Shown here one piece after another: positions 1 through 64,000 of a stretch of DNA of 64,000 nt. The DNA is taken from assembly GCF_005503555.1 (NCBI RefSeq), contig NZ_SCNG01000009.1:1-64000 (forward strand). Direction: 5' to 3'. Position numbers and translations under genes: made by a program. Source of the stretch: Rudaea sp. 3F27F6 (GTDB lineage Bacteria > Pseudomonadota > Gammaproteobacteria > Xanthomonadales > Rhodanobacteraceae). The notes beneath the pieces are model-generated. The model saw nothing but the letters and a program-made list of their open reading frames with translations, was not told the DNA's origin and ran no database searches. How positions within the stretch are numbered: the stretch's first letter is position 1; every line of letters begins with the position of its first letter.

Positions 1-80
1 GGGCTTGGGAGGGGTTGGGGGATTGTCGGGTGGTCAGATGCCGCGCGCTTGTACGCGAAGCGCCTTCCTTTTGCAGAAAC

Positions 81-698
81 TCACTCCGCACGCAGGCCCG
101 CGGCGGCGAACTGGATCAGGTGATCGGCGGTGAGGTCGCGATGTTCTTCGGCGCTGACGCCGCGGCGCTTGATCGTGCCGAAATCGGCCATCGCGAAAGT
201 CAGTGCGCCGGTGATGATGTCCATGCGCCAGTACAGTTCCTGCTTGTCAAGATTCGGCAGCAAGGTACTGAGCGCATTGGCGAAATCGCGCAGCACATGA
301 CCGTAGTTGTCATGCAGGAAGGCGCGCAGGCGCTCGTTCTGCTCGGCGTAAGTGCGCGCGAGGATACGCACGAAGGCGGTGCCGCCTTTTTCGTTGCTCG
401 ACACGGCCAGCGCCGGGCGAATCCAGGCGTCGAGCACGTCTTCGAGACGAGTCGATGGTTTGGCGAGCGCGGCCTGCAGTGCCTGGATGCGGTCGGCATT
501 GAGTTTGTCGAGACGCAGGCGCAGCACTTCGTTGATCAGGTTTTCCTTCGAGCCGAAGTGGTAGTTGACCGCAGCGAGATTGACCTGCGCGGACGACGTG
601 ACCTGACGCAGCGAGGCGCCGGCGAAGCCGTGACTGGCGAACAGTTCCTCGGCGGCGTCGAGGATGCGTTGCTTGGTCGAGAAGAGTTCCGAACTCAT
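81..698 (-). CDS. TetR-family regulator, PsrA-like
   Basis: This 205-residue protein is a one-domain TetR repressor. Residues about 8-54 form the DNA-binding helix-turn-helix; the segment SLRQVTSSAQVNLAAVNYHF is close to PsrA, the fatty-acid-responsive regulator of pseudomonads, as I remember it. The C-terminal half is the matching ligand-binding and dimer domain. The family usually senses long-chain acyl groups and represses beta-oxidation genes; that role is inferred here. An operator-like repeat lies 63 bases upstream of the ATG, which points to autoregulation. It is divergent from ndk, and nothing recognisable lies in the 80 bases downstream of it. Confidence 0.85.
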   Translation of the reverse strand: MSSELFSTKQRILDAAEELFASHGFAGASLRQVTSSAQVNLAAVNYHFGSKENLINEVLRLRLDKLNADRIQALQAALAKPSTRLEDVLDAWIRPALAVSSNEKGGTAFVRILARTYAEQNERLRAFLHDNYGHVLRDFANALSTLLPNLDKQELYWRMDIITGALTFAMADFGTIKRRGVSAEEHRDLTADHLIQFAAAGLRAE

Positions 699-760
699 GG
701 TGCTTCGCCTCCCGCAAGTTTTTGTCGGTGCGCTAGTGCGGCTCGGAGGCCGTCAAGCGT

Positions 761-774
761 CAAACGTTTGTTTG
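761..774. promoter_or_regulatory. PsrA-type operator
   Basis: CAAACGTTTGTTTG fits the published PsrA half-site pattern, (C/G)AAAC, 2-4 bases, then GTTT(G/C), here with a 4-base spacer. It sits upstream of the TetR gene and is flanked by T and A, which extends the symmetry. It probably serves autorepression. Binding is inferred from the motif only. Confidence 0.55.
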
Positions 775-884
775 AATTCTAGGCATTCGCCGTTCGGGGG
801 TCAATCGGTGCGCAAATCGGCAGTTGGAGCGAACTGAGAACGGCTTTGCAGTCGCGAAAATACCGGCAACTTGTCACCAAGGTA

Positions 885-914
885 CTTAAATTGTTCCTCG
901 CAATCCTATAGAAT
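885..914 (+). promoter_or_regulatory. possible sigma-70 promoter of ndk
   Basis: The 333-base divergent gap between the TetR gene and ndk contains an AT-rich island in otherwise GC-rich sequence. TATAGAAT at 907-914 resembles a -10 element, and CTTAAA at 885-890 is a weak -35 candidate 16 bases before it. The start codon is about 117 bases further on, so there would be a long leader. No riboswitch or terminator was recognised in the rest of the gap. Confidence 0.3.
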
Positions 915-1031
915 CTACACGCCTTTTTCGGCAGCTAGCCTAGGGCTTGCCGCAGTGTCCGGTTCGGCGGTGGGGAAGACCGCGAACCGCTTCACTTGAC
1001 CTTTTAACCCACAACATCGGAGTCAGCAGCA

Positions 1032-1457
1032 ATGGCGCTGGAGCGCACCCTTTCCATTATTAAGCCCGACGCGGTCGCCAAGAACGTGATTGGCGAGATT
1101 TATTCGCGTTTCGAAAAGGCCGGCCTCAAGATCGTCGCCGCCAAGTACAAGCAGTTGTCGCGCGCCGAGGCCGAAGGCTTCTACGCGGTGCACAAGGAGC
1201 GTCCGTTCTTCGCCGCTCTGGTCGAGTTCATGATTTCGGGCCCGGTGATGATCCAGGCGCTCGAAGGCGAAGGCGCGATCCTCAAGAACCGCGACCTGAT
1301 GGGTGCGACCGATCCGAAGAAGGCTGCGCCGGGCACGATCCGCGCCGACTTCGCGCAGTCGATCGATGCGAATGCGGTGCACGGTTCCGATGCGCCGGAA
1401 ACGGCCGCGGCGGAAATCGCGTATTTCTTCTCGGGCACCGAGATCGCGTCGCGCTGA
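1032..1457 (+). CDS. ndk: nucleoside diphosphate kinase
   Basis: Transfers the gamma phosphate from ATP to nucleoside diphosphates through a phospho-histidine, balancing NTP and dNTP pools in the cytoplasm. The 141-residue length is normal for the family. The N-terminal [12 protein letters not shown] block and the active-site segment [10 protein letters not shown] with His117 are intact. It starts a conserved gammaproteobacterial run, with rlmN 21 bases downstream. The ATG follows a weak purine stretch, GGAGTCAGCAGCA. Confidence 0.97.
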
Positions 1458-1478
1458 GCGATTGCAACGAGCCGTACC

Positions 1479-2591
1479 GTGACGACCACTAAAGCCAATC
1501 TGTTCGACTACGACCGTCAAGGGTTGCGCGACCTGTTCGCGCAACTCGGCGAGAAGCCGTATCGGGCCGAGCAGGTAATGAAGTGGATCTATCATCGCCA
1601 CGTCACCGATTTCGCGCAGATGACCGACGTCGGCAAGGCGCTGCGCGACAAACTCGAAGCGGCATGCGAAATCGTGCCGCCGAAAGTGCTGTTCGAGAAG
1701 CAGGCTGCCGACGCGACGTACAAGTGGCTGCTCGGCATGGACGGCGGCAATGCGATCGAAGCGGTGTTCATCCCCGAAGCGACGCGCGGCACGCTGTGCG
1801 TGTCCTCGCAAGTCGGCTGCGGGCTGAACTGCCAGTTCTGCTCGACTGCGACCCAGGGCTTCAACCGCAATCTCGCCACAAGCGAGATCATCGGCCAGGC
1901 CTGGACTGCTGCCAAGCATCTCGGCAACGTGCCGCATCATCAGCGCAAGCTCACCAACATCGTCATGATGGGCATGGGCGAGCCGCTGCTCAATTTCGAC
2001 AACGTCGTGCGCGCGATGAGTGTCATGCGCGACGACCTCGGTCTCGGCCTCGCCAACAAGCGCGTCACCCTGTCGACCGCCGGCCTCGTGCCGATGATCG
2101 ACAAGCTCGGCGAGGTTGCCGACGTCTCGCTCGCGGTGTCCCTGCATGCCCCGAACGACGAACTGCGCACGGAGATCGTGCCGCTCAACAAGAAATATCC
2201 GATCGCCGAATTGCTCGCCGCGTGCCAGCGCTATGCCGCCCGCCGCCCGCGCACGACGATCACGTTCGAGTACACCATGCTCAAGGACGTCAACGACAAG
2301 CCCGAGCATGCGCGCCAGCTGGTCAAGCTGATGCGCCAGCTGCCGGGCAAGGTCAACCTGATTCCGTTCAACACCTTCGCCGGCACGCGTTTCGAGCGTT
2401 CCGAAGAGGCGACGATCCGCAACTTCCAGAAAATCCTGCTCGACTCCGACGTGCTGACGATGGTGCGCCGCACGCGCGGCGACGACATCGACGCGGCCTG
2501 CGGCCAGTTGAAAGGGCAGGTGCTCGACCGCACGCGGCGCAGCGCCGAATTCCAGCGCAGCATCGAGGCCGGAGCGAAGCATGCGGCCTGA
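1479..2591 (+). CDS. rlmN: 23S rRNA/tRNA (adenine-C2)-methyltransferase RlmN
   Basis: Radical-SAM enzyme that methylates C2 of A2503 in 23S rRNA and A37 in some tRNAs. The 370-residue protein has the CxxxCxxC iron-sulfur motif at Cys114, Cys118 and Cys121 ([10 protein letters not shown]), the MGMGEPLLN block, and the conserved late cysteine in [11 protein letters not shown] that takes part in the methyl-transfer mechanism. Translation begins at a GTG. The 3' end overlaps pilW by 11 bases, so the two are probably translationally coupled. Confidence 0.97.
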
Positions 2592-3402
2592 ACGTTCGCG
2601 CGCGCGGCTTCCGCTGTCCGCGCTCGCGGTCGTCGTGATATGCGTCATCTCCGCCTGCAGCCGCAACAGCGAAGGCATACGCCCGATCTCGGTCGAAGGT
2701 CAGGGCTCGACCCTGAAGTCGCAGGACACGCCGGCGGACAAAGCGCGCCCGTTCGTGCAGCTTGGTCAGAAGTACATGGAACTCGGCAAGCTCGAGCTAG
2801 CCCAGGAAAATCTGCTCAAGGCGCTCAAGTACGATCCGAAGAGCATCGATGCGCATACCCTGCTCGCGACGCTGTACGACCGCGTCGGCGAGAGCGGACA
2901 GGCCCTGCAGCACTACCGCGAAGCCGCCTTGCTCGCGCCGAAGGCCGGCGCCGAGAACAACAACTACGGCATGTACCTGTGCAAGGTCGGCCAGTACGCC
3001 GAATCGCGCAAGTATTTCGACGTTGCCTTCGCCGACGGCTTCTACGGCGGCAAGGCCGCGACCTACACCAACGCCGGCACCTGCGAACTGCTCGGCAAGG
3101 GCTCGCTCGATCGCGCCGAAGCGGATTTCCGCAATGCGCTCGCGCTCGAACCGAGCAACGGCCAGGCCCTGTTCCAGCTCGCCAACGTGCTTTACCTCAA
3201 GAACGACTTCTTCAAGGCGCGCGCCTTTGTCCAGCGCTACGACGCCTTAGGCCAGCCCAGCCCCGACGCCCTGCTGCTGGCCCGCAATATCGAAATCAAG
3301 TTGGGACACGCCGACGCCGCGCGCGATTATGCGCAGCGTTTGCGGGACCAGTTCCCAGATTCGGAACAGGCTCGCGCCCTACAATCCACGCCGTCTTCGT
3401 GA
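2581..3402 (+). CDS. pilW: type IV pilus biogenesis lipoprotein PilW (PilF)
   Basis: Outer-membrane lipoprotein pilotin that helps secretin PilQ insert and multimerise during type IV pilus assembly. The 273-residue product has a signal peptide ending in the lipobox VISAC, with the lipidated Cys at 26, followed by tandem TPR repeats from about residue 55 to 250 (for example [20 protein letters not shown]). Position between rlmN and rodZ is the same as pilF in Pseudomonas. The pilus machinery itself is not in this window. Confidence 0.9.
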
Positions 3403-3407
3403 ATGTC

Positions 3408-4556
3408 ATGAGCCACAGCGATAATTCATCAGCAAACGCACCCAAAGCAGAAAAGCATCGCGAGCAGAATGCCGCGGGGGCGATGTCCGAATCTCAGGGG
3501 ATCGAACAGATGGCTTTTTTCGAAACTGCGCCCGCGCTCGCCGCGGACTCCGCGGACGTGTCGGCCCCGCTTGCCGATGACGTGACCGAAACCGCTGCGT
3601 CGGCGACGCAGGAACCCGCCGAATCGTCCGCGCAGACCGCGCTGTTCCCCGAGTCGCTCGCCCAGCGCCTCGTCGCCGCGCGCGATGCGCGCGGCTGGAG
3701 CCGCGATCAAGTCGCCGCCAAGCTGCACCTGCCGCTGCACATCGTGCAATGGATCGAGACTGAGCAGTACGACCGGGTCGGTCAGGGCGTTTACCTGCGC
3801 GGCTATCTGAACAACTATGCGCGCCTCGTCGGCGTCCCGGTCGACGCGGTCGATCAGGTGTTGCGCGCCAAGGCGCCGCCGCCGCCCGAGCTGGTCGCGA
3901 CCGGACGCATCTCGCATTCGCGCTATCTGGTCGAGCGCTACTCCGGCTCGGCGCTCTATCTCGTACTGACCGGAGTCATCTTCGTACCGCTCGTGATGTT
4001 CGCGATGAACATGGGCGGCAACGTCAGCTCGCGCCTGACCCCGCTCGATGCACCCGCTCCAGCGCTCGCCTCGGCGGACACCGACGCGAACGGTTCGCTG
4101 TCCACGGCATCGACTGCGGCGTCCTCGGTCAATTCCGCGGACGCGCAGCCCGCGACGCCCGCAGCGACGCCGACGCCGCATTCCGATTCGCCGCTGATGG
4201 CCTCGTTCACGATGGTGCCGACCCTGCCTGCGGCGGCCGATCAGGCCAAGCAGACTGCGACGGCGGCATCGATCGGCCAGCTTCGCCTGAGATTGGCCGA
4301 AGCAAGCTGGGTCGAGATCGTCGATGCCGACGGCAAGCGTCTGGAATTCTCGACTCTGCCTGCCGGCACGGTGAAGGAGTACCCGGCGGAGAAGTCGCTG
4401 ACCATCCTGCTCGGCAACACCGGCGGGGCCAAAGTCGAAGTCGACGGCCAGACCCAGGACATCACGCCGTACAACCGCGGCAACGTCGCGCGCTTCAAGC
4501 TCGGCGCCGGCAGCAAGTCGATCGGCTCGGCGGCTTCCGAGTCGCACAACGGCTGA
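3408..4556 (+). CDS. rodZ: cytoskeleton protein RodZ-like (HTH plus DUF4115)
   Basis: Bitopic inner-membrane protein that links MreB to the cell-wall elongation machinery. A cytoplasmic helix-turn-helix of the RodZ type spans about residues 83-150, with one membrane helix at about 181-203, an Ala/Thr/Ser-rich periplasmic linker, and a C-terminal DUF4115 beta domain at about 290-365 (LRLAEASWVEIVDADGKRLE). The reading frame is open far upstream, but it overlaps pilW there. I take the ATG six bases after the pilW stop; a GTG at 3399 and ATGs at 3483 and 3510 are alternatives. Compared with E. coli, it has an extra acidic N-terminal extension of about 80 residues. Confidence 0.88.
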   Translation: MSHSDNSSANAPKAEKHREQNAAGAMSESQGIEQMAFFETAPALAADSADVSAPLADDVTETAASATQEPAESSAQTALFPESLAQRLVAARDARGWSRDQVAAKLHLPLHIVQWIETEQYDRVGQGVYLRGYLNNYARLVGVPVDAVDQVLRAKAPPPPELVATGRISHSRYLVERYSGSALYLVLTGVIFVPLVMFAMNMGGNVSSRLTPLDAPAPALASADTDANGSLSTASTAASSVNSADAQPATPAATPTPHSDSPLMASFTMVPTLPAAADQAKQTATAASIGQLRLRLAEASWVEIVDADGKRLEFSTLPAGTVKEYPAEKSLTILLGNTGGAKVEVDGQTQDITPYNRGNVARFKLGAGSKSIGSAASESHNG

Positions 4557-4641
4557 TTTCCTGATTTTCACCGCCCCCTGAACGGCGCCGCTCGCGCAGG
4601 CGCATAGAGGGGCGGTTCCTGATACCCTACGCGTCCTCGCG

Positions 4642-4667
4642 CGCGCCGGCCCGATGTGGCCGGCGCG
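4642..4667. other. leader hairpin before yfgM
   Basis: A perfect 10-bp inverted repeat, CGCGCCGGCC and GGCCGGCGCG around a 6-base loop, sits 37 bases before the yfgM start, in the 147-base gap after rodZ. There is no U-run, so a simple intrinsic terminator is unlikely. It may be an RNA-processing or attenuation structure. In related genomes ispG and hisS occupy this position. Confidence 0.35.
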
Positions 4668-4703
4668 GCGCACACGGCAACTTTTGCAAAGGTAATCCGC
4701 AGC

Positions 4704-5387
4704 ATGGCTTTCGACGTCTTGGACGAACACGAACAGGGTGAACTCGTCCGCAAGTGGGTACGTGAGAATTGGCTGTCGATCGCGATCGGCATCGGTCTCG
4801 GCCTGGTTCTTCTGGTCGGCTGGCAGCAGTGGCGTAACCATCGCGCCAACCACAGCATGGAAGCCGCCGTGCAGTACGAAGCACTCAATGCCGACATGAC
4901 CAAGAAGGACTACGACGCGGTCAAGGCGATCGCGGCCAAGCTCAAGTCCGACTATGCCGATACGCCGTACGCCGTGTTCGCCGCCATGCGCGAAGCGGAC
5001 GTTGCCACTCAGCGCGGCGACAGTGAAGGCGCGTATGCCTCGCTCGACTGGGCCTGGCAGCACGCCGGCGTCGATGCTTTGAAGGGCGCCGTCGGAGTCA
5101 ATCTCGTACGCGTGCAGCTTGCGCGCGGCAAGGCGCAGGAAGCGCTCGATCTGATCGACAAGCTGCCGAAGGGCGGCTTCGACGCGGCGGCAACCGAATT
5201 GCGCGGCGACGCGCTCGCCGCACTCGGACGCAAGGACGAAGCGCGCACGGCCTATGCCGCCGCGCTCCTCAAGCTCGACCCGGGCGCACAGAACCGCAGC
5301 TTCGTCGAAATGAAAATGTCCGATCTCGGCGCCGCCAGCAAGGCGGAGACGCCGGCCAAGGCCGAAGCGGAGAAGAAGAACTCATGA
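4704..5387 (+). CDS. yfgM: YfgM/ancillary SecYEG translocon subunit
   Basis: YfgM is a bitopic inner-membrane protein of the SecYEG environment that cooperates with periplasmic chaperones such as PpiD. The 227-residue product has a short cytoplasmic segment, one membrane helix at about 23-40 (IAIGIGLGLVLLVGW), and a periplasmic TPR-like domain (UPF0070). The chosen ATG gives the usual family N-terminus, MAFDVLDEHEQ. It is followed by bamB with a 4-base ATGA overlap. Confidence 0.9.
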   Translation: MAFDVLDEHEQGELVRKWVRENWLSIAIGIGLGLVLLVGWQQWRNHRANHSMEAAVQYEALNADMTKKDYDAVKAIAAKLKSDYADTPYAVFAAMREADVATQRGDSEGAYASLDWAWQHAGVDALKGAVGVNLVRVQLARGKAQEALDLIDKLPKGGFDAAATELRGDALAALGRKDEARTAYAAALLKLDPGAQNRSFVEMKMSDLGAASKAETPAKAEAEKKNS

Positions 5388-6616
5388 GCGCGATCCTCAA
5401 TGCATCGCGCCTGCGCGGCGCAAGTCTCGTCCTGCTCGCCGTCGCGATGAGCGGCTGCGGCACGATCAAAGGCTGGTTCAGCGACACCAAGAAAGAAAAC
5501 ATCGAGCCGCCGACTCCGCTTGCGGAAAACTTTACGCCGGCCATTTCGGTGCAGAAGGTGTGGAGCGAGCGTATCGGCAAGGGTGCGGAAAAAACCGGCG
5601 CGCGCATGCGCCCGGCCTATGCCGACGGCAAGCTCTATGCGGCAAGCACGACCGGCACGATAACGGCTTATGACGCCGCGACCGGCAAGACCCTGTGGAG
5701 TAAGCAGCTCGGCAGCCGCCGCGGCTTCCTGATCCATCGCGGACCGAACTCGGTGCGCTGGGCCGGCGGCCCGAGCGTCGAGGGCGACATCGTCGTCGTC
5801 GGCACGCTCGAAGGCACGGTGCAGGCGTTCGCGGCCGGCGACGGCACCGAACGCTGGACCGCGCAGTTGTCGTCCGAAGTCATCGCTGCGCCTGCGATCG
5901 GTGGCGGCATGGTCTACGTGCGCACCAACGACGGCCACATCGTCGGCCTCGACCGCGCCGACGGCACGCGCAAGTGGATCTACGACCGCTCGACGGTGCC
6001 GCTGCTGACCCTGCGCGGCAACAGCGCGCCCGTGTTCGCCGATGGCGTGGTCTACTCGGGTGAGGACAACGGCAAAGTGATCGCGCTGCGCTCGAGCGAT
6101 GGCGCATTGCTCTGGGAACAGGTGCTTTCGCCCGGCGAAGGCCGCACCGAAATCGATCGTCTGCAGGACGTCGACGGCCAGATCTCCGTCGTCGACAACA
6201 TCGTTTACGCCTCCGGCTACAAAGGCCAGACCGGGGCGCTGATCGCGCAGACCGGCCGGCCGATCTGGACCCATGAAGTCGCCAGCTACAGCGGCGTGGC
6301 GCTGTCGGCGAGCCAGATCTATCTGTCCGACTCGGACGCCAATGTCTACGCGCTCGACCTGCGCAACGGCAGCTCGCAGTGGAAGCAGGATGCGCTCAAG
6401 TATCGCTGGCTCGGCGAGCCGGCGGTGCAGGGTGACGCCGTTGTCGTCGGCGACCTCGAAGGCTGGGTGCACTGGCTGTCGATCAGCGACGGCAAGCTCC
6501 TGGCGCGCGAGCGCATCTCCAAGGCGCCGATCCAGTCCGCGCCGGTGGTGGTGGGCGACATGGTCTATGTCGAGACGATCTACGGCGACATCGCCGCGTA
6601 TCGCGTCGGCAAGTAA
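5384..6616 (+). CDS. bamB: outer membrane assembly factor BamB
   Basis: Lipoprotein of the BAM complex that helps BamA insert outer-membrane beta-barrels. The 410-residue product has a signal peptide ending in the lipobox AMSGC (Cys25), then an eight-bladed PQQ-type beta-propeller with repeated blade motifs such as YAASTTGTITAYDAATGKTL and VYVRTNDGHIVGLDRADG. It overlaps yfgM by 4 bases, and der follows 122 bases downstream, the standard gammaproteobacterial order. Confidence 0.96.
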   Translation: MSAILNASRLRGASLVLLAVAMSGCGTIKGWFSDTKKENIEPPTPLAENFTPAISVQKVWSERIGKGAEKTGARMRPAYADGKLYAASTTGTITAYDAATGKTLWSKQLGSRRGFLIHRGPNSVRWAGGPSVEGDIVVVGTLEGTVQAFAAGDGTERWTAQLSSEVIAAPAIGGGMVYVRTNDGHIVGLDRADGTRKWIYDRSTVPLLTLRGNSAPVFADGVVYSGEDNGKVIALRSSDGALLWEQVLSPGEGRTEIDRLQDVDGQISVVDNIVYASGYKGQTGALIAQTGRPIWTHEVASYSGVALSASQIYLSDSDANVYALDLRNGSSQWKQDALKYRWLGEPAVQGDAVVVGDLEGWVHWLSISDGKLLARERISKAPIQSAPVVVGDMVYVETIYGDIAAYRVGK

Positions 6617-6635
6617 GTCTAAGGAAGAGTTTTTG

Positions 6636-6716
6636 CCACGGATTACACGAATAGCACGGATAGAGCGAAATCAAGAATAATCTTGCTTTACCCGCGTTCA
6701 TCCGTGTAATCCGTGG
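6636..6716. repeat. palindromic intergenic element
   Basis: An 81-base imperfect palindrome fills the bamB-der gap. The outer arms CCACGGATTACACG (6636-6649) and CGTGTAATCCGTGG (6703-6716) are perfect 14-base complements, and the centre holds CAAGA-ATAA-TCTTG. Repeats with this CCACGGATTACACGG-like core recur in many bacterial genomes as short dispersed palindromes. It would fold into a long hairpin in the bamB-der transcript. No open reading frame or transposase is present. Confidence 0.7.
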
Positions 6717-6738
6717 TTGAACGGTTTTTGGGATAAAG

Positions 6739-8139
6739 ATGCTCCCCGTAGTCGCGCTAGTAGGCCGTCCCAACGTCGGCAAATCCACACTGTTCAACGT
6801 GCTCACGCGCACGCGGGACGCGCTCGTCCACGATCTGCCCGGGCTGACTCGCGACCGTCACTACGGCTTCTGCCGCCTCGGTGCGCGTGAGTTCGTCATC
6901 GTCGACACCGGCGGCCTGTCCGGCGAAAAGGACGGCATCGACGCGCTGACCGCGCGCCAGGCCGAACTCGCGATCGATGAGGCCGACGTCGTCGCCCTCG
7001 TCGTCGATGCGCGCGACGGCGTGCTGCCGCAGGACCGCAACATCCTCAAGCTGCTGCGCAAGCAGGACAAACCGCTGATCCTGATCGTCAACAAGGTTGA
7101 CGGCGTTGACGAAGGCAATACGCGCAGCGAGTTCGCGCCGCTCGGTTTCGCCGAGCCGGTGTTGACCTCGTCGGCGCACAGCCGTGGCGTGCCTGAACTG
7201 CTCGGCGTGATCGAAGCGCATCTGCCTCAGGTCGATCCCGACGCACTCGATGCGGGCGATCCGGTCGACGAAGGCATTCGCGTCGCCATCGTCGGCCGCC
7301 CGAACGTCGGCAAGTCCACCCTGGTCAATCGCCTGCTTGGCGAAGACCGCGTCGTCGTCTCGGACATCGCCGGCACCACGCGCGACTCGATCCGCGTGCC
7401 GCTCGAACGCGACGGCAAGCGCTATACCTTGATCGATACGGCCGGCGTGCGTCGCCGCGCGCGCGTCGAAGAAGCGGTAGAAAAATTCTCCGTCATCAAA
7501 ACCCTGCAATCGATCGCCGCCGCGCACGTCGCGGTGCTGATGCTTGACGCCAAGGAGGGCGTGTCCGAGCAGGACGCGACCCTGATCGGCCATGTGATCG
7601 ACGAAGGCCGCGCGCTGGTCGTGGCGGCGAACAAGTGGGACGGCCTTTCGACCTACGAGCGCGAGCAATGCCGCTCCTCGCTCGAGCGCCGGCTCGATTT
7701 CGTGCCGTTCGTCAAACCCGTCTTCATCTCCGGCCTGCACGGCTCGGGGCTCGCCGAGCTGATGCGCGCGATCGTGCGTGCGCACCGTTCGGCGACGCGC
7801 GAATTCGGTTCGTCCGAGCTGACCAAGGCTTTGGAGCAGGCCTACGAGGGTTATCAGCCGCCGCTCGTGCGCGGCCATGCGCCCAAGCTGCGCTTCGCCC
7901 ATCCCGGCGGCACCAATCCGCCGACGATCGTCATTCACGGCAGCCGCACTAAGCACATCGCCGAAAGCTATCAGCGCTATCTGGAAAATTTTTTCCGCAA
8001 GCGCTTCAAGCTCGAAGGCACGCCGATCCGCATTGCGTTCAAAGAGAGCGTCAATCCGTATGCGGGGCGCAAGAACAAGTTGACCGAAGGACAGGTACGC
8101 AAGCGGCGGCGCATGATCCGCAATGCGAAGCAGAGCTGA
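6739..8139 (+). CDS. der: ribosome-associated GTPase Der (EngA)
   Basis: Essential double-GTPase needed for 50S subunit maturation. The 466-residue protein has two Era-like G domains, each with its Walker A motif GRPNVGKST (near residues 9 and 188), DTGG and DTAG switch-II motifs, and NKVD and NKWD specificity motifs, then the C-terminal KH-like domain and a basic tail ([15 protein letters not shown]). The start agrees with the usual MLPVVALVG. Its end overlaps mobA by 17 bases. Confidence 0.97.
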
Positions 8140-8713
8140 CATCACCGCAGCGATCCTGGCCGGAGGGGAAGGGCGCCGCGTCGGCGGCAACGACAAAGGC
8201 CTGCTCGAACTTGCCGGAAGGCCGCTGGTCGCGCATGTCGCCGCCGCGCTGCACGGCCAAGCCGGTTCGATCTTCGTTTGCGCGAACCGCCATGCGCATG
8301 AATACGCGCACTTCGGCACCGTGATCGCTGACACGCAGCCAGGCTTTCAGGGGCCGCTGGCCGGTATTGCCGCCGCACTCGAACGCTGCCAAACGGATTG
8401 GATGCTGACTGTACCCGTCGACGCGCCGAATCCGCCTCGCGATCTTACCGAACGCCTGCTTGCCGCAGCGGATGCGGCGCAGGCCGACGCCGCGGTCGCG
8501 CATGACGGCATGCGACGCCAGCCTTTGTTCGCGCTTTACCGCACTCGTCTCATCAAAGATGCGGCAGAGGTGCTCGCTGTGGACCCGTCGGTGCACGGCT
8601 GGCAGGATCTGATCGGCGCAGTCGAAGTGGATTTTTCCGACCGCGCGTCGTCGTTCGCGAATCTCAATACACTGGACGAGCTGCGCGAGTGGGAGAAACA
8701 CCATGCAGGCTGA
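8123..8713 (+). CDS. mobA: molybdenum cofactor guanylyltransferase MobA
   Basis: Attaches GMP to molybdopterin to give the MGD form used by DMSO-reductase-family enzymes. The 196-residue protein has the nucleotidyltransferase signature [16 protein letters not shown] near the N-terminus, the PVDAPNPP metal-site block, and typical length. It overlaps both der (17 bases) and moeA (11 bases), so it is embedded in the der-moeA transcript. Confidence 0.93.
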
Positions 8714-9944
8714 ATCACCCGCGTTTCAGACCGGCTTGAGCCTCGCCGAAGCGCAGGCGCGTATTGTGCAAATTGCGGCAAATTATACTTTGCCGAGCGA
8801 GCCGGTGGCGCTCGAATCCGCGCTCGGACGGATCCTCGCCGAAGACGTCAATGCGCCGTTCGACGTGCCCGGCTTTGCAAACTCGGCGATGGATGGCTAT
8901 GCGCTGCGCGCTGCCGATCTCGAACCGGATGCAGAGACGAAGCTGCGCCTCGTCGGCACCATCCTTGCCGGCGGCTCCGACGTACCACACGTCAATCGCG
9001 GCACCTGCGTGCGCATCACGACCGGTGCGCCGCTGCCGCAGGGCGCGGACACGGTAGTGATGAAGGAAAACACGCGCGCCGAAGGCGATGTGATTGCGAT
9101 CGCACCGGGGACGCAGCCTGGTGCCAATCTGCGCCCGGCCGGCGAGGATTACCGCGCAGGCGACCGCGCTTTGGCTTCCGGTGCCGTGCTCGGGCCCGCG
9201 CAGATCGGCGTGCTTGCCTCGTTCGGTCTCACCCATGTCGCCGTGGCGCGCAAACCGCGCGTCGTGCTGCTGACCACGGGCGACGAGCTGGTGCCGCCTG
9301 GCCGGCCGCTGGCCTACGGCCGCGTCCACGATTCCAATCGCTACAGTCTCGGCGCGCTGCTCGAGCAGCACGGCGCCGATCTGATCCGTCACGAGCGCCT
9401 TCGCGACGATCCACCCGCGCTGCGCGATGCGCTCGTGCGCGCCGGCGGCGAAGCCGATCTCGTCGTCACCAGCGGCGGCGTCTCCGCCGGCGAAGCGGAC
9501 TATCTGCCAACGCTACTCGCCGAAGTCGGCGACGTGCATTTGTGGAAAGTGCGGATCAAGCCCGGCATGCCATTCTTGTTCGGCCGTGCAGGCAGGGCAC
9601 TCGTGTTCTCGCTGCCGGGTAATCCGGTATCGGGCATTGCGACGTTTCTCGCCTTCGTTCGGCCTGCGCTCGATGCGCTGACGCGCCGCGCCGGCCGCGG
9701 CCCTGGCGTCTACGCGCGGTTGACGCAACCCGTGCACAAGACGCATAGCAGAACCGAATTTCTGCGCGCTGCGTTGGTCTGCGATGCGTCCGGAACGCTG
9801 CATGCCACGCCGCTGGCGAAGCAGGGCTCGGGGCAATTGCGTGGCGTCGCCGAAGCCGACGCGCTTATCGTCCTGCCCGAGGCGGCGCAGGAGTATGCCG
9901 CCGGGACGATCGTGGAGGCGTTGCCGTTGCCCGGCTGGACTTGA
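8703..9944 (+). CDS. moeA: molybdopterin molybdenumtransferase MoeA
   Basis: Inserts molybdate into adenylylated molybdopterin. The 413-residue protein has all MoeA blocks: GFANSAMDGYAL, RITTGAPLPQGAD, LLTTGDELV, VTSGGVSAGEADY, KPGMPFLFG and LPGNPVS. It overlaps mobA by 11 bases, with moeB 30 bases downstream, forming a small cofactor operon. No molybdenum enzyme is encoded in this window. Confidence 0.95.
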   Translation: MQAESPAFQTGLSLAEAQARIVQIAANYTLPSEPVALESALGRILAEDVNAPFDVPGFANSAMDGYALRAADLEPDAETKLRLVGTILAGGSDVPHVNRGTCVRITTGAPLPQGADTVVMKENTRAEGDVIAIAPGTQPGANLRPAGEDYRAGDRALASGAVLGPAQIGVLASFGLTHVAVARKPRVVLLTTGDELVPPGRPLAYGRVHDSNRYSLGALLEQHGADLIRHERLRDDPPALRDALVRAGGEADLVVTSGGVSAGEADYLPTLLAEVGDVHLWKVRIKPGMPFLFGRAGRALVFSLPGNPVSGIATFLAFVRPALDALTRRAGRGPGVYARLTQPVHKTHSRTEFLRAALVCDASGTLHATPLAKQGSGQLRGVAEADALIVLPEAAQEYAAGTIVEALPLPGWT

Positions 9945-9974
9945 AGCGACCGACCTCAGGCGCATATCGCAACA

Positions 9975-11102
9975 ATGACCGAGCACATCGACGAAATCGC
10001 GCCGCATGAGGCGCTTGCGCGGCAAGCGGACGGCGCCCTGCTGATCGACGTGCGCGAGGACGACGAGCGCGCAGGTGGCATGCCGGCCGGCGCGGTTGGC
10101 ATTCCGCTCGCGCAGGTCGCGGCGCGCATCGCCGCGGTCGAACCGCATCGCGATCGCGAAATCCTCGCCATCTGCGCGAGCGGCAAGCGCTCGCTGCGCG
10201 CCGTGCAGACTTTGCGCGAGCTCGGCTATGGTCGGCTCGCGTCGGTCACCGGCGGTTTTTTGCGCTGGAACATGGACGGCCTGCCGCTCGCCGACGGCGG
10301 TCTCGGCGCTGACGCGCTGGAGCGTTACTCGCGCCATCTGCTGTTGCCTGAAGTCGGTGCCGCAGGGCAGGTCAGGTTGGCGAAGTCACGCATCGCCCTG
10401 ATCGGCGCGGGCGGGCTCGGCTCGCCTGCGGCGTTCTATCTTGCGGCGGCGGGCGTCGGCCGCCTGACCCTGATCGACGACGATCATGTCGACAAGTCCA
10501 ATCTGCAGCGCCAGATCCTGCACACCGATGCGCGCATCGGCATGGCCAAGACCGAGTCCGCGCGCATCGCGCTGGCCGCATTGAATCCCGCAGTCGAGCT
10601 GCGCACGCACGAAACGCGTCTGACTGCGGAAAACGTCGAAGACCTGATCCGCGGCCACGACGTCGTGATCGACGGCGCAGACAATTTCCCGACGCGTTAT
10701 CTGCTCAGCGCAGCTTGCCGGCAACTGAAGATCCCGCTCGTCTACGCGGCAGTACATCGCTTTACCGGTCAAGTCAGCGTCTTCGACGCGCGCGCCGCCG
10801 GCTCGCCGTGTTATCGCTGCCTGTTCCCCGAGCCGCCCGCGGCGGTGGACGCGCCGAACTGCGCCGAAGCCGGCGTGCTAGGCGTGCTGCCGGGCATGAT
10901 GGGTATGCTGCAGGCGACTGAGGCGATCAAGCTGGTCCTCGGTCTCGGTGCACCGCTAGTCGGACGTTTGCTCTGCTACGACGCGCTCGCTGCGACGTTC
11001 CGCGAATTGCGTCTGCCGCGCGATCCACACTGTCCCGGCTGCGGCGAGCAGGCGGTTTTCGGCGGCTACGCAGACATCGCGCAGATTTGCGCATCGGCAT
11101 AG
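9975..11102 (+). CDS. moeB: rhodanese-MoeB/ThiF adenylyltransferase fusion
   Basis: Probably activates the C-terminal glycine of MoaD (or a ThiS-like protein) by adenylation and helps deliver sulfur. The 375-residue protein has an N-terminal rhodanese domain (about 1-105) with the active-site loop ICASGKRS, then an E1-like ThiF/MoeB domain from about 113 with the nucleotide loop GAGGLGSPA, the NCAEAGVLG segment, and zinc-binding CYRC and CPGC pairs. In eukaryotic MOCS3 the rhodanese domain is at the other end, so the domain order is reversed here. Context (moeA upstream) favours the molybdopterin role over thiamine. Confidence 0.9.
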   Translation: MTEHIDEIAPHEALARQADGALLIDVREDDERAGGMPAGAVGIPLAQVAARIAAVEPHRDREILAICASGKRSLRAVQTLRELGYGRLASVTGGFLRWNMDGLPLADGGLGADALERYSRHLLLPEVGAAGQVRLAKSRIALIGAGGLGSPAAFYLAAAGVGRLTLIDDDHVDKSNLQRQILHTDARIGMAKTESARIALAALNPAVELRTHETRLTAENVEDLIRGHDVVIDGADNFPTRYLLSAACRQLKIPLVYAAVHRFTGQVSVFDARAAGSPCYRCLFPEPPAAVDAPNCAEAGVLGVLPGMMGMLQATEAIKLVLGLGAPLVGRLLCYDALAATFRELRLPRDPHCPGCGEQAVFGGYADIAQICASA

Positions 11103-11104
11103 AG

Positions 11105-11151
11105 CCGGCCGCGCGGTGTTCCGCTCAGGCGGCGGTTCTGCGCGCGGCCGG
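11105..11151. terminator. possible convergent terminator
   Basis: CCGGCCGCGCG and CGCGCGGCCGG are perfect 11-base complements separated by 25 bases. They lie between the converging ends of moeB and the GNAT gene; the right arm runs into the GNAT 3' coding end. No T-run follows on either strand, so it may only slow polymerase or be chance in GC-rich sequence. Confidence 0.35.
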
Positions 11152-11706
11152 TGCGGTGATCGAATAGACGGCCGCGTCGAGCGGCTTGCCGTGCGCGGTC
11201 AGGCGTCCGCTTGCCAGCCCTTCGTAGCGTGCGCCGGTTTTTTCGGCGACGCGCCGGCTCGGCCGATTGGCTGCGCCGCAGACGATCTCGATGCGCGTCA
11301 GCTTGAGCAACTCGAAGGCGTAGCCGACGGCGAGGCGCGCCGCCTGTGTGCCGACGCCGCGCCCCTGGTACGACTGGCGAATCCAGTAACCGAGATTGGC
11401 CGATTGGGTCTCGATATCGATCCGGTTCAAGCCGACGCCGCCGAGATAGTCGCCGCTGGTCGCATCGACGATGGCGAAAGCGAACTGCTCGGCCTTGCCC
11501 CAGGTATCCGTCGCATGCGCGATCCACGCCTCGGCCTCGGCATTGCCGTAGGCCTTGTTGCACCAGTCGAGCCAGGTGCCGACCGTCGCGATCGATTCCT
11601 GCACCGATTCGACGATGCCCGCCGCGTCGCCGGCCTGATATTTGCGGATCGAGATGCCGTTGGTCTCGCGCTCGGTCGGCAGCATGCCCACGTCGATGTC
11701 TTGCAT
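11125..11706 (-). CDS. GNAT N-acetyltransferase (RimJ/RimL type)
   Basis: Acetyl-CoA-dependent N-acetyltransferase of the RimJ/RimL group; the substrate is unknown. The fold shows in ISIRKYQAGDAAGIVES (first strand), FAIVDATSGDYLGGVGLNRI, and the acetyl-CoA loop RQSYQGRGVGTQAARLAVGY. The ATG at 11706 is preferred because GAGG lies nine bases before it; an upstream GTG at 11730 would overlap the neighbour. The stop of the DUF1244 gene is directly upstream, so the pair is probably co-transcribed. Confidence 0.85.
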   Translation of the reverse strand: MQDIDVGMLPTERETNGISIRKYQAGDAAGIVESVQESIATVGTWLDWCNKAYGNAEAEAWIAHATDTWGKAEQFAFAIVDATSGDYLGGVGLNRIDIETQSANLGYWIRQSYQGRGVGTQAARLAVGYAFELLKLTRIEIVCGAANRPSRRVAEKTGARYEGLASGRLTAHGKPLDAAVYSITAPAARRTAA

Positions 11707-11707
11707 A

Positions 11708-12001
11708 TCAGTGCGCCTCGTTCTGTGCACGCTCGAAGGCGGCGATCTGTTCGGCGCTGGCCGGCTTCTGGTGCTTGGCTTTCCATTGCTCGAACGACTC
11801 GCCGTAGATGCGCTCGCGCGCCGCTTCCTTACTCATCTCGATGTCCTGCGCGGCTGCGGCTTCACGGTACCAGTCGGCGAGACAGTTGCGGCAGAAGCCG
11901 GCGAGGATCATCAGATCGATGTTCTGCACATCCGGGCGTTTCTCGTTGAGATGCTGCAACAGGCGGCGAAACGTCGCGGCCTCGAGTTCGACGGTATTCA
12001 T
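11708..12001 (-). CDS. DUF1244 family protein
   Basis: A small 97-residue cytoplasmic protein of the DUF1244 family, whose biochemical role is unknown to me. The signature is the block VQNIDLMILAGFCRNCLADW with its two cysteines. The open frame extends 147 bases further upstream but is poor coding sequence, so the ATG giving MNTVELEAATF is chosen. It is followed by the GNAT gene with a 1-base gap. Confidence 0.85.
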   Translation of the reverse strand: MNTVELEAATFRRLLQHLNEKRPDVQNIDLMILAGFCRNCLADWYREAAAAQDIEMSKEAARERIYGESFEQWKAKHQKPASAEQIAAFERAQNEAH

Positions 12002-12183
12002 GTTCTTGCGTTGACTGGACACGGCCGGGCAATCATACAAGGATCGACGCGCGGCGCACGGGCGTTGTGCGACGGAGATCACCACTATGGTGAAGACGAA
12101 TCTGCGACCGCGTGGACAGTAAAGCTCGAAATCGCGGTATCGCGCCATTAAACTAGGCGACCCTCCGAAACCGAGTCTGCGGC

Positions 12184-13398
12184 GTGCCGGAAATTTCTGC
12201 GCTCGACATCGAGTTGTCCCCCCAGCGTTTCGACGCGACCACGCCGTTCCAGCTCTCCGTTCCGTTCGACGTCACTGCGCCGGTCGTGTTCGACGTCGAC
12301 GTGTCCGTCGATTTCTTCGACAGGAACGGTGAACGTGCGGGCCGCTCGCAGATGCGCGCTGAAGGCTGGCATATCTGGTGGCTGCCGCGCGGCAAGTACA
12401 CCGCGCATGCGCTCGCGCCGGCGCTCGATCTCGCACCAGGCCGCTACCGTGCGCAAGTAGCGCTGTGGGCCAAGGTCGACGATGTCGATACGCGCATCGC
12501 GGGTGCCGAGCTGCACTTCGAAATCGCCGCCGGTGCGGGCGGGGGACCGACGCTTTCGTGGCAGTTGCGCAGCCGTGACGGCGCGGTCGATATCGCCCAG
12601 TTGCCGTGGCGACGCGGCGACGACTGGATCTACAAGCATTTCGACCATGCCGCGCTGACCACGACCGACTACCTGCTTGGCAATTCGCCGTTGCTCAAGG
12701 GCCGCGTGCTCGACGTCGGCTGCGGCGACGGCATCACTGATCTCGGCATCGCCCTGCGCAAGCGCCCCGCGGAAATGGTCGGCATCGATCCGTTCGGCAG
12801 CTTCGCGCGTCTGCCCGAAGTTTTGCAGCAGGCGCAGTTGCCGGCCGACTGCGTGCCGTCGAATCTGCGTTTCCTGCCGGCGAGCGCGAACGAGATCCCG
12901 TTCGCTGACAATTATTTCGACGTGGTCGTGTCCTGGGGCTCGCTCGAACACATTGCCGGCGGCTATGCCAAGGCGTTCTCCGAAATCCGCCGCGTGCTGC
13001 GGCCGGGCGGATTGCTGATGGTGCATCCGGGCTTGTTCTATTCCGACATCGGCAATCACCTCAACGAATTCCGCTTCGCGAAGGAAGAGCCTTACGTACA
13101 CCTCAAGCGTTCGCGCGAGTGGCTGCGCGAGCAGGTGCTGAAGGGCGAAGTGGAGCGCATGGACCGCGCCGGCAGTGACGCCACGCCAGAGGAATACTGG
13201 CGCTTCTTCACCGAGCTCAATCCGATCACGGTCGATGCGTTCGAGAAAGAACTGCGCGGCCTCGATTTCGAGCCCTGGCGCGTCGCCCTGCGCACGCACG
13301 AGCGCGTCGACTACACGCCCGAACTGCAGCCGTATTCCTTCGTCGATCTCGCCGTCGGCGAACTCTACATTTCCGCCTACAACCGCAAGGCCGCCTGA
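12184..13398 (+). CDS. class I SAM-dependent methyltransferase with N-terminal beta domain
   Basis: 404 residues with a GTG start. About the first 125 residues form an all-beta region ([20 protein letters not shown]) that resembles carbohydrate- or ligand-binding sandwiches found next to polysaccharide enzymes. From about residue 165 there is a Rossmann methyltransferase domain with motif [15 protein letters not shown], acidic loop GIDPFG and the [11 protein letters not shown] motif of Methyltransf_11. The substrate is unknown; glycan or lipid modification is a guess from the domain pairing. folD follows five bases downstream. Confidence 0.75.
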
Positions 13399-13403
13399 AC
13401 CCG

Positions 13404-14267
13404 ATGAGCGCAAAGATACTCGACGGCAAACGCATCGCCGACCGCCTGCTCGACGATCTGCGCAACGAGGTCGGCGAACGCCGCGCGCACGGCCTGAGCG
13501 TGCCGGGCATCGCCGTGGTCCTGGTCGGCGGCGATCCCGCTTCGAGCGTGTACGTGCGCAACAAGCGCCGCGCCTGCGCGCATGCGGGCTTTCACTCGCG
13601 CGACTTTGATCTGCCGGACACGACCACCCAAGCTGACCTCGTCGCCCTGATCGACCGGCTCAACGCCGATCCGCAGATTCACGGCATCCTCGTGCAGTTG
13701 CCGCTGCCGGCGCAGATCGACGCGAACGCGATCGTCAACCGCATCGATCCGCGCAAGGACGTGGACGGCTTTCATCCCGAAAACATCGGCAGGCTGACCT
13801 TGCGCCAGCGCGGCCTGCGTCCGTGCACCTCGAAGGGCGTGATGACCCTGCTCGCCAACACGGACCGCCCGGTGCGCGGGCAGAACGCGGTCGTCGTCGG
13901 TGTGTCGAACCACGTCGGCCGGCCGCTGGCGCTCGAACTGTTGCTGGCCGGATGCACGACCACGACCTGTCACAAATTCACCCGTGACCTGCCGGCGGTG
14001 ATCGCCTCTGCCGATATTGTCGCCGTCGCCGTCGGCCGACCTGGTTTGGTCAAGGGCGAATGGATCCGCCCGGGCGCGGTGGTGATCGATGTCGGCATCA
14101 ATCGCCTCGCCGACGGCAGCCTCGTCGGCGATGTCGAATTCGCCGCGGCGGCGCAGCGCGCCTCGTGGATCACGCCGGTGCCCGGCGGCGTCGGGCCGAT
14201 GACCGTGGCGACCCTGATGCAGAACACCCTCGAGGCCGCGCGGGCCTGGGACTCCACAGGCAACTGA
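13404..14267 (+). CDS. folD: methylenetetrahydrofolate dehydrogenase/cyclohydrolase FolD
   Basis: Bifunctional enzyme interconverting 5,10-methylene-THF, 5,10-methenyl-THF and 10-formyl-THF. The 287-residue protein carries the catalytic Lys region [15 protein letters not shown], the [11 protein letters not shown] block, PCTSKGVM and [15 protein letters not shown]. It lies five bases after the methyltransferase gene, so they are likely co-transcribed, though a functional link is not obvious. Confidence 0.96.
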
Positions 14268-14318
14268 ATCGCGGATAACGCGGCCGCCCCGTGCAAGTTT
14301 GGGGTAACGCGGGTGCGT

Positions 14319-14324
14319 TAAAAT
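14319..14324 (+). promoter_or_regulatory. possible -10 element of the TRAP operon
   Basis: TAAAAT stands out in the GC-rich 88-base gap after folD and is 32 bases before the TatT gene ATG. No convincing -35 hexamer is seen at 16-18 bases. Confidence 0.3.
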
Positions 14325-14355
14325 TCCCTCCGACCCCCGGTTTGCCCTTTTGGAA

Positions 14356-15219
14356 ATGCCCAATCCGTTTTTCCGCCTTCGCTTTGCCTTGTTGTTGTGT
14401 ACCTGCCTGCTTTCCGCCTGCGGCGGCATCGTGCGCAAGGCATCGCAGCAGTTCAGCGACTCGCTCACCACAGCCGTGCTCGATCAGGACGATCCCGAGA
14501 TCGTGCGCGATGGCCTGCCGTCCTATCTGCTGCTGATCGACAGCCGCATCGCCGCGAATCCGCTCGATGCGGATACGCTGCTCTCCGGCGCGAAACTCTA
14601 CGGTGCGTACGCCGGCGCGTTCGTCGAGGACCCCGAACGCGCGCAGCGTCTCGCCGGCCGTGCTTACGGCTACGCCCATCGCGCGCTCTGCCTGCGCGAA
14701 AAGCCGCTGTGCGACTCGCTCGACGCGCCGTTCGAGAAATTCGACGCGGCGCTGAAGCAGGCTGACGCGAAGGACATCGCGACGCTGTACGGATTCGCTG
14801 CCGCATGGGCCGGCAAGATCCAGGTCAACGCGGGCGATTGGAACGCGATCGCCGACCTGCCGAAGCTGCAGGCTCTGCTGCTGCGCTGCTACGGCATCGA
14901 TCCCAATTACGACAGCGGCGGCGCGGCGCTCTACCTCGGCGTGGTCAACTCGATCCGTCCGGCCTCGCTCGGCGGCAAGCCAGAAGAGGGCAAGAAGTGG
15001 TTCGACAAAGCGCTTGAATTGTCCGCCGGCAAGAACCAGATGGTGCGTGTGCTTTACGCGCAGTTCTATGCGCGGCTCGTGTTCGACCAGACACTGCATG
15101 ACAAACTGCTCAACGAAGTCCTCGCGGCCGATCCGGTCGCGCCGCGGCTGACGCTGATCAACACGTTGGCGAAGAAGAAGGCGAAAGCCTTGTTGGCATC
15201 GGGCAAGGACTTCTTCTGA
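14356..15219 (+). CDS. TatT-type TRAP transporter-associated lipoprotein
   Basis: Matches the TRAP transporter TatT component family, alpha-helical TPR-like lipoproteins that form a complex with the periplasmic DctP protein (studied in Treponema pallidum). The 287-residue product starts with a lipoprotein signal ending in LLSAC (Cys22). The mature part is helical, with an ALLLRCYGIDPNY block and a charged C-terminus. A TTG two codons upstream is a possible alternative start. It is directly upstream of dctP, which fits the role. Confidence 0.82.
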   Translation: MPNPFFRLRFALLLCTCLLSACGGIVRKASQQFSDSLTTAVLDQDDPEIVRDGLPSYLLLIDSRIAANPLDADTLLSGAKLYGAYAGAFVEDPERAQRLAGRAYGYAHRALCLREKPLCDSLDAPFEKFDAALKQADAKDIATLYGFAAAWAGKIQVNAGDWNAIADLPKLQALLLRCYGIDPNYDSGGAALYLGVVNSIRPASLGGKPEEGKKWFDKALELSAGKNQMVRVLYAQFYARLVFDQTLHDKLLNEVLAADPVAPRLTLINTLAKKKAKALLASGKDFF

Positions 15220-15252
15220 AGCCCGCCCCGTGATTTTCGGAGAAGTACGCAA

Positions 15253-16239
15253 ATGAAGAAAGCAGCATTCTTGGCATCGATCCTCTCTCTCGCCTGCATC
15301 GGCGCGAATGCCGCGACGATCAAGATCGCCACGGTCGCACCGGATGGCACGGTATGGATGAAGGAAATGCGCGCCGCCGCCGAAGCGGTGAAGGCGAAGA
15401 CGTCCGACCGCGTCGAGATCAAGTTCTATCCGGGCGGGGTGATGGGCGACGACGCCACCGTGCTACGCAAGATCAAGATCGGCCAGCTGCAGGGCGCCGC
15501 GTTCACCGGCGGCGAATCGGCGCAGATCACCGGCGACGGCAATGTCTACAGTCTGCCGTTCCAGTTCCGCACGCAGGATGAAGTCGACAAGGTGCGCGCG
15601 AAGGTCGATCCGTTGCTCAAGGCGAGCTTCGAAAAGGCCGGCTTCGTCGTTCCCGGCATCACCGGCGGCGGCTTCGCTTATCTGATGAGCGTGAAGGACA
15701 TCAAGAACAAGGACGATCTCAAGTCGGCGAAAGTCTGGGTGCCGCAGGGCGACCACGTTTCCGAAGTCGCGTTCAAGGAAGCCGGCGTGACGCCGATTTC
15801 GCTGCCGCTTGCCGACGTCTACACGAGTCTGCAGACCGGGCTGATCGATACCGCGGCGAATACGACGTCGGGCGCGATCGCGTTCCAGTGGCACACCAAG
15901 GTCAAGCACATGCTCGACGTGCCGCTCGAATATGTCGTCGGCCTGCTTGTGATCGACAAGAAGGTCTACGATGCGTTGAGCGCGGACGACAAGAAGGTGG
16001 TCGACGGCGAGATCGGTGCCGCATTCGCCCATCTCGACGCGAGCACGCGCGTGGACAACACGCAGGCGCGCGATGCGCTGCAGAAGCAGGGTGTCGGCAT
16101 CACCTCGACCAGCGCCGACGAGCGCAAGGCCTGGGAAGCGATCGGCGTCGCCGCACGCAAGGATCTGTCCGGCACCGGCGGCATCTCGCCCGAGCTGGCC
16201 GCCGCGGTCAACAAGGCACTCGACGAAGCACGCAAGTGA
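15253..16239 (+). CDS. dctP: TRAP transporter substrate-binding protein DctP
   Basis: Periplasmic solute receptor of a TRAP transporter. The 328-residue product has a 21-residue signal peptide (MKKAAFLASILSLACIGANA) and the DctP fold, with IKIATVAPDGTVWMKEM at the start of the mature protein and a PQGDHVSEVAFKEAG segment where the family usually has the carboxylate-binding arginine. I could not assign the substrate. It sits between TatT and the two permease genes. Confidence 0.88.
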   Translation: MKKAAFLASILSLACIGANAATIKIATVAPDGTVWMKEMRAAAEAVKAKTSDRVEIKFYPGGVMGDDATVLRKIKIGQLQGAAFTGGESAQITGDGNVYSLPFQFRTQDEVDKVRAKVDPLLKASFEKAGFVVPGITGGGFAYLMSVKDIKNKDDLKSAKVWVPQGDHVSEVAFKEAGVTPISLPLADVYTSLQTGLIDTAANTTSGAIAFQWHTKVKHMLDVPLEYVVGLLVIDKKVYDALSADDKKVVDGEIGAAFAHLDASTRVDNTQARDALQKQGVGITSTSADERKAWEAIGVAARKDLSGTGGISPELAAAVNKALDEARK

Positions 16240-16295
16240 CGATGTCGGCCCGCGCGCGCAGAGCGCGAGCGGTACGCCGAATCTCGTTCCGGCAT

Positions 16296-16374
16296 GGAGT
16301 GCCGGGATCCAGACTGCATCGACGCTGGAGTATCGCAAACCTTGTCATCCCTGAAGTCTGGACCCCGGCATTCC
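16296..16374. repeat. intergenic inverted repeat in the TRAP operon
   Basis: The 19-base arms GGAGTGCCGGGATCCAGAC (16296-16314) and GTCTGGACCCCGGCATTCC (16356-16374) match at 17 of 19 positions, with 41 bases between. The wording resembles dispersed repeats of the form CCGGAATCCAGAC common in proteobacteria. It lies between dctP and dctQ and would fold in the mRNA, where it could lower permease expression relative to the binding protein. Confidence 0.6.
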
Positions 16375-16393
16375 GCGCCGGGGTGACGAGCAA

Positions 16394-16912
16394 ATGATGA
16401 AAGCAATCACCTGGCTGCACCGCATCGAGAATGGTGTCCTGACCGTTCTCGTACTGATTCTCGTCGCGCTCGCCGGCGCGCAGATCGTGATGCGCAATGT
16501 ATTCGGCGGCGGGCTGCCCTGGGCCGATCCGTTCCTGCGCACGCTGGTGGTGTGGACGGCGATCCTCGGCGCGCTCGCCGCGGTGCGCGACGACAAGCAC
16601 ATCGCCGTCGACGTGCTGCAGCGGTTTCTGCCCGAAGGCGTGCGCCGCCTTGCACGCGTCGTCACGATGCTGTTCGCCGCGGCGGTCTGTGCGGCGATGG
16701 GCTGGTACGGTGCGACGATGGTCGGCATCGACTGGGGCGGCGCGGTATCGGATTTCGGCGTACCCAACTGGGCGCTCGAAAGCATCCTGCCGTTCGGCTT
16801 CGGCCTGATGGCCTTGCGCTTCGTCCTGCGTGCATTCGCGCCGCCGGCGTCGCATGAGCCGGCCCTGCTGCACGATCCGGGCACGGTCGTGCCGGAGTCG
16901 ACGAAACCATGA
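16394..16912 (+). CDS. dctQ: TRAP transporter small permease DctQ
   Basis: Four-helix inner-membrane subunit of the TRAP transporter. The 172-residue protein shows helices near 16-36, 50-68, 88-112 and 128-152, with the family segment DPFLRTLVVWTAILGALAAV. It partners with the large permease, whose start overlaps its stop by 4 bases (ATGA). Confidence 0.88.
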   Translation: MMKAITWLHRIENGVLTVLVLILVALAGAQIVMRNVFGGGLPWADPFLRTLVVWTAILGALAAVRDDKHIAVDVLQRFLPEGVRRLARVVTMLFAAAVCAAMGWYGATMVGIDWGGAVSDFGVPNWALESILPFGFGLMALRFVLRAFAPPASHEPALLHDPGTVVPESTKP

Positions 16913-18186
16913 TCTGGCTGATCGCCGGCGCTCTGGTCCTGCTCGCGGCGCTCGGTGCGCCGCTGTTCGTGTTGCTCGCGGCGATCGCGCTGTTCGGTTT
17001 CAGCGCGTCGGGCCAGCCCGGCACCGCGGTCGCGATCGAGTTCTACCGCCTCGCCGAGATGCCGGCGCTGATCGCGATCCCGCTGTTCACCTTGGCTGGC
17101 TATCTACTCGCCGAAAGTCAGGCGCCGCGGCGCCTCGTGCGCCTGACCAATGCGATGTTCGGCTGGCTGCCGGGCGGCCTCGCCATCGTTTCGATCTGTG
17201 CCTGCGCATTCTTCACCGCGTTCACCGGAGCGACCGGCGTCACCCTGGTCGCGCTCGGTGCTGTGCTCTATCCGGCGCTGCGCCAGTCGCACTATGGCGA
17301 ACGTTTTTCTCTCGGCCTGCTCACGTCGTCCGGCAGCCTCGGCCTGTTGCTGGTGCCGTCGATGCCGCTGATTCTCTACGGCGTCGTTGCACAGCAGTTC
17401 CATACCACGCCGCCGGTCGCGATCGACGCCTTGTTCAAGGCGGGATTGTTGCCGAGCCTGCTGATGATCGTCGTGCTATCGCTGTACAGCGTCTGGCACG
17501 CGCGCGGGCTGCCGCGTCCGCCGAAGCCGCCGCCGGGCGAACTCTGGGCCGCGGTCAAGGATGCCGGCTGGGAGTTGCCGTTGCCGGTCCTGGTGCTCGC
17601 GGGCGTGTTCTCGGGCAAGCTTGCGCCGTCGGAAGCCGCTGCGGCGACGGCGCTGTACGTGCTGATCGTCACTGTGTTGATCCGCCGCGAGATCAAATTC
17701 GCCGAGCTGCCGCGCGTGATCCGCGAAGCGATGCTCCTGGTCGGCGCGATTCTCATCGTGCTCGGTTTTTCTCTCGCGCTGACCAATTGGCTGATCGATG
17801 CCGACGTGCCCGAGCAACTGTTCGGCTGGCTGCAGGCCGGCATCACGAGCAAGCTTGGCTTCCTGCTTGTGCTCAACGCGTTCCTGCTCGTGTTCGGCAT
17901 GCTGCTCGAAGGTTTTCCGGCGATCATCATCCTCGTGCCGCTCGTGCTGCCGATCGCGATGCACTATGGCGTCGATCCGGTGCACCTCGGCATCATCTTC
18001 CTCGCCAATCTGCAGATCGGCATCTTCCTGCCCCCGGCCGGCATGAACATCTTTATCGCTGCGGCGCGCTTCAACCGGCCCGCGACGACGATCATCCGCG
18101 CCTGCCTGCCGTTCTACGTGCTGCTGATGCTCTGCGTCCTGATCGTGACCTACGTGCCGGAACTCTCGCTCGCGCTGGCGCGCTAG
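16909..18186 (+). CDS. dctM: TRAP transporter large permease DctM
   Basis: Twelve-helix sodium-coupled permease that moves the solute handed over by DctP. The 425-residue protein has the family blocks AIPLFTLAGYLLAES, GATGVTLVALG and the Pro-Pro motif FLPPAGMNIFIA near the C-terminus. It is the last gene of the operon and ends convergently with the sulfatase gene. Confidence 0.92.
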   Translation: MIWLIAGALVLLAALGAPLFVLLAAIALFGFSASGQPGTAVAIEFYRLAEMPALIAIPLFTLAGYLLAESQAPRRLVRLTNAMFGWLPGGLAIVSICACAFFTAFTGATGVTLVALGAVLYPALRQSHYGERFSLGLLTSSGSLGLLLVPSMPLILYGVVAQQFHTTPPVAIDALFKAGLLPSLLMIVVLSLYSVWHARGLPRPPKPPPGELWAAVKDAGWELPLPVLVLAGVFSGKLAPSEAAAATALYVLIVTVLIRREIKFAELPRVIREAMLLVGAILIVLGFSLALTNWLIDADVPEQLFGWLQAGITSKLGFLLVLNAFLLVFGMLLEGFPAIIILVPLVLPIAMHYGVDPVHLGIIFLANLQIGIFLPPAGMNIFIAAARFNRPATTIIRACLPFYVLLMLCVLIVTYVPELSLALAR

Positions 18187-18200
18187 CGAGATTTTGATGG

Positions 18201-18224
18201 TTCAGCCGCTAATGCGCGGCTGAA
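18201..18224. terminator. possible bidirectional terminator
   Basis: TTCAGCCG and CGGCTGAA flank an 8-base loop between the converging dctM and LTA-synthase-like genes; ATTTTG precedes it on the plus strand. The hairpin overlaps the last codons of the minus-strand gene. There is no strong T-run. Confidence 0.4.
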
Positions 18225-20086
18225 GGTGCCGGCGGCGCTTTCGATTCGGCCGGCTTCGGCGCGAAGGAATCGATCAGCAGATCGATATAGTTTTCCTTGG
18301 CGGTGCCGCGATCGATGCGCTCGAGGGTGATGCCGTCCATGATCTGTTTCCAGTCGTCGGGCTTCGGTCCGACCCAGCGCGACTGATCGCCGGCGAGCAC
18401 GATGCTCGCCTGCTGATTGCCGAAGTAGACGTCGACCTCGCTGCGCCGGTCGCTGCGCGCGTGGGCGACGAAATGGGCCGGCTGCGGCGGCATGCTCAGG
18501 AACGTGCCCTGACCCGCGCTGCGGCAGGCGCGATCGCCGATCAACTCGTCGATCGACGGGGTAACGTCGACCTGCTGGAACTTGCCGGCGACGGCGCCTC
18601 GGGCGATCGGCAACTGTGTTGCGACGACGAACGGCGTGCGCGCGAGCGCGCTGTCGCCGAAGTGGCGGAACTCGGCGGCGGATAGCGGCGTCATGCTGCG
18701 GTGGTCGCCGGAGATCATCAGCACGCCGTTGCGAAAGAAGTCGCGCTTGGCGAGTTCGTCGTAGAGCATGCCGATCTGCTTGTCGGCGTAAGTGAACGCG
18801 CCCGCCTCGTCGAAGCTCTCGTTCTCCGGATTGACGAACGGCGGATGAGTCGACACGGTCAGCATAAAAGCGAGCCACGGCGTGGAATCGTTTTGCCGGG
18901 CATCGAGCCATTGCAGGAAGCGCTGATACAGCGCCTTGTCTTCGGCAGCCTTGAAGTGGCGGCGTTTCCAACCGTTGTAGAACGGCTGCTCGGCGCCCTC
19001 CCAGGAATCGAAGCCGAGTTCCTTGAGCCACTTCGACTTGTTCAGAAATCCAAGGTCGCCCGTGGTGAAGAAATGCGCGGTGTAGCCGTGCGCATGCACG
19101 ATTTCGGGCAGCGCGCCCTTGGGGCTCTCGAAACCGGAGAACGCCTCCGCGCTCTCGTAACGGCCGAGAATCGGGATCGGTGGCTTGCCCGTGATCAGCG
19201 CGATGAGGCCGCCGTCGGTGGTGAAGCCGTTCGCGATGAAATCGGGAAAGTACGCATTCTCGCGCGCAATCGCGTCGAGATGCGGGGTGTAGTCGTTGAC
19301 TTGACCGAACAGCTTGCTGTGATAAGTCGACAGCGATTCGACCGCGATGACGATGATGTTCGGACGCAGCGCGCGGCCTGCCTCGCAGACCGGGGCGAGC
19401 GGTTTGTATTCCTTGCGCAGCGCTTCGGTGTAAGCCGCGCTGTAACGGCGGTCGACACTGTCCTCGAGATTCGCCACAATGAAGTTCTGCAGCAGCGGAA
19501 AATTGATGTACTTCATCGTCATCGGCTGCCACAGCCCGACGAGAAAGAACGCCGCCGCCGCAACGAAACAGGCGAGGGCGAGCTGCGGCCGGCGCGGGCG
19601 CGGCAGGATAGCGACGATGAGAATAAGCAGTCCCGCGACCATGCCGATCGCCATCCACTTGCCCGTGTTCGAGGCGATCAGCACGTTGCCGAATCTGCCG
19701 ATCGCATCGAGCTCCTTGCCGAATTTGACGATGTCGAGCAGATAGAGGTGTTGGACCAGGGTCTTGAGTAGGATCGCGTCCACCGCGTAGGCAAGCAGGA
19801 GCAGGGCGCTCAGCAGCACCCATGGCAGTTGCAACAGATAACGCGCGCTCAACAGGGACAACCCGGTTAACGCCAGCAGCAGGGCGAGAATGCTCGCGTC
19901 CTGCTGGATCGCCGTCGCGCCCATGCACCAAGGGCAATCGGCGAGGCCGGTGGTGATGCCGACGAGGACGAAGCCGCGCAGAGCGAACAGCACGAGCAGG
20001 AGGGCAATCATTAGCGCCGCGCCGATCAGGCCGTGGCGTCGTGAATCTTTCGCGGTAGTGAAGCGCAGCGGGGAAGTCTTGGGCAT
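18209..20086 (-). CDS. LTA synthase family membrane sulfatase
   Basis: Polytopic protein with an extracytoplasmic sulfatase/alkaline-phosphatase fold, in the family of lipoteichoic acid synthase and phosphoglycerol or phosphoethanolamine transferases. Of 625 residues, about 20-190 hold five membrane helices. The catalytic domain starts near 230 with IIVIAVESLS, continues with the GFTTDGG nucleophile loop and a metal-binding SGDHRSMTPL motif near 445. In Gram-negatives such enzymes usually decorate periplasmic glucans or lipids; the substrate here is unknown. It stands alone, divergent from guaB. Confidence 0.8.
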   Translation of the reverse strand: MPKTSPLRFTTAKDSRRHGLIGAALMIALLLVLFALRGFVLVGITTGLADCPWCMGATAIQQDASILALLLALTGLSLLSARYLLQLPWVLLSALLLLAYAVDAILLKTLVQHLYLLDIVKFGKELDAIGRFGNVLIASNTGKWMAIGMVAGLLILIVAILPRPRRPQLALACFVAAAAFFLVGLWQPMTMKYINFPLLQNFIVANLEDSVDRRYSAAYTEALRKEYKPLAPVCEAGRALRPNIIVIAVESLSTYHSKLFGQVNDYTPHLDAIARENAYFPDFIANGFTTDGGLIALITGKPPIPILGRYESAEAFSGFESPKGALPEIVHAHGYTAHFFTTGDLGFLNKSKWLKELGFDSWEGAEQPFYNGWKRRHFKAAEDKALYQRFLQWLDARQNDSTPWLAFMLTVSTHPPFVNPENESFDEAGAFTYADKQIGMLYDELAKRDFFRNGVLMISGDHRSMTPLSAAEFRHFGDSALARTPFVVATQLPIARGAVAGKFQQVDVTPSIDELIGDRACRSAGQGTFLSMPPQPAHFVAHARSDRRSEVDVYFGNQQASIVLAGDQSRWVGPKPDDWKQIMDGITLERIDRGTAKENYIDLLIDSFAPKPAESKAPPAPSAAH

Positions 20087-20156
20087 CGATTCGCTAATGA
20101 AAGAAGCGCACGGCGTGGAAAACTAAAAACAGCATGCGCGATCGTGGGCAATTCCG

Positions 20157-20162
20157 TATAAT
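20157..20162 (+). promoter_or_regulatory. -10 element of guaB
   Basis: A consensus TATAAT lies 35 bases before the guaB ATG, in the 111-base gap to the divergent sulfatase gene. The -35 position shows no good TTGACA match, so the promoter may depend on an activator or be weak. Confidence 0.5.
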
Positions 20163-20164
20163 AG

Positions 20165-21655
<1,491 letters not shown>

Positions 21656-21677
21656 GACGGCATTTGCATTGAGTTCG

Positions 21678-22058
21678 ATGTCCTCACCCGCTCGCGAGTA
21701 CTTCCGTACGGCGTTCCGGTGGCAGCGCGGTCGGCAGCGCTCGGGATACGACAAGATGCTCCTGCTGCAGTCGCTGTGGCCGTTGCCGTTCGATGTCTAC
21801 GTACTGCGGTTCCCCGAAGGTGCGGAGATTCCGCCGCATACCGACCCGGTGGCGATCGGACGTCACTACCGCTGCAACATCGTGGTGAAACGCGCCAAGG
21901 AAGGCGGTGAATTTGTCTGCAAGGCACCGATTTTCGCCACGAGCCGCATCAAGATTTTCCGCCCCGATGCCTGCGAGCATAGTGTCACGCGCGTCGTGCG
22001 CGGATCGCGATATGTGCTGAGCATCGGCTGGGTTCGCCGGAAACCCGCCAACACCTGA
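21678..22058 (+). CDS. small 2OG-Fe(II) oxygenase-like protein
   Basis: A 126-residue protein between guaB and guaA. It shows the double-stranded beta-helix iron site of 2-oxoglutarate dioxygenases: HTD (His54, Asp56), distal His101 in ACEHSVTRV, and Arg111 ten residues later, where the family binds 2-oxoglutarate. The RFPEGAEIPPHTD segment is typical of prolyl- or aspartyl-hydroxylase-like members. The target is unknown. The ATG at 21678 is chosen; a TTG three codons upstream is possible. The next gene begins 12 bases downstream. Confidence 0.7.
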   Translation: MSSPAREYFRTAFRWQRGRQRSGYDKMLLLQSLWPLPFDVYVLRFPEGAEIPPHTDPVAIGRHYRCNIVVKRAKEGGEFVCKAPIFATSRIKIFRPDACEHSVTRVVRGSRYVLSIGWVRRKPANT

Positions 22059-22070
22059 GCCCGCCAGCGC

Positions 22071-23639
22071 ATGACGACCAATATCCACACCGACAAAATC
22101 CTTATCCTCGACTTCGGCGCGCAGTACACGCAGCTGATTGCACGGCGCATCCGCGAAATCGGCGTCTACTGCGAGATCTGGGCTTGGGACCACGACCCGG
22201 CCGAGATCGCCAAGTTCGGCGCCAAGGGCATCATTCTTTCCGGCGGCCCCGAATCGACGACCCTGGCCGGTGCACCGACGGCGCCGCAGCAAGTATTCGA
22301 TTCCGGCCTGCCCATCCTCGGCATCTGTTACGGCATGCAGACTTTGGCCGCGCAGCTCGGTGGCGCGACCGAAGCGGCCGACGCGCGCGAGTTCGGCCAT
22401 GCGCAGGTCGATGTGATTGCCAAAGACGCGCTGCTCGACGGTCTCAGCGATCATGCGGGCAAGCCCAAGCTCGATGTATGGATGAGCCACGGTGACCATG
22501 TCGCCAAGGCGCCGCCCGGATTCATGATCACGGCGCTGACCGATCGCATCCCGGTCGCGGCGATGGCGAACGAGGCCAAGCGCTGGTACGGCGTCCAGTT
22601 CCATCCCGAAGTGACGCATACCAAGCAGGGTATGGCTCTGCTGCGCCGCTTCGTCGTCGATATCTGTGGCTGCGCAATGCTGTGGACCGCGGCGAACATC
22701 ATCGACGATCAGATCGCGCGCGTGCGCGCACAAGTCGGCAGCGATGAAGTCATCCTTGGCCTCTCCGGCGGCGTCGATTCCTCCGTCGTCGCCGCGCTGC
22801 TGCATCGCGCGATCGGCAAGCAACTGACCTGCGTTTTCGTCGACACCGGCCTGCTGCGCTGGCAGGAAGGCGACCAGGTGATGGCGACCTTCGCCGAGCA
22901 TCTCGGCGTCAAAGTGATCCGCGTCAATGCGGCCGACCGTTACTTCGCCAAACTGAAAGGCGTCAGCGACCCCGAGGCCAAGCGCAAGATCATCGGCAAT
23001 CTCTTCGTCGAGATCTTCGACGAAGAATCGCAAAAGTTGAGCAATGCGAAGTGGCTGGCGCAGGGGACCATCTACCCCGACGTGATCGAATCGGCCGGCA
23101 GCAAGACCGGCAAGGCGCACGTCATCAAGAGCCATCACAACGTCGGCGGTCTGCCTGAAGACATGAAGCTCGGCCTGATCGAGCCGCTGCGCGAACTGTT
23201 CAAAGACGAAGTGCGTCGGCTTGGTGTCGAACTCGGCCTGCCGCGCGAAATGGTCTACCGCCATCCGTTCCCCGGTCCGGGCCTCGGTGTGCGCGTGCTC
23301 GGCGAAGTGAAGCCCGAGTACGTCGAACTGCTTCAGCGCGCCGATGCGATCTTCATCGAAGAACTGCGCAAGGCCGATCTCTACGACCAAGTTAGCCAGG
23401 CCTTCGCCGTCTTCCTCCCGGTCAAGTCGGTCGGCGTCGTCGGCGACGCGCGTGCCTACGAATGGGTCGTCAGCCTGCGCGCCGTAGAAACCATCGACTT
23501 TATGACCGCGCATTGGGCACACCTGCCGTACGATTTTCTCGGCAGAGCTTCCAACCGAATTATCAATGAATTACGCGGTATTTCTCGCGTAGTTTACGAT
23601 ATCAGCGGCAAGCCACCAGCGACGATTGAGTGGGAGTGA
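22071..23639 (+). CDS. guaA: GMP synthase (glutamine-hydrolysing)
   Basis: Aminates XMP to GMP with glutamine and ATP. The 522-residue protein has an N-terminal class I glutamine amidotransferase domain ([10 protein letters not shown] with the nucleophilic Cys, and FHPEVTHT), an ATP pyrophosphatase domain ([14 protein letters not shown]), and the GMP-synthase C-terminal dimer domain ending PPATIEWE. It completes the guanine branch started by guaB. A decayed IS element begins 20 bases after its stop. Confidence 0.97.
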
Positions 23640-23737
23640 TTCGACGTCTGGCACCGGCTGAGCTGCATCGCCCAAACCGGTCCAATCTGAGAGTGAGTTT
23701 TCCGGCAAGCTAAGCCCCCAAGGGGCAGGAGATTGCC

Positions 23738-23988
23738 GTGAAGAAGAAGCGTTTTGCCGTGGAACAGATCGTGGGGCGGTGGCCGACCTCACACGCCAGG
23801 TGGGGATTTCGGAACAGACCTTTTATCGCTGGAAGCGGCTGTATGGTGGTCTACAGCCCGACCAAGTCCGAAAGCTGAAGCAGTTGCAGGAAGAGAACGC
23901 GCGGCTGAAGAAACTGGTGGCGGAGTTGAGTTTAGACAAGGCCATTCTCCAGGATGTCGCTTCAAAAAAATGGCACGGCCCGCGTTGA
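23738..23988 (+). pseudogene. IS3 orfA, internally deleted and frameshifted
   Basis: The OrfA start KKKRFAVEQIVG is visible from a GTG, but the next segment VADLTRQVGISEQTFYRWKR is in another frame, so part of the helix-turn-helix lead-in has been lost between about 23775 and 23785. The rest continues through the leucine-zipper region (KLKQLQEENARLKKLVAEL). At 23964-23970 there is a run of seven A, the slippery site used for programmed -1 frameshifting into orfB. Confidence 0.75.
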
Positions 23989-24494
23989 AGCGAGTGGCCG
24001 TGGCCTACACGATATCGCACCACGGCATCAACCAACGGCGGGTCTGTCGACTTTTGCGTCAGCATCGCAGCGCGCAAGCTTACGTGTCCTGCAGAGATCC
24101 ACGAACGGCATTACGACGACGAATGCACGAGATCGCCAAGACGCGTGTTCGCTACGGCTAGCGTCGCCTGCAAGTACTGTTGCGCCGCGAGGGTTGGCAG
24201 GCAGGCAAGCATTTGATCTATCGGCTGTACTCTGAGGAGTCGTTGCAACTGCGCAGCAAAACACCTTGCCGTCGGAAGATGGTCGTGGCCAGACGCGAAC
24301 GTTATATCGCCAAGCGACAGAACCAAGCGTGGTCAATGGGCTTCGTCTCGGACCAACTTGTCAACGGACAACGGATACGTGCTTTGACCGTGGTTGATGT
24401 GTTCACGCGAGAGGCGCTCGCCATCACCGTGGGCCGGAGCTTGCGTGCGGATCACGTCGTCGAGGTGTGCAATCGCTTGGTGGCAAAGTCGTAG
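23970..24494 (+). pseudogene. IS3 orfB transposase, inactivated
   Basis: Begins MARPALKRVAVAYT and keeps the HTH_21 region, but a TAG at 24159-24161 replaces the Tyr codon expected in RYG(Y)RRLQVLLRREGW. The first catalytic Asp of the DDE triad appears lost: WSMGFVSDQL where the family has WSMDFV. The frame ends at 24494 after CNRLVAKS, before the second Asp and the Glu. So it has three independent lesions. Confidence 0.8.
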
Positions 24495-24637
24495 CGACTC
24501 AGCAACCGTGCGCCTGTCTGAAGTGTTGGCCGGCCTGACCGATGCAGAGTTGGTGAACTGGCCTGGCAAACTATCAACGGCAGAGCGCCGGCGGCGTCGG
24601 CATATATAGATGCGATGCAGGTGACTGCGCCAGCAAA

Positions 24638-26431
24638 GTGAACAAGAATGAAGAGATTCTCCACATGACTCTCAAACAGGAACTACAGGCGTTCGAGCAG
24701 CAGCTCGACGCGGCCCTAGCCGCGTTGCCGAGTCAGAACTGGGCAAGCTCAAGTGCACTACGAATTGCGTCCGAGCTCTATGAGGTTATGTCATTTCGAA
24801 GTGGTGGCACGGGCGGAGCCGAATATCTTGATCGCGGCTATGCCATTCTCGCGCCACGATTCGTCTCAGGCGAGACAGGTTACCAAGCGGAAATTACCCC
24901 TGAGGCAAATATCAAGCAGCTTTCCGAAGACCTCCTCTTCGCGTCGCACTACTACATGATCCGCGAGTATCTGTACTACTCGTACAACGTACCAGATTCA
25001 ATGTCGTGGACCTTCGATGAGAGGCGTGTAGAGATTAAGTTTGCAGACAGGTCGATTCCTCGCCAGTTCTTTACCGTGCACAATGATCATTTGTTGGGCT
25101 CGATGCACCATTTTCGTGATTTCGAGCATTCCGCCGAGATCATGCGGTTGTTGGAAAATGAGCCTGAAGGCGTGGTAACGGCTAACTTCGAGGCGGCTGA
25201 TCCACTCATGCAGGCCGAAGCCGACCTAAAGCTCGCTGCCTACTTTTCATTGATCGCAGCTGAGAGTCAAATTGATCTGGGAGGCTATAGCTATGAGCAG
25301 TTCTTAAGCGTTTACCGCATGCTCCTTATCAAGGCGCTCTATCACCGCTATTTGGCTCGCGCGCAACACGCGGTTGGCGCGATTTATATGCCTGAAGAAC
25401 AGCTACTTGATGGGATCACAGTCGATCTCGGAATCCCTCCGGACGTAGGGAGGCGCATTCTGAAGGACTTGGTATGCGACCGTGATGCTGCCAGTGACCG
25501 GGTTGATGCAGCTTATTTTTCGCTGATGCGTGAAGGGGAGTTGGATGGCCGAATTGTGATGCGACCTCACCATTTCGCCACCGCCGAGGGATTAGTCAGC
25601 ATGTTGCGTGTAATCGCTCAAAGGCGACCCCGGGCATTTCTCGACCAAGTGAGTAATGAGATAGGTCGTGCCTTTGTCCGGCGTGTCAAGGCCGCGTGGG
25701 AGGCTGAGGGGTTCACGTGCCTGAGTGAGGTGTCGCTTCGCGACTTCGACCCCACACTTCCTGACATCGACCTGTTGGTCATTTCCTGTGAGCCGACCCT
25801 TGGCTATGTCATCTACGTCTGCGAGCTCAAATGTCCGGTGCCACCTCGCTGGGCGAAAGATCAGCTCAAGGCTCTCAACAAGGACAACGTCTCCAAGGCG
25901 TTCCGTCAAGTCGAAGTGCTACAGCGCTTCCTACGCACCGAAGCGGGGATGAGTCTCATTGCGCGCGTGCTACCGAAAGAGGGTCATCCGCACTTCGAGG
26001 GCTTTGTAGTGTTGGTCGACTACTTGATCATCACCTCCGACAATGCCGGCATGTTCTTTGGGGCAGAGACTACCAAAGTGATCAACTTCCGAACGCTTGA
26101 ACGACTGCTTCGCCGATCGGATGGCGACATGGCCTTGATTCAGCATGTGTTGGCCACCTATCCCAAACATGCCGATGAGACGCTCACCAAAACGATGGTT
26201 GAGTTCCAGCTCGGCCCGCTCACGGTAGCCTATGAGGCGGTCACTGCAAGTCCGTTGCTGGAGTTTCCGCAAGGGCACTGGCGTAGCTCCCCTGATCGGC
26301 AAGCAATGATTGACGAGTTCGTCGCTGAGGGCGCCCACCCGTTCGACGTTTTAGAGTCTCGCCCGCCGGATGCAATCGTTGTGAACCATGCCTCGCGAGG
26401 TCTGGTCGGCCAAGAGGTTCAGGAAGATTGA
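24638..26431 (+). CDS. unknown protein with PD-(D/E)XK nuclease-like motif
   Basis: A 597-residue protein I do not recognise. Residues about 336-400 look like a restriction-endonuclease fold: helix VSNEIGRAFVRRVKAAWEAEG, then LPDIDLLVIS (Asp376, Asp378) and, after a short turn, YVIYVCELKC with Glu396 and Lys398, the PD-(D/E)XK pattern. The N-terminal half is helical and rich in Tyr. No membrane helix is seen. Base use is visibly less GC-rich than in neighbouring core genes and it lies beside an IS remnant, which suggests transfer. The start is a GTG; ATG at 24665 is equally plausible. No modification or partner gene is adjacent, so nuclease activity is an inference. Confidence 0.7.
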   Translation: MNKNEEILHMTLKQELQAFEQQLDAALAALPSQNWASSSALRIASELYEVMSFRSGGTGGAEYLDRGYAILAPRFVSGETGYQAEITPEANIKQLSEDLLFASHYYMIREYLYYSYNVPDSMSWTFDERRVEIKFADRSIPRQFFTVHNDHLLGSMHHFRDFEHSAEIMRLLENEPEGVVTANFEAADPLMQAEADLKLAAYFSLIAAESQIDLGGYSYEQFLSVYRMLLIKALYHRYLARAQHAVGAIYMPEEQLLDGITVDLGIPPDVGRRILKDLVCDRDAASDRVDAAYFSLMREGELDGRIVMRPHHFATAEGLVSMLRVIAQRRPRAFLDQVSNEIGRAFVRRVKAAWEAEGFTCLSEVSLRDFDPTLPDIDLLVISCEPTLGYVIYVCELKCPVPPRWAKDQLKALNKDNVSKAFRQVEVLQRFLRTEAGMSLIARVLPKEGHPHFEGFVVLVDYLIITSDNAGMFFGAETTKVINFRTLERLLRRSDGDMALIQHVLATYPKHADETLTKTMVEFQLGPLTVAYEAVTASPLLEFPQGHWRSSPDRQAMIDEFVAEGAHPFDVLESRPPDAIVVNHASRGLVGQEVQED

Positions 26432-26626
26432 GCGAGGGGGGCCGGCTCAATCGGAGTCGTCGTCCTTATCGAAAGTTTGTATATGGCATTTATTATGGTA
26501 TTGCCGTCTGATGTGATTTCTAACATGTTGTTGGTAAAAGAATTTTTCTTTCGTTTATAATAAGTTGGAGTGAAGTCGGTGCCTTTGCGGACTCACGGCA
26601 CCTAGTTCATTTTCAGCCATGTGCGG
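26432..26626. other. AT-rich intergenic gap
   Basis: The 195 bases between the nuclease-like gene and the end of the lipid operon are distinctly AT-rich (for example TCTTTCGTTTATAATAAG at 26549-26566) and contain no gene I can support. It marks the right edge of the accessory island. Confidence 0.5.
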
Positions 26627-27712
26627 CTACCCACGCTGCGCGAAACGGTAGTGCGTGACAAGCCATTCTCGCCCGCCTGAGTAGCCGAACAATTCTGCGC
26701 ATGCCATCCAGAACATGCGCCAGCGCTGAAACCACAGCGCGGCTGCGTCGCCGTAGACGCTTTGCAGAACGGACATGAGTTCGGCTCTGTGCGCGTCCTG
26801 GTTCTGCAGCCAGTGTTCGGCAGTACGCGCGTAATGGCGGCCGTTGATCAGCCAACGTCGTTCAAGAGAGAGATCGCGCTGGAACCAGAGCAACGTGTCC
26901 GCTGCCGGCATCAGGCCGCCGGTGAAGAAATGACGGCCCAACCAATTGTCCGCGCCATCGGTCGCGAACGGGTACATCAACAGACGATGGCAGAAGATGT
27001 GCACGAACAGTTTGCCGCTCGGAACCAGCCAGCTCGCAATGCGCGCGAGCAATATTTCGTAGTTGCGCATGTGTTCGAACATTTCGATCGAAATACAGCG
27101 ATCGAACTGCGCGCGCGGCAATTGCAGTTGATTCACGTCGCAGGTGATCACGCGGATATTGTCGAGTCCGCGTTCCCGGCAGCGCGCCAGGATGAATTCG
27201 CGTTGCGAGTTGGAATTCGATACGGCGGTAATGTGCGAATTCGGGAAATGTTCGCCGAGCCACAAGGTCAGCGAGCCCCAACCGCAGCCGAGTTCGAGTA
27301 TCTCCTGGCCGTCGACCAACTCGGCGCGCTCGGCGTAAAGCGCGAGCATCGCCAGCTCGGCCTCGGCGAGCGTTTCGTCGCCCCCGGCGTAGTAGCAGGC
27401 GGAGTATTTCAGGCGCGGCCCGAGACAGCGGCGAAAGAATTCCGCGGGCAATTCATAGTGCTGACGGTTTGCCGCATCGGTCTCGATCGCGACCGGACTG
27501 TCGCACAAGTTGTCGATTTCACGTTGGAACGCATCGGCAACGGCTTCCTCGCCGGCAGCCGTTTCCTTGGCCAGACGCGTGGCGCAGAGCCGGCGAATTC
27601 CCGCGCGTACGACCACGTCGGGCAGTAGGCCGCGCTCGGCGAGGCCAAGAAACCCGGGCGCTGGCCGATCAACGGGAAGCTCGGAGAGCGGAAGAGTCGT
27701 GTCGCGATTCAT
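26627..27712 (-). CDS. CFA-synthase-like SAM methyltransferase (second paralogue)
   Basis: A 361-residue methyltransferase of the cyclopropane-fatty-acid synthase superfamily, the last gene of the SigK-like lipid operon. It has motif I LELGCGWGSLTLWLGEHFP, the HYELPAEFFRRCLG substrate segment and ISIEMFEHMRNYE. It lacks the usual C-terminal YCEGGF-type block found in the first paralogue, so it may act on a different lipid or methylate without ring closure. The ATG overlaps the DUF1295 stop by 4 bases; the frame is open well upstream but overlaps that gene. Confidence 0.82.
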   Translation of the reverse strand: MNRDTTLPLSELPVDRPAPGFLGLAERGLLPDVVVRAGIRRLCATRLAKETAAGEEAVADAFQREIDNLCDSPVAIETDAANRQHYELPAEFFRRCLGPRLKYSACYYAGGDETLAEAELAMLALYAERAELVDGQEILELGCGWGSLTLWLGEHFPNSHITAVSNSNSQREFILARCRERGLDNIRVITCDVNQLQLPRAQFDRCISIEMFEHMRNYEILLARIASWLVPSGKLFVHIFCHRLLMYPFATDGADNWLGRHFFTGGLMPAADTLLWFQRDLSLERRWLINGRHYARTAEHWLQNQDAHRAELMSVLQSVYGDAAALWFQRWRMFWMACAELFGYSGGREWLVTHYRFAQRG

Positions 27713-28482
27713 CGTCGATTCCGTGGAAACCAAGGGATCAATATCGGCGTCGTGCGTTGATACGCGCGATAGGCGTCTCCGCGCGTGCGCAGTGCCTGTG
27801 CTTCGGTGAACGGAATGCCGCTCAGCCAGCGCAGAAAAACGTACATCACGATCGGCCCGAGCCAGCTCAGCGCTGCGCCACCAGCGAGGGCGACGTAGGT
27901 GAACCAGTGCAGCCATTCGAAGAAATAGTTCGGATGCCGCGAGTAGCGCCAGAGCCCGACCTGACAGACTCGGCCTTTGTTGCTCGCGTTGCTGCGGAAA
28001 CGGGCAAGCTGGCGATCCGCCATCGTCTCGCCGACGACGGCGAGTAGCCAGACCGCTGCCGCGGTCACGAGCCATGGCGCGGACGGTTCGCGTGCGGCAT
28101 TGGCCGCGGACAAGAACGGCACCGCGAACAGCGCGATGAGCAGCGCCTGGAATTGGAAGAACGCGAACCATTTGCGCTGATCGTCGCCCCATAGGGCACG
28201 CAAGCTGGCGTAACGACCGTCTTCCGCTTCCCGGCTCACGCGCCGCCACAGATGCAGAGCCAGGCGCAGTCCCCACAGACCGCCGAACAGCGCAAGCAGC
28301 AGGCGCGGCCATAGCGCGCCACGGCCGAGCACGGCAAGAAGCATCGCCGCGCTGCCTACGCCGCCGGCCCAGATCACATCGACGATGCCGGCATTGCGCG
28401 CGTGACGCTGATGCAGCCACGCGCCAGTCTGCGCCATCGCAGCGAACAGCCAAACCAACAGCAATTGGCCGCCGATGCTCAT
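27709..28482 (-). CDS. DUF1295 membrane protein (steroid 5-alpha-reductase-like)
   Basis: A 257-residue polytopic protein of the DUF1295/3-oxo-5-alpha-steroid-4-dehydrogenase-like family. Several helices lead to the C-terminal signature LWRYSRHPNYFFEWLHWFTY and GDAYRAYQRTTP. The family probably reduces or isomerises lipid double bonds; a member (Rv0446c) sits in the mycobacterial sigK locus. Both ends overlap neighbours by ATGA. Confidence 0.85.
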   Translation of the reverse strand: MSIGGQLLLVWLFAAMAQTGAWLHQRHARNAGIVDVIWAGGVGSAAMLLAVLGRGALWPRLLLALFGGLWGLRLALHLWRRVSREAEDGRYASLRALWGDDQRKWFAFFQFQALLIALFAVPFLSAANAAREPSAPWLVTAAAVWLLAVVGETMADRQLARFRSNASNKGRVCQVGLWRYSRHPNYFFEWLHWFTYVALAGGAALSWLGPIVMYVFLRWLSGIPFTEAQALRTRGDAYRAYQRTTPILIPWFPRNRR

Positions 28483-29015
28483 CGGTGTACTTCCGTTTCC
28501 GCGCTGTGTGCTTGCATCGGCGCACCGGCAAACAGCGTCATCGCACCTGCCCATGCAACGGAGAGTGCAAGCAGCCCCGTCCATCGAGGTTCGCCGAAGG
28601 CAACCGCGCCAAACCCGCGCGCCGCCGCCGAGTAGGCGAGAGGCGCCCCGATCGCGCCAAGCAGAGCTGCCGGCAGCGGGCGATTGCGCAAGAAGGCGAG
28701 CGAGTGATTGACGGTCAACGCGAATGCGGCCCAGATTGCCAATATCCACGCCGGCGCGCCGAGGGCCGGATACGGCGAGGCATAGCGCAGCAACCCGGTC
28801 GCCGCGAGGCTGCCATCGATAACGATGCCGAGGCCGATCGCGAGCAACAGCGTGCGCGCGTCCGCTGAGCGATCGCGTGAGACGAGCATCTGTCCCGCGA
28901 CGAAGAACAAGGCTGCGCCGACCCCCATCCAGGGCCGCGCCGTTGCCGCACCATACACGGCGGCGAACCAAACCAGTTGATAGCCGGCGATGTTTAGCCA
29001 GCGTCCCATGCTCAT
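28479..29015 (-). CDS. DUF2878 membrane protein
   Basis: A 178-residue protein with about five to six membrane helices and the DUF2878 pattern (NIAGYQLVWFAAVYGA, AIGLGIVIDGSLAATGLLRY, LTVNHSLAFLR). Its function is unknown. Members recur in CFA/DUF1365/DUF1295 clusters, so a role in the same lipid pathway is inferred. It overlaps both neighbours by 4 bases. The start at 29015 gives MSMGRW and matches the coupled ATGA; an ATG two codons later is also possible. Confidence 0.8.
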   Translation of the reverse strand: MSMGRWLNIAGYQLVWFAAVYGAATARPWMGVGAALFFVAGQMLVSRDRSADARTLLLAIGLGIVIDGSLAATGLLRYASPYPALGAPAWILAIWAAFALTVNHSLAFLRNRPLPAALLGAIGAPLAYSAAARGFGAVAFGEPRWTGLLALSVAWAGAMTLFAGAPMQAHSAETEVHR

Positions 29016-30292
29016 GCCTCGAAGCACTTGAGTGCGGGCAGATACTCGGCGTCGCGGCAGCCCGGTTTGACCAACAGCAACTGCGCGACGCCGATCGAAC
29101 GCTCGCAGAAGCCGCCTTCGCAGTAGGCCAGATAGAACTCCCACAGACGGATGAAGCGTTCGTCGTAGCCCAAAGCACGCACTTCGGCGAGACGCGCGAG
29201 AAAGCGCTCGCGCCAAGCGCACAAGGTGAGCGCGTAAGAACTGCCGAAATCCTCGAGCTGAGCGAGAGCCAGGTCGCTGCTGCGCGCTTTGGCCGCGACG
29301 AGCGCGGCAATTGAAGGAATGAACGAGCCCGGAAAAATATGCCGCTTGATGAAGTCGACCGAGCGCAGCGCCTGCGTGTAGCGATGATCTTCGATCGTGA
29401 TCGATTGCACGAGCGCCTTCCCATCCGGTTCCAACAATGCGCCGATCTTTTGGAAGTAGCTGTCGAGCTGGCGCGCGCCGATCGCTTCGACCATCTCGAT
29501 GGACACGATCTTGTCGTAGCGGCCGCGCAGGTCGCGGTAATCGTCGAGCAGGACCGTGATTCGATCCTCCAACCCGGCGGCGACAATGCGTTCGCGAGTC
29601 AGATCGTATTGTTCGCGCGATATCGTCGTAGTGGTGATGTGACAGCCGTAGCGGGCTGCCGCATGCAGTGCGAATCCGCCCCAGCCCGAGCCGATCTCGA
29701 GCACGCGGTCGTTCGGACCCAAGCCGAGCTTGTCGCAGATGCGATCGAGTTTGCGCAGCGATGCTTGCTCCAGGGATTCCTTTGCATCGGCGAACAGGGC
29801 GGAGGAGTACATCAGGTCGGGCGAGAGAAACAGGCCGAATAATTCGTTGCCAAGGTCGTAGTGCGCGGCGATGTTGCGGCGTGCGCCGTGCCGCGTATTC
29901 GCGCGCAGCAGGTCGAGCGCACGCATGATCCATCCGCCGACCCGCGCCGGCCCGCGTTCCATTCCGTCGAGCAGGTCGCGATGGCGCAGCAGCAGACGTA
30001 CGAGGCCGACGAGATCGCTGCAGCGCCACCAGCCGTCGTAATACGCCTCGGCCGCGCCGACGCTGCCGTTCGCGGCGAGCGCTCGATAGAAGCGTGCGTC
30101 GACGATGACGATCTCGATGTCGGCAAGTCCAAGACTGGATTCGCCGAGTTCGACCGTTCCCTGCGCATCGACCACGCGCAGTCGGCCGTGCCGTAGCGCG
30201 CTGAGGCGACCGAGCAGACTTTTGCGCAGCATGCGTTCGATCGGACCCAACTCCTTCGGCATCGTTGCGAGGCGTTCGCTGATTTCGCTCAT
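29012..30292 (-). CDS. cyclopropane-fatty-acyl-phospholipid synthase family protein
   Basis: A 426-residue SAM-dependent enzyme that transfers a methyl(ene) group to double bonds of membrane lipid acyl chains. It has the N-terminal CFA domain, substrate block NIAAHYDLGNELFGLFL, motif I VLEIGSGWGGFALHAA, IVSIEMVEAIG, and the C-terminal YCEGGFCERSIGVAQLLLVKP block. Its place after FAD oxidoreductase and DUF1365 genes is that of ufaA1 in the mycobacterial sigK locus. Products could be cyclopropane, methyl-branched or furan fatty acids; which one cannot be read from sequence. Confidence 0.9.
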   Translation of the reverse strand: MSEISERLATMPKELGPIERMLRKSLLGRLSALRHGRLRVVDAQGTVELGESSLGLADIEIVIVDARFYRALAANGSVGAAEAYYDGWWRCSDLVGLVRLLLRHRDLLDGMERGPARVGGWIMRALDLLRANTRHGARRNIAAHYDLGNELFGLFLSPDLMYSSALFADAKESLEQASLRKLDRICDKLGLGPNDRVLEIGSGWGGFALHAAARYGCHITTTTISREQYDLTRERIVAAGLEDRITVLLDDYRDLRGRYDKIVSIEMVEAIGARQLDSYFQKIGALLEPDGKALVQSITIEDHRYTQALRSVDFIKRHIFPGSFIPSIAALVAAKARSSDLALAQLEDFGSSYALTLCAWRERFLARLAEVRALGYDERFIRLWEFYLAYCEGGFCERSIGVAQLLLVKPGCRDAEYLPALKCFEA

Positions 30293-31080
30293 GTCGGTTC
30301 TTCCGGCAAAGATGGATGCGCATAGATGGGATTACGCTTCAGCCACAGGCGCAGCGCCTGCCAGTGAATGGCCCCGAGTACCTGCAAGGTCATCGCCGGG
30401 TAGCGAATCAGTACGCGCGCCAGCGCGAGACCGTCGAGCGTACGTCGCCGCAGTGCCAGCGTCGCATCGAAGTCGCGCCGGTTGCGATCGAACACATCCA
30501 TGTGCACGCGCAGATCCTCGTCGGGCACGGTGAACGTCCAGGTATATTGTCTATCCAGCGGCAGGAACGGAGAGACGTGGAACGCCTTGTCGAAATCCCA
30601 GCGTAGAGAGCGCCCGTGCCTTTGTGCGACCGACGCGGGCAGCACGTAGGCATGACGTTCGCGCCACGGTGTATTGGTGATTTCGGCGACGATGCATTCG
30701 AGCGTCGTGCCGTCTTCCGCGTAGCAGTAGTAAAAACTCACCGGATTGAACACGTGCCCGCAATAGCGTAAATGCGTGAGCACGCGGATCGGTCCGCGCG
30801 GCGGTACGCTATTCGCTTCGGCGATGCGCTGGCGCACGGCATCGGCGAGCGACATCTCGGCGGGGCCAAGGTAGTCCGCGCGGCGGAACTCGGCGACATT
30901 GCGGCGTCGGCTCGACCAAAGCCAGCGCCCGGCGAAGACGCGGTCGATTTCATCGAGGTCGAGGTAAAGCTGGGCCATGCGATAGGCGAATGCATGCGCC
31001 GCTGGCGCATGGCGGCGATGGCGCACGACGCCCTCGTAGACGGCGCTCACGGTCGAGTGCGATGCGGGCGCGGCACTCAT
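30289..31080 (-). CDS. DUF1365 family protein
   Basis: A 263-residue protein of DUF1365, a family found almost always next to CFA synthases and FAD oxidoreductases. Family segments: VRHRRHAPAAHAFAYRMAQL near the start, RVLTHLRYCGHVFNPVSFYY and the C-terminal ALRLWLKRNPIYAHP. It probably takes part in unusual fatty-acid formation; the chemistry is not known to me. The ATG at 31080 overlaps the upstream stop by 4 bases. Confidence 0.88.
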   Translation of the reverse strand: MSAAPASHSTVSAVYEGVVRHRRHAPAAHAFAYRMAQLYLDLDEIDRVFAGRWLWSSRRRNVAEFRRADYLGPAEMSLADAVRQRIAEANSVPPRGPIRVLTHLRYCGHVFNPVSFYYCYAEDGTTLECIVAEITNTPWRERHAYVLPASVAQRHGRSLRWDFDKAFHVSPFLPLDRQYTWTFTVPDEDLRVHMDVFDRNRRDFDATLALRRRTLDGLALARVLIRYPAMTLQVLGAIHWQALRLWLKRNPIYAHPSLPEEPT

Positions 31081-32378
31081 GTAGGCACCCATTGCATACG
31101 CGGTACATCGACAGGTGCCCGCACCGCCATGCCGGCGCGCCAGCGAACGCCGAGCGCGGCGGCAACCTCGACGGCACTGCGCATCCCGTCTTCGTGAAAG
31201 CCCCATCCCCAATAGGCGCCGGCAAACCAAGTGTGCCGGCGGCCCTGGATTTCATCGCGTCGGTTCTGTGCGGCGACTGCGGCATGCGTATACAGCGGAT
31301 GCCGGTACGACATGCGCCGCAGGATTTTCTCGGGAGCGATCGCATCGGTGTCGTTGAGCGTGACCACGAAGGTCTGTGGCGACTGGATGCCTTGCAGCAG
31401 ATTCATGCAATAGCTCACCGTGCAAGCACGGCCGGGTTCGCGCGGCACGCTGGCGTTCCACGCCGACCAGGCCTTTTTCGAACGCGGCAGCAGCTTCGTG
31501 TCGGTGTGCAGCACGGTGTCGTTGGCCTGGTACTTGATGGCGCCGAGAATGTCGCGTTCGCGCGGGTCGGCATCGACGAGCAGGCCAAGCGCTTCATCAC
31601 TGTGGCAGGCGAGCACGATCTGATCGAAACGTTCCGATCCGTGGTGCGTGCGCACTTCGGCGCCTTTCTCGTTACGCACCACACGAAGCACGCGCGAGCA
31701 CAGCCGCACGTCGAGGCGCCAGAGTGCCTGCAGCGCTTCGACGTAGCGGCGCGAACCGCCCTCGACGACACGCCACTGCGGTCGCGCGTCGAAGGTCAGC
31801 ATGCGATGGTTGGCCATGAACTGAACGAGGTACCGCATCGGAAATTTGCGAATGGCGCGCGGCGGAGACGACCACAGCGCCGAGGCCATCGGCACGAGAT
31901 GATCGTCGCGGAACGCATCGCCGAGCCCGTGGATGGCTACGTAGTCTTCGAGCGTCGGACCTTCGCCTCTTTCGCCAGGCAGCGCCGCGGCGAGCCGATA
32001 GAAGCGGCTTATGTCGCGCAGCATGCCGAGGAAGCGTGGCGAGAGCAGGTTGCGTCGCTGGCAAAAAACCGCGTCGAGTCCGCACGTGCCGTATTCGAGC
32101 CCGCTCGTCTCGTTGCGCACGGAAAAGCTCATCGTGGTCGGTCGGGCGGCGACGCCGAGTTCATCGAACATGCGCGTCAGCAGCGGATAATTTTCGCGGT
32201 TGTGCACGATGAAACCGCTGTCGATGCGGTACTCGCCGTGCTCGTTCGCAATGTCGTGCGTGTGCGTGTGTCCGCCAAGGTAGTCGTTGGCTTCGAACAG
32301 CACGACCTCGTGCTCGCTTTGCAGCAGCCAGGCGCAGGCGAGCCCGGCGATGCCGGAACCGATGATGCCGATGCGCAT
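31077..32378 (-). CDS. NAD(P)/FAD-dependent oxidoreductase (amine-oxidase type)
   Basis: A 433-residue flavoprotein with an N-terminal Rossmann motif RIGIIGSGIAGLACAWLL and the GG-motif region LFEANDYLGGHTHTH, of the kind paired with DUF1365 and CFA enzymes (Rv0449c in the mycobacterial sigK locus). It may oxidise or desaturate the modified acyl chain. The chosen ATG lies one base from the desaturase stop (TGACATG). Seven codons of upstream open frame are inside that gene. Confidence 0.88.
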   Translation of the reverse strand: MRIGIIGSGIAGLACAWLLQSEHEVVLFEANDYLGGHTHTHDIANEHGEYRIDSGFIVHNRENYPLLTRMFDELGVAARPTTMSFSVRNETSGLEYGTCGLDAVFCQRRNLLSPRFLGMLRDISRFYRLAAALPGERGEGPTLEDYVAIHGLGDAFRDDHLVPMASALWSSPPRAIRKFPMRYLVQFMANHRMLTFDARPQWRVVEGGSRRYVEALQALWRLDVRLCSRVLRVVRNEKGAEVRTHHGSERFDQIVLACHSDEALGLLVDADPRERDILGAIKYQANDTVLHTDTKLLPRSKKAWSAWNASVPREPGRACTVSYCMNLLQGIQSPQTFVVTLNDTDAIAPEKILRRMSYRHPLYTHAAVAAQNRRDEIQGRRHTWFAGAYWGWGFHEDGMRSAVEVAAALGVRWRAGMAVRAPVDVPRMQWVPT

Positions 32379-32379
32379 G

Positions 32380-33357
32380 TCAGCCGCGCCTCTTCGCAAA
32401 CACCCAGGCCGGCACCGGTTTCAGGTCGCTGACCAGACCGCATACGGCGAGTGCGCGCAGTGCTATCCAGGTCAGGTCGAATTCCCACCAGCGGAAACCC
32501 TGGCGTGCGCTGCCCGGATAGAAATGATGGTTGTTGTGCCAGCCCTCGCCGAACGTAAGCAGGGCGAGCAGGGCATTGTTGCGGCTGTCGTCGCGCGTCG
32601 CGAAACGGCGTTTGCCGAAGCGATGGGCGAGCGAATTGATCGTCACGGTGACGTGGAACAACAGCGTGGTCGAGACGAAGAAACCCCATACGAGCATTTG
32701 CGCGCCGTCGGTGTGCAGGCCAGGAGCTACGCGAGCGAGCAGGGTGCCGGCCAAGTACAGCGTCAGCGCCAGCGCGCCCGGGACGACGACGTCATAGCGA
32801 TCGAGCCAGCGCAGTTCCGGGTAGCCGGCGAAATCCGGAATGCGTTGCCAATCCGTGCGGAACGCGCGCGGAGTGAGGAACCAGCCCATATGGCTCCAGA
32901 AAAATCCGCGTATTCCGGGCGAGTGCGGGTCCAGCGCCGTGTCGGCGTGGCGATGGTGATTGCGGTGATGGGCCGCCCACCAGAGCGGTCCGCGCTGCGC
33001 GCCGGATGCGCCGATCACGGCGAAGGCGAACTGAACGGCGCGCGATGCGCGAAAGGTACGGTGCGCGAAATAGCGGTGATAGAACGCCGTGATCGCGAAC
33101 ATGCGCAAGACATAGAGCGCGAGGGCGGTCCATGCCGCGATCGGCGAGACGCCGGTGAAGAAAATGCCGAGGCAGCCGATGTGCATGCCGATGAACGGCA
33201 CGGCGCGCAGCCAGTCGATGCGTTCGGCGGTCTCCTCGTCCTGCGCCGGCGCATTCGAGTCGAACCATCGGCGCAACGTGCGCAGCGGCGGTGCGGAAAA
33301 TGCTATCGCTCCCGCTTCCGGCGCTTGCGGCGCGGCGCGTTCGCAGGGATCGATCAT
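32380..33357 (-). CDS. acyl-lipid/acyl-CoA desaturase
   Basis: A 325-residue membrane-bound fatty-acid desaturase (delta-9 type). The three iron-binding His boxes are complete: HRYFAHR at 94-100, HHRNHH at 130-135 and HNNHH at 274-278, with four hydrophobic helices around them. It would supply the double bond that CFA-type enzymes modify, which makes sense as the first gene of this lipid operon. A SigK-type promoter motif lies 31 bases before the ATG. Confidence 0.92.
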   Translation of the reverse strand: MIDPCERAAPQAPEAGAIAFSAPPLRTLRRWFDSNAPAQDEETAERIDWLRAVPFIGMHIGCLGIFFTGVSPIAAWTALALYVLRMFAITAFYHRYFAHRTFRASRAVQFAFAVIGASGAQRGPLWWAAHHRNHHRHADTALDPHSPGIRGFFWSHMGWFLTPRAFRTDWQRIPDFAGYPELRWLDRYDVVVPGALALTLYLAGTLLARVAPGLHTDGAQMLVWGFFVSTTLLFHVTVTINSLAHRFGKRRFATRDDSRNNALLALLTFGEGWHNNHHFYPGSARQGFRWWEFDLTWIALRALAVCGLVSDLKPVPAWVFAKRRG

Positions 33358-33388
33358 AGCGGCTCCGGTTTCGTGTGCGTCGCTTCTC

Positions 33389-33417
33389 TATACGAAGCGA
33401 ACGCACGGCCGGATGCA
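33389..33417 (-). promoter_or_regulatory. SigK-type ECF promoter of the lipid operon
   Basis: On the minus strand: TGCATCC, 16 bases, CGTATA. It is in the 79-base gap between rskA and the desaturase gene, 31 bases before the start codon. The same -35 and -10 with identical spacing occur before two other transcription units nearby. The mycobacterial SigK consensus, recalled as CCATCC-N16/17-CCGAAT, shares the CATCC core. Confidence 0.7.
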
Positions 33418-33436
33418 CAGACCCGCGCAGAAATCC

Positions 33437-34183
33437 CTAGATGGCCGAGATGCTGCCCTTAGCCACGATCGGCCCGCTCGGCGCGGCGTGCGGCATGCCG
33501 CTTTGCGGTTCGAGAGTGACCGCGAGCGTCGCGCCGGCAACGAGTTCTTTCTGCAGAGTGGGCGGCACCGCGATGGTATGCGCCTTGTCGTTGGACACAA
33601 GGCCGAGCGACAGAGGCGCCTTGCCGGCCGGGATGATCCAGAGTTCATCGACGCGGCCGTCGGCACCGAGCGAGTGCGGCACCGGCACCATCAGCAGTTT
33701 GCCGCGCGCAGGATCGATCGAAGCGATCCAGCCGGTCGAACCGTCGTCGCGGAGCAATACGGTGACCGGGCGCGCAGCCTGCTCCTCACTGGGGCTCGGT
33801 GTCGGCAGCGGTACCGGCGCGCGGCCTATGAAGAAGACCGCCAGCGCCGCCGCGGCGGCGAGTCCGGCCACGCCGCGCCAGAAGCCGACATTGCTCCAGA
33901 CATTCGGACGCGCGGCCTCAGCGGCCGGCCAGCCGAGGCGGCTGCAGATGCGCGGCCAGACATGTGCTGGCGGTTCGGCGGTAGCCGCATCGGTCGTCCA
34001 CGCGGCGAAATGATTTTCCCACTCGTCGACAAGACGGGCGAACGTGGGCTCGCCGGCGATTCGCGCCTGCGCGTGGCGGCGTTCGAATGCATCGAGAACG
34101 CCGAGCACATATTCGCCCGCGCGGATATCGTCGCTCGGCGGCGGGGCGGAATCGTCGTCGAATTGAGCCGGATTCGTACTCAT
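33437..34183 (-). CDS. rskA: RskA-type anti-sigma factor
   Basis: A 248-residue membrane anti-sigma factor. The N-terminal cytoplasmic part (IRAGEYVLGVLDAFERRHAQAR) binds the sigma factor, a membrane helix spans about 101-121, and the extracytoplasmic RskA domain runs from about 140 to the end (GTGT-like PAGKAPLSLGLVSND; VTLEPQSGMPHAAPSGPIVAKG). In mycobacteria RskA releases SigK under reducing or redox stress by regulated proteolysis. The gene overlaps the sigma gene by ATGA, as expected for a sigma/anti-sigma pair. Confidence 0.9.
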   Translation of the reverse strand: MSTNPAQFDDDSAPPPSDDIRAGEYVLGVLDAFERRHAQARIAGEPTFARLVDEWENHFAAWTTDAATAEPPAHVWPRICSRLGWPAAEAARPNVWSNVGFWRGVAGLAAAAALAVFFIGRAPVPLPTPSPSEEQAARPVTVLLRDDGSTGWIASIDPARGKLLMVPVPHSLGADGRVDELWIIPAGKAPLSLGLVSNDKAHTIAVPPTLQKELVAGATLAVTLEPQSGMPHAAPSGPIVAKGSISAI

Positions 34184-34758
34184 GATTCAAGGCACGCGCG
34201 CAGTTGCATCAGTCCGCGGCGAATCCAGCTCTTCACCGACCCGAGCGGCGCCTGCGCTCTTCGTGCCAGTTCCTCGTAGGTGGCGGCGTCGAAGAACGCG
34301 GTGCGGATCAACTTGCGCCGGCGTTCGTCGAGTTGGCGCATGCAGTCGTCGAGGCGTACGCGGTCGGTCGCCGCCTGTGCCGAATCGGATGTCGACATGC
34401 CTTCGTCCGCGACGGACTCCGCCAGATCGATGGAAACCGTCGTGCTCCGGCTCGGATTCGAGCGCAGCCGATCGATGGCGCGATGGCGCGCGATCGTACC
34501 GAGCCACGCGCTGGGACTCGCGCGCGCCGGATCGAACTGTATGGCCTTGTTCCAAATGGCGAGGAAAGCATCCTGCAAGGCTTCTTCGGCTTCGCCGCGG
34601 TCGGGAAGCACGCGCAGGCAGATGGCGAACAACATGCTGGACGTCGTTCGGTACAACGCTTCGAAGGCAGCTCGCTCGCCTGCGGCAACGCGGGCGAGCA
34701 GCGAGGCGACGTCGGCACGGGAATCGATCTCTGTGCGCACTTGAAGTATCTCTCCCAT
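34180..34758 (-). CDS. ECF sigma factor, SigK-like
   Basis: A 192-residue extracytoplasmic-function sigma factor with region 2 at about 30-100 (AFEALYRTTSSMLFAICLRV, EEALQDAFLAIW) and region 4 at about 135-188 (LIRTAFFDAATYEELARR, VKSWIRRGL). It probably controls the lipid operon and the genes sharing the TGCATCC motif. The open frame extends to a GTG at 34905 but the added residues look non-coding. ATG 34758 or 34761, or GTG 34740 with a good GGAGAG before it, are all possible starts. Confidence 0.9.
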   Translation of the reverse strand: MGEILQVRTEIDSRADVASLLARVAAGERAAFEALYRTTSSMLFAICLRVLPDRGEAEEALQDAFLAIWNKAIQFDPARASPSAWLGTIARHRAIDRLRSNPSRSTTVSIDLAESVADEGMSTSDSAQAATDRVRLDDCMRQLDERRRKLIRTAFFDAATYEELARRAQAPLGSVKSWIRRGLMQLRACLES

Positions 34759-34901
34759 CATCGAGGGGGTGGAGCCGTTCTCGCCGCGCCTCCGGTGCGC
34801 ATTGCGCCACCGTCTGTGCGGTAGCTTATGCCACAAGCGGCGAGAGCAATACAATTCACCCGCAATGCGGGGGATCGGATCGCTGGCGTATGTGACGGCA
34901 G

Positions 34902-35684
34902 TCACGGACGGCAGTGCCCGTTCAAGCTGAGCCGCGCGGCGGCGAGCGCCTCCTGTGGATCAACCGATGTATCGCGCCGCTGCGGCGGAAATACGATGCG
35001 CACATCGAGATTGCGCCCGTCGCTGCCGCGGATCGTGCCGATGCCAACAAACTCGTACAGGCGCCGATCGGTGCGGCTATAGCCCAAGGTCATCGACGGC
35101 GCGATCAGGCGGTACCACGCATTCAACTGCACGCGCAGATGACGGACGTCGCTATCTCCGGCGTCGATTTCGGCGATCGTTACCGGTACTGCCGCGTGTC
35201 TGCCGGGCACCACGATCGCCGCGTGCAGAGGCGATCGCGGCGTGATCGCATCCCAGTGCGAGCGCAGATAATCGTCGAAGCCGGCATCGACGACGTCGTC
35301 GACGCCGAGTTCGAGTTCGGCCTGCTTCGGCACCGCGTCGTCTCGTGTCTGGACGTAGACGACGCGGCGCGCGCCGCTGCCGTTCACGCCTTCGCGGTAG
35401 TCGAGACGGGCATCGTAGAAATCGAAATCGGGTGCCGCGTCGCGCGACGACACGGTCAACAGTTTGCGCGCGAACGGTGTGCCATCTGCGCAGCCATACA
35501 GCACGAGATGCCTGTCGAAGTCGCCGTCGCGATAGCGCCAATGCGTTTCCCGGTACAACACCGAACCGTCGGCGCGGGAATACGCGATGCCTTCATAGCG
35601 TTCGATCGGGTCAGCCGCAGCGGCGCCCCAAGCCATGGCGGCGGTCGCGCAAGCCAACATCAAACAAGCGATCCGTAATGGCAT
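34902..35684 (-). CDS. secreted protein of unknown function
   Basis: A 260-residue protein I do not recognise. The signal peptide MPLRIACLMLACATAAMAWG cleaves near AAAADP. The mature part has beta-rich repeats of YEGIAYSRADGSVLYRETHW and a C-terminal VRIVFPPQRRD. It has no membrane helix after the signal. ATG 35684 is preferred over a TTG at 35711 because the signal peptide then starts normally. It lies 143 bases before the sigma gene and carries its own copy of the SigK-type promoter motif 37 bases upstream, so it is probably a regulon member. Confidence 0.75.
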   Translation of the reverse strand: MPLRIACLMLACATAAMAWGAAAADPIERYEGIAYSRADGSVLYRETHWRYRDGDFDRHLVLYGCADGTPFARKLLTVSSRDAAPDFDFYDARLDYREGVNGSGARRVVYVQTRDDAVPKQAELELGVDDVVDAGFDDYLRSHWDAITPRSPLHAAIVVPGRHAAVPVTIAEIDAGDSDVRHLRVQLNAWYRLIAPSMTLGYSRTDRRLYEFVGIGTIRGSDGRNLDVRIVFPPQRRDTSVDPQEALAAARLSLNGHCRP

Positions 35685-35721
35685 AGACGAGGCGGCCGGG
35701 TTCCGATGCAAGACAGTCTGC

Positions 35722-35750
35722 TATACGGACGTTGGCGCGATTCGGATGCA
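35722..35750 (-). promoter_or_regulatory. SigK-type ECF promoter of the secreted-protein gene
   Basis: Minus strand: TGCATCC, 16 bases, CGTATAG, identical in both boxes and spacing to the motif before the desaturase gene. It ends 37 bases before the start codon. It lies in the 335-base divergent gap between the secreted-protein gene and the DUF4331 operon. Confidence 0.7.
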
Positions 35751-35946
35751 GCGTGCTTCGGTGTCCGCGACTTTGGGGGCATGGGAAATGTCGCCCGATT
35801 GGGCGCGATGGAGCTAGTTGCGGGCAATACCGGCCGCTGCCTGCAGGCAGCGCGCATCGGCTACGGCCATCGGCTTCCAAAGTCGAGCGCCATGGAAGCC
35901 ATTTGCCGATGGCGATACCCACGCTGCAGAAACATTTGCTTGCGCG

Positions 35947-35975
35947 TGCATCCAAGACCCGCTGCACGCCGTATG
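35947..35975 (+). promoter_or_regulatory. SigK-type ECF promoter of the DUF4331 operon
   Basis: Plus strand: TGCATCC, 16 bases, CGTATG, 44 bases before the DUF4331 start. Only the last base of the -10 box differs from the two minus-strand copies. Nothing else was recognised in the rest of the 335-base gap. Confidence 0.65.
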
Positions 35976-36019
35976 TCCCATCGCCGGCAATCATGCCGCG
36001 CATGAAACGGGAGACGGAC

Positions 36020-37513
36020 ATGCAACTACCTCAGAGACTGGCGCTCGGCGCTTCGTTGTGGCTGGTGCTGGCGGGCCTCGCCAGCGCGTCCAGCCACCGT
36101 GAAGCACCTTTCACGGCCGCACACCCCAAAATCGACGGAGCCGATTTCTACATGTTCCGAAGCTATGAGACGGGACGCGATGCCTTCGTCACGTTCATCG
36201 CGGACTACATACCGCTGCAGGATGCCTATGGCGGACCGAACTATTTCTCGATGGACCCGAATGCCCTCTACGAGATCGAAGTGGACAACCAGGGCGACGC
36301 GCACGAACACATCACTTACCAATTCCGCTTCACCAATACTTACAAGAACGTTGCTCTCAGTATCGGCGGCAAGAACATCCCGGTGCCGCTGGTAAATATC
36401 GGACCCTTCGGGCCCGGCGTAACCGACGGCGACGCCAACAAGAATCTCATCGAGACCTACACCGTCACCGTCGTCAACGGCGATCGCCGCAAAGGCACGG
36501 CCGCGCTCGCGACCAATCTGACCAGCGGCGGCACGAGCTTCCGCAAGCCGCTCGACAACATCGGCAATAAATCGGTGCCGAACTATGCGGCCTATGCCAA
36601 CAACCACATTTTCTCCATAGGCCTTCCAGGCTGCAAAACCGCAGGACGCGTGTTCGTCGGCCAGCGCAAGGATCCGTTTGCGGTAAACCTCGGAGAAATT
36701 TTCGATCTCGTGAACCTGAATCCGGTCGGGTCGCCGAGTTCGGCGCCGAATGCGATCGGAAACAAGAACGTCACCTCAATCGCACTCGAAGTACCCATCT
36801 CTTGCCTGACGAATGGCACCGATCCGGTGATCGGCGCGTGGACCACGGCAAGCCTGCGCCAGGGCACGGTTCTGAATCCGGCACCGGCAGGAGCGGTTGC
36901 CAGCGGAGGGCAGGGCAAGCCCGTCGAGTTGGTCGGCGGCGCCTGGACCCAGGTTTCGCGTCTCGGCATGCCGCTGGTCAACGAAGTGGTCATCGGTCTG
37001 CCGGACAAGGATCGCTTCAACGGCAGCCAGCCGAAGGACGACGCCCAATTTCTCAACTATGTGACCAATCCCTCGCTGCCGGTTCTGCTGCAAGTATTGT
37101 TCAACGTGCAGGCACCGAGCACGCCGCGCAACGATCTGGTTGCGGTTTTCCTGACTGGCGTTCCGGGCCTCAATCAGGCGATGACGGTCACGCCCTCGGA
37201 GATGCTGCGCCTCAACACATCGACCGCTCCGGTCGCCGCTTCCTCGCAAAACACACTCGGCGTACTTGGCAGCGACACCGCAGGCTTTCCGAACGGCCGC
37301 CGTCCCGGTGACGACGTCGTCGACATTTCCCTGCGCGTGGCGATGGGCGTGCTGCTGCCGGCCGCGCAGGCCCCTGCGGGGCAATTGCCCTACACAGACG
37401 GGACGCCAATTTCTTCGGCCGACTTCGCCAGCACCTTCCCCTACGTCAATGCGCCGCTGCCGGGTTCGCCGAACGGTGTCAACGGTGTGGCCACAACGGG
37501 AGGCTCGCCATGA
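36020..37513 (+). CDS. DUF4331 secreted protein
   Basis: A 497-residue exported protein of DUF4331, function unknown to me. The signal peptide MQLPQRLALGASLWLVLAGL leads to SSHREAPFTA, the family N-terminus, and GADFYMFRSYE, EHITYQFRFTN and FPNGRRPGDDVVDISLRVAM follow. GGGAG six bases before the ATG supports the start; earlier in-frame ATGs at 35993 and 36002 lack a signal-peptide logic. It heads an operon with a small secreted protein, a TPR protein and a HupE/UreJ-like protein, coupled by ATGA to the first. Confidence 0.88.
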   Translation: MQLPQRLALGASLWLVLAGLASASSHREAPFTAAHPKIDGADFYMFRSYETGRDAFVTFIADYIPLQDAYGGPNYFSMDPNALYEIEVDNQGDAHEHITYQFRFTNTYKNVALSIGGKNIPVPLVNIGPFGPGVTDGDANKNLIETYTVTVVNGDRRKGTAALATNLTSGGTSFRKPLDNIGNKSVPNYAAYANNHIFSIGLPGCKTAGRVFVGQRKDPFAVNLGEIFDLVNLNPVGSPSSAPNAIGNKNVTSIALEVPISCLTNGTDPVIGAWTTASLRQGTVLNPAPAGAVASGGQGKPVELVGGAWTQVSRLGMPLVNEVVIGLPDKDRFNGSQPKDDAQFLNYVTNPSLPVLLQVLFNVQAPSTPRNDLVAVFLTGVPGLNQAMTVTPSEMLRLNTSTAPVAASSQNTLGVLGSDTAGFPNGRRPGDDVVDISLRVAMGVLLPAAQAPAGQLPYTDGTPISSADFASTFPYVNAPLPGSPNGVNGVATTGGSP

Positions 37514-37806
37514 AACCGCGCAAATCTCTCCTAGCGGTTCTTGCAATGGCGTGCCTCGCATTGGCCTCCATAGAATCGCCTGCGCAATCAACTACTGCGG
37601 CCGCGCAATCGTCGGACCAGTCGTGTCCGCCAAAGAGCGACATATGGGGTTATTGCCTTCCCTATGAGTTCAGTACGTTCGTCTACAACTTGTTCCTACT
37701 TCAAACCAACGATACGGCCGAGCCTGCCGATGTGAACGACGTTTACATCGCCTCGAACTATAACGACGATCCCGACGGGTTCTATCGTGTCTTTTTGCTG
37801 CCGTAG
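37510..37806 (+). CDS. small secreted protein
   Basis: A 98-residue protein with a signal peptide (MKPRKSLLAVLAMACLALAS) and a short mature part with two cysteines (CPPKSDIWGYC) and an acidic Tyr-rich tail (NDDPDGFYRVFLLP). No family is recognised. It overlaps DUF4331 by 4 bases and the TPR gene by 20, so it is translated within the operon and is probably a periplasmic partner. Confidence 0.65.
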   Translation: MKPRKSLLAVLAMACLALASIESPAQSTTAAAQSSDQSCPPKSDIWGYCLPYEFSTFVYNLFLLQTNDTAEPADVNDVYIASNYNDDPDGFYRVFLLP

Positions 37807-38977
37807 CTACGGCGTCATCGCGGCGGCGCTTGCCGCCGCGATGGTTTGCTGGAGCGGCCAGGCCGATGCCGCACCGCGCGTACCGGCGAACGACAGCGTG
37901 GTAGTGGAACGCTTGCCTCCGGCGTTTCTCGCGCTGCGCCGATCGCCGCAGTGGAACGGTGGCGGCGAAACGAACGTGGCCGAGGCGCTCGCGGCTGCAC
38001 GCCGCTACATCGAAGTCGGCCAAACCTATTCCGACCCGCGTGCCTACGGCTACGCACAATCCGCCCTCGGCAAATGGTGGGATGCGGACCCGGCACCGAC
38101 CGAAGTGCTGGTCATGCGCGCGCGTATTTTGCAGTTCCGCCATCAATTCGCACCGGCGCTGCAGCAACTGGAAGCGGCGCTGCGTGTCGATCAGTTCGAT
38201 CCTGACGCGTGGCTGCTGTTCGCAAGCATCGCGCAAGTGCAGGGCGACGTGCGCGCGGCGCGCAGCGCTTGTCTGAAATTGATTCCGATCGCCGATCCCC
38301 TGCTCGGGGCAACCTGCGCAGCATCGACCGCGGCGCTGAGCGGCCACGACGACACCGCCGCACCATTGATCGAAAGTGCTTTGCGCGGCGCGAGCGCGGC
38401 GTCGGGCGCCGAGAAAGTATGGGCATGGACGACCCTTGCCGAGATGAATGCGCGCCTGGAAAAAAACGAAGCTGCCACCGCGGCATTCCGCGAGGCGCTG
38501 AAACTTTCTCCCGACGATGTCTACGCGCGCGCCGCGTTTGCCGATCTGCTGCTCGATACGGGGCAGGGCACCGCGGCAAGACAGATCCTCGGTGACGCGG
38601 CGCAGGCCGATGCCTTGTTGTTGCGCGCCGCGATCGCCGCGGAACGCACGCGTTCTGCGGACGCCGATGGTCTTCGCGCCGATCTCGCACAACGCTTCGC
38701 CGAAGCGCGCGCACGCGGAGATGAAACTCATCTGCGCGAGCAGGCGCGTTTCACCCTCGAAGTCGAACACGATCCTTCCCGCGCGCTGGAGCTTGCCGCG
38801 CGCAATTTCCGCGTTCAGCGCGAGCCGGCCGATGCGCGCATTCTTCTTGAAGCGGCCGCGGCAGTCGGCGACCGCGCAGCCGCACAGCCGGCGCTGGAAT
38901 GGCTGGCACGCACGGGCATAAATGCGCCACGACTGCAGCAGCTCGCTCTGGGTTTGAGCGGCGGTGCCGCGCCATGA
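37787..38977 (+). CDS. exported TPR-repeat protein
   Basis: A 396-residue protein with a signal peptide (ending near QADAAP) and helical TPR repeats through most of its length, for example QFAPALQQLEAALRVDQFDP and AFREALKLSPDDVYARAAFA. It likely works as a periplasmic scaffold. A GTG start inside the end of the preceding gene is used. It overlaps the HupE/UreJ gene by ATGA. Confidence 0.78.
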   Translation: MSFCCRSYGVIAAALAAAMVCWSGQADAAPRVPANDSVVVERLPPAFLALRRSPQWNGGGETNVAEALAAARRYIEVGQTYSDPRAYGYAQSALGKWWDADPAPTEVLVMRARILQFRHQFAPALQQLEAALRVDQFDPDAWLLFASIAQVQGDVRAARSACLKLIPIADPLLGATCAASTAALSGHDDTAAPLIESALRGASAASGAEKVWAWTTLAEMNARLEKNEAATAAFREALKLSPDDVYARAAFADLLLDTGQGTAARQILGDAAQADALLLRAAIAAERTRSADADGLRADLAQRFAEARARGDETHLREQARFTLEVEHDPSRALELAARNFRVQREPADARILLEAAAAVGDRAAAQPALEWLARTGINAPRLQQLALGLSGGAAP

Positions 38978-40107
38978 GGTTCTGCAGTCTGCTGATGTTG
39001 GGCCTGCTCGCTGCGCTCGCCGCTCCGTCCGCATGGGCGCACAAACCGAGCGACAGTTACTTGATAGTGCAGGCGGACTCGTCGAGCAAGGTTCTCGCCG
39101 CGCAGTGGGATATCGCTCTGCGCGATCTGGAGGTGGCATTGCAGCTCGACGCGAATCGGGACGGCGTCATTACCTGGGGCGAGGTGCGCACGCGCGAGGC
39201 CGACCTGTTCGCCTACGCATTCACGCACCTGCGCATCCAGGCCGACGGAAGCACTTGCCGCCTTGCGCCCGACGATCTGCTGATCGACGACCACAGCGAC
39301 GGTGCCTATGCCGTTCTGAAGTTCAAGGCCGATTGCGCCGCAGTGCCGCGATCGATCGATGTCGGCTATTCGCTGCTGTTCGATATCGATCCGTCGCATC
39401 GCGGATTGCTGCGCCTGGATGTCGACGGCAATTCGCGCAGCGCCGTGCTTTCGCCCGATCACGCGGTGCAGACCTTCGCCCTCGCGGAAACTTCCCGACT
39501 CGCCACATTTCTGCAGTTCGTCGAGGAAGGCATTCATCATATCTGGATCGGCTACGACCACATGCTGTTCCTGATTTCACTGCTGCTGCCTTCGGTACTG
39601 CTGCGGCGCAATGGCGAGTGGGTTCCGGTCGGAACCTTGCGCAGCGCACTGCTGAGCGTGCTTGCGATCGTGACCGCATTCACCGTGTCGCATTCGATCA
39701 CGCTGACGCTGTCTGCGCTCGGCGTGATCGGGTTGCCGTCGCGCCTGGTCGAATCGGGCATCGCGCTGTCGGTATTGCTTGCGGCGCTCAACAATATCTG
39801 GCCGCAGGTGACGCGCCGCGCATGGCTGCTCGCCTTCGGCTTCGGCCTCGTTCATGGATTCGGCTTCGCCAGTGTGCTTGCCGATCTCGGCCTGCCTCAA
39901 GGTGCGCTCGCGTGGTCGCTCGCCGGATTCAACATCGGCGTGGAAATCGGCCAGCTCAGCGTCGTGCTCGTGGTGGTGCCGGCGATATTCCTGTTGCGCG
40001 AACGCCGCTTCTATCGCCCGCTCGTACTCGTCAGCGGATCCTGCGTCATCGCGGCGGTTGCCGGCATCTGGCTTATGAGCCGTGCGCTCGGCTTCGGTCT
40101 CGGATAA
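38974..40107 (+). CDS. HupE/UreJ-like membrane protein
   Basis: A 377-residue protein. After a signal peptide ending AWA, about 150 residues of extracytoplasmic domain (HKPSDSYLIVQADSSSKVLA, with an EF-hand-like DANRDGVITWGE loop) precede six or so membrane helices of the HupE_UreJ_2 type. Conserved His clusters HHIWIGYDHMLFL and GLVHGFGFA could bind a metal. Related HupE/UreJ proteins carry nickel or cobalt; for this subfamily the substrate is not established. Confidence 0.82.
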   Translation: MRFCSLLMLGLLAALAAPSAWAHKPSDSYLIVQADSSSKVLAAQWDIALRDLEVALQLDANRDGVITWGEVRTREADLFAYAFTHLRIQADGSTCRLAPDDLLIDDHSDGAYAVLKFKADCAAVPRSIDVGYSLLFDIDPSHRGLLRLDVDGNSRSAVLSPDHAVQTFALAETSRLATFLQFVEEGIHHIWIGYDHMLFLISLLLPSVLLRRNGEWVPVGTLRSALLSVLAIVTAFTVSHSITLTLSALGVIGLPSRLVESGIALSVLLAALNNIWPQVTRRAWLLAFGFGLVHGFGFASVLADLGLPQGALAWSLAGFNIGVEIGQLSVVLVVVPAIFLLRERRFYRPLVLVSGSCVIAAVAGIWLMSRALGFGLG

Positions 40108-40183
40108 GTATGGCTTTTGCGGTTCAACGAAAGCGACGCGGTGGTCCTGCCGCGCTTGGGAAAATCACCGTAGGGGCATGCGG

Positions 40184-42298
40184 ATGGGCAGTCGATTCGG
40201 TTTCTTCCTTGTCGCATCGATGTGCACGGGCATCCTTGGTCTGCCACGCAGCATAACGGCCGCGACCACGGAGAATGCAGCGGACACGCCGCCGGCCGAG
40301 CTCGCACAGGTCAATGTCGTCGGGCACTACGACAACGGTGTCGGAACTTCGGATGCCGCATCGCAAGGAGTCGTTCTCGGCCGGCTGCTGCAGGATATTC
40401 CCTTGCTCCGCCCGGGCGAAGCGCTCGAAACGATTCCGGGCCTCGTGGTGACGCAGCACTCGGGAGACGGCAAGGCCAATCAGTACTTCCTGCGTGGCTA
40501 CAACCTCGACCACGGCACCGACCTGGCCATCAGCGTGGACGGCGTGCCGGTCAATATGCCGACCAACGGCCACGGCCAGGGCTACGCCGATCTGAATTTT
40601 CTCATTCCTGAGCTGGTCGATCGCATCGACTACCGCAAAGGCCCGTACTTCGCCGAGAGCGGAGATTTTTCTTCTGCCGGTTCGGCGGACATCCACTATC
40701 GGAGCCGTCTCGAAGAAAACCTCTTCGATATCACCGTCGGCGAGTACGGCTATCGACGCATACTGGCCGCCGGATCGACACCGTTTGCGTTCTCTTCGTC
40801 GGCGCCGTCGTCGCCGGTTTTGCTCGGCGCCGTCGAGGTCATGCAGAGTGACGGTCCTTGGGCGCTGCCCGAAGGCATGCACAAGTTCAACGGCCTGCTG
40901 CGGCTCAGCGCGGGAGATGCCGCATACGGAGGCTCGGTCACCGCCCAGGCGTACGACGCGCATTGGCGCTCCACCGATCAAGTGCCGCTGGAACTGATCG
41001 AGAGCGGTGCGCTGTGTCGATTCTGCGCACTCGATCCCACCGACGGCGGCCGTTCGGCGCGGCAGATTCTTTCCGGCGAATGGCATCGCCAGGATCAAGA
41101 CGGCTACCTGCGCATTTCGTCCTATGCGGAACATTACCGGCTGCAGCTCTGGTCGAATTTCACCTACTACGAATCCGATCCCGTGCGCGGAGATCAATTC
41201 AATCAGCGCGACGCGCGCAATCTGTTCGGCGGGAAAATGGCCTGGGGCAAGGTGGGTACCTTGTTCGGAAAAGAGTCCACGACCGAGGTCGGAGCCCAAT
41301 TGCGGCACGACCAGATTCACGTCTCGCTGTTCGACACGCAGGCGCGAGTGCCGTTCGCCACGGTGAGCGACAACCTGGTCGGAGAAACCGAAGGCGCGAT
41401 CTACGTCCAGAACGCGACGACATGGAATCCGTGGCTGCGCACACTGGTCGGTCTGCGCGCCGATGCGATCGATCTTGACCTTACGTCGCAAACGTATTCG
41501 CCCAACAGCGGCAGCGTCTCGGACAGCCGGGTCTCGCCGAAACTGAGCTTCGTTCTCGGGCCGTGGGCAAAGACGGAATTCTTCATCAACGTCGGCAATG
41601 GTTTTCACAGCAACGATGCGCGCGGCGTGGTCGAACGGTTCGATGCGGCGACGGGCGATCCGAAGCCGCAAGCGCCGGCCCTGGTCGGCAGCTATGGCAA
41701 GGAGATCGGACTGCGCACCGAGATCGTGCCCGGCCTGCAAAGCTCATTGGCGCTGTGGACACTCAACAGCAGTTCCGAGCTGTTGTACTCGGCCGACTCG
41801 GGCGGCACCGAGATCAACGGCGCCAGCAAGCGTTACGGTGTCGAATGGAACAACCATTGGATCGTCAACGATTGGCTTTTGCTCGATGCCGACCTTGCCT
41901 GGACGCACGCGCGCTACGCCGACAAAAACGCCAACGGCGAGCTGGGCAATCACATCCCGAATGCGGTCGATCGCGTCGCCTCGGTCGGCGCGAGCGTTCA
42001 CCGAGGTGCTTGGTCGGGCGACATCAAATGGCGCTACATCGGAGGCTGTCCGCTGACGCAGGACGCAAGTCTGCGCGCGCCTTCGGCCATCGTGACCAAC
42101 CTGCGCGTGCAGCGCGAACTGAACGAACGGGCATCATTGTCGCTCGACGTGCTGAATCTGTTCGACCGACGCTATTTCGACATCGCCTACGGCCAGGACT
42201 ACCGCGTCTCCGCAAGCACCCCCTTGGTTGCCTCCGGCGTTACCGTGCACCCCGGCGAACCGAGGCAGTGGCGCGTCACGCTGCATATCAAACTATGA
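40184..42298 (+). CDS. TonB-dependent receptor
   Basis: A 704-residue outer-membrane receptor. It has a signal peptide (FGFFLVASMCTGILG), a plug domain (LLQDIPLLRPGEALETIPGL, YFLRGYNLDHGTDLAISVDG, PVNMPTNGHGQGYADLNFLI, PELVDRIDYRKGPYFAESGD) and a barrel whose last strands include SLDVLNLFDRRYFD and WRVTLHIKL. AGGGG seven bases before 40184 favours that ATG over the one two codons earlier. It follows the HupE/UreJ gene by 76 bases. It probably imports the same ligand, perhaps a metal complex. Confidence 0.9.
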   Translation: MGSRFGFFLVASMCTGILGLPRSITAATTENAADTPPAELAQVNVVGHYDNGVGTSDAASQGVVLGRLLQDIPLLRPGEALETIPGLVVTQHSGDGKANQYFLRGYNLDHGTDLAISVDGVPVNMPTNGHGQGYADLNFLIPELVDRIDYRKGPYFAESGDFSSAGSADIHYRSRLEENLFDITVGEYGYRRILAAGSTPFAFSSSAPSSPVLLGAVEVMQSDGPWALPEGMHKFNGLLRLSAGDAAYGGSVTAQAYDAHWRSTDQVPLELIESGALCRFCALDPTDGGRSARQILSGEWHRQDQDGYLRISSYAEHYRLQLWSNFTYYESDPVRGDQFNQRDARNLFGGKMAWGKVGTLFGKESTTEVGAQLRHDQIHVSLFDTQARVPFATVSDNLVGETEGAIYVQNATTWNPWLRTLVGLRADAIDLDLTSQTYSPNSGSVSDSRVSPKLSFVLGPWAKTEFFINVGNGFHSNDARGVVERFDAATGDPKPQAPALVGSYGKEIGLRTEIVPGLQSSLALWTLNSSSELLYSADSGGTEINGASKRYGVEWNNHWIVNDWLLLDADLAWTHARYADKNANGELGNHIPNAVDRVASVGASVHRGAWSGDIKWRYIGGCPLTQDASLRAPSAIVTNLRVQRELNERASLSLDVLNLFDRRYFDIAYGQDYRVSASTPLVASGVTVHPGEPRQWRVTLHIKL

Positions 42299-42329
42299 TT
42301 GCTGCCGACCCTCCACGGATGACCGCACC

Positions 42330-43001
42330 ATGATTGTCGTTCACCATCTCAACAATTCCCGCTCGCAGCGCGTGCTCTGGCTGCTCGAAGAACTGGGTTT
42401 GGACTACGAAATCAAACGCTATCAGCGTGATCCGCGGACGATGCTCGCGCCAGCCGAACTGCGTGCCGTTCATCCGTTGGGCAAGTCGCCGGTGGTTACC
42501 GATGGCCCCAACACCTTGGCCGAATCCGGTGCGATCGTCGAATACCTGGTCGAGCGCTATGGCAATGGACGACTGAAACCGCCCGAGCACAGCCCCGAGC
42601 GTCTGCGCTACACCTATTGGCTGCACTATGCGGAAGGCTCGGCGATGACGCCGTTGCTGCTGAGTTTGATCTTTCGGCGCTTGCCGAAATCGCCGATGCC
42701 ATTCTTCGTGCGCCCTGTGGTGCGTGGCATCGCGGACAAGGTAAAAACCTCGTTCGTCGATCCGCAGCTCACTCTGCATTTCGACTATATGGAAAGCGAG
42801 CTGACGCCACGGACCTGGTTTGCCGGCGACGAATTCACCGCCGCCGATATCCAGATGAGCTTTCCGCTCGAAGCGGGCGAAGCGCGAGGATTCGTCGATG
42901 AGCGACGGCCTCATTTAGCCGCTTTCCTCGAACGAATCCATTCCCGGCCCGCGTATCGGCGTGCTCTGGAGCGGGGCGGCGACTATACATTGCTGTCCTA
43001 G
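42330..43001 (+). CDS. glutathione S-transferase family protein
   Basis: A 223-residue cytoplasmic protein with an N-terminal thioredoxin-fold domain (SRSQRVLWLLEELGLDYEI, GKSPVVTDGPNTLAESGAIV) and a C-terminal helical domain (WFAGDEFTAADIQMSFPLEA). It would conjugate or reduce electrophiles with glutathione. It is 31 bases after the receptor stop; a link with that operon is possible but not required. It is convergent with the RHS gene. Confidence 0.9.
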   Translation: MIVVHHLNNSRSQRVLWLLEELGLDYEIKRYQRDPRTMLAPAELRAVHPLGKSPVVTDGPNTLAESGAIVEYLVERYGNGRLKPPEHSPERLRYTYWLHYAEGSAMTPLLLSLIFRRLPKSPMPFFVRPVVRGIADKVKTSFVDPQLTLHFDYMESELTPRTWFAGDEFTAADIQMSFPLEAGEARGFVDERRPHLAAFLERIHSRPAYRRALERGGDYTLLS

Positions 43002-43197
43002 CGTGCTCTTCGGCGAATGGTTTGCCCTTCGTGGTCCGCTCCTGGTCGGAGCGGACTCTGCGGTGATCCCTGGCTGATCCGGGATGTCGGGTCACTCTAA
43101 TAGAGAGCTTTGCAACGAAGCGGTCTTGCCCGATGGAAGGCGAATGGAAGCTTACGCTGCTTCCAAGACACCGCTTGTTTGCATCCACAGCGAAGGC

Positions 43198-46100
43198 CTA
43201 GAAGAACCGAAACGGCACATGTGAGTATTCGGCGTTGTTGACGAAGGTCTGGTAGTTTTGCCGCGCTCCTTGGGTGCCCGGTTGCTGGGCATAGCCGAAA
43301 CCACCGTACTCGTTGAGCAGGCTGGCGCGGTTTTGGCCTTGTGGCACCTGCTCGATTTTCGCCGACCATATTCGGCCGCTTCGATATTGCGGCACGTTGG
43401 TCTGCGCGGAGTGATATCGCACCGTCCATTGCGTGCCGTTGGTACTGACGAAATCGTATTTCGCACCGACGCGAATATGCTGCGAGGGATTCCAGGTATT
43501 GGCGGTGCCCTCGGGCACGAGATCGACGAGTTGCCGGTAGGAGATCGATCCGCGCCGCACAACCGCCAGGCGCGCGGCGTTCTCCAGTTGCGCGTCGCTG
43601 AGCGCGGATGTGCCGGGCATTCCGGGTCCTCTCGGACCGGAAGGGAATTTTGCCCGCGCGACCCAGCCGCCGCCGATCCCACCGGCTACTGCGCCGACCA
43701 CCGCGCCGAACGCAGCCGCTTTGCCGACCCCCTCCCAGAGGTTGGACTTGCCTTCGATTGCATTCGAAGCCAATTGACCCGCGGCGCCGCCTGCGGCACC
43801 GCCGGCAGCGCCGCCGACCACGCCGCTGACGACGCCGACGGTGACGCTGCTCGCGCTGTAGCCAAGGGCGACGGCGCCCGCGCTCGCCAGCGCGCCGGCA
43901 CCGAATCCCACGGCACCACCGACTGCGCCGGCCAAGGCGCCGATGCCGACCGCCTTGCCGAAATCGCCCCAATCCCATTTTTCGCCGGTGATCAGCGTCT
44001 GCGCGCCGTAGCCGACCGCGCCGGCCGCCGCGCCGACGACGATGCCGGCGAGCACGGATAAGGCGAGCAGGGCGAGGAAGGCCAGCCGCCCCGAAGGGTC
44101 GATCATGCTGACCGGATTGTTGTTGCCGTAAACGTAGGGGCTGGCGAACTGGTTTTCGGGGTCGGTGCCGTAGAAGCGGCCGATGGCCGGATCGTACAAA
44201 CGCGCATTGAAGTTGTAGACCCCGAGCGCACGGTCGAATTGCTGGCCGACGAAAAGGAACTCGAGGCGTTCGCTTGCCGCACCCGTTTCCGATTCCAAGC
44301 CGCCGAACGGCAGGAAACTCCAACTGCCGGCGAGCGAACCGTCGTCGGCGATCATCGCGCGGCTGGAGCCCAGCCGGTCGCTCAGCACGAGCCAGAAGCG
44401 GTCGTCCTGATGCAGTCCGATCAGACCCTGCGGGCCGTAAACGAGGCGCGTGATCGATACGATGCGGCCGTTGGCGTCGCGTGAAATCTGAATCAGCGGC
44501 TTGTCGCTGGTGCCGTAAATCGAGGTCTGCGTGATTCCGGATCGGCGATCATGCCGATGCGCGCGGCGGCCCTCGCTGTCGTAATCGAAATCGACTTGTC
44601 CCGCCGAAGTGCGCACCGACTTGGTCAGCGCGGAAACGCGGCCGTAGCTCAAATTCTCCAGGCCGCGCGGCAACGCCGCGACGATCGCGCCGTCGGCATT
44701 GAAGGCGAATTCGCCGACGGGATTGTTTTGCGTGTTGATGAGCTGGTCGGTGCCGGCGTTGTAGACACAATTCAGCGGGTCCGTCGCCGCGATACGCGCA
44801 GGGACGGCCTTGAAGTTGCCATTGGCATCGTAAGTCACAAAATCTGCGTCGGCCGTTGCGCGGTCGCCGTAGGCTTGCGTCAGCCGCTGTGCCGAATCGA
44901 AACGGTAGTTGCGCGTGCGCTGTGTGCCGTCGGTGACGGCGTCCGCATCGGCAACGACCTGGCCGTTGTAGTAGCCGGCCGAACCGTCGGGAGCGCGCGT
45001 GTAGTAGGTTTGCTGGCGGAACAAGGGACAGTCGATGCCGGTGATCCAGCCGGGCGAGTTGTAGCTGAGGCGGCGTTCGGTCGCGGCAGTCTGGCCGGGG
45101 CGCAGGCGCTGCGTCGCGACGCTGCCGTCGGCGTTGTAGGTATAGACAGCGTAAGCATCGGCCTGGGATGCGTCGCCGACCGTCCGCATGCGGCCTAGGG
45201 CATCGTAAGCGTAGGTGACTTCGGCCGCGACGGCCTGTGTATCGTCGGCGAGGTAGCGTTGGCGGCGGATGTTCTGCAGATTGTCGTATTCGTAGGCAAT
45301 CGGGTAACCGATACCTTCGGGCAGGCTTTCCTGGGTTTGCTGGATGACGTTGCCGGCGATGTTGTAGGCGTAGTGCAGCCGGATTGCGTTTTCCGCAGCG
45401 GCATCGGCAGTGCGGCTCGCCGTGGTGGACGTGATCAAGCGCGACATCGAGCGCGCGTCGCTGCCGTCGCCGTCGTAGGTGTTGACCGTCTCCCAGGTTG
45501 CCGGCGTCGGCGGCCAGGCCGGATCGGTATTGGCGATACGCTGCAGTTCGGCACGATTCCACGCCATGTCCAGATAGCCGCTTTCAAGCGGCCGGCCGAG
45601 AGCGTCGTAGCGTGTGTAGACGAACCAGCCTTCCGCCGCGCCGCGCGCGCTGCGCTGGAAGCGCAGTTGGTTGAGCGAGTCGTAGATGCGCTCGGCGGCG
45701 CCGCTGTCGGGCGTCGTCGCTTCGACGAGGCGATCGAGCATGTCGGTGCGCTGGATCACGCGCCAGGCATCCGGCTTGGAGCCGGCCGGCGGATTGTAGT
45801 AGTTCGGCAGATAGGTCGTGGAGATCTGTCCGTCGCTGACATAGGTGTTTGCCGTCAGCGTAGTCAGATAAGTTTGCGCGGCGTCGTCGATAAGCACGCC
45901 GTTGGCAACGATCGCACCGAGTTTGTCGGTGGCTTCACAACGTTGGTTGCCGTCGGCGTCCGTGTAAGTCGTGACCTGATATTCGCCGGCGGGCAGCCAG
46001 GCGACGAATCCGGTACCGGTCGTCGCGCCGTAAGCGGTCTTGCCGGTGTGACGCTGCGCCGGCGTGGTTTTGTCGAGATCGACGATGGCGAACTCTTTGC

Positions 46101-49100
46101 CGGGCAGGCCTTTTTCGATCACGCGCCCGAGCGGTGAGGCTTCGTAACGATCGCGTTGGTAGGGATAACCCTGGTCATCGCTGTTGCCGCCGCCACCGAG
46201 CGCATAGTAGTCGGCCACTTCGCCGCGCAGGACGCCGCTGACCCAATTCATGTGCTCGACGAATCGGCTGCGATATGCGAGCAGCGGAATGTCGACACGC
46301 GGCGCGAGCTGCGCCGGCTTGCTGCGCACGGCGGCGCGGCCGCGATCGTCGTACACCGTGGCCGATACGAGGCTTTGCTCGTCAATAAGCGCCTGCTCCT
46401 GACACGGGTTGCCGGCGCCGTCGGAATACACCAATCGCGCTTGCACGCCGTCGGTGACGGCGATGCGGCTGAAGGCAACTTCATCGCCGGCGAAGATTTC
46501 CGCTTCGCCTTCGATTTCGCCGGCGCAGATCTTCGACAGCACGAGTTCTCCATCGGCGAAGAACAGCACCACGCGTCCGGCGACGACGAGCAGCCAGTCG
46601 CGTTGGAATGCGCGCGTTGCGTCGTCGGCAATCGATATCTCGTGATAACGGCCACGTTCGGGAGCCGCGCGGCGAGCCGCGACATCGGCGGATTTCTTTT
46701 TGCCTTTCGCCGCGCCGGTTTCCTGCAGCGACCAAAGCCGCGTTTGCGGATCCCACTGCACGACCAGCGCAGTGCCGACGCGCAACCCGAGAGGAGCGCT
46801 CGGTGTTGTGCGCGGATTCGCATGCACGCACATGCCGAACTGCTTGCGGATCGACGGCGAACTCAGGCGTATCGAGCCGGATGCTTTGACATCGTGCCAG
46901 AGTGCGCCGTCGCGCAACTGCCATTGCTGCGGCTCCTTGGTGCTCCAGTGAGACAGATCACCGTCGCGCAGGAAGTCGGAATAAAAACCGCTGCCGGTGC
47001 CGCGCAGTTCAATCGCACAATTCGGCGCGATACGATCGAACGCATCGGCCGATTGCCGCGACAAATATTGCGAAGCCAGGTTGAGCACGTTCTCGTCGGG
47101 ACCGACCGCGCCGATCGGGCGCAGAAAGCCGTCATAGAGGGTGCGACTGGTTTCCGCATTGGGTCCGAGCGCGGCGGTCGCGACGTCGGCACGCGTGTCG
47201 TAGACCTGAGCGGAAAAGGTGCTCAGGAACGGCGACCAGCGCAGATCGTCGACATAGGCCGGCGCCGCCTGCGCATTGCGTAGAGCCACGACGACGCTGA
47301 TGTCGCCACTCGCCGACGGCAATTCGACGGCTTGCGAGAGATACGCCCAGTTGCCTGCCGTCTCGGCGAAAGGCACGTCGATTTGCCCGATTTTTTGTCC
47401 GCCGCGAATCAGTTCGATCGACAAACCCGAGTCGGCCGATACGCGGAATCCATTTTCGGTGCGATACCAGGCGGTGAACAAGAATCGGCGGATGCGCGGC
47501 GAGGGATTGAAGCGCCGCTCGAACCGTTCGCCCGCCGTGGTGGCTTGCGAAAGCTGCAGGCTGCGGCGTCCGCAATGACCGAGTGCCGTGGTGACGAAGC
47601 CCGACCAGGGCTTGCCGGATGGGGCGAGCACCCAGCCGGCCGTCTCTTCGTAGTCTTCGAATCCCAGATAGGCGGCTTCGCCCGATTCGATCGACGCATT
47701 GGCAAAGTTGGCAACGAGATAGCGCTCGTCGCGATCGTAAAGATTGGCGCTCGGCTGACCCGTCGCATTGCTGCTTTCCACGACGAGGCCGTGACCGCTG
47801 CGCTTGACGACGGCTTGCTGGAATTGCCAATCGGCGCCCGGCTGCTGTGTGGTATTCCAGGTCGAGAATGCAGCCGAGCCGGGACCGCCCAGCCACGCGT
47901 ATTGGTCGAAACTGTCGAAGACCTGCAGAGGCACGGCCGACGTCGCCGATGCGTTGTGGCTCGGCCAGGTTTTAAATCGCGTGACGGCGACGGCGGTGAC
48001 CTGTTCGTTTGCCTGGCCGACCTTGCTCGTGCTGGACTGCTGAGCGACCGCGGTATAGGCATGCCGCGCTCGCAGCGAGGGATAAACTTCGCAGGCGTAG
48101 AGAGTGAGATCGGATCGTAACTCAGACTCTCCGAGCGCGTTGTAGATCGTCACCTGCTTGCGCTTTCGCTGCCCGGTCGAGGCGTCGAATTCGCTTTCGG
48201 TCCGGGTTTGTACCCCGTCCTGTTCAACAACCGTCGCGAGTTGTTGAACGTAGGCGCCGCGGATCGGCACGGGCTGTCCCTGCGCCGTTTGGATTTGCGT
48301 GTAGACGCGCCAATCGTACTCCTGACGGCCGACCACTTTCCCGTCGGCGTCATAGACGTTCTGACGCTGCAGGTAGCCGTCGAGCACGCTGAAATTGTCC
48401 TGGAGGTTGTCCGGCGCCGCCGTCGAAATCTGCAGCCGCGATCGGTACTGGGCCTGCACGCTCGGGTGATCCGTCGGCAGTCCGTTGATATAGATCGACT
48501 CCGTCGTGCCGCCGTTCACGGTCGCGGAATCGCCTTCGATGCGGGTGGCGCGAAAGAATTTGACGACTTGGCCGCTGGGATCGCAGATCGCCGTGGATTC
48601 GTCGTAGTCGTAGGAAGTGACAACCGTGTCGAATCCACTGTCGATGGTGACTTGCATGACCGGATACGCACGCACGTTGCCCGCCACCGAGCCGCGGATA
48701 TGCCGACGCAGCGTGATCGAGCGCGCCTGATCGAAGGTCTTGCCCAATGGAAACGTCAGCACGCTGTCGGGGCCGGCAGGCGCGGTGCCGCTTTGTGCGC
48801 CTTCGCGGTAGCCCATGAGGTTGTAGCTGCGGAAGATCTGTTCGTCGAAATCCTCGACCGTACCCGAGCGGCCGTTTTCGAGATTGACCACGCGGGTTCG
48901 CGTCGGTTGCAGCTTGCCGTCCACATCGCGATATTGCAGATAGGCGATGAACCCGGGCGACTGATTCTGCATCGTCGTCGTGTCGATGTGTTGATCCGTA
49001 GCCGGGTCGTCGATGGGATCTGCCGGCACGCTGGGCCAATTGGCGGAAGTGCCGCGCCAGAACGTATCGCGATCGAGAGTGAGGTAGTCGCTTGCGGCCG

Positions 49101-51681
49101 TTGGAAAATAGCGTGTTTTTTGGAAGGGCAGGGTCGTATCGATGCCGGCGACGCGGCGCGGCTCGCTCTGCCAATTCAGCGAATCGCTGTCCGGATCGTA
49201 GACGGCCAGCGTGGACAGAATCTGGCTGGCGCCGTTCTGCGTCATCAGCGCGACGTCGTCGCCCACCGAAAGCCAGCTGACATTGTCGATACTGCTCGCG
49301 AAGGCGAAGCCCAGGTCGCGGTGCTGCCAGTTTTTGCCGTTGTAGCGGAACAGATTCGAGCCGCTCGCCACGAGCGCAGCGCCGCCGATTGCGGCTGTAT
49401 ACGACACGTTGCGCGGAGCCTGCAGGTCGTCACGCGCATAGGTCTGCGTGAAACGATAGTCGGCATCCCAATGGAATACGCGCAAACCATATTGGTTGTA
49501 GCCGGAGTTGGTGCTGCGCAGATAGGTGGCGACCGCATAGGTTTCGCCGGGCGCCCAGAACAAGGTGTCGCCGCCGTCGGATTGTGCGATGTCGAGCGCC
49601 GGCGTTGCGGGCGCGCTGTCGTGCCATTGGCCGAGCGCGTCGAGATGGGAGAGTTTCAGGCAATTGCGCCGTTTGCCCGGCTCGCCGCCGAGGTCGTAAC
49701 ACAGCAGCAGGCTGTAGTTGGCGCGTGCCGTCAGATAATATTTGCGCTGCGTCGAGACTTGCGCGCTGCAGGAGTTCGCGGCCAGGGCGAACGACTCTTG
49801 CCGCCAGCTTCGCGGCGCCCAGTCCCAGGTGATCCGGTACAGCGTGTCCTGGCTTGGAACGACGGCGATGACAAACTGTTCGCCTGCGGCGAGTGCCACG
49901 CGTAGCGCCGGGAAACTCAAATTGGTTTCGTGCTGCTGCCACTGACCGAGCGCGTTGGCGCGTTTGTGGAACAGCAGCAGCTCGGTGCGGTCGGCGTTGT
50001 CGGCTTCCCAGGTCACCGCAAAGAAATCGCTGCGCGTGAGCGCAGACAAGCTCGCCAGCTTCAAGTTCGCCTTGAGCGTCATCGAACTCGTCGACCAGCG
50101 ATACCAGAACCCGAGCCAAGTATACACGGACAGCTGCAACTGGCGCGAATCGGTGTTGTACCAGGCGACCACGGCATAGTCCGAACCGAACCACGCGCGC
50201 GGTACCCAGGCCTCGGGCGTGCCGGTGCCGGGGCGCGGAATCTGCAAACTCTTTGCGCAGATCGGCAGATCGCGAGAGGCATAGACGTAAGTCGCCGTGC
50301 CGCCCTGCGGATAGGTGATCGAGCGCAACGCGCCGGGATGCGGATCGGCCGGATCGGAGTAATAAGTGAACGCCAGGCCCGGTAGCGATTCTCCCGATGT
50401 GTTGGTTTGATCGACGCCGACAAGGACGCGCTTGATAGTGTCGCCGTAGAGCGGATCGTTCGGGTCGGTCGCGGTGAAGTTCTTCAGCTCGTAGCGAAAA
50501 TGAATCGCAAACATTTTGGCGCCAGTGTTGTCGCGCACGTGCAGTTTGCTTAGGAATTTGGTTTCGTATCGATCCTGGTAGGCGTTCGGCGCCGAACTCG
50601 GAACGGCCTTGTGCGGGTCGGCGTATTCGCGCGCTGCGCGCGCCGTCTGCGGCAGAGCCGGATCGTAAGCGGTGTATTCCTTGTCGGCGTATTCGAATTG
50701 CAGAGTCCTGCCGAAGACATCGACGATCGTATGCGGATAACAGGCTTTCGTGTAGGCGAGGCCGCCGTTGCCCACCGCCTGCTCGACGACTTCGTAGGTG
50801 TAGGCGATGCGGTCGCTCCAAGCGCTGACGGTCGCGACCAGATTCCAGGCCAAGGCGTAGCGCTGCTGGCCCTCGAGCAGAGTGCTCGCGCCGCGCCAGT
50901 TCGATGCCCAGCGCACGCCCCATTGAATGCTGTTCACTGCGGGCGTGCCCGCGGTCGCGGCGAGTCCGCCTCCATAACTCAGTTGAGTACCGTCCTCTTT
51001 GACGATAAGCCAATGCTCGAAGGCGGGGTAGTAGCGTATGGCCCAGAACTTGTAGCTGGACAGTTCGTAGCCGAGGCCACCGTCGCTCACCGGCAGAGCG
51101 CTCGCATTTCGTGCGACACGATATATGCGTTCCGCAGTCGGCTCGAACAACATCCACCCCGATGTGCCGTCCGCAACGTAAGGGTCGATGCGCGTCGCAC
51201 CCGAAAGCGCGAGGCCTTCTTCGGCAAAGCGCTCGGTCAACGCATCGGAAATTTTCCCTGCGTCAAGCGTGGCGGCGAAAGCGGACGAGAGCTCGAACAG
51301 CTCCCAGACCTCCGCAGTACGCAATAGCGGAGTCCGATTGTTGTTGGCGACCAGGAGGCAATCCGGATCAGTCGTGCCGTCCGAGCTGCCCGGGGCGCGC
51401 TCGATGCGGTCGAAGGGCAGGGCACAACCCAAGCCGGCGATGCCGGTCGGCGCTTCGCGATTCCAGCGCTCGATGTCGTTCTGCACATTGCTGTGCAGGA
51501 GTGCCGAAATCGCCACATCCAGTCCACCGCGGCCTTTCAGCGTGAGCAAAGGCAGCGATAGGTTGACGTCGCCGCGAAACATATTGACGCTGTTCGCAAT
51601 GGCACCCATGCCATCCTGATCGAATTGAAACGAGCGAATTGCGGGGCCTTGATCGTTGCTGGTACTCGCGGCAGTGGCCAT
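43198..51681 (-). CDS. giant RHS-repeat polymorphic toxin, Tc BC-like
   Basis: A 2827-residue protein. The N-terminal part (FRGDVNLSLPLLTLKGRGGL) resembles SpvB/TcB-type beginnings, a beta-propeller-like section follows (about 480-850), then long YD/RHS repeats (YDALGRPLESGYLDMAWNRA; YEYDNLQNIRRQRY) ending in the RHS core GRFYGTDPENQFASPYVYGN and DPSGR near residue 2525. After that come a glycine-zipper hydrophobic stretch (about 2533-2675) and a tip of about 110 residues (VPEGTANTWNPSQHIRVGAK to SHVPFRFF) like polymorphic toxin type 30. No Sec signal or VgrG/PAAR part is seen. No immunity gene follows on the same strand. Confidence 0.85.
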   Translation of the reverse strand: MATAASTSNDQGPAIRSFQFDQDGMGAIANSVNMFRGDVNLSLPLLTLKGRGGLDVAISALLHSNVQNDIERWNREAPTGIAGLGCALPFDRIERAPGSSDGTTDPDCLLVANNNRTPLLRTAEVWELFELSSAFAATLDAGKISDALTERFAEEGLALSGATRIDPYVADGTSGWMLFEPTAERIYRVARNASALPVSDGGLGYELSSYKFWAIRYYPAFEHWLIVKEDGTQLSYGGGLAATAGTPAVNSIQWGVRWASNWRGASTLLEGQQRYALAWNLVATVSAWSDRIAYTYEVVEQAVGNGGLAYTKACYPHTIVDVFGRTLQFEYADKEYTAYDPALPQTARAAREYADPHKAVPSSAPNAYQDRYETKFLSKLHVRDNTGAKMFAIHFRYELKNFTATDPNDPLYGDTIKRVLVGVDQTNTSGESLPGLAFTYYSDPADPHPGALRSITYPQGGTATYVYASRDLPICAKSLQIPRPGTGTPEAWVPRAWFGSDYAVVAWYNTDSRQLQLSVYTWLGFWYRWSTSSMTLKANLKLASLSALTRSDFFAVTWEADNADRTELLLFHKRANALGQWQQHETNLSFPALRVALAAGEQFVIAVVPSQDTLYRITWDWAPRSWRQESFALAANSCSAQVSTQRKYYLTARANYSLLLCYDLGGEPGKRRNCLKLSHLDALGQWHDSAPATPALDIAQSDGGDTLFWAPGETYAVATYLRSTNSGYNQYGLRVFHWDADYRFTQTYARDDLQAPRNVSYTAAIGGAALVASGSNLFRYNGKNWQHRDLGFAFASSIDNVSWLSVGDDVALMTQNGASQILSTLAVYDPDSDSLNWQSEPRRVAGIDTTLPFQKTRYFPTAASDYLTLDRDTFWRGTSANWPSVPADPIDDPATDQHIDTTTMQNQSPGFIAYLQYRDVDGKLQPTRTRVVNLENGRSGTVEDFDEQIFRSYNLMGYREGAQSGTAPAGPDSVLTFPLGKTFDQARSITLRRHIRGSVAGNVRAYPVMQVTIDSGFDTVVTSYDYDESTAICDPSGQVVKFFRATRIEGDSATVNGGTTESIYINGLPTDHPSVQAQYRSRLQISTAAPDNLQDNFSVLDGYLQRQNVYDADGKVVGRQEYDWRVYTQIQTAQGQPVPIRGAYVQQLATVVEQDGVQTRTESEFDASTGQRKRKQVTIYNALGESELRSDLTLYACEVYPSLRARHAYTAVAQQSSTSKVGQANEQVTAVAVTRFKTWPSHNASATSAVPLQVFDSFDQYAWLGGPGSAAFSTWNTTQQPGADWQFQQAVVKRSGHGLVVESSNATGQPSANLYDRDERYLVANFANASIESGEAAYLGFEDYEETAGWVLAPSGKPWSGFVTTALGHCGRRSLQLSQATTAGERFERRFNPSPRIRRFLFTAWYRTENGFRVSADSGLSIELIRGGQKIGQIDVPFAETAGNWAYLSQAVELPSASGDISVVVALRNAQAAPAYVDDLRWSPFLSTFSAQVYDTRADVATAALGPNAETSRTLYDGFLRPIGAVGPDENVLNLASQYLSRQSADAFDRIAPNCAIELRGTGSGFYSDFLRDGDLSHWSTKEPQQWQLRDGALWHDVKASGSIRLSSPSIRKQFGMCVHANPRTTPSAPLGLRVGTALVVQWDPQTRLWSLQETGAAKGKKKSADVAARRAAPERGRYHEISIADDATRAFQRDWLLVVAGRVVLFFADGELVLSKICAGEIEGEAEIFAGDEVAFSRIAVTDGVQARLVYSDGAGNPCQEQALIDEQSLVSATVYDDRGRAAVRSKPAQLAPRVDIPLLAYRSRFVEHMNWVSGVLRGEVADYYALGGGGNSDDQGYPYQRDRYEASPLGRVIEKGLPGKEFAIVDLDKTTPAQRHTGKTAYGATTGTGFVAWLPAGEYQVTTYTDADGNQRCEATDKLGAIVANGVLIDDAAQTYLTTLTANTYVSDGQISTTYLPNYYNPPAGSKPDAWRVIQRTDMLDRLVEATTPDSGAAERIYDSLNQLRFQRSARGAAEGWFVYTRYDALGRPLESGYLDMAWNRAELQRIANTDPAWPPTPATWETVNTYDGDGSDARSMSRLITSTTASRTADAAAENAIRLHYAYNIAGNVIQQTQESLPEGIGYPIAYEYDNLQNIRRQRYLADDTQAVAAEVTYAYDALGRMRTVGDASQADAYAVYTYNADGSVATQRLRPGQTAATERRLSYNSPGWITGIDCPLFRQQTYYTRAPDGSAGYYNGQVVADADAVTDGTQRTRNYRFDSAQRLTQAYGDRATADADFVTYDANGNFKAVPARIAATDPLNCVYNAGTDQLINTQNNPVGEFAFNADGAIVAALPRGLENLSYGRVSALTKSVRTSAGQVDFDYDSEGRRAHRHDRRSGITQTSIYGTSDKPLIQISRDANGRIVSITRLVYGPQGLIGLHQDDRFWLVLSDRLGSSRAMIADDGSLAGSWSFLPFGGLESETGAASERLEFLFVGQQFDRALGVYNFNARLYDPAIGRFYGTDPENQFASPYVYGNNNPVSMIDPSGRLAFLALLALSVLAGIVVGAAAGAVGYGAQTLITGEKWDWGDFGKAVGIGALAGAVGGAVGFGAGALASAGAVALGYSASSVTVGVVSGVVGGAAGGAAGGAAGQLASNAIEGKSNLWEGVGKAAAFGAVVGAVAGGIGGGWVARAKFPSGPRGPGMPGTSALSDAQLENAARLAVVRRGSISYRQLVDLVPEGTANTWNPSQHIRVGAKYDFVSTNGTQWTVRYHSAQTNVPQYRSGRIWSAKIEQVPQGQNRASLLNEYGGFGYAQQPGTQGARQNYQTFVNNAEYSHVPFRFF

Positions 51682-51776
51682 GGCTAGCGTTCCTGTCTGT
51701 CGAAGGAATGGGGCAGGGATTCAATGTTTGCGGAGAAAAGCGGGCCGCCGATCCGCGCGGCCCGTAGGTCGTGCGA

Positions 51777-52070
51777 TCAGGCCGATTCGACGTCGCCGAT
51801 CACAGTGACGTCGATCTCCGCCGAACCTTTGTTGTTCGAGCCGTCTTTCAGATTGAAGACGACGTTGTAGGTCACGACCGAGCCGTTCACGGCGATGTTG
51901 GTGACCGACACCTGCAGGTCGCGCAGATGATGATCGCTGTTGCCGAAGCTCACGGCGTAGCCTTGCAGCGGCACAGCCGCTGCGCGGACCGTGTTGCCGA
52001 AGTCCGCGCGTCCGGACTGTGTTCCGGGATCGGAGAAGGAAAAGTGTTGCGGCATGACTTTGATGCTCAT
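51777..52070 (-). CDS. small beta-rich protein upstream of RHS toxin
   Basis: A 97-residue protein with no signal peptide and an alternating beta pattern (LRDLQVSVTNIAVNGSVVTY; VVFNLKDGSNNKGSAEIDV). The HHLRDLQV segment recalls H-type-lectin or tail-fibre-like domains, but the match is from memory and weak. GAGGAG six bases before the ATG defines the start. It is 95 bases upstream of the RHS gene and co-directional, so it is a likely chaperone, adaptor or binding partner. Confidence 0.6.
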   Translation of the reverse strand: MSIKVMPQHFSFSDPGTQSGRADFGNTVRAAAVPLQGYAVSFGNSDHHLRDLQVSVTNIAVNGSVVTYNVVFNLKDGSNNKGSAEIDVTVIGDVESA

Positions 52071-52471
52071 TGGGATCTCCTCAGTGGTTGGCATGATGCT
52101 CAGCGGATGACAGTCAGGCCCTGTGCGCATTGAGCTGAAGGGCGGCCGGCTGGAGATACCGCAGGCGGAGCGACTATCGTGTTTGCCGGGCCGCGCGGCG
52201 ATGACTGAGCGTCTCAATTGGAGACCATTCCGCCTCGAGCAGGCGTGTCACTGGATGCTCAAGCGTTTGAAGCGTGACGACGCGCGCAGTAATCGGCGAA
52301 CGCGCGACAGAGCGCGCGCGTTGAGAGCGTTGTGGATTTGTTGATGCGGGTCAGATCATCGCGGCAATTGCGCGCGCTTGTGCCGCCGCGGTATCACGCG
52401 CTGTTTCTGCGAAGCGGCGCTTTATCGTGATCGACGCTGCCGTTCAGTGGCGGCAGCGTCTGCAACGAAGA
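52071..52471. other. intergenic region with no supported gene
   Basis: 401 bases between the Ig-repeat gene and the small upstream gene of the RHS toxin. It holds one strong hairpin (52433-52460) and presumably the promoter of the toxin pair. I see no credible open frame; short frames here have no ribosome-binding site or coding bias. Confidence 0.4.
52433..52460 (-). terminator. hairpin after the Ig-repeat gene
   Basis: GACGCTGCCG and CGGCAGCGTC form a perfect 10-bp stem with an 8-base loop, 12 bases past the stop of the giant gene. No T-run follows on the minus strand, so termination would be Rho-assisted or the hairpin may only protect the mRNA end. Confidence 0.5.
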
Positions 52472-55400
52472 TCAGGTCCGGCGCTGACGCGTGAGCATCA
52501 CGGCAGCGATCAGACCGATCAGCGTCAGCATCGCCCAACGATCGAGCAGCGGCGCCGGGACCGGCCGCACCGGCGGCGCGGCAACCACGACGACCGCTTG
52601 CGCCTGTGCCGTGGCGAAGGCGCGATCGCCCGCATACGCCGCGCGCAACGTGTGCGTGCCTGCGCTCAGCGTCGACAGCGAGAGAGTCGCGTTGCCGTTC
52701 GCATCGATCGCCACGGCGCTCAACGTGGTTGCGCCGTCATAGAAAGTCACCATGCCCGTCAGCGCCGCGGCAACGGCGGCAGTGCTGCCGGCTTCGACGA
52801 TCGTTCCGTTCTTGCTCGGCACTGCACCACCTGTGTCCGTCGGTGCGGCGCAGCCGGATACGGCTGCCGTCAGAGTCAGACTCTGGCCGGCCGTAATGTT
52901 GTCGGGCGTCGCTGTCAGGCTCATCGTTGTGCACTTCAAGCCGACACTGATCGTCACCGACGCGGAATCTTTCGTCGTGTTGTTCGCATCGCCCGCGTAC
53001 GTTGCCGTGAGCACGTGATTGCCCGCCGTCGCGAAGCTCGTAGTGCAGCTTGCCGTGGCCGTGTTACCGACGGTCGTCAGATTGACTTGGCTGCACAACA
53101 CCGTGCCGCCGTCGTTGATCGTGACCGTGCCCGTCGGCGCCTGTCCGCTGACCGTCACGTTGAGCGTGACCGCCGCATCGACCGCCGCCGTCGTCGTGCT
53201 CGCAGTCAGCGTGATCGCGCTCGCCGCGCTGCCGATGACGATGCTTTGCGTAACTTCGTTCGCCGCGTTGTAGTGCTGGTCGCCCGCCTGGTCGGCCGCG
53301 ATCGTGCACGTGCCCGCCGTCAGCATCGTCACCGTCGTGCCGGCGACCGAGCAGACCGGCGCGGTCTTCGAGGCGTAGACAATCGGCTGGCCCGAGTTCG
53401 GCGTCGTGCTCGTCGCCAGCGGCGCGATCGCGAACGTGCCGTTGACCGTGAATGTCCGGCTCGGCGTCGTCTGCACCGGGAAGGTCAAGGTCTGATCGGC
53501 CTTGTTGACGACCTGGCTCACGACCGCGCTCGACGACTGGTTGTTCGCATCGCCCGCATAGCGCGCCGTGATCACGTGCGTGCCGACGCTGAGCGTGGAC
53601 GTTGTGCAGATCGCGGTGGCGTTGCTCGTGCCGGCAACGAGGTTGACCGCGGCGCAGAGCAGGGTCTCGCCGTCGCTGAACACCACGCTGCCGGTCGGGA
53701 TCACGCCGCCCGCCGGCGGCGTCACTGTCGCGGTGAACGTGACGCTCTGGCCATAGGTACTCGGATTGACCGAACTGACCAGGTTCATGCCGGGCGAGGC
53801 CGCACCGACAATGAGACCGAGCGGCTTCGCGCTGCTGCCGGTGAAGTTGACGCTCGCCGCGGTGTCGGGGGAATACACCGCGGTGAGCGTCTTGCTGCCG
53901 GCCGAACTCGGCGTCAGCGGGCAACTCGTTGCCGGCAGGGTGATCGTGCAGTGATCGCCCGTGCCGCTATCGCCGTCGCTGACCGCGATGCTGCCGCTCA
54001 GCGTGCCCGCGCCGGGCTCGCCGACGGCAACCGTGGCGGTCACGACGACCGGATTGCCGAGCGTGATCGACGGGGGCGCAGACAGACTCGTGATCGTCGC
54101 GGCCTTGCCGACGGTCACGCCAGTCGTGGCGCTCGATCCGGCCGTGTTCGCGTCGGTGGGTGTATACGTCGCGGTGATCGTATGTGCGCTGACCGAGAGA
54201 CTCGTGCTCGTGCACTGCGCCGAACCGCTCGCGACGGGCACCGTACCGCAGCCCGCGAGCACGTTGGTGCCGTCGCGGAACGCGAGCGTGCCGCTGAGCA
54301 CGATGCCTTCGGTGGCTGACACGTTCGCCGTGAACGTGACGCTCTGACCGTACACGGTCGTGGCCGAACTCGCCGTCAGCGTCGTCGTCGTTGCGGCAGC
54401 GCCGACCTGCAGGCTCGCGGTGCCCGAACTCGCGGCAAAGTTGGTCGAGCCCGCATAGCTCGCCGTGATCGTCTTGCTGCCGGCCGGTGCCTGCGGCGCC
54501 AGCGTGCAGTTGCCCGCGCCGGTCGCGTCGAGGACGACGCTGCAGATCTGGCCTTGTACGTTCACCGCGACTTCGCCCGACGGAATGCCCGCACCGGGCG
54601 CATTTGCGCTGACGTTGACGCCGATCGTCACCGGGTTGCCGAGCACGATCGATGCCGGTGCGGTCACGGTCGTCGTGGTTTGTGCGACGTGGACTGTCTG
54701 CGGAATCGTTTGCTGCGTGCCATCGAGCAAGGTCGCGGTCGACGGCGTGTTGTTCGCATCGCCTTCGTACTGGAATCGCAGCGCATGATCGCCGACGCTC
54801 AGATCGGCCTGCGGCACCGTGCAGGTGGCGTTGACCGAGTTGGCTGTGCCGGTTGCGCTCAACGTAGAGTCTGCACAGATCTCGGTTTCGCCGTCGATAA
54901 AGAACTGCACCTTGCCGGTCGGCGTGACGCCACCCGCGGCGGGCGTCACCGTGCCGGTCAGCGTGACGCCCTGGCCGAACACACTCGGATTGACCGAGCT
55001 GATCAGGGTTGTGCCCGGTTGCGAGGCGTTGACGCCAAGCGAGGCGCTCGCATTGCTGCCGGTGAAGTTCGTGCTCGATGCCGCATCGGGCGTATAGGTC
55101 GCCGTTACCGTCTTCGTACCGGCGCTGCTTGGCGTCAGTGTGCAACTCGTTGCCGGCAAGGTGATCGTGCAGTGATCGCCGCTGCCCGAGCCGCCGTTGC
55201 TCACGGTCACCGTGCCGGTCGGCGTGCCCGAGCCGGGCGCATTCGCCGTTACCGTCACGTTGACCGTCGTCGAGGCACCAAGCGAAACCGTCCACGGCTG
55301 AGTGTTGGTGATCGTCGTCGTGGTCGCCGCAGCACTCACGCTAACGTCCGTACTCGCCGCCGAGACGCTCGTATTACCGTCGATCGGTGTGAAGGTTGCG

Positions 55401-58400
55401 ACGACATGATGCGATCCCACCGACAATGCCTGCGTTGTGCAGGTAGCGACACCGCCGCTCACCGTCACCGCGGTTGCGCAGCCCGACGGCAGCGGATTGG
55501 CGCCTTCGATAAACTCGACCTTGCCGACCGCGGTGCCGCTGTTGCCGCTTGGCAGCGACACCGTCGCCGTGAAGGTCACGCTCTGGCCGTAGACGGCCGA
55601 GGTGGGGCTCGACGTCAGCGTGGTGGATGTCGCCGCGGCGGAAATGGTCAGCGCCGTGGCGTTGCCCGCATCCTGCGCAAAGCTGTAGTTGCCGTGATTC
55701 GCGCTCAGGCCGCCGCCGTCGATCGCATAGCTGCCCGGCGCGCTCGACGCGGTCGCCGTTGTCGTGAAGCTCAATGTGCCGGTCGTCGCCGTGGCCTGCG
55801 ATTCGCCGCTGATAAAGCCGCTCAGCGTGCCGCTCAGGCCGCTCGGCGTGGTGCCGTAGGCGATCGTGGCCGCTGTGGCTTTGTAGGTTAGGGTCAACGC
55901 GGTGATATTGGCGCTCAGGCCGGTCGGCTGGGTCAGCGTGTAGTTGACGGCCGCGCTCCCGCCGATCGAATCGTTCGCCGTTACTGCAATTGCGGTGCCG
56001 ACGTTGGCCTGGGCGAACGAGCCAGCCTGGGTCAGGCTCACGTTGCTTGCGTCGACAGGGATTACGCCGACGAGCGTGCCGCCGCTCAAGGTCGCGGTCG
56101 CCGTGCCGTCATAGGGTTTGTTCTGCGCGTTCGTGCCGGTCACCGTCAGCGGTGCGCGCGTCACGTTGATCTGCACGCTCGCCGCCGCGCTCGTGTAGTT
56201 GGTCGTGTCGATCGGGTTGAAGGTCACCGCCAAGGTCTGTGCGTTGCCCGCAAGCAGCACGCTGCCGGCGAGCGGCGTATAGATAAACGTGCCCGGCACC
56301 GGATTGCCGTTGTAGGTCGCGGTCGCATTCAATTGCGCTGCGCCGAGCGGTGTGCCGTAGACAATCGCACCCGGCGCGCTCCACGTTATCGTCGGCGTGA
56401 TCACGCTGACGATCTGCGTCAACGCTGCCGACGACGGCTGCGCGGCGGCACCGTAGTTCGCATCGCCGCCGTACTGCGCGGTGATCGAGTGCGTGCCGGC
56501 GTTCAAGGCGCTCGTGGTGAAGGTCGCGATGCCGGCACCGTTGAGTGCATGCGTACCGAGCAGGGTAGTGCCGTCATAGAAGCTCACATTGCCGGTCGGC
56601 GTCTGTGTGGCCGGCGCGACGGCCGCGACGGTCGCGGTGAAGCTCAACGGCGTGCCGTAGGCGCTCGGACTGGAACCGCTGCTGAGCACGAGCGCGGTCT
56701 GCGTAAGCTTCGCTACGAAGGTCGCCGTGCAGGTTCTCGCCGCGGTCATCGCGACGGTGACGACGGGGTTTGTGCCGCTGCAATCGCCGCTCCAAGCGGA
56801 GAAGTACTGTTGTGCGTTCGGCGTTGCGGTGAGCGTCACCGTCGGCGGCGTTTCTGCGTTGTACGCCGCTGTGCAAGTGCCGGAGCAGTTGGTGATGCCA
56901 CCTGTCATCGGCACCGGACTCGCGCCGGCCGAAACGTTGCCACTGCCGGCGACGATTGCCGTCAGCACAGACAGGCGCAGTTCGACGGCGCCGATATCGC
57001 AGCCGACGCCTTGCGGACGCGCCACGCCGCGAATGTCGTCCGCGAGCACGCAGGTGCCGGCATCGATCGCCGCACTGCCGCTGCCAGGCAGCAGCGACGG
57101 CACCGCACCGCCATTGTTGCCGAGTGTGCCGAGCTTGGGATCACCCGCGACCGCGTTCGAACAGGCGACGTTACCGCCCGGGCAGCCGCCTTGCACGATG
57201 CTGTGGTCGAGAGCTACCGCACCGCGCGACGTAACGACGATCTCGGGATCGCCGGCATTGACCGTATCGCCCCACAAAATAGAGTTGTTGAGCGTCGCTT
57301 TGGCGATGCCACTGCTACCGAACGCCTCGCTGGAGATCGCGCCTCCGCGGCTCGCACCACTGCTGTTACCGGTGAAGGTGGCGTTGTCGAATGTCGGCGT
57401 GATACTGCCCTGGCCGGCATTGAGATCGATGGCGCCGCCGTAGTTGGGCGCGACGTTGCCGGTGAAGATGACATTGGAAAACGCCGGACTCACCGTGCCG
57501 CCGGCGACAGGAGCCGCGAGGCTGAGCGCTCCGCCGGAACCGCCGCCGCCCGCAGCCCGATTGCCGCGGAACAAGGTCTTCGACACGACCGCATTGGCCG
57601 GTCCGCCAATGCTGGTCAGACTCAGCGCACCGCCACCGCCGGCGCGATTGCCGCTGAAGATCAAGTTGCTGAGAGTGAAACTGCAGCTCGGCTGGCTCGC
57701 CGATGCATCGCAGCGCAGACCGCCGCCGAGGCCGCCGAGACCGGCGTCGCCCGCAGTGATGACGAAGCCGTCAATGACGCTATCGGCGCCGTAGCCGGCC
57801 GCGCCGCCGTTGTTCATAAGGATCACGTTCGCGCTGTTGCTGCCGGCGATCTGCGCGGCATCGAGCACGACACCGTTCGCATCGGTCGTGTCGTTGCTGT
57901 CGATATCGCCTGAGAGCACCGTGGGATTCGCCGCGATCACGCTCGACGTACGCTGATCGAGCGAGGTCTCGGTGCCGGCGAAGCCGCCGTAGAGTTTCAC
58001 TCCGGCGCGCGGCTGGAAGCTGTCGCTCGTCGCGCTGCCAGGTTTGTACACGCCCTTCGCCGTCCAGATTTCGATGCAGCCGATATCGCGCACGGCGGAT
58101 TGCAGGTCGGTGTAGGCATTGGTCCAGCTCGTACCGTCGTTTGTGCCGGCGGCGGTTTTGCTGACGTAGCAGCGCCGCTGCACGTTCGCCTGGAACTGAT
58201 CGCCCGTGCGGAATCCACCGGAGATCGCATTGCCTGCGAGGTCGGTAATACCGGTGCCGCTGTTCTTCAGCGTGAGGAATAAATGACCGATGCCGCCGAT
58301 GCGCGTGACGACGACGGTGTAGGTGCCGCCGCTGCCGCTCACAGCGCCGAGCTGGCCGGTCGCGGTGCCGTCAACGGTCTCGACAGTGAAAGCGCCCGCG

Positions 58401-60538
58401 GCGACGCCGGTGACGCTTTCCGAGAAGATCACCGTGTACGAGATCGTCACGCTCGTCGGCGGCGGCGAGCCGACCAGCGTGATTGCCGTCGCCGCCGGCG
58501 GCGTGCCGTCGAGCGTGATGCCGGCGAGCGAGAGCGCATTGTTCAAGGCCAATACCGCGGCGGCGGCGTTGCCCGCATCGGCGATGCCGCCGCCGTTGGC
58601 ATCGATGCTGCCGGCCAAGGTGACGCCGCTGGTGTTGTTGGCAATGCCGCTGGCGACCGTGTAGCGGAAAAGCAGGTCGGCGGTGCCGCTGCCGGAAACG
58701 TAGTTCGCATACTGCGTGCCCGTGACCGGCACGCTCAGCGCGAGCCGCGGCGTTCCGGTCACCGTCACCGATTTGCTGAAATGCACGGTGAAGTCGAGCG
58801 GCTTGCCGATGCCGTAGAGGCCCGCGGCGGGGCCGTTCACCGAGGACACGGCCGGTGGAGGCGGCGCCACGTTCAACATCAGCTTGGTGCCCTGAACGCT
58901 CAAGGTGTAGAAATAACTTCCGCTCGGGCTAGTGGCCAGAGCGAAGTTCGCTGCGCTGATTCCGCTCGGTGTCGCGCCGGTGAAATCGATCAGTGTGTAG
59001 TTGCCGTAGCCGAAGCCGCCGCTGTCGGTGACGTTGATCTTGATGCCGCTTGCGGCGCTGAACGTGCCGCTGCTGACGCGTACGAGATCGCTCGTCGTGC
59101 CGAGTTCGAGATCGAGCATCGCGCCGCCGTTGAGAGTCAGTCCGTTGGTGAACGTCAACGTGCCGGGAGAATTGCCGGGCGCGAGGTGGCCGTTGTTCTG
59201 GATCGTCGCCAAGCCGTTGACGCGACCGCTGCCGCCGAGCGTCGCGTTGGCGGCAACCGCGAGCGTGCCGCTGCCGACCGCGCCGTTCACACGCAGCGTG
59301 CCCCCGTTGACGCTGGTCGTGCCGGTGTAGGTGTGGGTGCCGCTGAGGATCAGCGTGCCGCCGCCGATCTTGACCAAGGATCCCGAACCGCCCATCGCGC
59401 CAGAATACGTGGTGTTCGCACCGTTGTTGCCCGCGGCGAGCGCGACCGCGGTGCCGTCGGTGTTCTGCAGGGTGAAGTTTTGCGAGCCGGAAAGGCCGCC
59501 GAGCGTCGCGCTGGTGATCGCACTGAACGAGAGCGGGCCGCCGCTCAGCACGGCCGTACTGTTCACGAGCGCATTCACGTTGGCCAGCATCAGCGTGCCG
59601 GCTTCGACGTTGCTGTTGCCGGTGTAGGCGTTGCCGGCGCTCAAGGTCAGCGTGCCGGCACCGCGTTTGGTCACGCCGCCGCCGGTGATCGCCGGCGATA
59701 TCTGACTGCCCGTGGAGAACGCCACGGGCAGCGGCTGCTGGATGCCCATGTTGCGCCCGTTCGTGTCAAAGATCGCGCCGCCCGCGTCGATCGCAAGCAC
59801 GGTGTTGTTGTAACGCCTGTTCCAGCCGTTGTTGAAATTGATCCAGTTGGGATTGTCCGTGGTCCCCGCGCGCAGCGTGCCGCCGTTGAAATGCAGCTCC
59901 GCGATCGTCTGCTGGCCGACGTTGTCGCCGTTGCGGTCGATTTCGCTCGTGGTCAGCGTGCCGCCGTTGAGATAGAGATAGGCCTTGGCATTCGTCGTGC
60001 CGTCCTCGACCAGATTGACGTTGCCGCTGACATTGAGATTGCCGCCCGAGAGTGTGTAGACGCCGGTGTTGCCGGTGTAGATGGCAAATCGGAGTTTGCC
60101 GCCCGCGTTCATCGTGCCGCCGGACTGATTGAAATACGAGGTGACCGCGCCGCTGCTCCAGATGCTGATGATGAGGTCGCCGGTAAGCGTGGTCGTACCG
60201 CCGCTCATGTTGTAGGTGACGCTGTTCCACAAACCGAGTCTCTTGGCGAGGACGGTACCGCCGAGCTGGGTGATCGTCGGCGACCCGGCCGCCGTGCTCA
60301 TCAGGTCGATCGAGTTCCAGCTGCGGTAGTCGTAGGTATTCGGGTCCGTATACGTGCGGTTGTAAAGAATCTCGCAGTCGGCCGCCGGGGTGTCGCACAT
60401 GGCCGCGAAAACCGACGACATCGGCGCAAATGCGAGTGCCGCCAATAGGCCGGCACCGATTGCGGAACGGCGGCGGGCGAACGAAATTCGCGCCGGCAAG
60501 AACCGATGCGTAGTCGGCGGACTTTCCGTAAGAAACAT
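52472..60538 (-). CDS. giant Ig-repeat surface protein with IPTL-CTERM-like tail
   Basis: A protein of about 2690 residues from ATG 60538. It has a signal peptide (AIGAGLLAALAFAPMSSVFA), PATR beta-strand repeats (GTLILSGTHTYTGTTSVNGG), a right-handed beta-helix 'choice-of-anchor Q' section (SVIDGFVITAGDAG; GNVACSNAVAGDPKLGTLGN), one InlB-like domain, YDG/MBG domains (QNKPYDGTATATLSGGTLVG) and about ten Big_3-type Ig repeats (GQSVTFTATVSLPSGNSGTA). It ends PVPAPLLDRWAMLTL plus a short basic tail, the IPTL-CTERM sorting pattern. No autotransporter barrel is present. A GTG at 60715 with AGGGG before it would add 59 residues. Confidence 0.85.
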   Translation of the reverse strand: MFLTESPPTTHRFLPARISFARRRSAIGAGLLAALAFAPMSSVFAAMCDTPAADCEILYNRTYTDPNTYDYRSWNSIDLMSTAAGSPTITQLGGTVLAKRLGLWNSVTYNMSGGTTTLTGDLIISIWSSGAVTSYFNQSGGTMNAGGKLRFAIYTGNTGVYTLSGGNLNVSGNVNLVEDGTTNAKAYLYLNGGTLTTSEIDRNGDNVGQQTIAELHFNGGTLRAGTTDNPNWINFNNGWNRRYNNTVLAIDAGGAIFDTNGRNMGIQQPLPVAFSTGSQISPAITGGGVTKRGAGTLTLSAGNAYTGNSNVEAGTLMLANVNALVNSTAVLSGGPLSFSAITSATLGGLSGSQNFTLQNTDGTAVALAAGNNGANTTYSGAMGGSGSLVKIGGGTLILSGTHTYTGTTSVNGGTLRVNGAVGSGTLAVAANATLGGSGRVNGLATIQNNGHLAPGNSPGTLTFTNGLTLNGGAMLDLELGTTSDLVRVSSGTFSAASGIKINVTDSGGFGYGNYTLIDFTGATPSGISAANFALATSPSGSYFYTLSVQGTKLMLNVAPPPPAVSSVNGPAAGLYGIGKPLDFTVHFSKSVTVTGTPRLALSVPVTGTQYANYVSGSGTADLLFRYTVASGIANNTSGVTLAGSIDANGGGIADAGNAAAAVLALNNALSLAGITLDGTPPAATAITLVGSPPPTSVTISYTVIFSESVTGVAAGAFTVETVDGTATGQLGAVSGSGGTYTVVVTRIGGIGHLFLTLKNSGTGITDLAGNAISGGFRTGDQFQANVQRRCYVSKTAAGTNDGTSWTNAYTDLQSAVRDIGCIEIWTAKGVYKPGSATSDSFQPRAGVKLYGGFAGTETSLDQRTSSVIAANPTVLSGDIDSNDTTDANGVVLDAAQIAGSNSANVILMNNGGAAGYGADSVIDGFVITAGDAGLGGLGGGLRCDASASQPSCSFTLSNLIFSGNRAGGGGALSLTSIGGPANAVVSKTLFRGNRAAGGGGSGGALSLAAPVAGGTVSPAFSNVIFTGNVAPNYGGAIDLNAGQGSITPTFDNATFTGNSSGASRGGAISSEAFGSSGIAKATLNNSILWGDTVNAGDPEIVVTSRGAVALDHSIVQGGCPGGNVACSNAVAGDPKLGTLGNNGGAVPSLLPGSGSAAIDAGTCVLADDIRGVARPQGVGCDIGAVELRLSVLTAIVAGSGNVSAGASPVPMTGGITNCSGTCTAAYNAETPPTVTLTATPNAQQYFSAWSGDCSGTNPVVTVAMTAARTCTATFVAKLTQTALVLSSGSSPSAYGTPLSFTATVAAVAPATQTPTGNVSFYDGTTLLGTHALNGAGIATFTTSALNAGTHSITAQYGGDANYGAAAQPSSAALTQIVSVITPTITWSAPGAIVYGTPLGAAQLNATATYNGNPVPGTFIYTPLAGSVLLAGNAQTLAVTFNPIDTTNYTSAAASVQINVTRAPLTVTGTNAQNKPYDGTATATLSGGTLVGVIPVDASNVSLTQAGSFAQANVGTAIAVTANDSIGGSAAVNYTLTQPTGLSANITALTLTYKATAATIAYGTTPSGLSGTLSGFISGESQATATTGTLSFTTTATASSAPGSYAIDGGGLSANHGNYSFAQDAGNATALTISAAATSTTLTSSPTSAVYGQSVTFTATVSLPSGNSGTAVGKVEFIEGANPLPSGCATAVTVSGGVATCTTQALSVGSHHVVATFTPIDGNTSVSAASTDVSVSAAATTTTITNTQPWTVSLGASTTVNVTVTANAPGSGTPTGTVTVSNGGSGSGDHCTITLPATSCTLTPSSAGTKTVTATYTPDAASSTNFTGSNASASLGVNASQPGTTLISSVNPSVFGQGVTLTGTVTPAAGGVTPTGKVQFFIDGETEICADSTLSATGTANSVNATCTVPQADLSVGDHALRFQYEGDANNTPSTATLLDGTQQTIPQTVHVAQTTTTVTAPASIVLGNPVTIGVNVSANAPGAGIPSGEVAVNVQGQICSVVLDATGAGNCTLAPQAPAGSKTITASYAGSTNFAASSGTASLQVGAAATTTTLTASSATTVYGQSVTFTANVSATEGIVLSGTLAFRDGTNVLAGCGTVPVASGSAQCTSTSLSVSAHTITATYTPTDANTAGSSATTGVTVGKAATITSLSAPPSITLGNPVVVTATVAVGEPGAGTLSGSIAVSDGDSGTGDHCTITLPATSCPLTPSSAGSKTLTAVYSPDTAASVNFTGSSAKPLGLIVGAASPGMNLVSSVNPSTYGQSVTFTATVTPPAGGVIPTGSVVFSDGETLLCAAVNLVAGTSNATAICTTSTLSVGTHVITARYAGDANNQSSSAVVSQVVNKADQTLTFPVQTTPSRTFTVNGTFAIAPLATSTTPNSGQPIVYASKTAPVCSVAGTTVTMLTAGTCTIAADQAGDQHYNAANEVTQSIVIGSAASAITLTASTTTAAVDAAVTLNVTVSGQAPTGTVTINDGGTVLCSQVNLTTVGNTATASCTTSFATAGNHVLTATYAGDANNTTKDSASVTISVGLKCTTMSLTATPDNITAGQSLTLTAAVSGCAAPTDTGGAVPSKNGTIVEAGSTAAVAAALTGMVTFYDGATTLSAVAIDANGNATLSLSTLSAGTHTLRAAYAGDRAFATAQAQAVVVVAAPPVRPVPAPLLDRWAMLTLIGLIAAVMLTRQRRT
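53910..53959 (-). repeat. intragenic Ig-domain repeat, copy 1
   Basis: A 50-base segment coding for the GDHCTITLPATSC region of an Ig-like domain. It matches 55131-55180 at 47 of 50 positions, 1221 bases (407 codons) away, so a multi-domain unit was duplicated recently enough to keep DNA identity. Confidence 0.8.
55131..55180 (-). repeat. intragenic Ig-domain repeat, copy 2
   Basis: Second copy of the 50-base Ig-domain segment (partner at 53910-53959), in the same reading frame of the giant surface protein. Confidence 0.8.
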
Positions 60539-61011
60539 GCGAGCGAATGCCGCGCGGAATCCGCGCGCCCCTGTGCAGTGATCGTCCGAGCTTAGTGGAT
60601 GAGCAAAAGACGGCGTACGCCCAAAACTAGGCATATCCGTGTGCCGGGCCGAACTCGGTGCAGGGAAGAGCGCGGCGCGACGAAGCGGCCGGCGGATGGC
60701 AGTCGGATAGAGCACGGTATTCCCCTAAGTTTCCGGCAAACAGTGGCGTCGTCCCGGTATTCGTAATTCGGGGCAGCCGGGGATCATCGAGACCGAAAAG
60801 TGCAGGCGACTGTGCAGGCGGGCAGGGCTGAAGAGTGCTTCAGGTTCTTTTTTGATCGTACTTCCAGATGGGACTGGGTGCGTCACCATAAAAACCGAAG
60901 TTATCCACGATTAGAAAGCGTTATCGATGGCAAGAAGCGAATCGGACGTTGATGGCGCACTTTGGGATATCCAAGCCATGCCGGGTATCGGGTAGCCGCT
61001 AGAATGGGGCG

Positions 61012-61647
61012 ATGCACACGACCCACCATTCCGTTCGCCGGCTTGCCTGTGGCATCGCCGCAGCTGCCGGCTATGTCGATGCGACCGGCTTCATGGCGAT
61101 GAAGGGATATTTTGTATCGTTTATGAGCGGCAACTCCACGCGTCTATCGGCCGAAGTTGGCACCCTGGATCCCGCCGGTTGGGTGCCTGCGGCCATCATC
61201 GTTGGGTTTGTCGCCGGCGTGGCCGTGGGGGAGGGGCTGGGGATGTCGTTTGGCGCGGGTGCTCGGAGAACTCGATGGGTGCTGCTCCTGGTTTCAGTAC
61301 TGCTTTTGCTGGCGATAGTCGTTTTCGCCAAGTCGCCGACTGTTGGTATGTTCCTGGCCGCCGGCGCGATGGGCACGAGCAACGCTGCATTGGCCGTGAC
61401 GACACGGCTGCCGGTCGGCCTGACTTATATGACCGGCACGCTGGTAGCAATCGGACGGCAAGTTGCGCGACGCCTGCACCGCCAACCTTCAAACGTTTCG
61501 CCCTATTTGCTTCATTGGCTGGCGTTGATCGTCGGCGGCACTCTAGGCGCGGCGGTAGAACTGCGTATGGGAATCGATGGACTGTGGTTGGCTATTATGT
61601 GGTTGGCAATGCTGGCGCTTATGGTTCCGAAGGCTCTCGATCAATAA
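61012..61647 (+). CDS. DUF1275 membrane protein (YoaK-like)
   Basis: A 211-residue inner-membrane protein with about six helices and the DUF1275 opening (ACGIAAAAGYVDATGFMAMK; YFVSFMSGNSTRLSAEVGTL) and GAMGTSNAALAVTTRLPVGL in the middle. The family's transport function is not settled. It stands alone, 473 bases from the divergent giant gene's chosen start. No regulatory site was recognised in that gap beyond AT-rich stretches at 60846-60900. Confidence 0.85.
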   Translation: MHTTHHSVRRLACGIAAAAGYVDATGFMAMKGYFVSFMSGNSTRLSAEVGTLDPAGWVPAAIIVGFVAGVAVGEGLGMSFGAGARRTRWVLLLVSVLLLLAIVVFAKSPTVGMFLAAGAMGTSNAALAVTTRLPVGLTYMTGTLVAIGRQVARRLHRQPSNVSPYLLHWLALIVGGTLGAAVELRMGIDGLWLAIMWLAMLALMVPKALDQ

Positions 61648-62435
61648 GACGCCTTAATGGATTTCACCGCGGCTCAGCGGTGATTTTTCGTCGCCAAATG
61701 AGTTCCGCTGCGCGGAGGCGGGCGAATAGCATTCAGTCGCACTCTCTCTTCCGAAGCGATTTCGAAAGTATTTAGGGTAGATCTCTATCGAACTCACTTG
61801 GGGCGATCAAGGAACACTCGCGATGGTGACGCGTCTCAACCCAAAGAACCGAAGGCTCTGTTATTCGATCGATATTTCCGCATGGAGAAGCGGCTCGCCA
61901 GGACTTCGAGTCGCCATCGTGGAATCGCGCGCAGACATCTTCCGCTAGTAACTCGGCTTTTAAGAGATGCGTTGGTATGCGACGAGTGGTGTGGCGAATT
62001 TCAGCCTCATGCGGAGGGCACGAGAATGTCGCAATGGCTGCTGCGATGCCACCCTTACTCGATACGAGTTCGCGATGAACCTGAGCTTCGGGGCGCATTA
62101 CATTCTTCGCCTCGCCACTCACATCTGCAGGGTAGGCACCAACGTAGACCAACCGAACGAGGCCAAACAAAACAGCAAGTCGCGTGACGTCCCATAACAG
62201 CATGGCTGTAGGTTACAGGCCGAGTGCTTATCGGACGCTTACGCGTAAATTTAAAACGGTACCCCACAAGAAGTAATCGCGACCATCGCCCATTCGCCCA
62301 GGTCACCGCTTAGCAAGAGAACGCCGCCCGCATACATTGCTGGCCTGACCAATCTGGATCGCTATCTCGATACCGCAACGCGAGCGAACATCCTACCCAG
62401 AGCGCTTCCACACATCATGACCATCGCCGCTTGAA
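61648..62435. other. 788-base gap without a confident gene
   Basis: Mixed-composition sequence between the DUF1275 gene and an IS scar. Overlapping frames exist on both strands (minus 61772-62203, 143 codons, starting with a hydrophobic MLLWDVTRLAVLFGLVRLVY; plus 61798-62187). Neither has a family match I recognise or a good ribosome-binding site. It may be decayed coding sequence next to the insertion. Confidence 0.35.
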
Positions 62436-62723
62436 TCAACTTTCGTTCTGGACCAATCCAGTCACCTCGCGCAGGATCTGATTGTCGATCACGGCATCGG
62501 ACAACGCGCGCCTAAGTCGCGCATTCTCTTGTTCCAGATCCTTCAGTCGCTTGGCCTGATCGACTTTCAGGCCACCGTATTTCTTGCGCCAACGATAGTA
62601 GGTTTGCACAATCACGCCCAATTGGCGGACAAGGTCGTCAACGGTGCGCCCCTGGGCGGCGAGCACTTCGGCTTCGCGCAGCTTGTGGATCATCTCTTCC
62701 GCGTTGAAACGGTTCTTCGGCAT
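62436..62723 (-). pseudogene. IS3-family orfA remnant
   Basis: Encodes the OrfA helix-turn-helix and leucine zipper of an IS3 transposase (MPKNRFNAEEMIHKLREAEV, YYRWRKKYGGLKVDQAKRLK, LEQENARLRRALSD). The end, REVT followed by GLVQNES, departs from the family, so the 3' part has been replaced. No orfB follows on the minus strand. Confidence 0.7.
62442..62454 (+). repeat. 13-base direct repeat, copy 1
   Basis: TTCGTTCTGGACC, also found at 62736-62748. The two copies bracket the orfA remnant and could mark a recombination or an internal IS duplication. Confidence 0.5.
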
Positions 62724-62735
62724 GGCCCAAATCTC

Positions 62736-62748
62736 TTCGTTCTGGACC
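62736..62748 (+). repeat. 13-base direct repeat, copy 2
   Basis: TTCGTTCTGGACC, partner of 62442-62454, placed just outside the orfA start on the minus strand. Confidence 0.5.
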
Positions 62749-62761
62749 GGGATTCCCAAGT

Positions 62762-62910
62762 CAGGTCAACAAGGTCAGCCTCGACTTCTCTCGTCCGGAC
62801 AAGCCGACAGACAACGCGTATATCGAGTCATTCAACGGTTCACTGCGTGTTGCGCGCGTGCCGCATCAAGACCGGCGCAACCGACGCCTACAACGATACA
62901 AGAACCTGAA
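62762..62910 (+). pseudogene. IS3 orfB C-terminal remnant
   Basis: On the plus strand, frame from 62765 reads LDFSRPDKPTDNAYIESFNG, the conserved end of IS3 transposases with the catalytic Glu (codon 62825-62827). The frame then shifts, with a degenerate TDAYNDTRT segment in another frame. It lies head-to-head with the orfA remnant, so the two are not one intact element. Confidence 0.75.
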
Positions 62911-62976
62911 GATCCGCGAAAACCTGAGGCACACCGCGGCATCGAAGGTGGCTCAACTTTGCGTGAAAATCCCGGC

Positions 62977-64000
62977 TCAATGTTCGGCGGAAATCAACGC
63001 GCGGATATCATAGAGCACGTAACTTTCATCGCGCAGGGTGGGTATGTGTGCATTCCCGTCCAATTTTGCGGCGAAGGCAAGCAGTATGCCTCCGACGTCG
63101 CAGTCGGTTTCAGAGTTCGCCGTGATTGGAACGATGAGATACTCGATTCGGTCTCTTACAAGAAAATGAGAAAAGTTCTCCAGCGTGTCGGCTTCTCCGG
63201 GACGCCCCCTAGTGACTTGTGCAATGTCTTCGAATCGTGCGGGCAGACGATAACCCATGACGTCGGAAAATCGGGTGCAACCGACGACTCGCGCGTTGTA
63301 GTTCAAGCTTTCGAGGTGTTGGGCAATCGCGAATATCCCTTGCTCTTTGAAAAGTGACTTCGAGCTATGCCTAAGCTGACGTGGGCTGCGTGTGAAATCC
63401 AGATCTAACGCCCGCGTGCCCGGTGTCCAATCGCCTGTAAGGAAGCTGCACATCGCCTGGCTTAGACAAAAGGTCATCAATGCGATGATGAAGGCCGTGT
63501 GCAACAGTCTGTGGCCACGCAGGCGAAGCCAGGCAGCAGAGAAAGTCAGCAGGAGGGCAGAGGTAACACCCGCGATGAAGTAGTTCCCGTTGCCTCCGCG
63601 AACGTTGGCTCCCGGAAGATTGAAACCCCAGAACAGCATGATTGCGAAGCCGGCCACCATGAGACTCAGGCCGGGCACGCGAATTGCGTAGTCGTCCTTC
63701 GAAATTTGTTGCGGCGTGTGTGTGAGCTGATTTCCCGATGTATTGGCGTACAGCGCAACGTGTGCGAATACCAAGGCCGCCATCCAGAGCCAAACATTGC
63801 CGGTCCAGTTGCCCCATTGTCCCGTCAGCTGCGGACGAAACAAAATATCGACAGCCAACGGGCCGACGTCACTCCAATCTTTCGGCATTACCCAGTGCAT
63901 CGTCCCCGCGGGGAAAAGCAGATCAAAGCCCAAGGTACGCCACAGGTTGAACAACGGATCCGGCCCGATGGTGGGTACACCTGCGAGTATCCAGGTCCGT
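62977..64000 (-). CDS. polytopic membrane protein, 5' end beyond window
   Basis: The frame stays open to the window edge, so only the C-terminal 340 or so residues are seen. About six membrane helices (LWMAALVFAHVALYA, LMVAGFAIMLFWGFNLPG, YFIAGVTSALLLTFSAAWL, TAFIIALMTFCLSQ) precede a soluble C-terminal domain of about 110 residues (QHLESLNYNARVVGCTRFSD to RALISAEH). The layout resembles GT-C glycosyltransferase-like or O-antigen-related proteins, but no family is recognised. IS3 remnants lie directly downstream. Confidence 0.7.
   Translation of the reverse strand, partial: RTWILAGVPTIGPDPLFNLWRTLGFDLLFPAGTMHWVMPKDWSDVGPLAVDILFRPQLTGQWGNWTGNVWLWMAALVFAHVALYANTSGNQLTHTPQQISKDDYAIRVPGLSLMVAGFAIMLFWGFNLPGANVRGGNGNYFIAGVTSALLLTFSAAWLRLRGHRLLHTAFIIALMTFCLSQAMCSFLTGDWTPGTRALDLDFTRSPRQLRHSSKSLFKEQGIFAIAQHLESLNYNARVVGCTRFSDVMGYRLPARFEDIAQVTRGRPGEADTLENFSHFLVRDRIEYLIVPITANSETDCDVGGILLAFAAKLDGNAHIPTLRDESYVLYDIRALISAEH

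Follow-up and report, generated by a model that had tools for sequence, protein, structure and literature searches.

A probable SigK-like stress regulon in Rudaea sp. 3F27F6: one promoter word before a lipid operon and a divergent DUF4331-HupE-TonB operon

The stretch of DNA considered here, hereafter the window, comprises 64,000 nucleotides of Rudaea sp. 3F27F6 and holds two divergent gene sets preceded by the same promoter-like word. On the minus strand, a first site is followed by the gene of a secreted protein with no assigned family (34902..35711), a SigK-like ECF sigma factor (34180..34758; Pfam regions 2 and 4) and an RskA-like anti-sigma factor (33437..34183; RskA_C, PF10099, 68.1 bits against a cut-off of 29.4). 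A second site then precedes the lipid operon, which encodes a fatty acid desaturase (32380..33357; PF00487), a FAD amine oxidase-like protein (31077..32399; PF01593), a DUF1365 protein (30289..31080; PF07103, 277.9 bits), a cyclopropane/methyl-transferase (CMAS, 29012..30292; PF02353, 264.3 bits), two membrane proteins belonging to DUF2878 (28479..29012; PF11086) and DUF1295 (27709..28482; PF06966), and a second CFA-like methyltransferase (26627..27712), whose match to NCBIfam PRK11705 (E 6e-35) lies below the cut-off. The third site, on the plus strand, is followed by genes for a DUF4331 secreted protein (36020..37513; PF14224, 497.1 bits), a TPR protein (37787..38977; domain search), a HupE/UreJ-type membrane protein (38971..40107; HupE_UreJ_2, PF13795, 163.6 bits) and a TonB-dependent receptor (40163..42298; PF00593, PF07715), and then for a glutathione S-transferase (GST, 42321..43001) which is possibly the last gene of the unit and whose homologues in L052 and L074 lie close to the sigma or the DUF4331 locus. 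Domain searches upheld the gene identities taken as the starting point, including the ECF sigma factor, RskA_C, the desaturase, DUF1365, DUF4331 and HupE_UreJ_2. The order of site, secreted protein, sigma factor, RskA, site and desaturase has been found again in four other loci (L068, L071, L072 and L075).

The three sites read exactly as TGCATCC-N16-CGTAT, as had been claimed, and their distances to the genes agree with start codons at 33357, 35711 and 36020. They lie before the lipid operon (33390-33417, minus strand, with the -35 element TGCATCC at 33411-33417 and the -10 element CGTAT at 33390-33394), before the secreted-protein gene (35723-35750, minus strand) and before the DUF4331 operon (35947-35974, plus strand). 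The sigma gene itself has no exact site directly upstream in the window, and the promoter of the secreted-protein gene probably extends by read-through to the sigma and anti-sigma genes. In relatives, the secreted-protein gene adjoins the sigma gene or the lipid operon, with the strict site in front of 7 of 12 homologues and a CGCATCC form in front of two more; the protein of the window has no match in Pfam, NCBIfam or the PDB, and neither it nor the DUF4331 protein has a PDB relative at E 1 or better. Terminator-like and sigma-70-like matches around the locus occur at shuffle level only.

Across the 5,704,709-base genome, TGCATCC-N16-CGTA has three matches, every one of them at this locus, and the backward control has none. 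Looser searches are less telling. When up to two mismatches are allowed, the window contains seven matches, where shuffled sequence gives 4.56 on average, and since 21 of 100 shuffles reach seven, loose matching within the window was rejected as evidence and the exact sites alone stand out. With gaps of 15 to 17 bases the genome has eight matches against two backward, while YGCATCY-N16-CGTA has nine (the three locus sites and six more) against three backward, so that nothing beyond the locus sites is clearly above chance. The genome-wide enrichment that the first-pass annotation had named as a check is thus borne out for the exact word, all three sites being those of the locus, and extends no further. 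Going by the exact matches, this locus would make up the regulon of the genome, and regulons of this kind are tiny. Because some match with a gap of 15 to 17 bases is present in 144 of 147 genomes of the family, bare presence and genome-wide counts are uninformative by themselves.

The window sigma factor has sigma regions 2 and 4 only, the ECF architecture, and its best PDB match is SigK (4nqw, E 1e-30). Its Cys139 and Cys189 align with the cysteine pair of 4nqw, and all 84 of the aligned sigmas adjoining RskA (the window, 46 family loci and 37 outside loci among the best 80 of 550 described below) retain the two. The mycobacterial SigK promoter is CCATCC-N16/17-CCGAAT, and the likeness to it that had been proposed holds for the -35 element but not for the -10 element, which is CGTAT and not CGAAT. 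As the -10 differs and the score against the NCBIfam SigK model NF007228 (157.9 bits) lies below the cut-off of 226, the factor is called SigK-like rather than SigK. With the SigK-RskA systems of mycobacteria and relatives (ECF18/ECF19) the locus shares the nearest solved sigma factor, the cysteine pair and the adjacent RskA. Mycobacterial SigK has been reported to respond to redox conditions through cysteines 133 and 183, and the mpt83-sigK-rskA cassette has also been described in Gram-negatives such as Yersinia (PMC7509140). Fasciclin-domain targets, as in that cassette, occur in relatives of the window, and the window locus itself showed no fasciclin gene. In the parts of the SigK-RskA literature consulted, a DUF4331-HupE-TonB output, which the window has, was not found.

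Conservation of the word was followed in a sample of 147 family genomes that includes that of the window. DUF1365 occurs in 78 of them, RskA_C over its cut-off in 47 and ChrR over its cut-off in 38. The DUF1365 genomes divide into 28 with RskA only, 25 with ChrR only, 13 with both and 12 with neither, whereas the 69 genomes devoid of DUF1365 comprise six with RskA only, none with ChrR and 63 with neither. In DUF1365 genomes with either or both regulators, the desaturase is preceded by TGCATCC-N16-CGTA in 63 of 65 readable cases (the window's included), the conservation in relatives that the first-pass annotation had proposed to examine; in the same upstream regions the word was absent at gaps of 14, 15, 17 and 18 bases, and permuted forms of it, about 200 in number, give a mean of 0.005. 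Spacer identity is 34%, where 28% is expected, and the conservation is thus confined to the word. Genomes with ChrR only (25 of 25) and with both regulators (13 of 13) always carry the site, as do 25 of the 27 readable genomes with RskA only (G114 has no desaturase in its examined DNA), the exceptions being G065, with TGAATCC, and G091, with none. Where the lipid operon lies away from RskA in RskA-only genomes, the site is kept in three of four (G012, G033 and G048; not G091). With neither regulator, the site is present in two of 11 readable genomes (G016 and G118), G036 has CGCATCC and eight lack a site, G111 being too short to count. The two positive cases likely find their explanation in sub-threshold RskA ends located at contig ends in G118 and in a weak ChrR-like cupin following the best sigma factor in G016. 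This survey of 78 DUF1365 genomes replaces an earlier count of 24 of 25, which was biased by loci L081-L083, chosen for their motif clusters.

SigK/RskA and RpoE/ChrR are both known already, each with lipid genes, as are fasciclin cassettes, and the promoter word is not claimed here as new, since the ECF classification literature or the Stenotrophomonas sigma-Ec box may show it. Lipid operons carry the site in genomes without RskA, which rules out the motif as proof of a SigK/RskA system. Beside many lipid operons a second ECF sigma factor is found, 32-38% identical to that of the window, and after it comes a protein bearing HHLD and cupin features, in genomes with a TIGR02451 ChrR; the site precedes 13 of 15 such ChrR-linked sigma genes. 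The word is not private to SigK/RskA, for in many relatives an RpoE/ChrR pair (ECF11, as in Rhodobacter and Stenotrophomonas) is tied to this promoter and lipid operon. In Stenotrophomonas maltophilia without ChrR, one RNA-seq run has shown a sigma-dependent rise of 165- to 697-fold for a nine-gene cluster of periplasmic protein, desaturase, FAD enzyme, hypothetical protein, CFA, two hypotheticals, CFA and lipocalin (PMC11832516), a cluster whose gene kinds and order fit those of the window lipid operon. These observations, together with the unbroken conservation in ChrR-only genomes, lend some support to a reading in which the word is an RpoE/ChrR (singlet-oxygen type) promoter, served in Rudaea by another such sigma factor of the genome and not by the SigK-like one. 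This is nonetheless considered improbable, given that the 100% complete genome of the window (G000) has no match to the TIGR02451 ChrR, that RskA-only genomes keep the site and that DUF4331 units associate with RskA and not with ChrR. The window's anti-sigma factor is itself RskA-like, the only one of its type in the genome, in place of the zinc and cupin domains of ChrR. An exclusive tie between motif and SigK-like factor thus fails for the family at large, and for this genome the SigK-like factor is the leading candidate on the ground that ChrR is absent, and on that ground only. The genome has 13 further, more distant ECF-like sigma matches (the next best 30% identical, E 1e-11), each of them conceivably able to recognise it.

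While promoter and lipid operon stayed, one sensor appears to have taken the place of the other on repeated occasions. The regulator was traced on a tree built from the desaturase, FAD enzyme and CFA sequences of 52 single-regulator genomes by a quick method with no bootstrap; it changes at least eight times, and starred branches force six of these changes.

The DUF4331 unit was followed both within and beyond the family. Among family DUF4331 upstream regions the strict site is found in 8 of 11, with L090 showing CGCATCC, L088 none and L092 offering too little DNA. Several of the surveyed family loci stand away from the sigma gene; where DUF4331 is distant from the sigma gene and RskA lies elsewhere in the genome, the strict site occurs in four of six, CGCATCC in one and no site in one. 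Full-length DUF4331 is associated with RskA (10 of 12 genomes, compared with 37 of 135; Fisher p 2e-4, a value that overstates independence as the family genomes are related) but shows no such association with RpoE-ChrR (3 of 12, compared with 35 of 135, for ChrR). Outside the family, the best 80 of 550 DUF4331 loci from species genomes, mostly beta- and gammaproteobacteria, were surveyed. Within the DNA examined, 37 of these 80 best loci have a sigma-RskA pair, and one of the 80 has a ChrR-like protein, by a marginal match.

In these best 80 of 550 loci, TG[CA]ATC[CT]-N16-CGT[AT] precedes DUF4331 in 62 of 78 units (27 with C and 35 with A at the variable -35 base), TonB receptor genes heading units in 13 of 18 (3 C, 10 A) and sigma genes in 10 of 38 (10 C, 0 A). 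Among inner genes of the same 80 loci it is found before 1 of 68 TPR genes and 0 of 65 HupE genes, together 1 of 133; RskA (0 of 39) and CFA (0 of 3) lack it, one FAD gene has it (1 of 1), and the backward pattern is absent. The set holds 94 sites within 1.56 Mb, a locus-wide rate that predicts 0.011 per upstream window. A blind search for two-part words recovered TGAAT-N18-CGTA in 35 of the 50 outside loci devoid of the TGCATC form, against at most four in shuffles; because these same DUF4331 upstream regions yielded the TGAATCC form de novo, it is judged more fairly by the TonB units (10 of 18) and by the inner genes. In relatives, a TonB receptor gene that heads a unit mostly comes with a site of its own, as in L086 and L090, where it is a separate unit. 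That the DUF4331 site might be a chance or unrelated match, with the lipid operon alone belonging to the sigma factor, finds some support in the 16 of 78 outside units of this best-80 set that lack a site, but it is very hard to reconcile with the fixed gap in the other 62, with the sites before TonB units and with the fact that DUF4331 and TonB sites both follow residue 177 of the sigma factor. The high rates of some further regulon families are biased, the families having been chosen because they follow the motif, and neither the lipocalin (2 of 45) nor Lipoprotein_15 (3 of 8) is upheld.

The variable -35 base follows residue 177, Ser going with C and Thr with A, with a few exceptions. In the alignment of 84 sigmas this residue is Ser in 67 (the window's Ser177 included), Thr in 16 and Ala in one. 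Loci of Ser sigmas have 89 TGCATCC and four TGAATCC sites, those of Thr sigmas none and 16, and the Ala locus one and none; neither G nor T was found at this base in the loci of the 84 sigmas. The exceptions are L107, a Ser locus where two sites have A and one has C, and a single family locus in which A outnumbers C; G065, with a Ser sigma, has TGAATCC. The genome-wide contrast is weaker than that at the loci: 15 Thr genomes have 43 TGAATCY (backward 6) and 25 TGCATCY (backward 10), against 78 TGCATCY (backward 21) and 30 TGAATCY (backward 5) in 20 others, one genome being left out of these sums. Fifteen of the 16 Thr sigmas form a single Oxalobacteraceae clade, while the sixteenth (L170) groups with the Ser sigmas L102 and L099 on a starred but very long branch and from an incomplete sequence, which makes a second origin of Thr likely, though not sure. 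The phmmer ranges place residue 177 on T171 of SigW and, once a three-residue tag is allowed for, on S172 of sigma-E. These two residues have been reported to bond base -34 (PMC6713349), which in the register used here is the third base of TG[CA]ATCC. The -35 contact would thus be made at a position equivalent to that in E. coli sigma-E and B. subtilis SigW, but there Ser pairs with G and Thr with A, as opposed to Ser with C and Thr with A in the window group. This covariation with a residue that contacts the base in solved complexes also bears on whether the word could be the binding site of a conventional repressor or activator and no promoter at all. Its two unequal halves are of the -35/-10 kind, its strand and 16-base gap are fixed, and it usually lies about 30-50 bases from the start codon, all of which makes such a site the least credible of the alternatives.

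Comparison among genomes thus establishes the promoter word together with its targets and unvarying gap, and ties it to the sigma factor through residue 177; the locus is very probably a small self-contained stress regulon of three units under the SigK-like sigma factor. The membrane-bound RskA-like protein would hold the sigma factor until released, and the freed factor would read TGCATCC-R-N15-CGTAT promoters. One target would be the secreted-protein gene and, by read-through, the sigma and RskA genes, giving positive feedback. A second would be the lipid operon, through which membrane acyl chains would probably be desaturated, methylated and oxidised. The third would be the operon on the opposite strand, DUF4331-TPR-HupE-TonB(-GST), which probably serves for uptake at the outer membrane. 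The proposal that one sigma factor serves both operons gains from the footprinting within and outside the family, from the unlinked sites and from the covariation of the -35 base with residue 177. As for the signal, a redox or membrane stimulus is a guess.

The product of the lipid operon is probably a furan or cyclopropane type fatty acid, by analogy with known enzymes and regulons. By Pfam domains alone, a methyltransferase, a FAD enzyme and a DUF1365 protein stand within one unit, as the furan pathway (UfaM, UfaD, UfaO) requires; CMAS would be UfaM-like by role, and the FAD amine oxidase-like enzyme is taken to be the counterpart of UfaD. UfaO, which inserts oxygen to yield furan fatty acids, carries DUF1365 (PMC7380195), and RpoE-ChrR drives furan fatty acid genes (PMC6852236, PMC7380195), which are part of its core regulon (PMC6852236). 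The DUF4331-HupE-TonB set looks, from family names only, like a means of envelope uptake, perhaps of metal. No paper on DUF4331 was found in the searched literature, nor anything on HupE together with ECF18 or RpoT.

On a broader scale, it seems somewhat more probable than otherwise that TG[C/A]ATCC-N16-CGTAT is a promoter class common to RskA- and ChrR-type sensors, which would have been exchanged repeatedly over the lipid operon while the promoter stayed, that the RskA branch gained the DUF4331-TPR-HupE-TonB output across beta- and gammaproteobacteria, and that a Ser/Thr contact change switches the -35 base between C and A. The family would then offer a natural series with promoter and operon constant and the sensor exchanged, along with a one-residue, one-base specificity switch that is testable in the laboratory. 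For the widespread set that DUF4331 forms with its TPR, HupE and TonB partners, this regulatory context provides a first testable setting.

The gene for the secreted protein of the window (34902-35711) belongs to a family that lacks Pfam, NCBIfam or PDB relatives and accompanies the sigma factor or the lipid operon. Twelve sequences were aligned, comprising the window's own member and those of loci L038, L040, L044, L047, L053, L068, L071, L072, L075, L076 and L081. The TGCATCC-N16-CGTA site also stands in front of DUF3034 units in 9/10 cases (L036, L046, L057, L062, L067, L069, L070), of alpha/beta hydrolase units in six of six (L052, L055, L062, L082) and of a secreted family without a Pfam hit in 4/4 (L006, L011, L051, L052, L055), rates that are biased, as these families were picked for following the motif. 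In two genomes carrying the Thr177 sigma factor (L252 and L277), genes reading like small c-type cytochromes are preceded by TGAATCC-N16-CGTA, and these are possible further regulon members.

At three loci (L134, L157 and L101) the word is absent before the DUF4331 units, with TGATCGG followed by CGTA-like letters found upstream, a pattern that perhaps reflects another sigma specificity. Sites are present in genome G016 although it has neither RskA nor ChrR, the standard anti-sigma factors. A SigK-like sigma factor (34%) is followed there by a short ChrR-like cupin (G016:C2:3696493-3697444), and the pair may constitute a third regulator type.

Elsewhere in the window, a single open frame of 2827 aa (43198-51681, minus strand) displays repeat features that by eye resemble those of RHS/YD proteins, and frames near the lipid operon's end (23754-24494) resemble a transposase remnant, likewise by eye.

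Near RskA loci, the TGCATCC-N16-CGTA site immediately precedes genes for fasciclin-domain secreted proteins (L008, L037, L045, L051, L054, L060, L061, L066 and L074). Fasciclin-domain proteins are a known target type of mycobacterial SigK.
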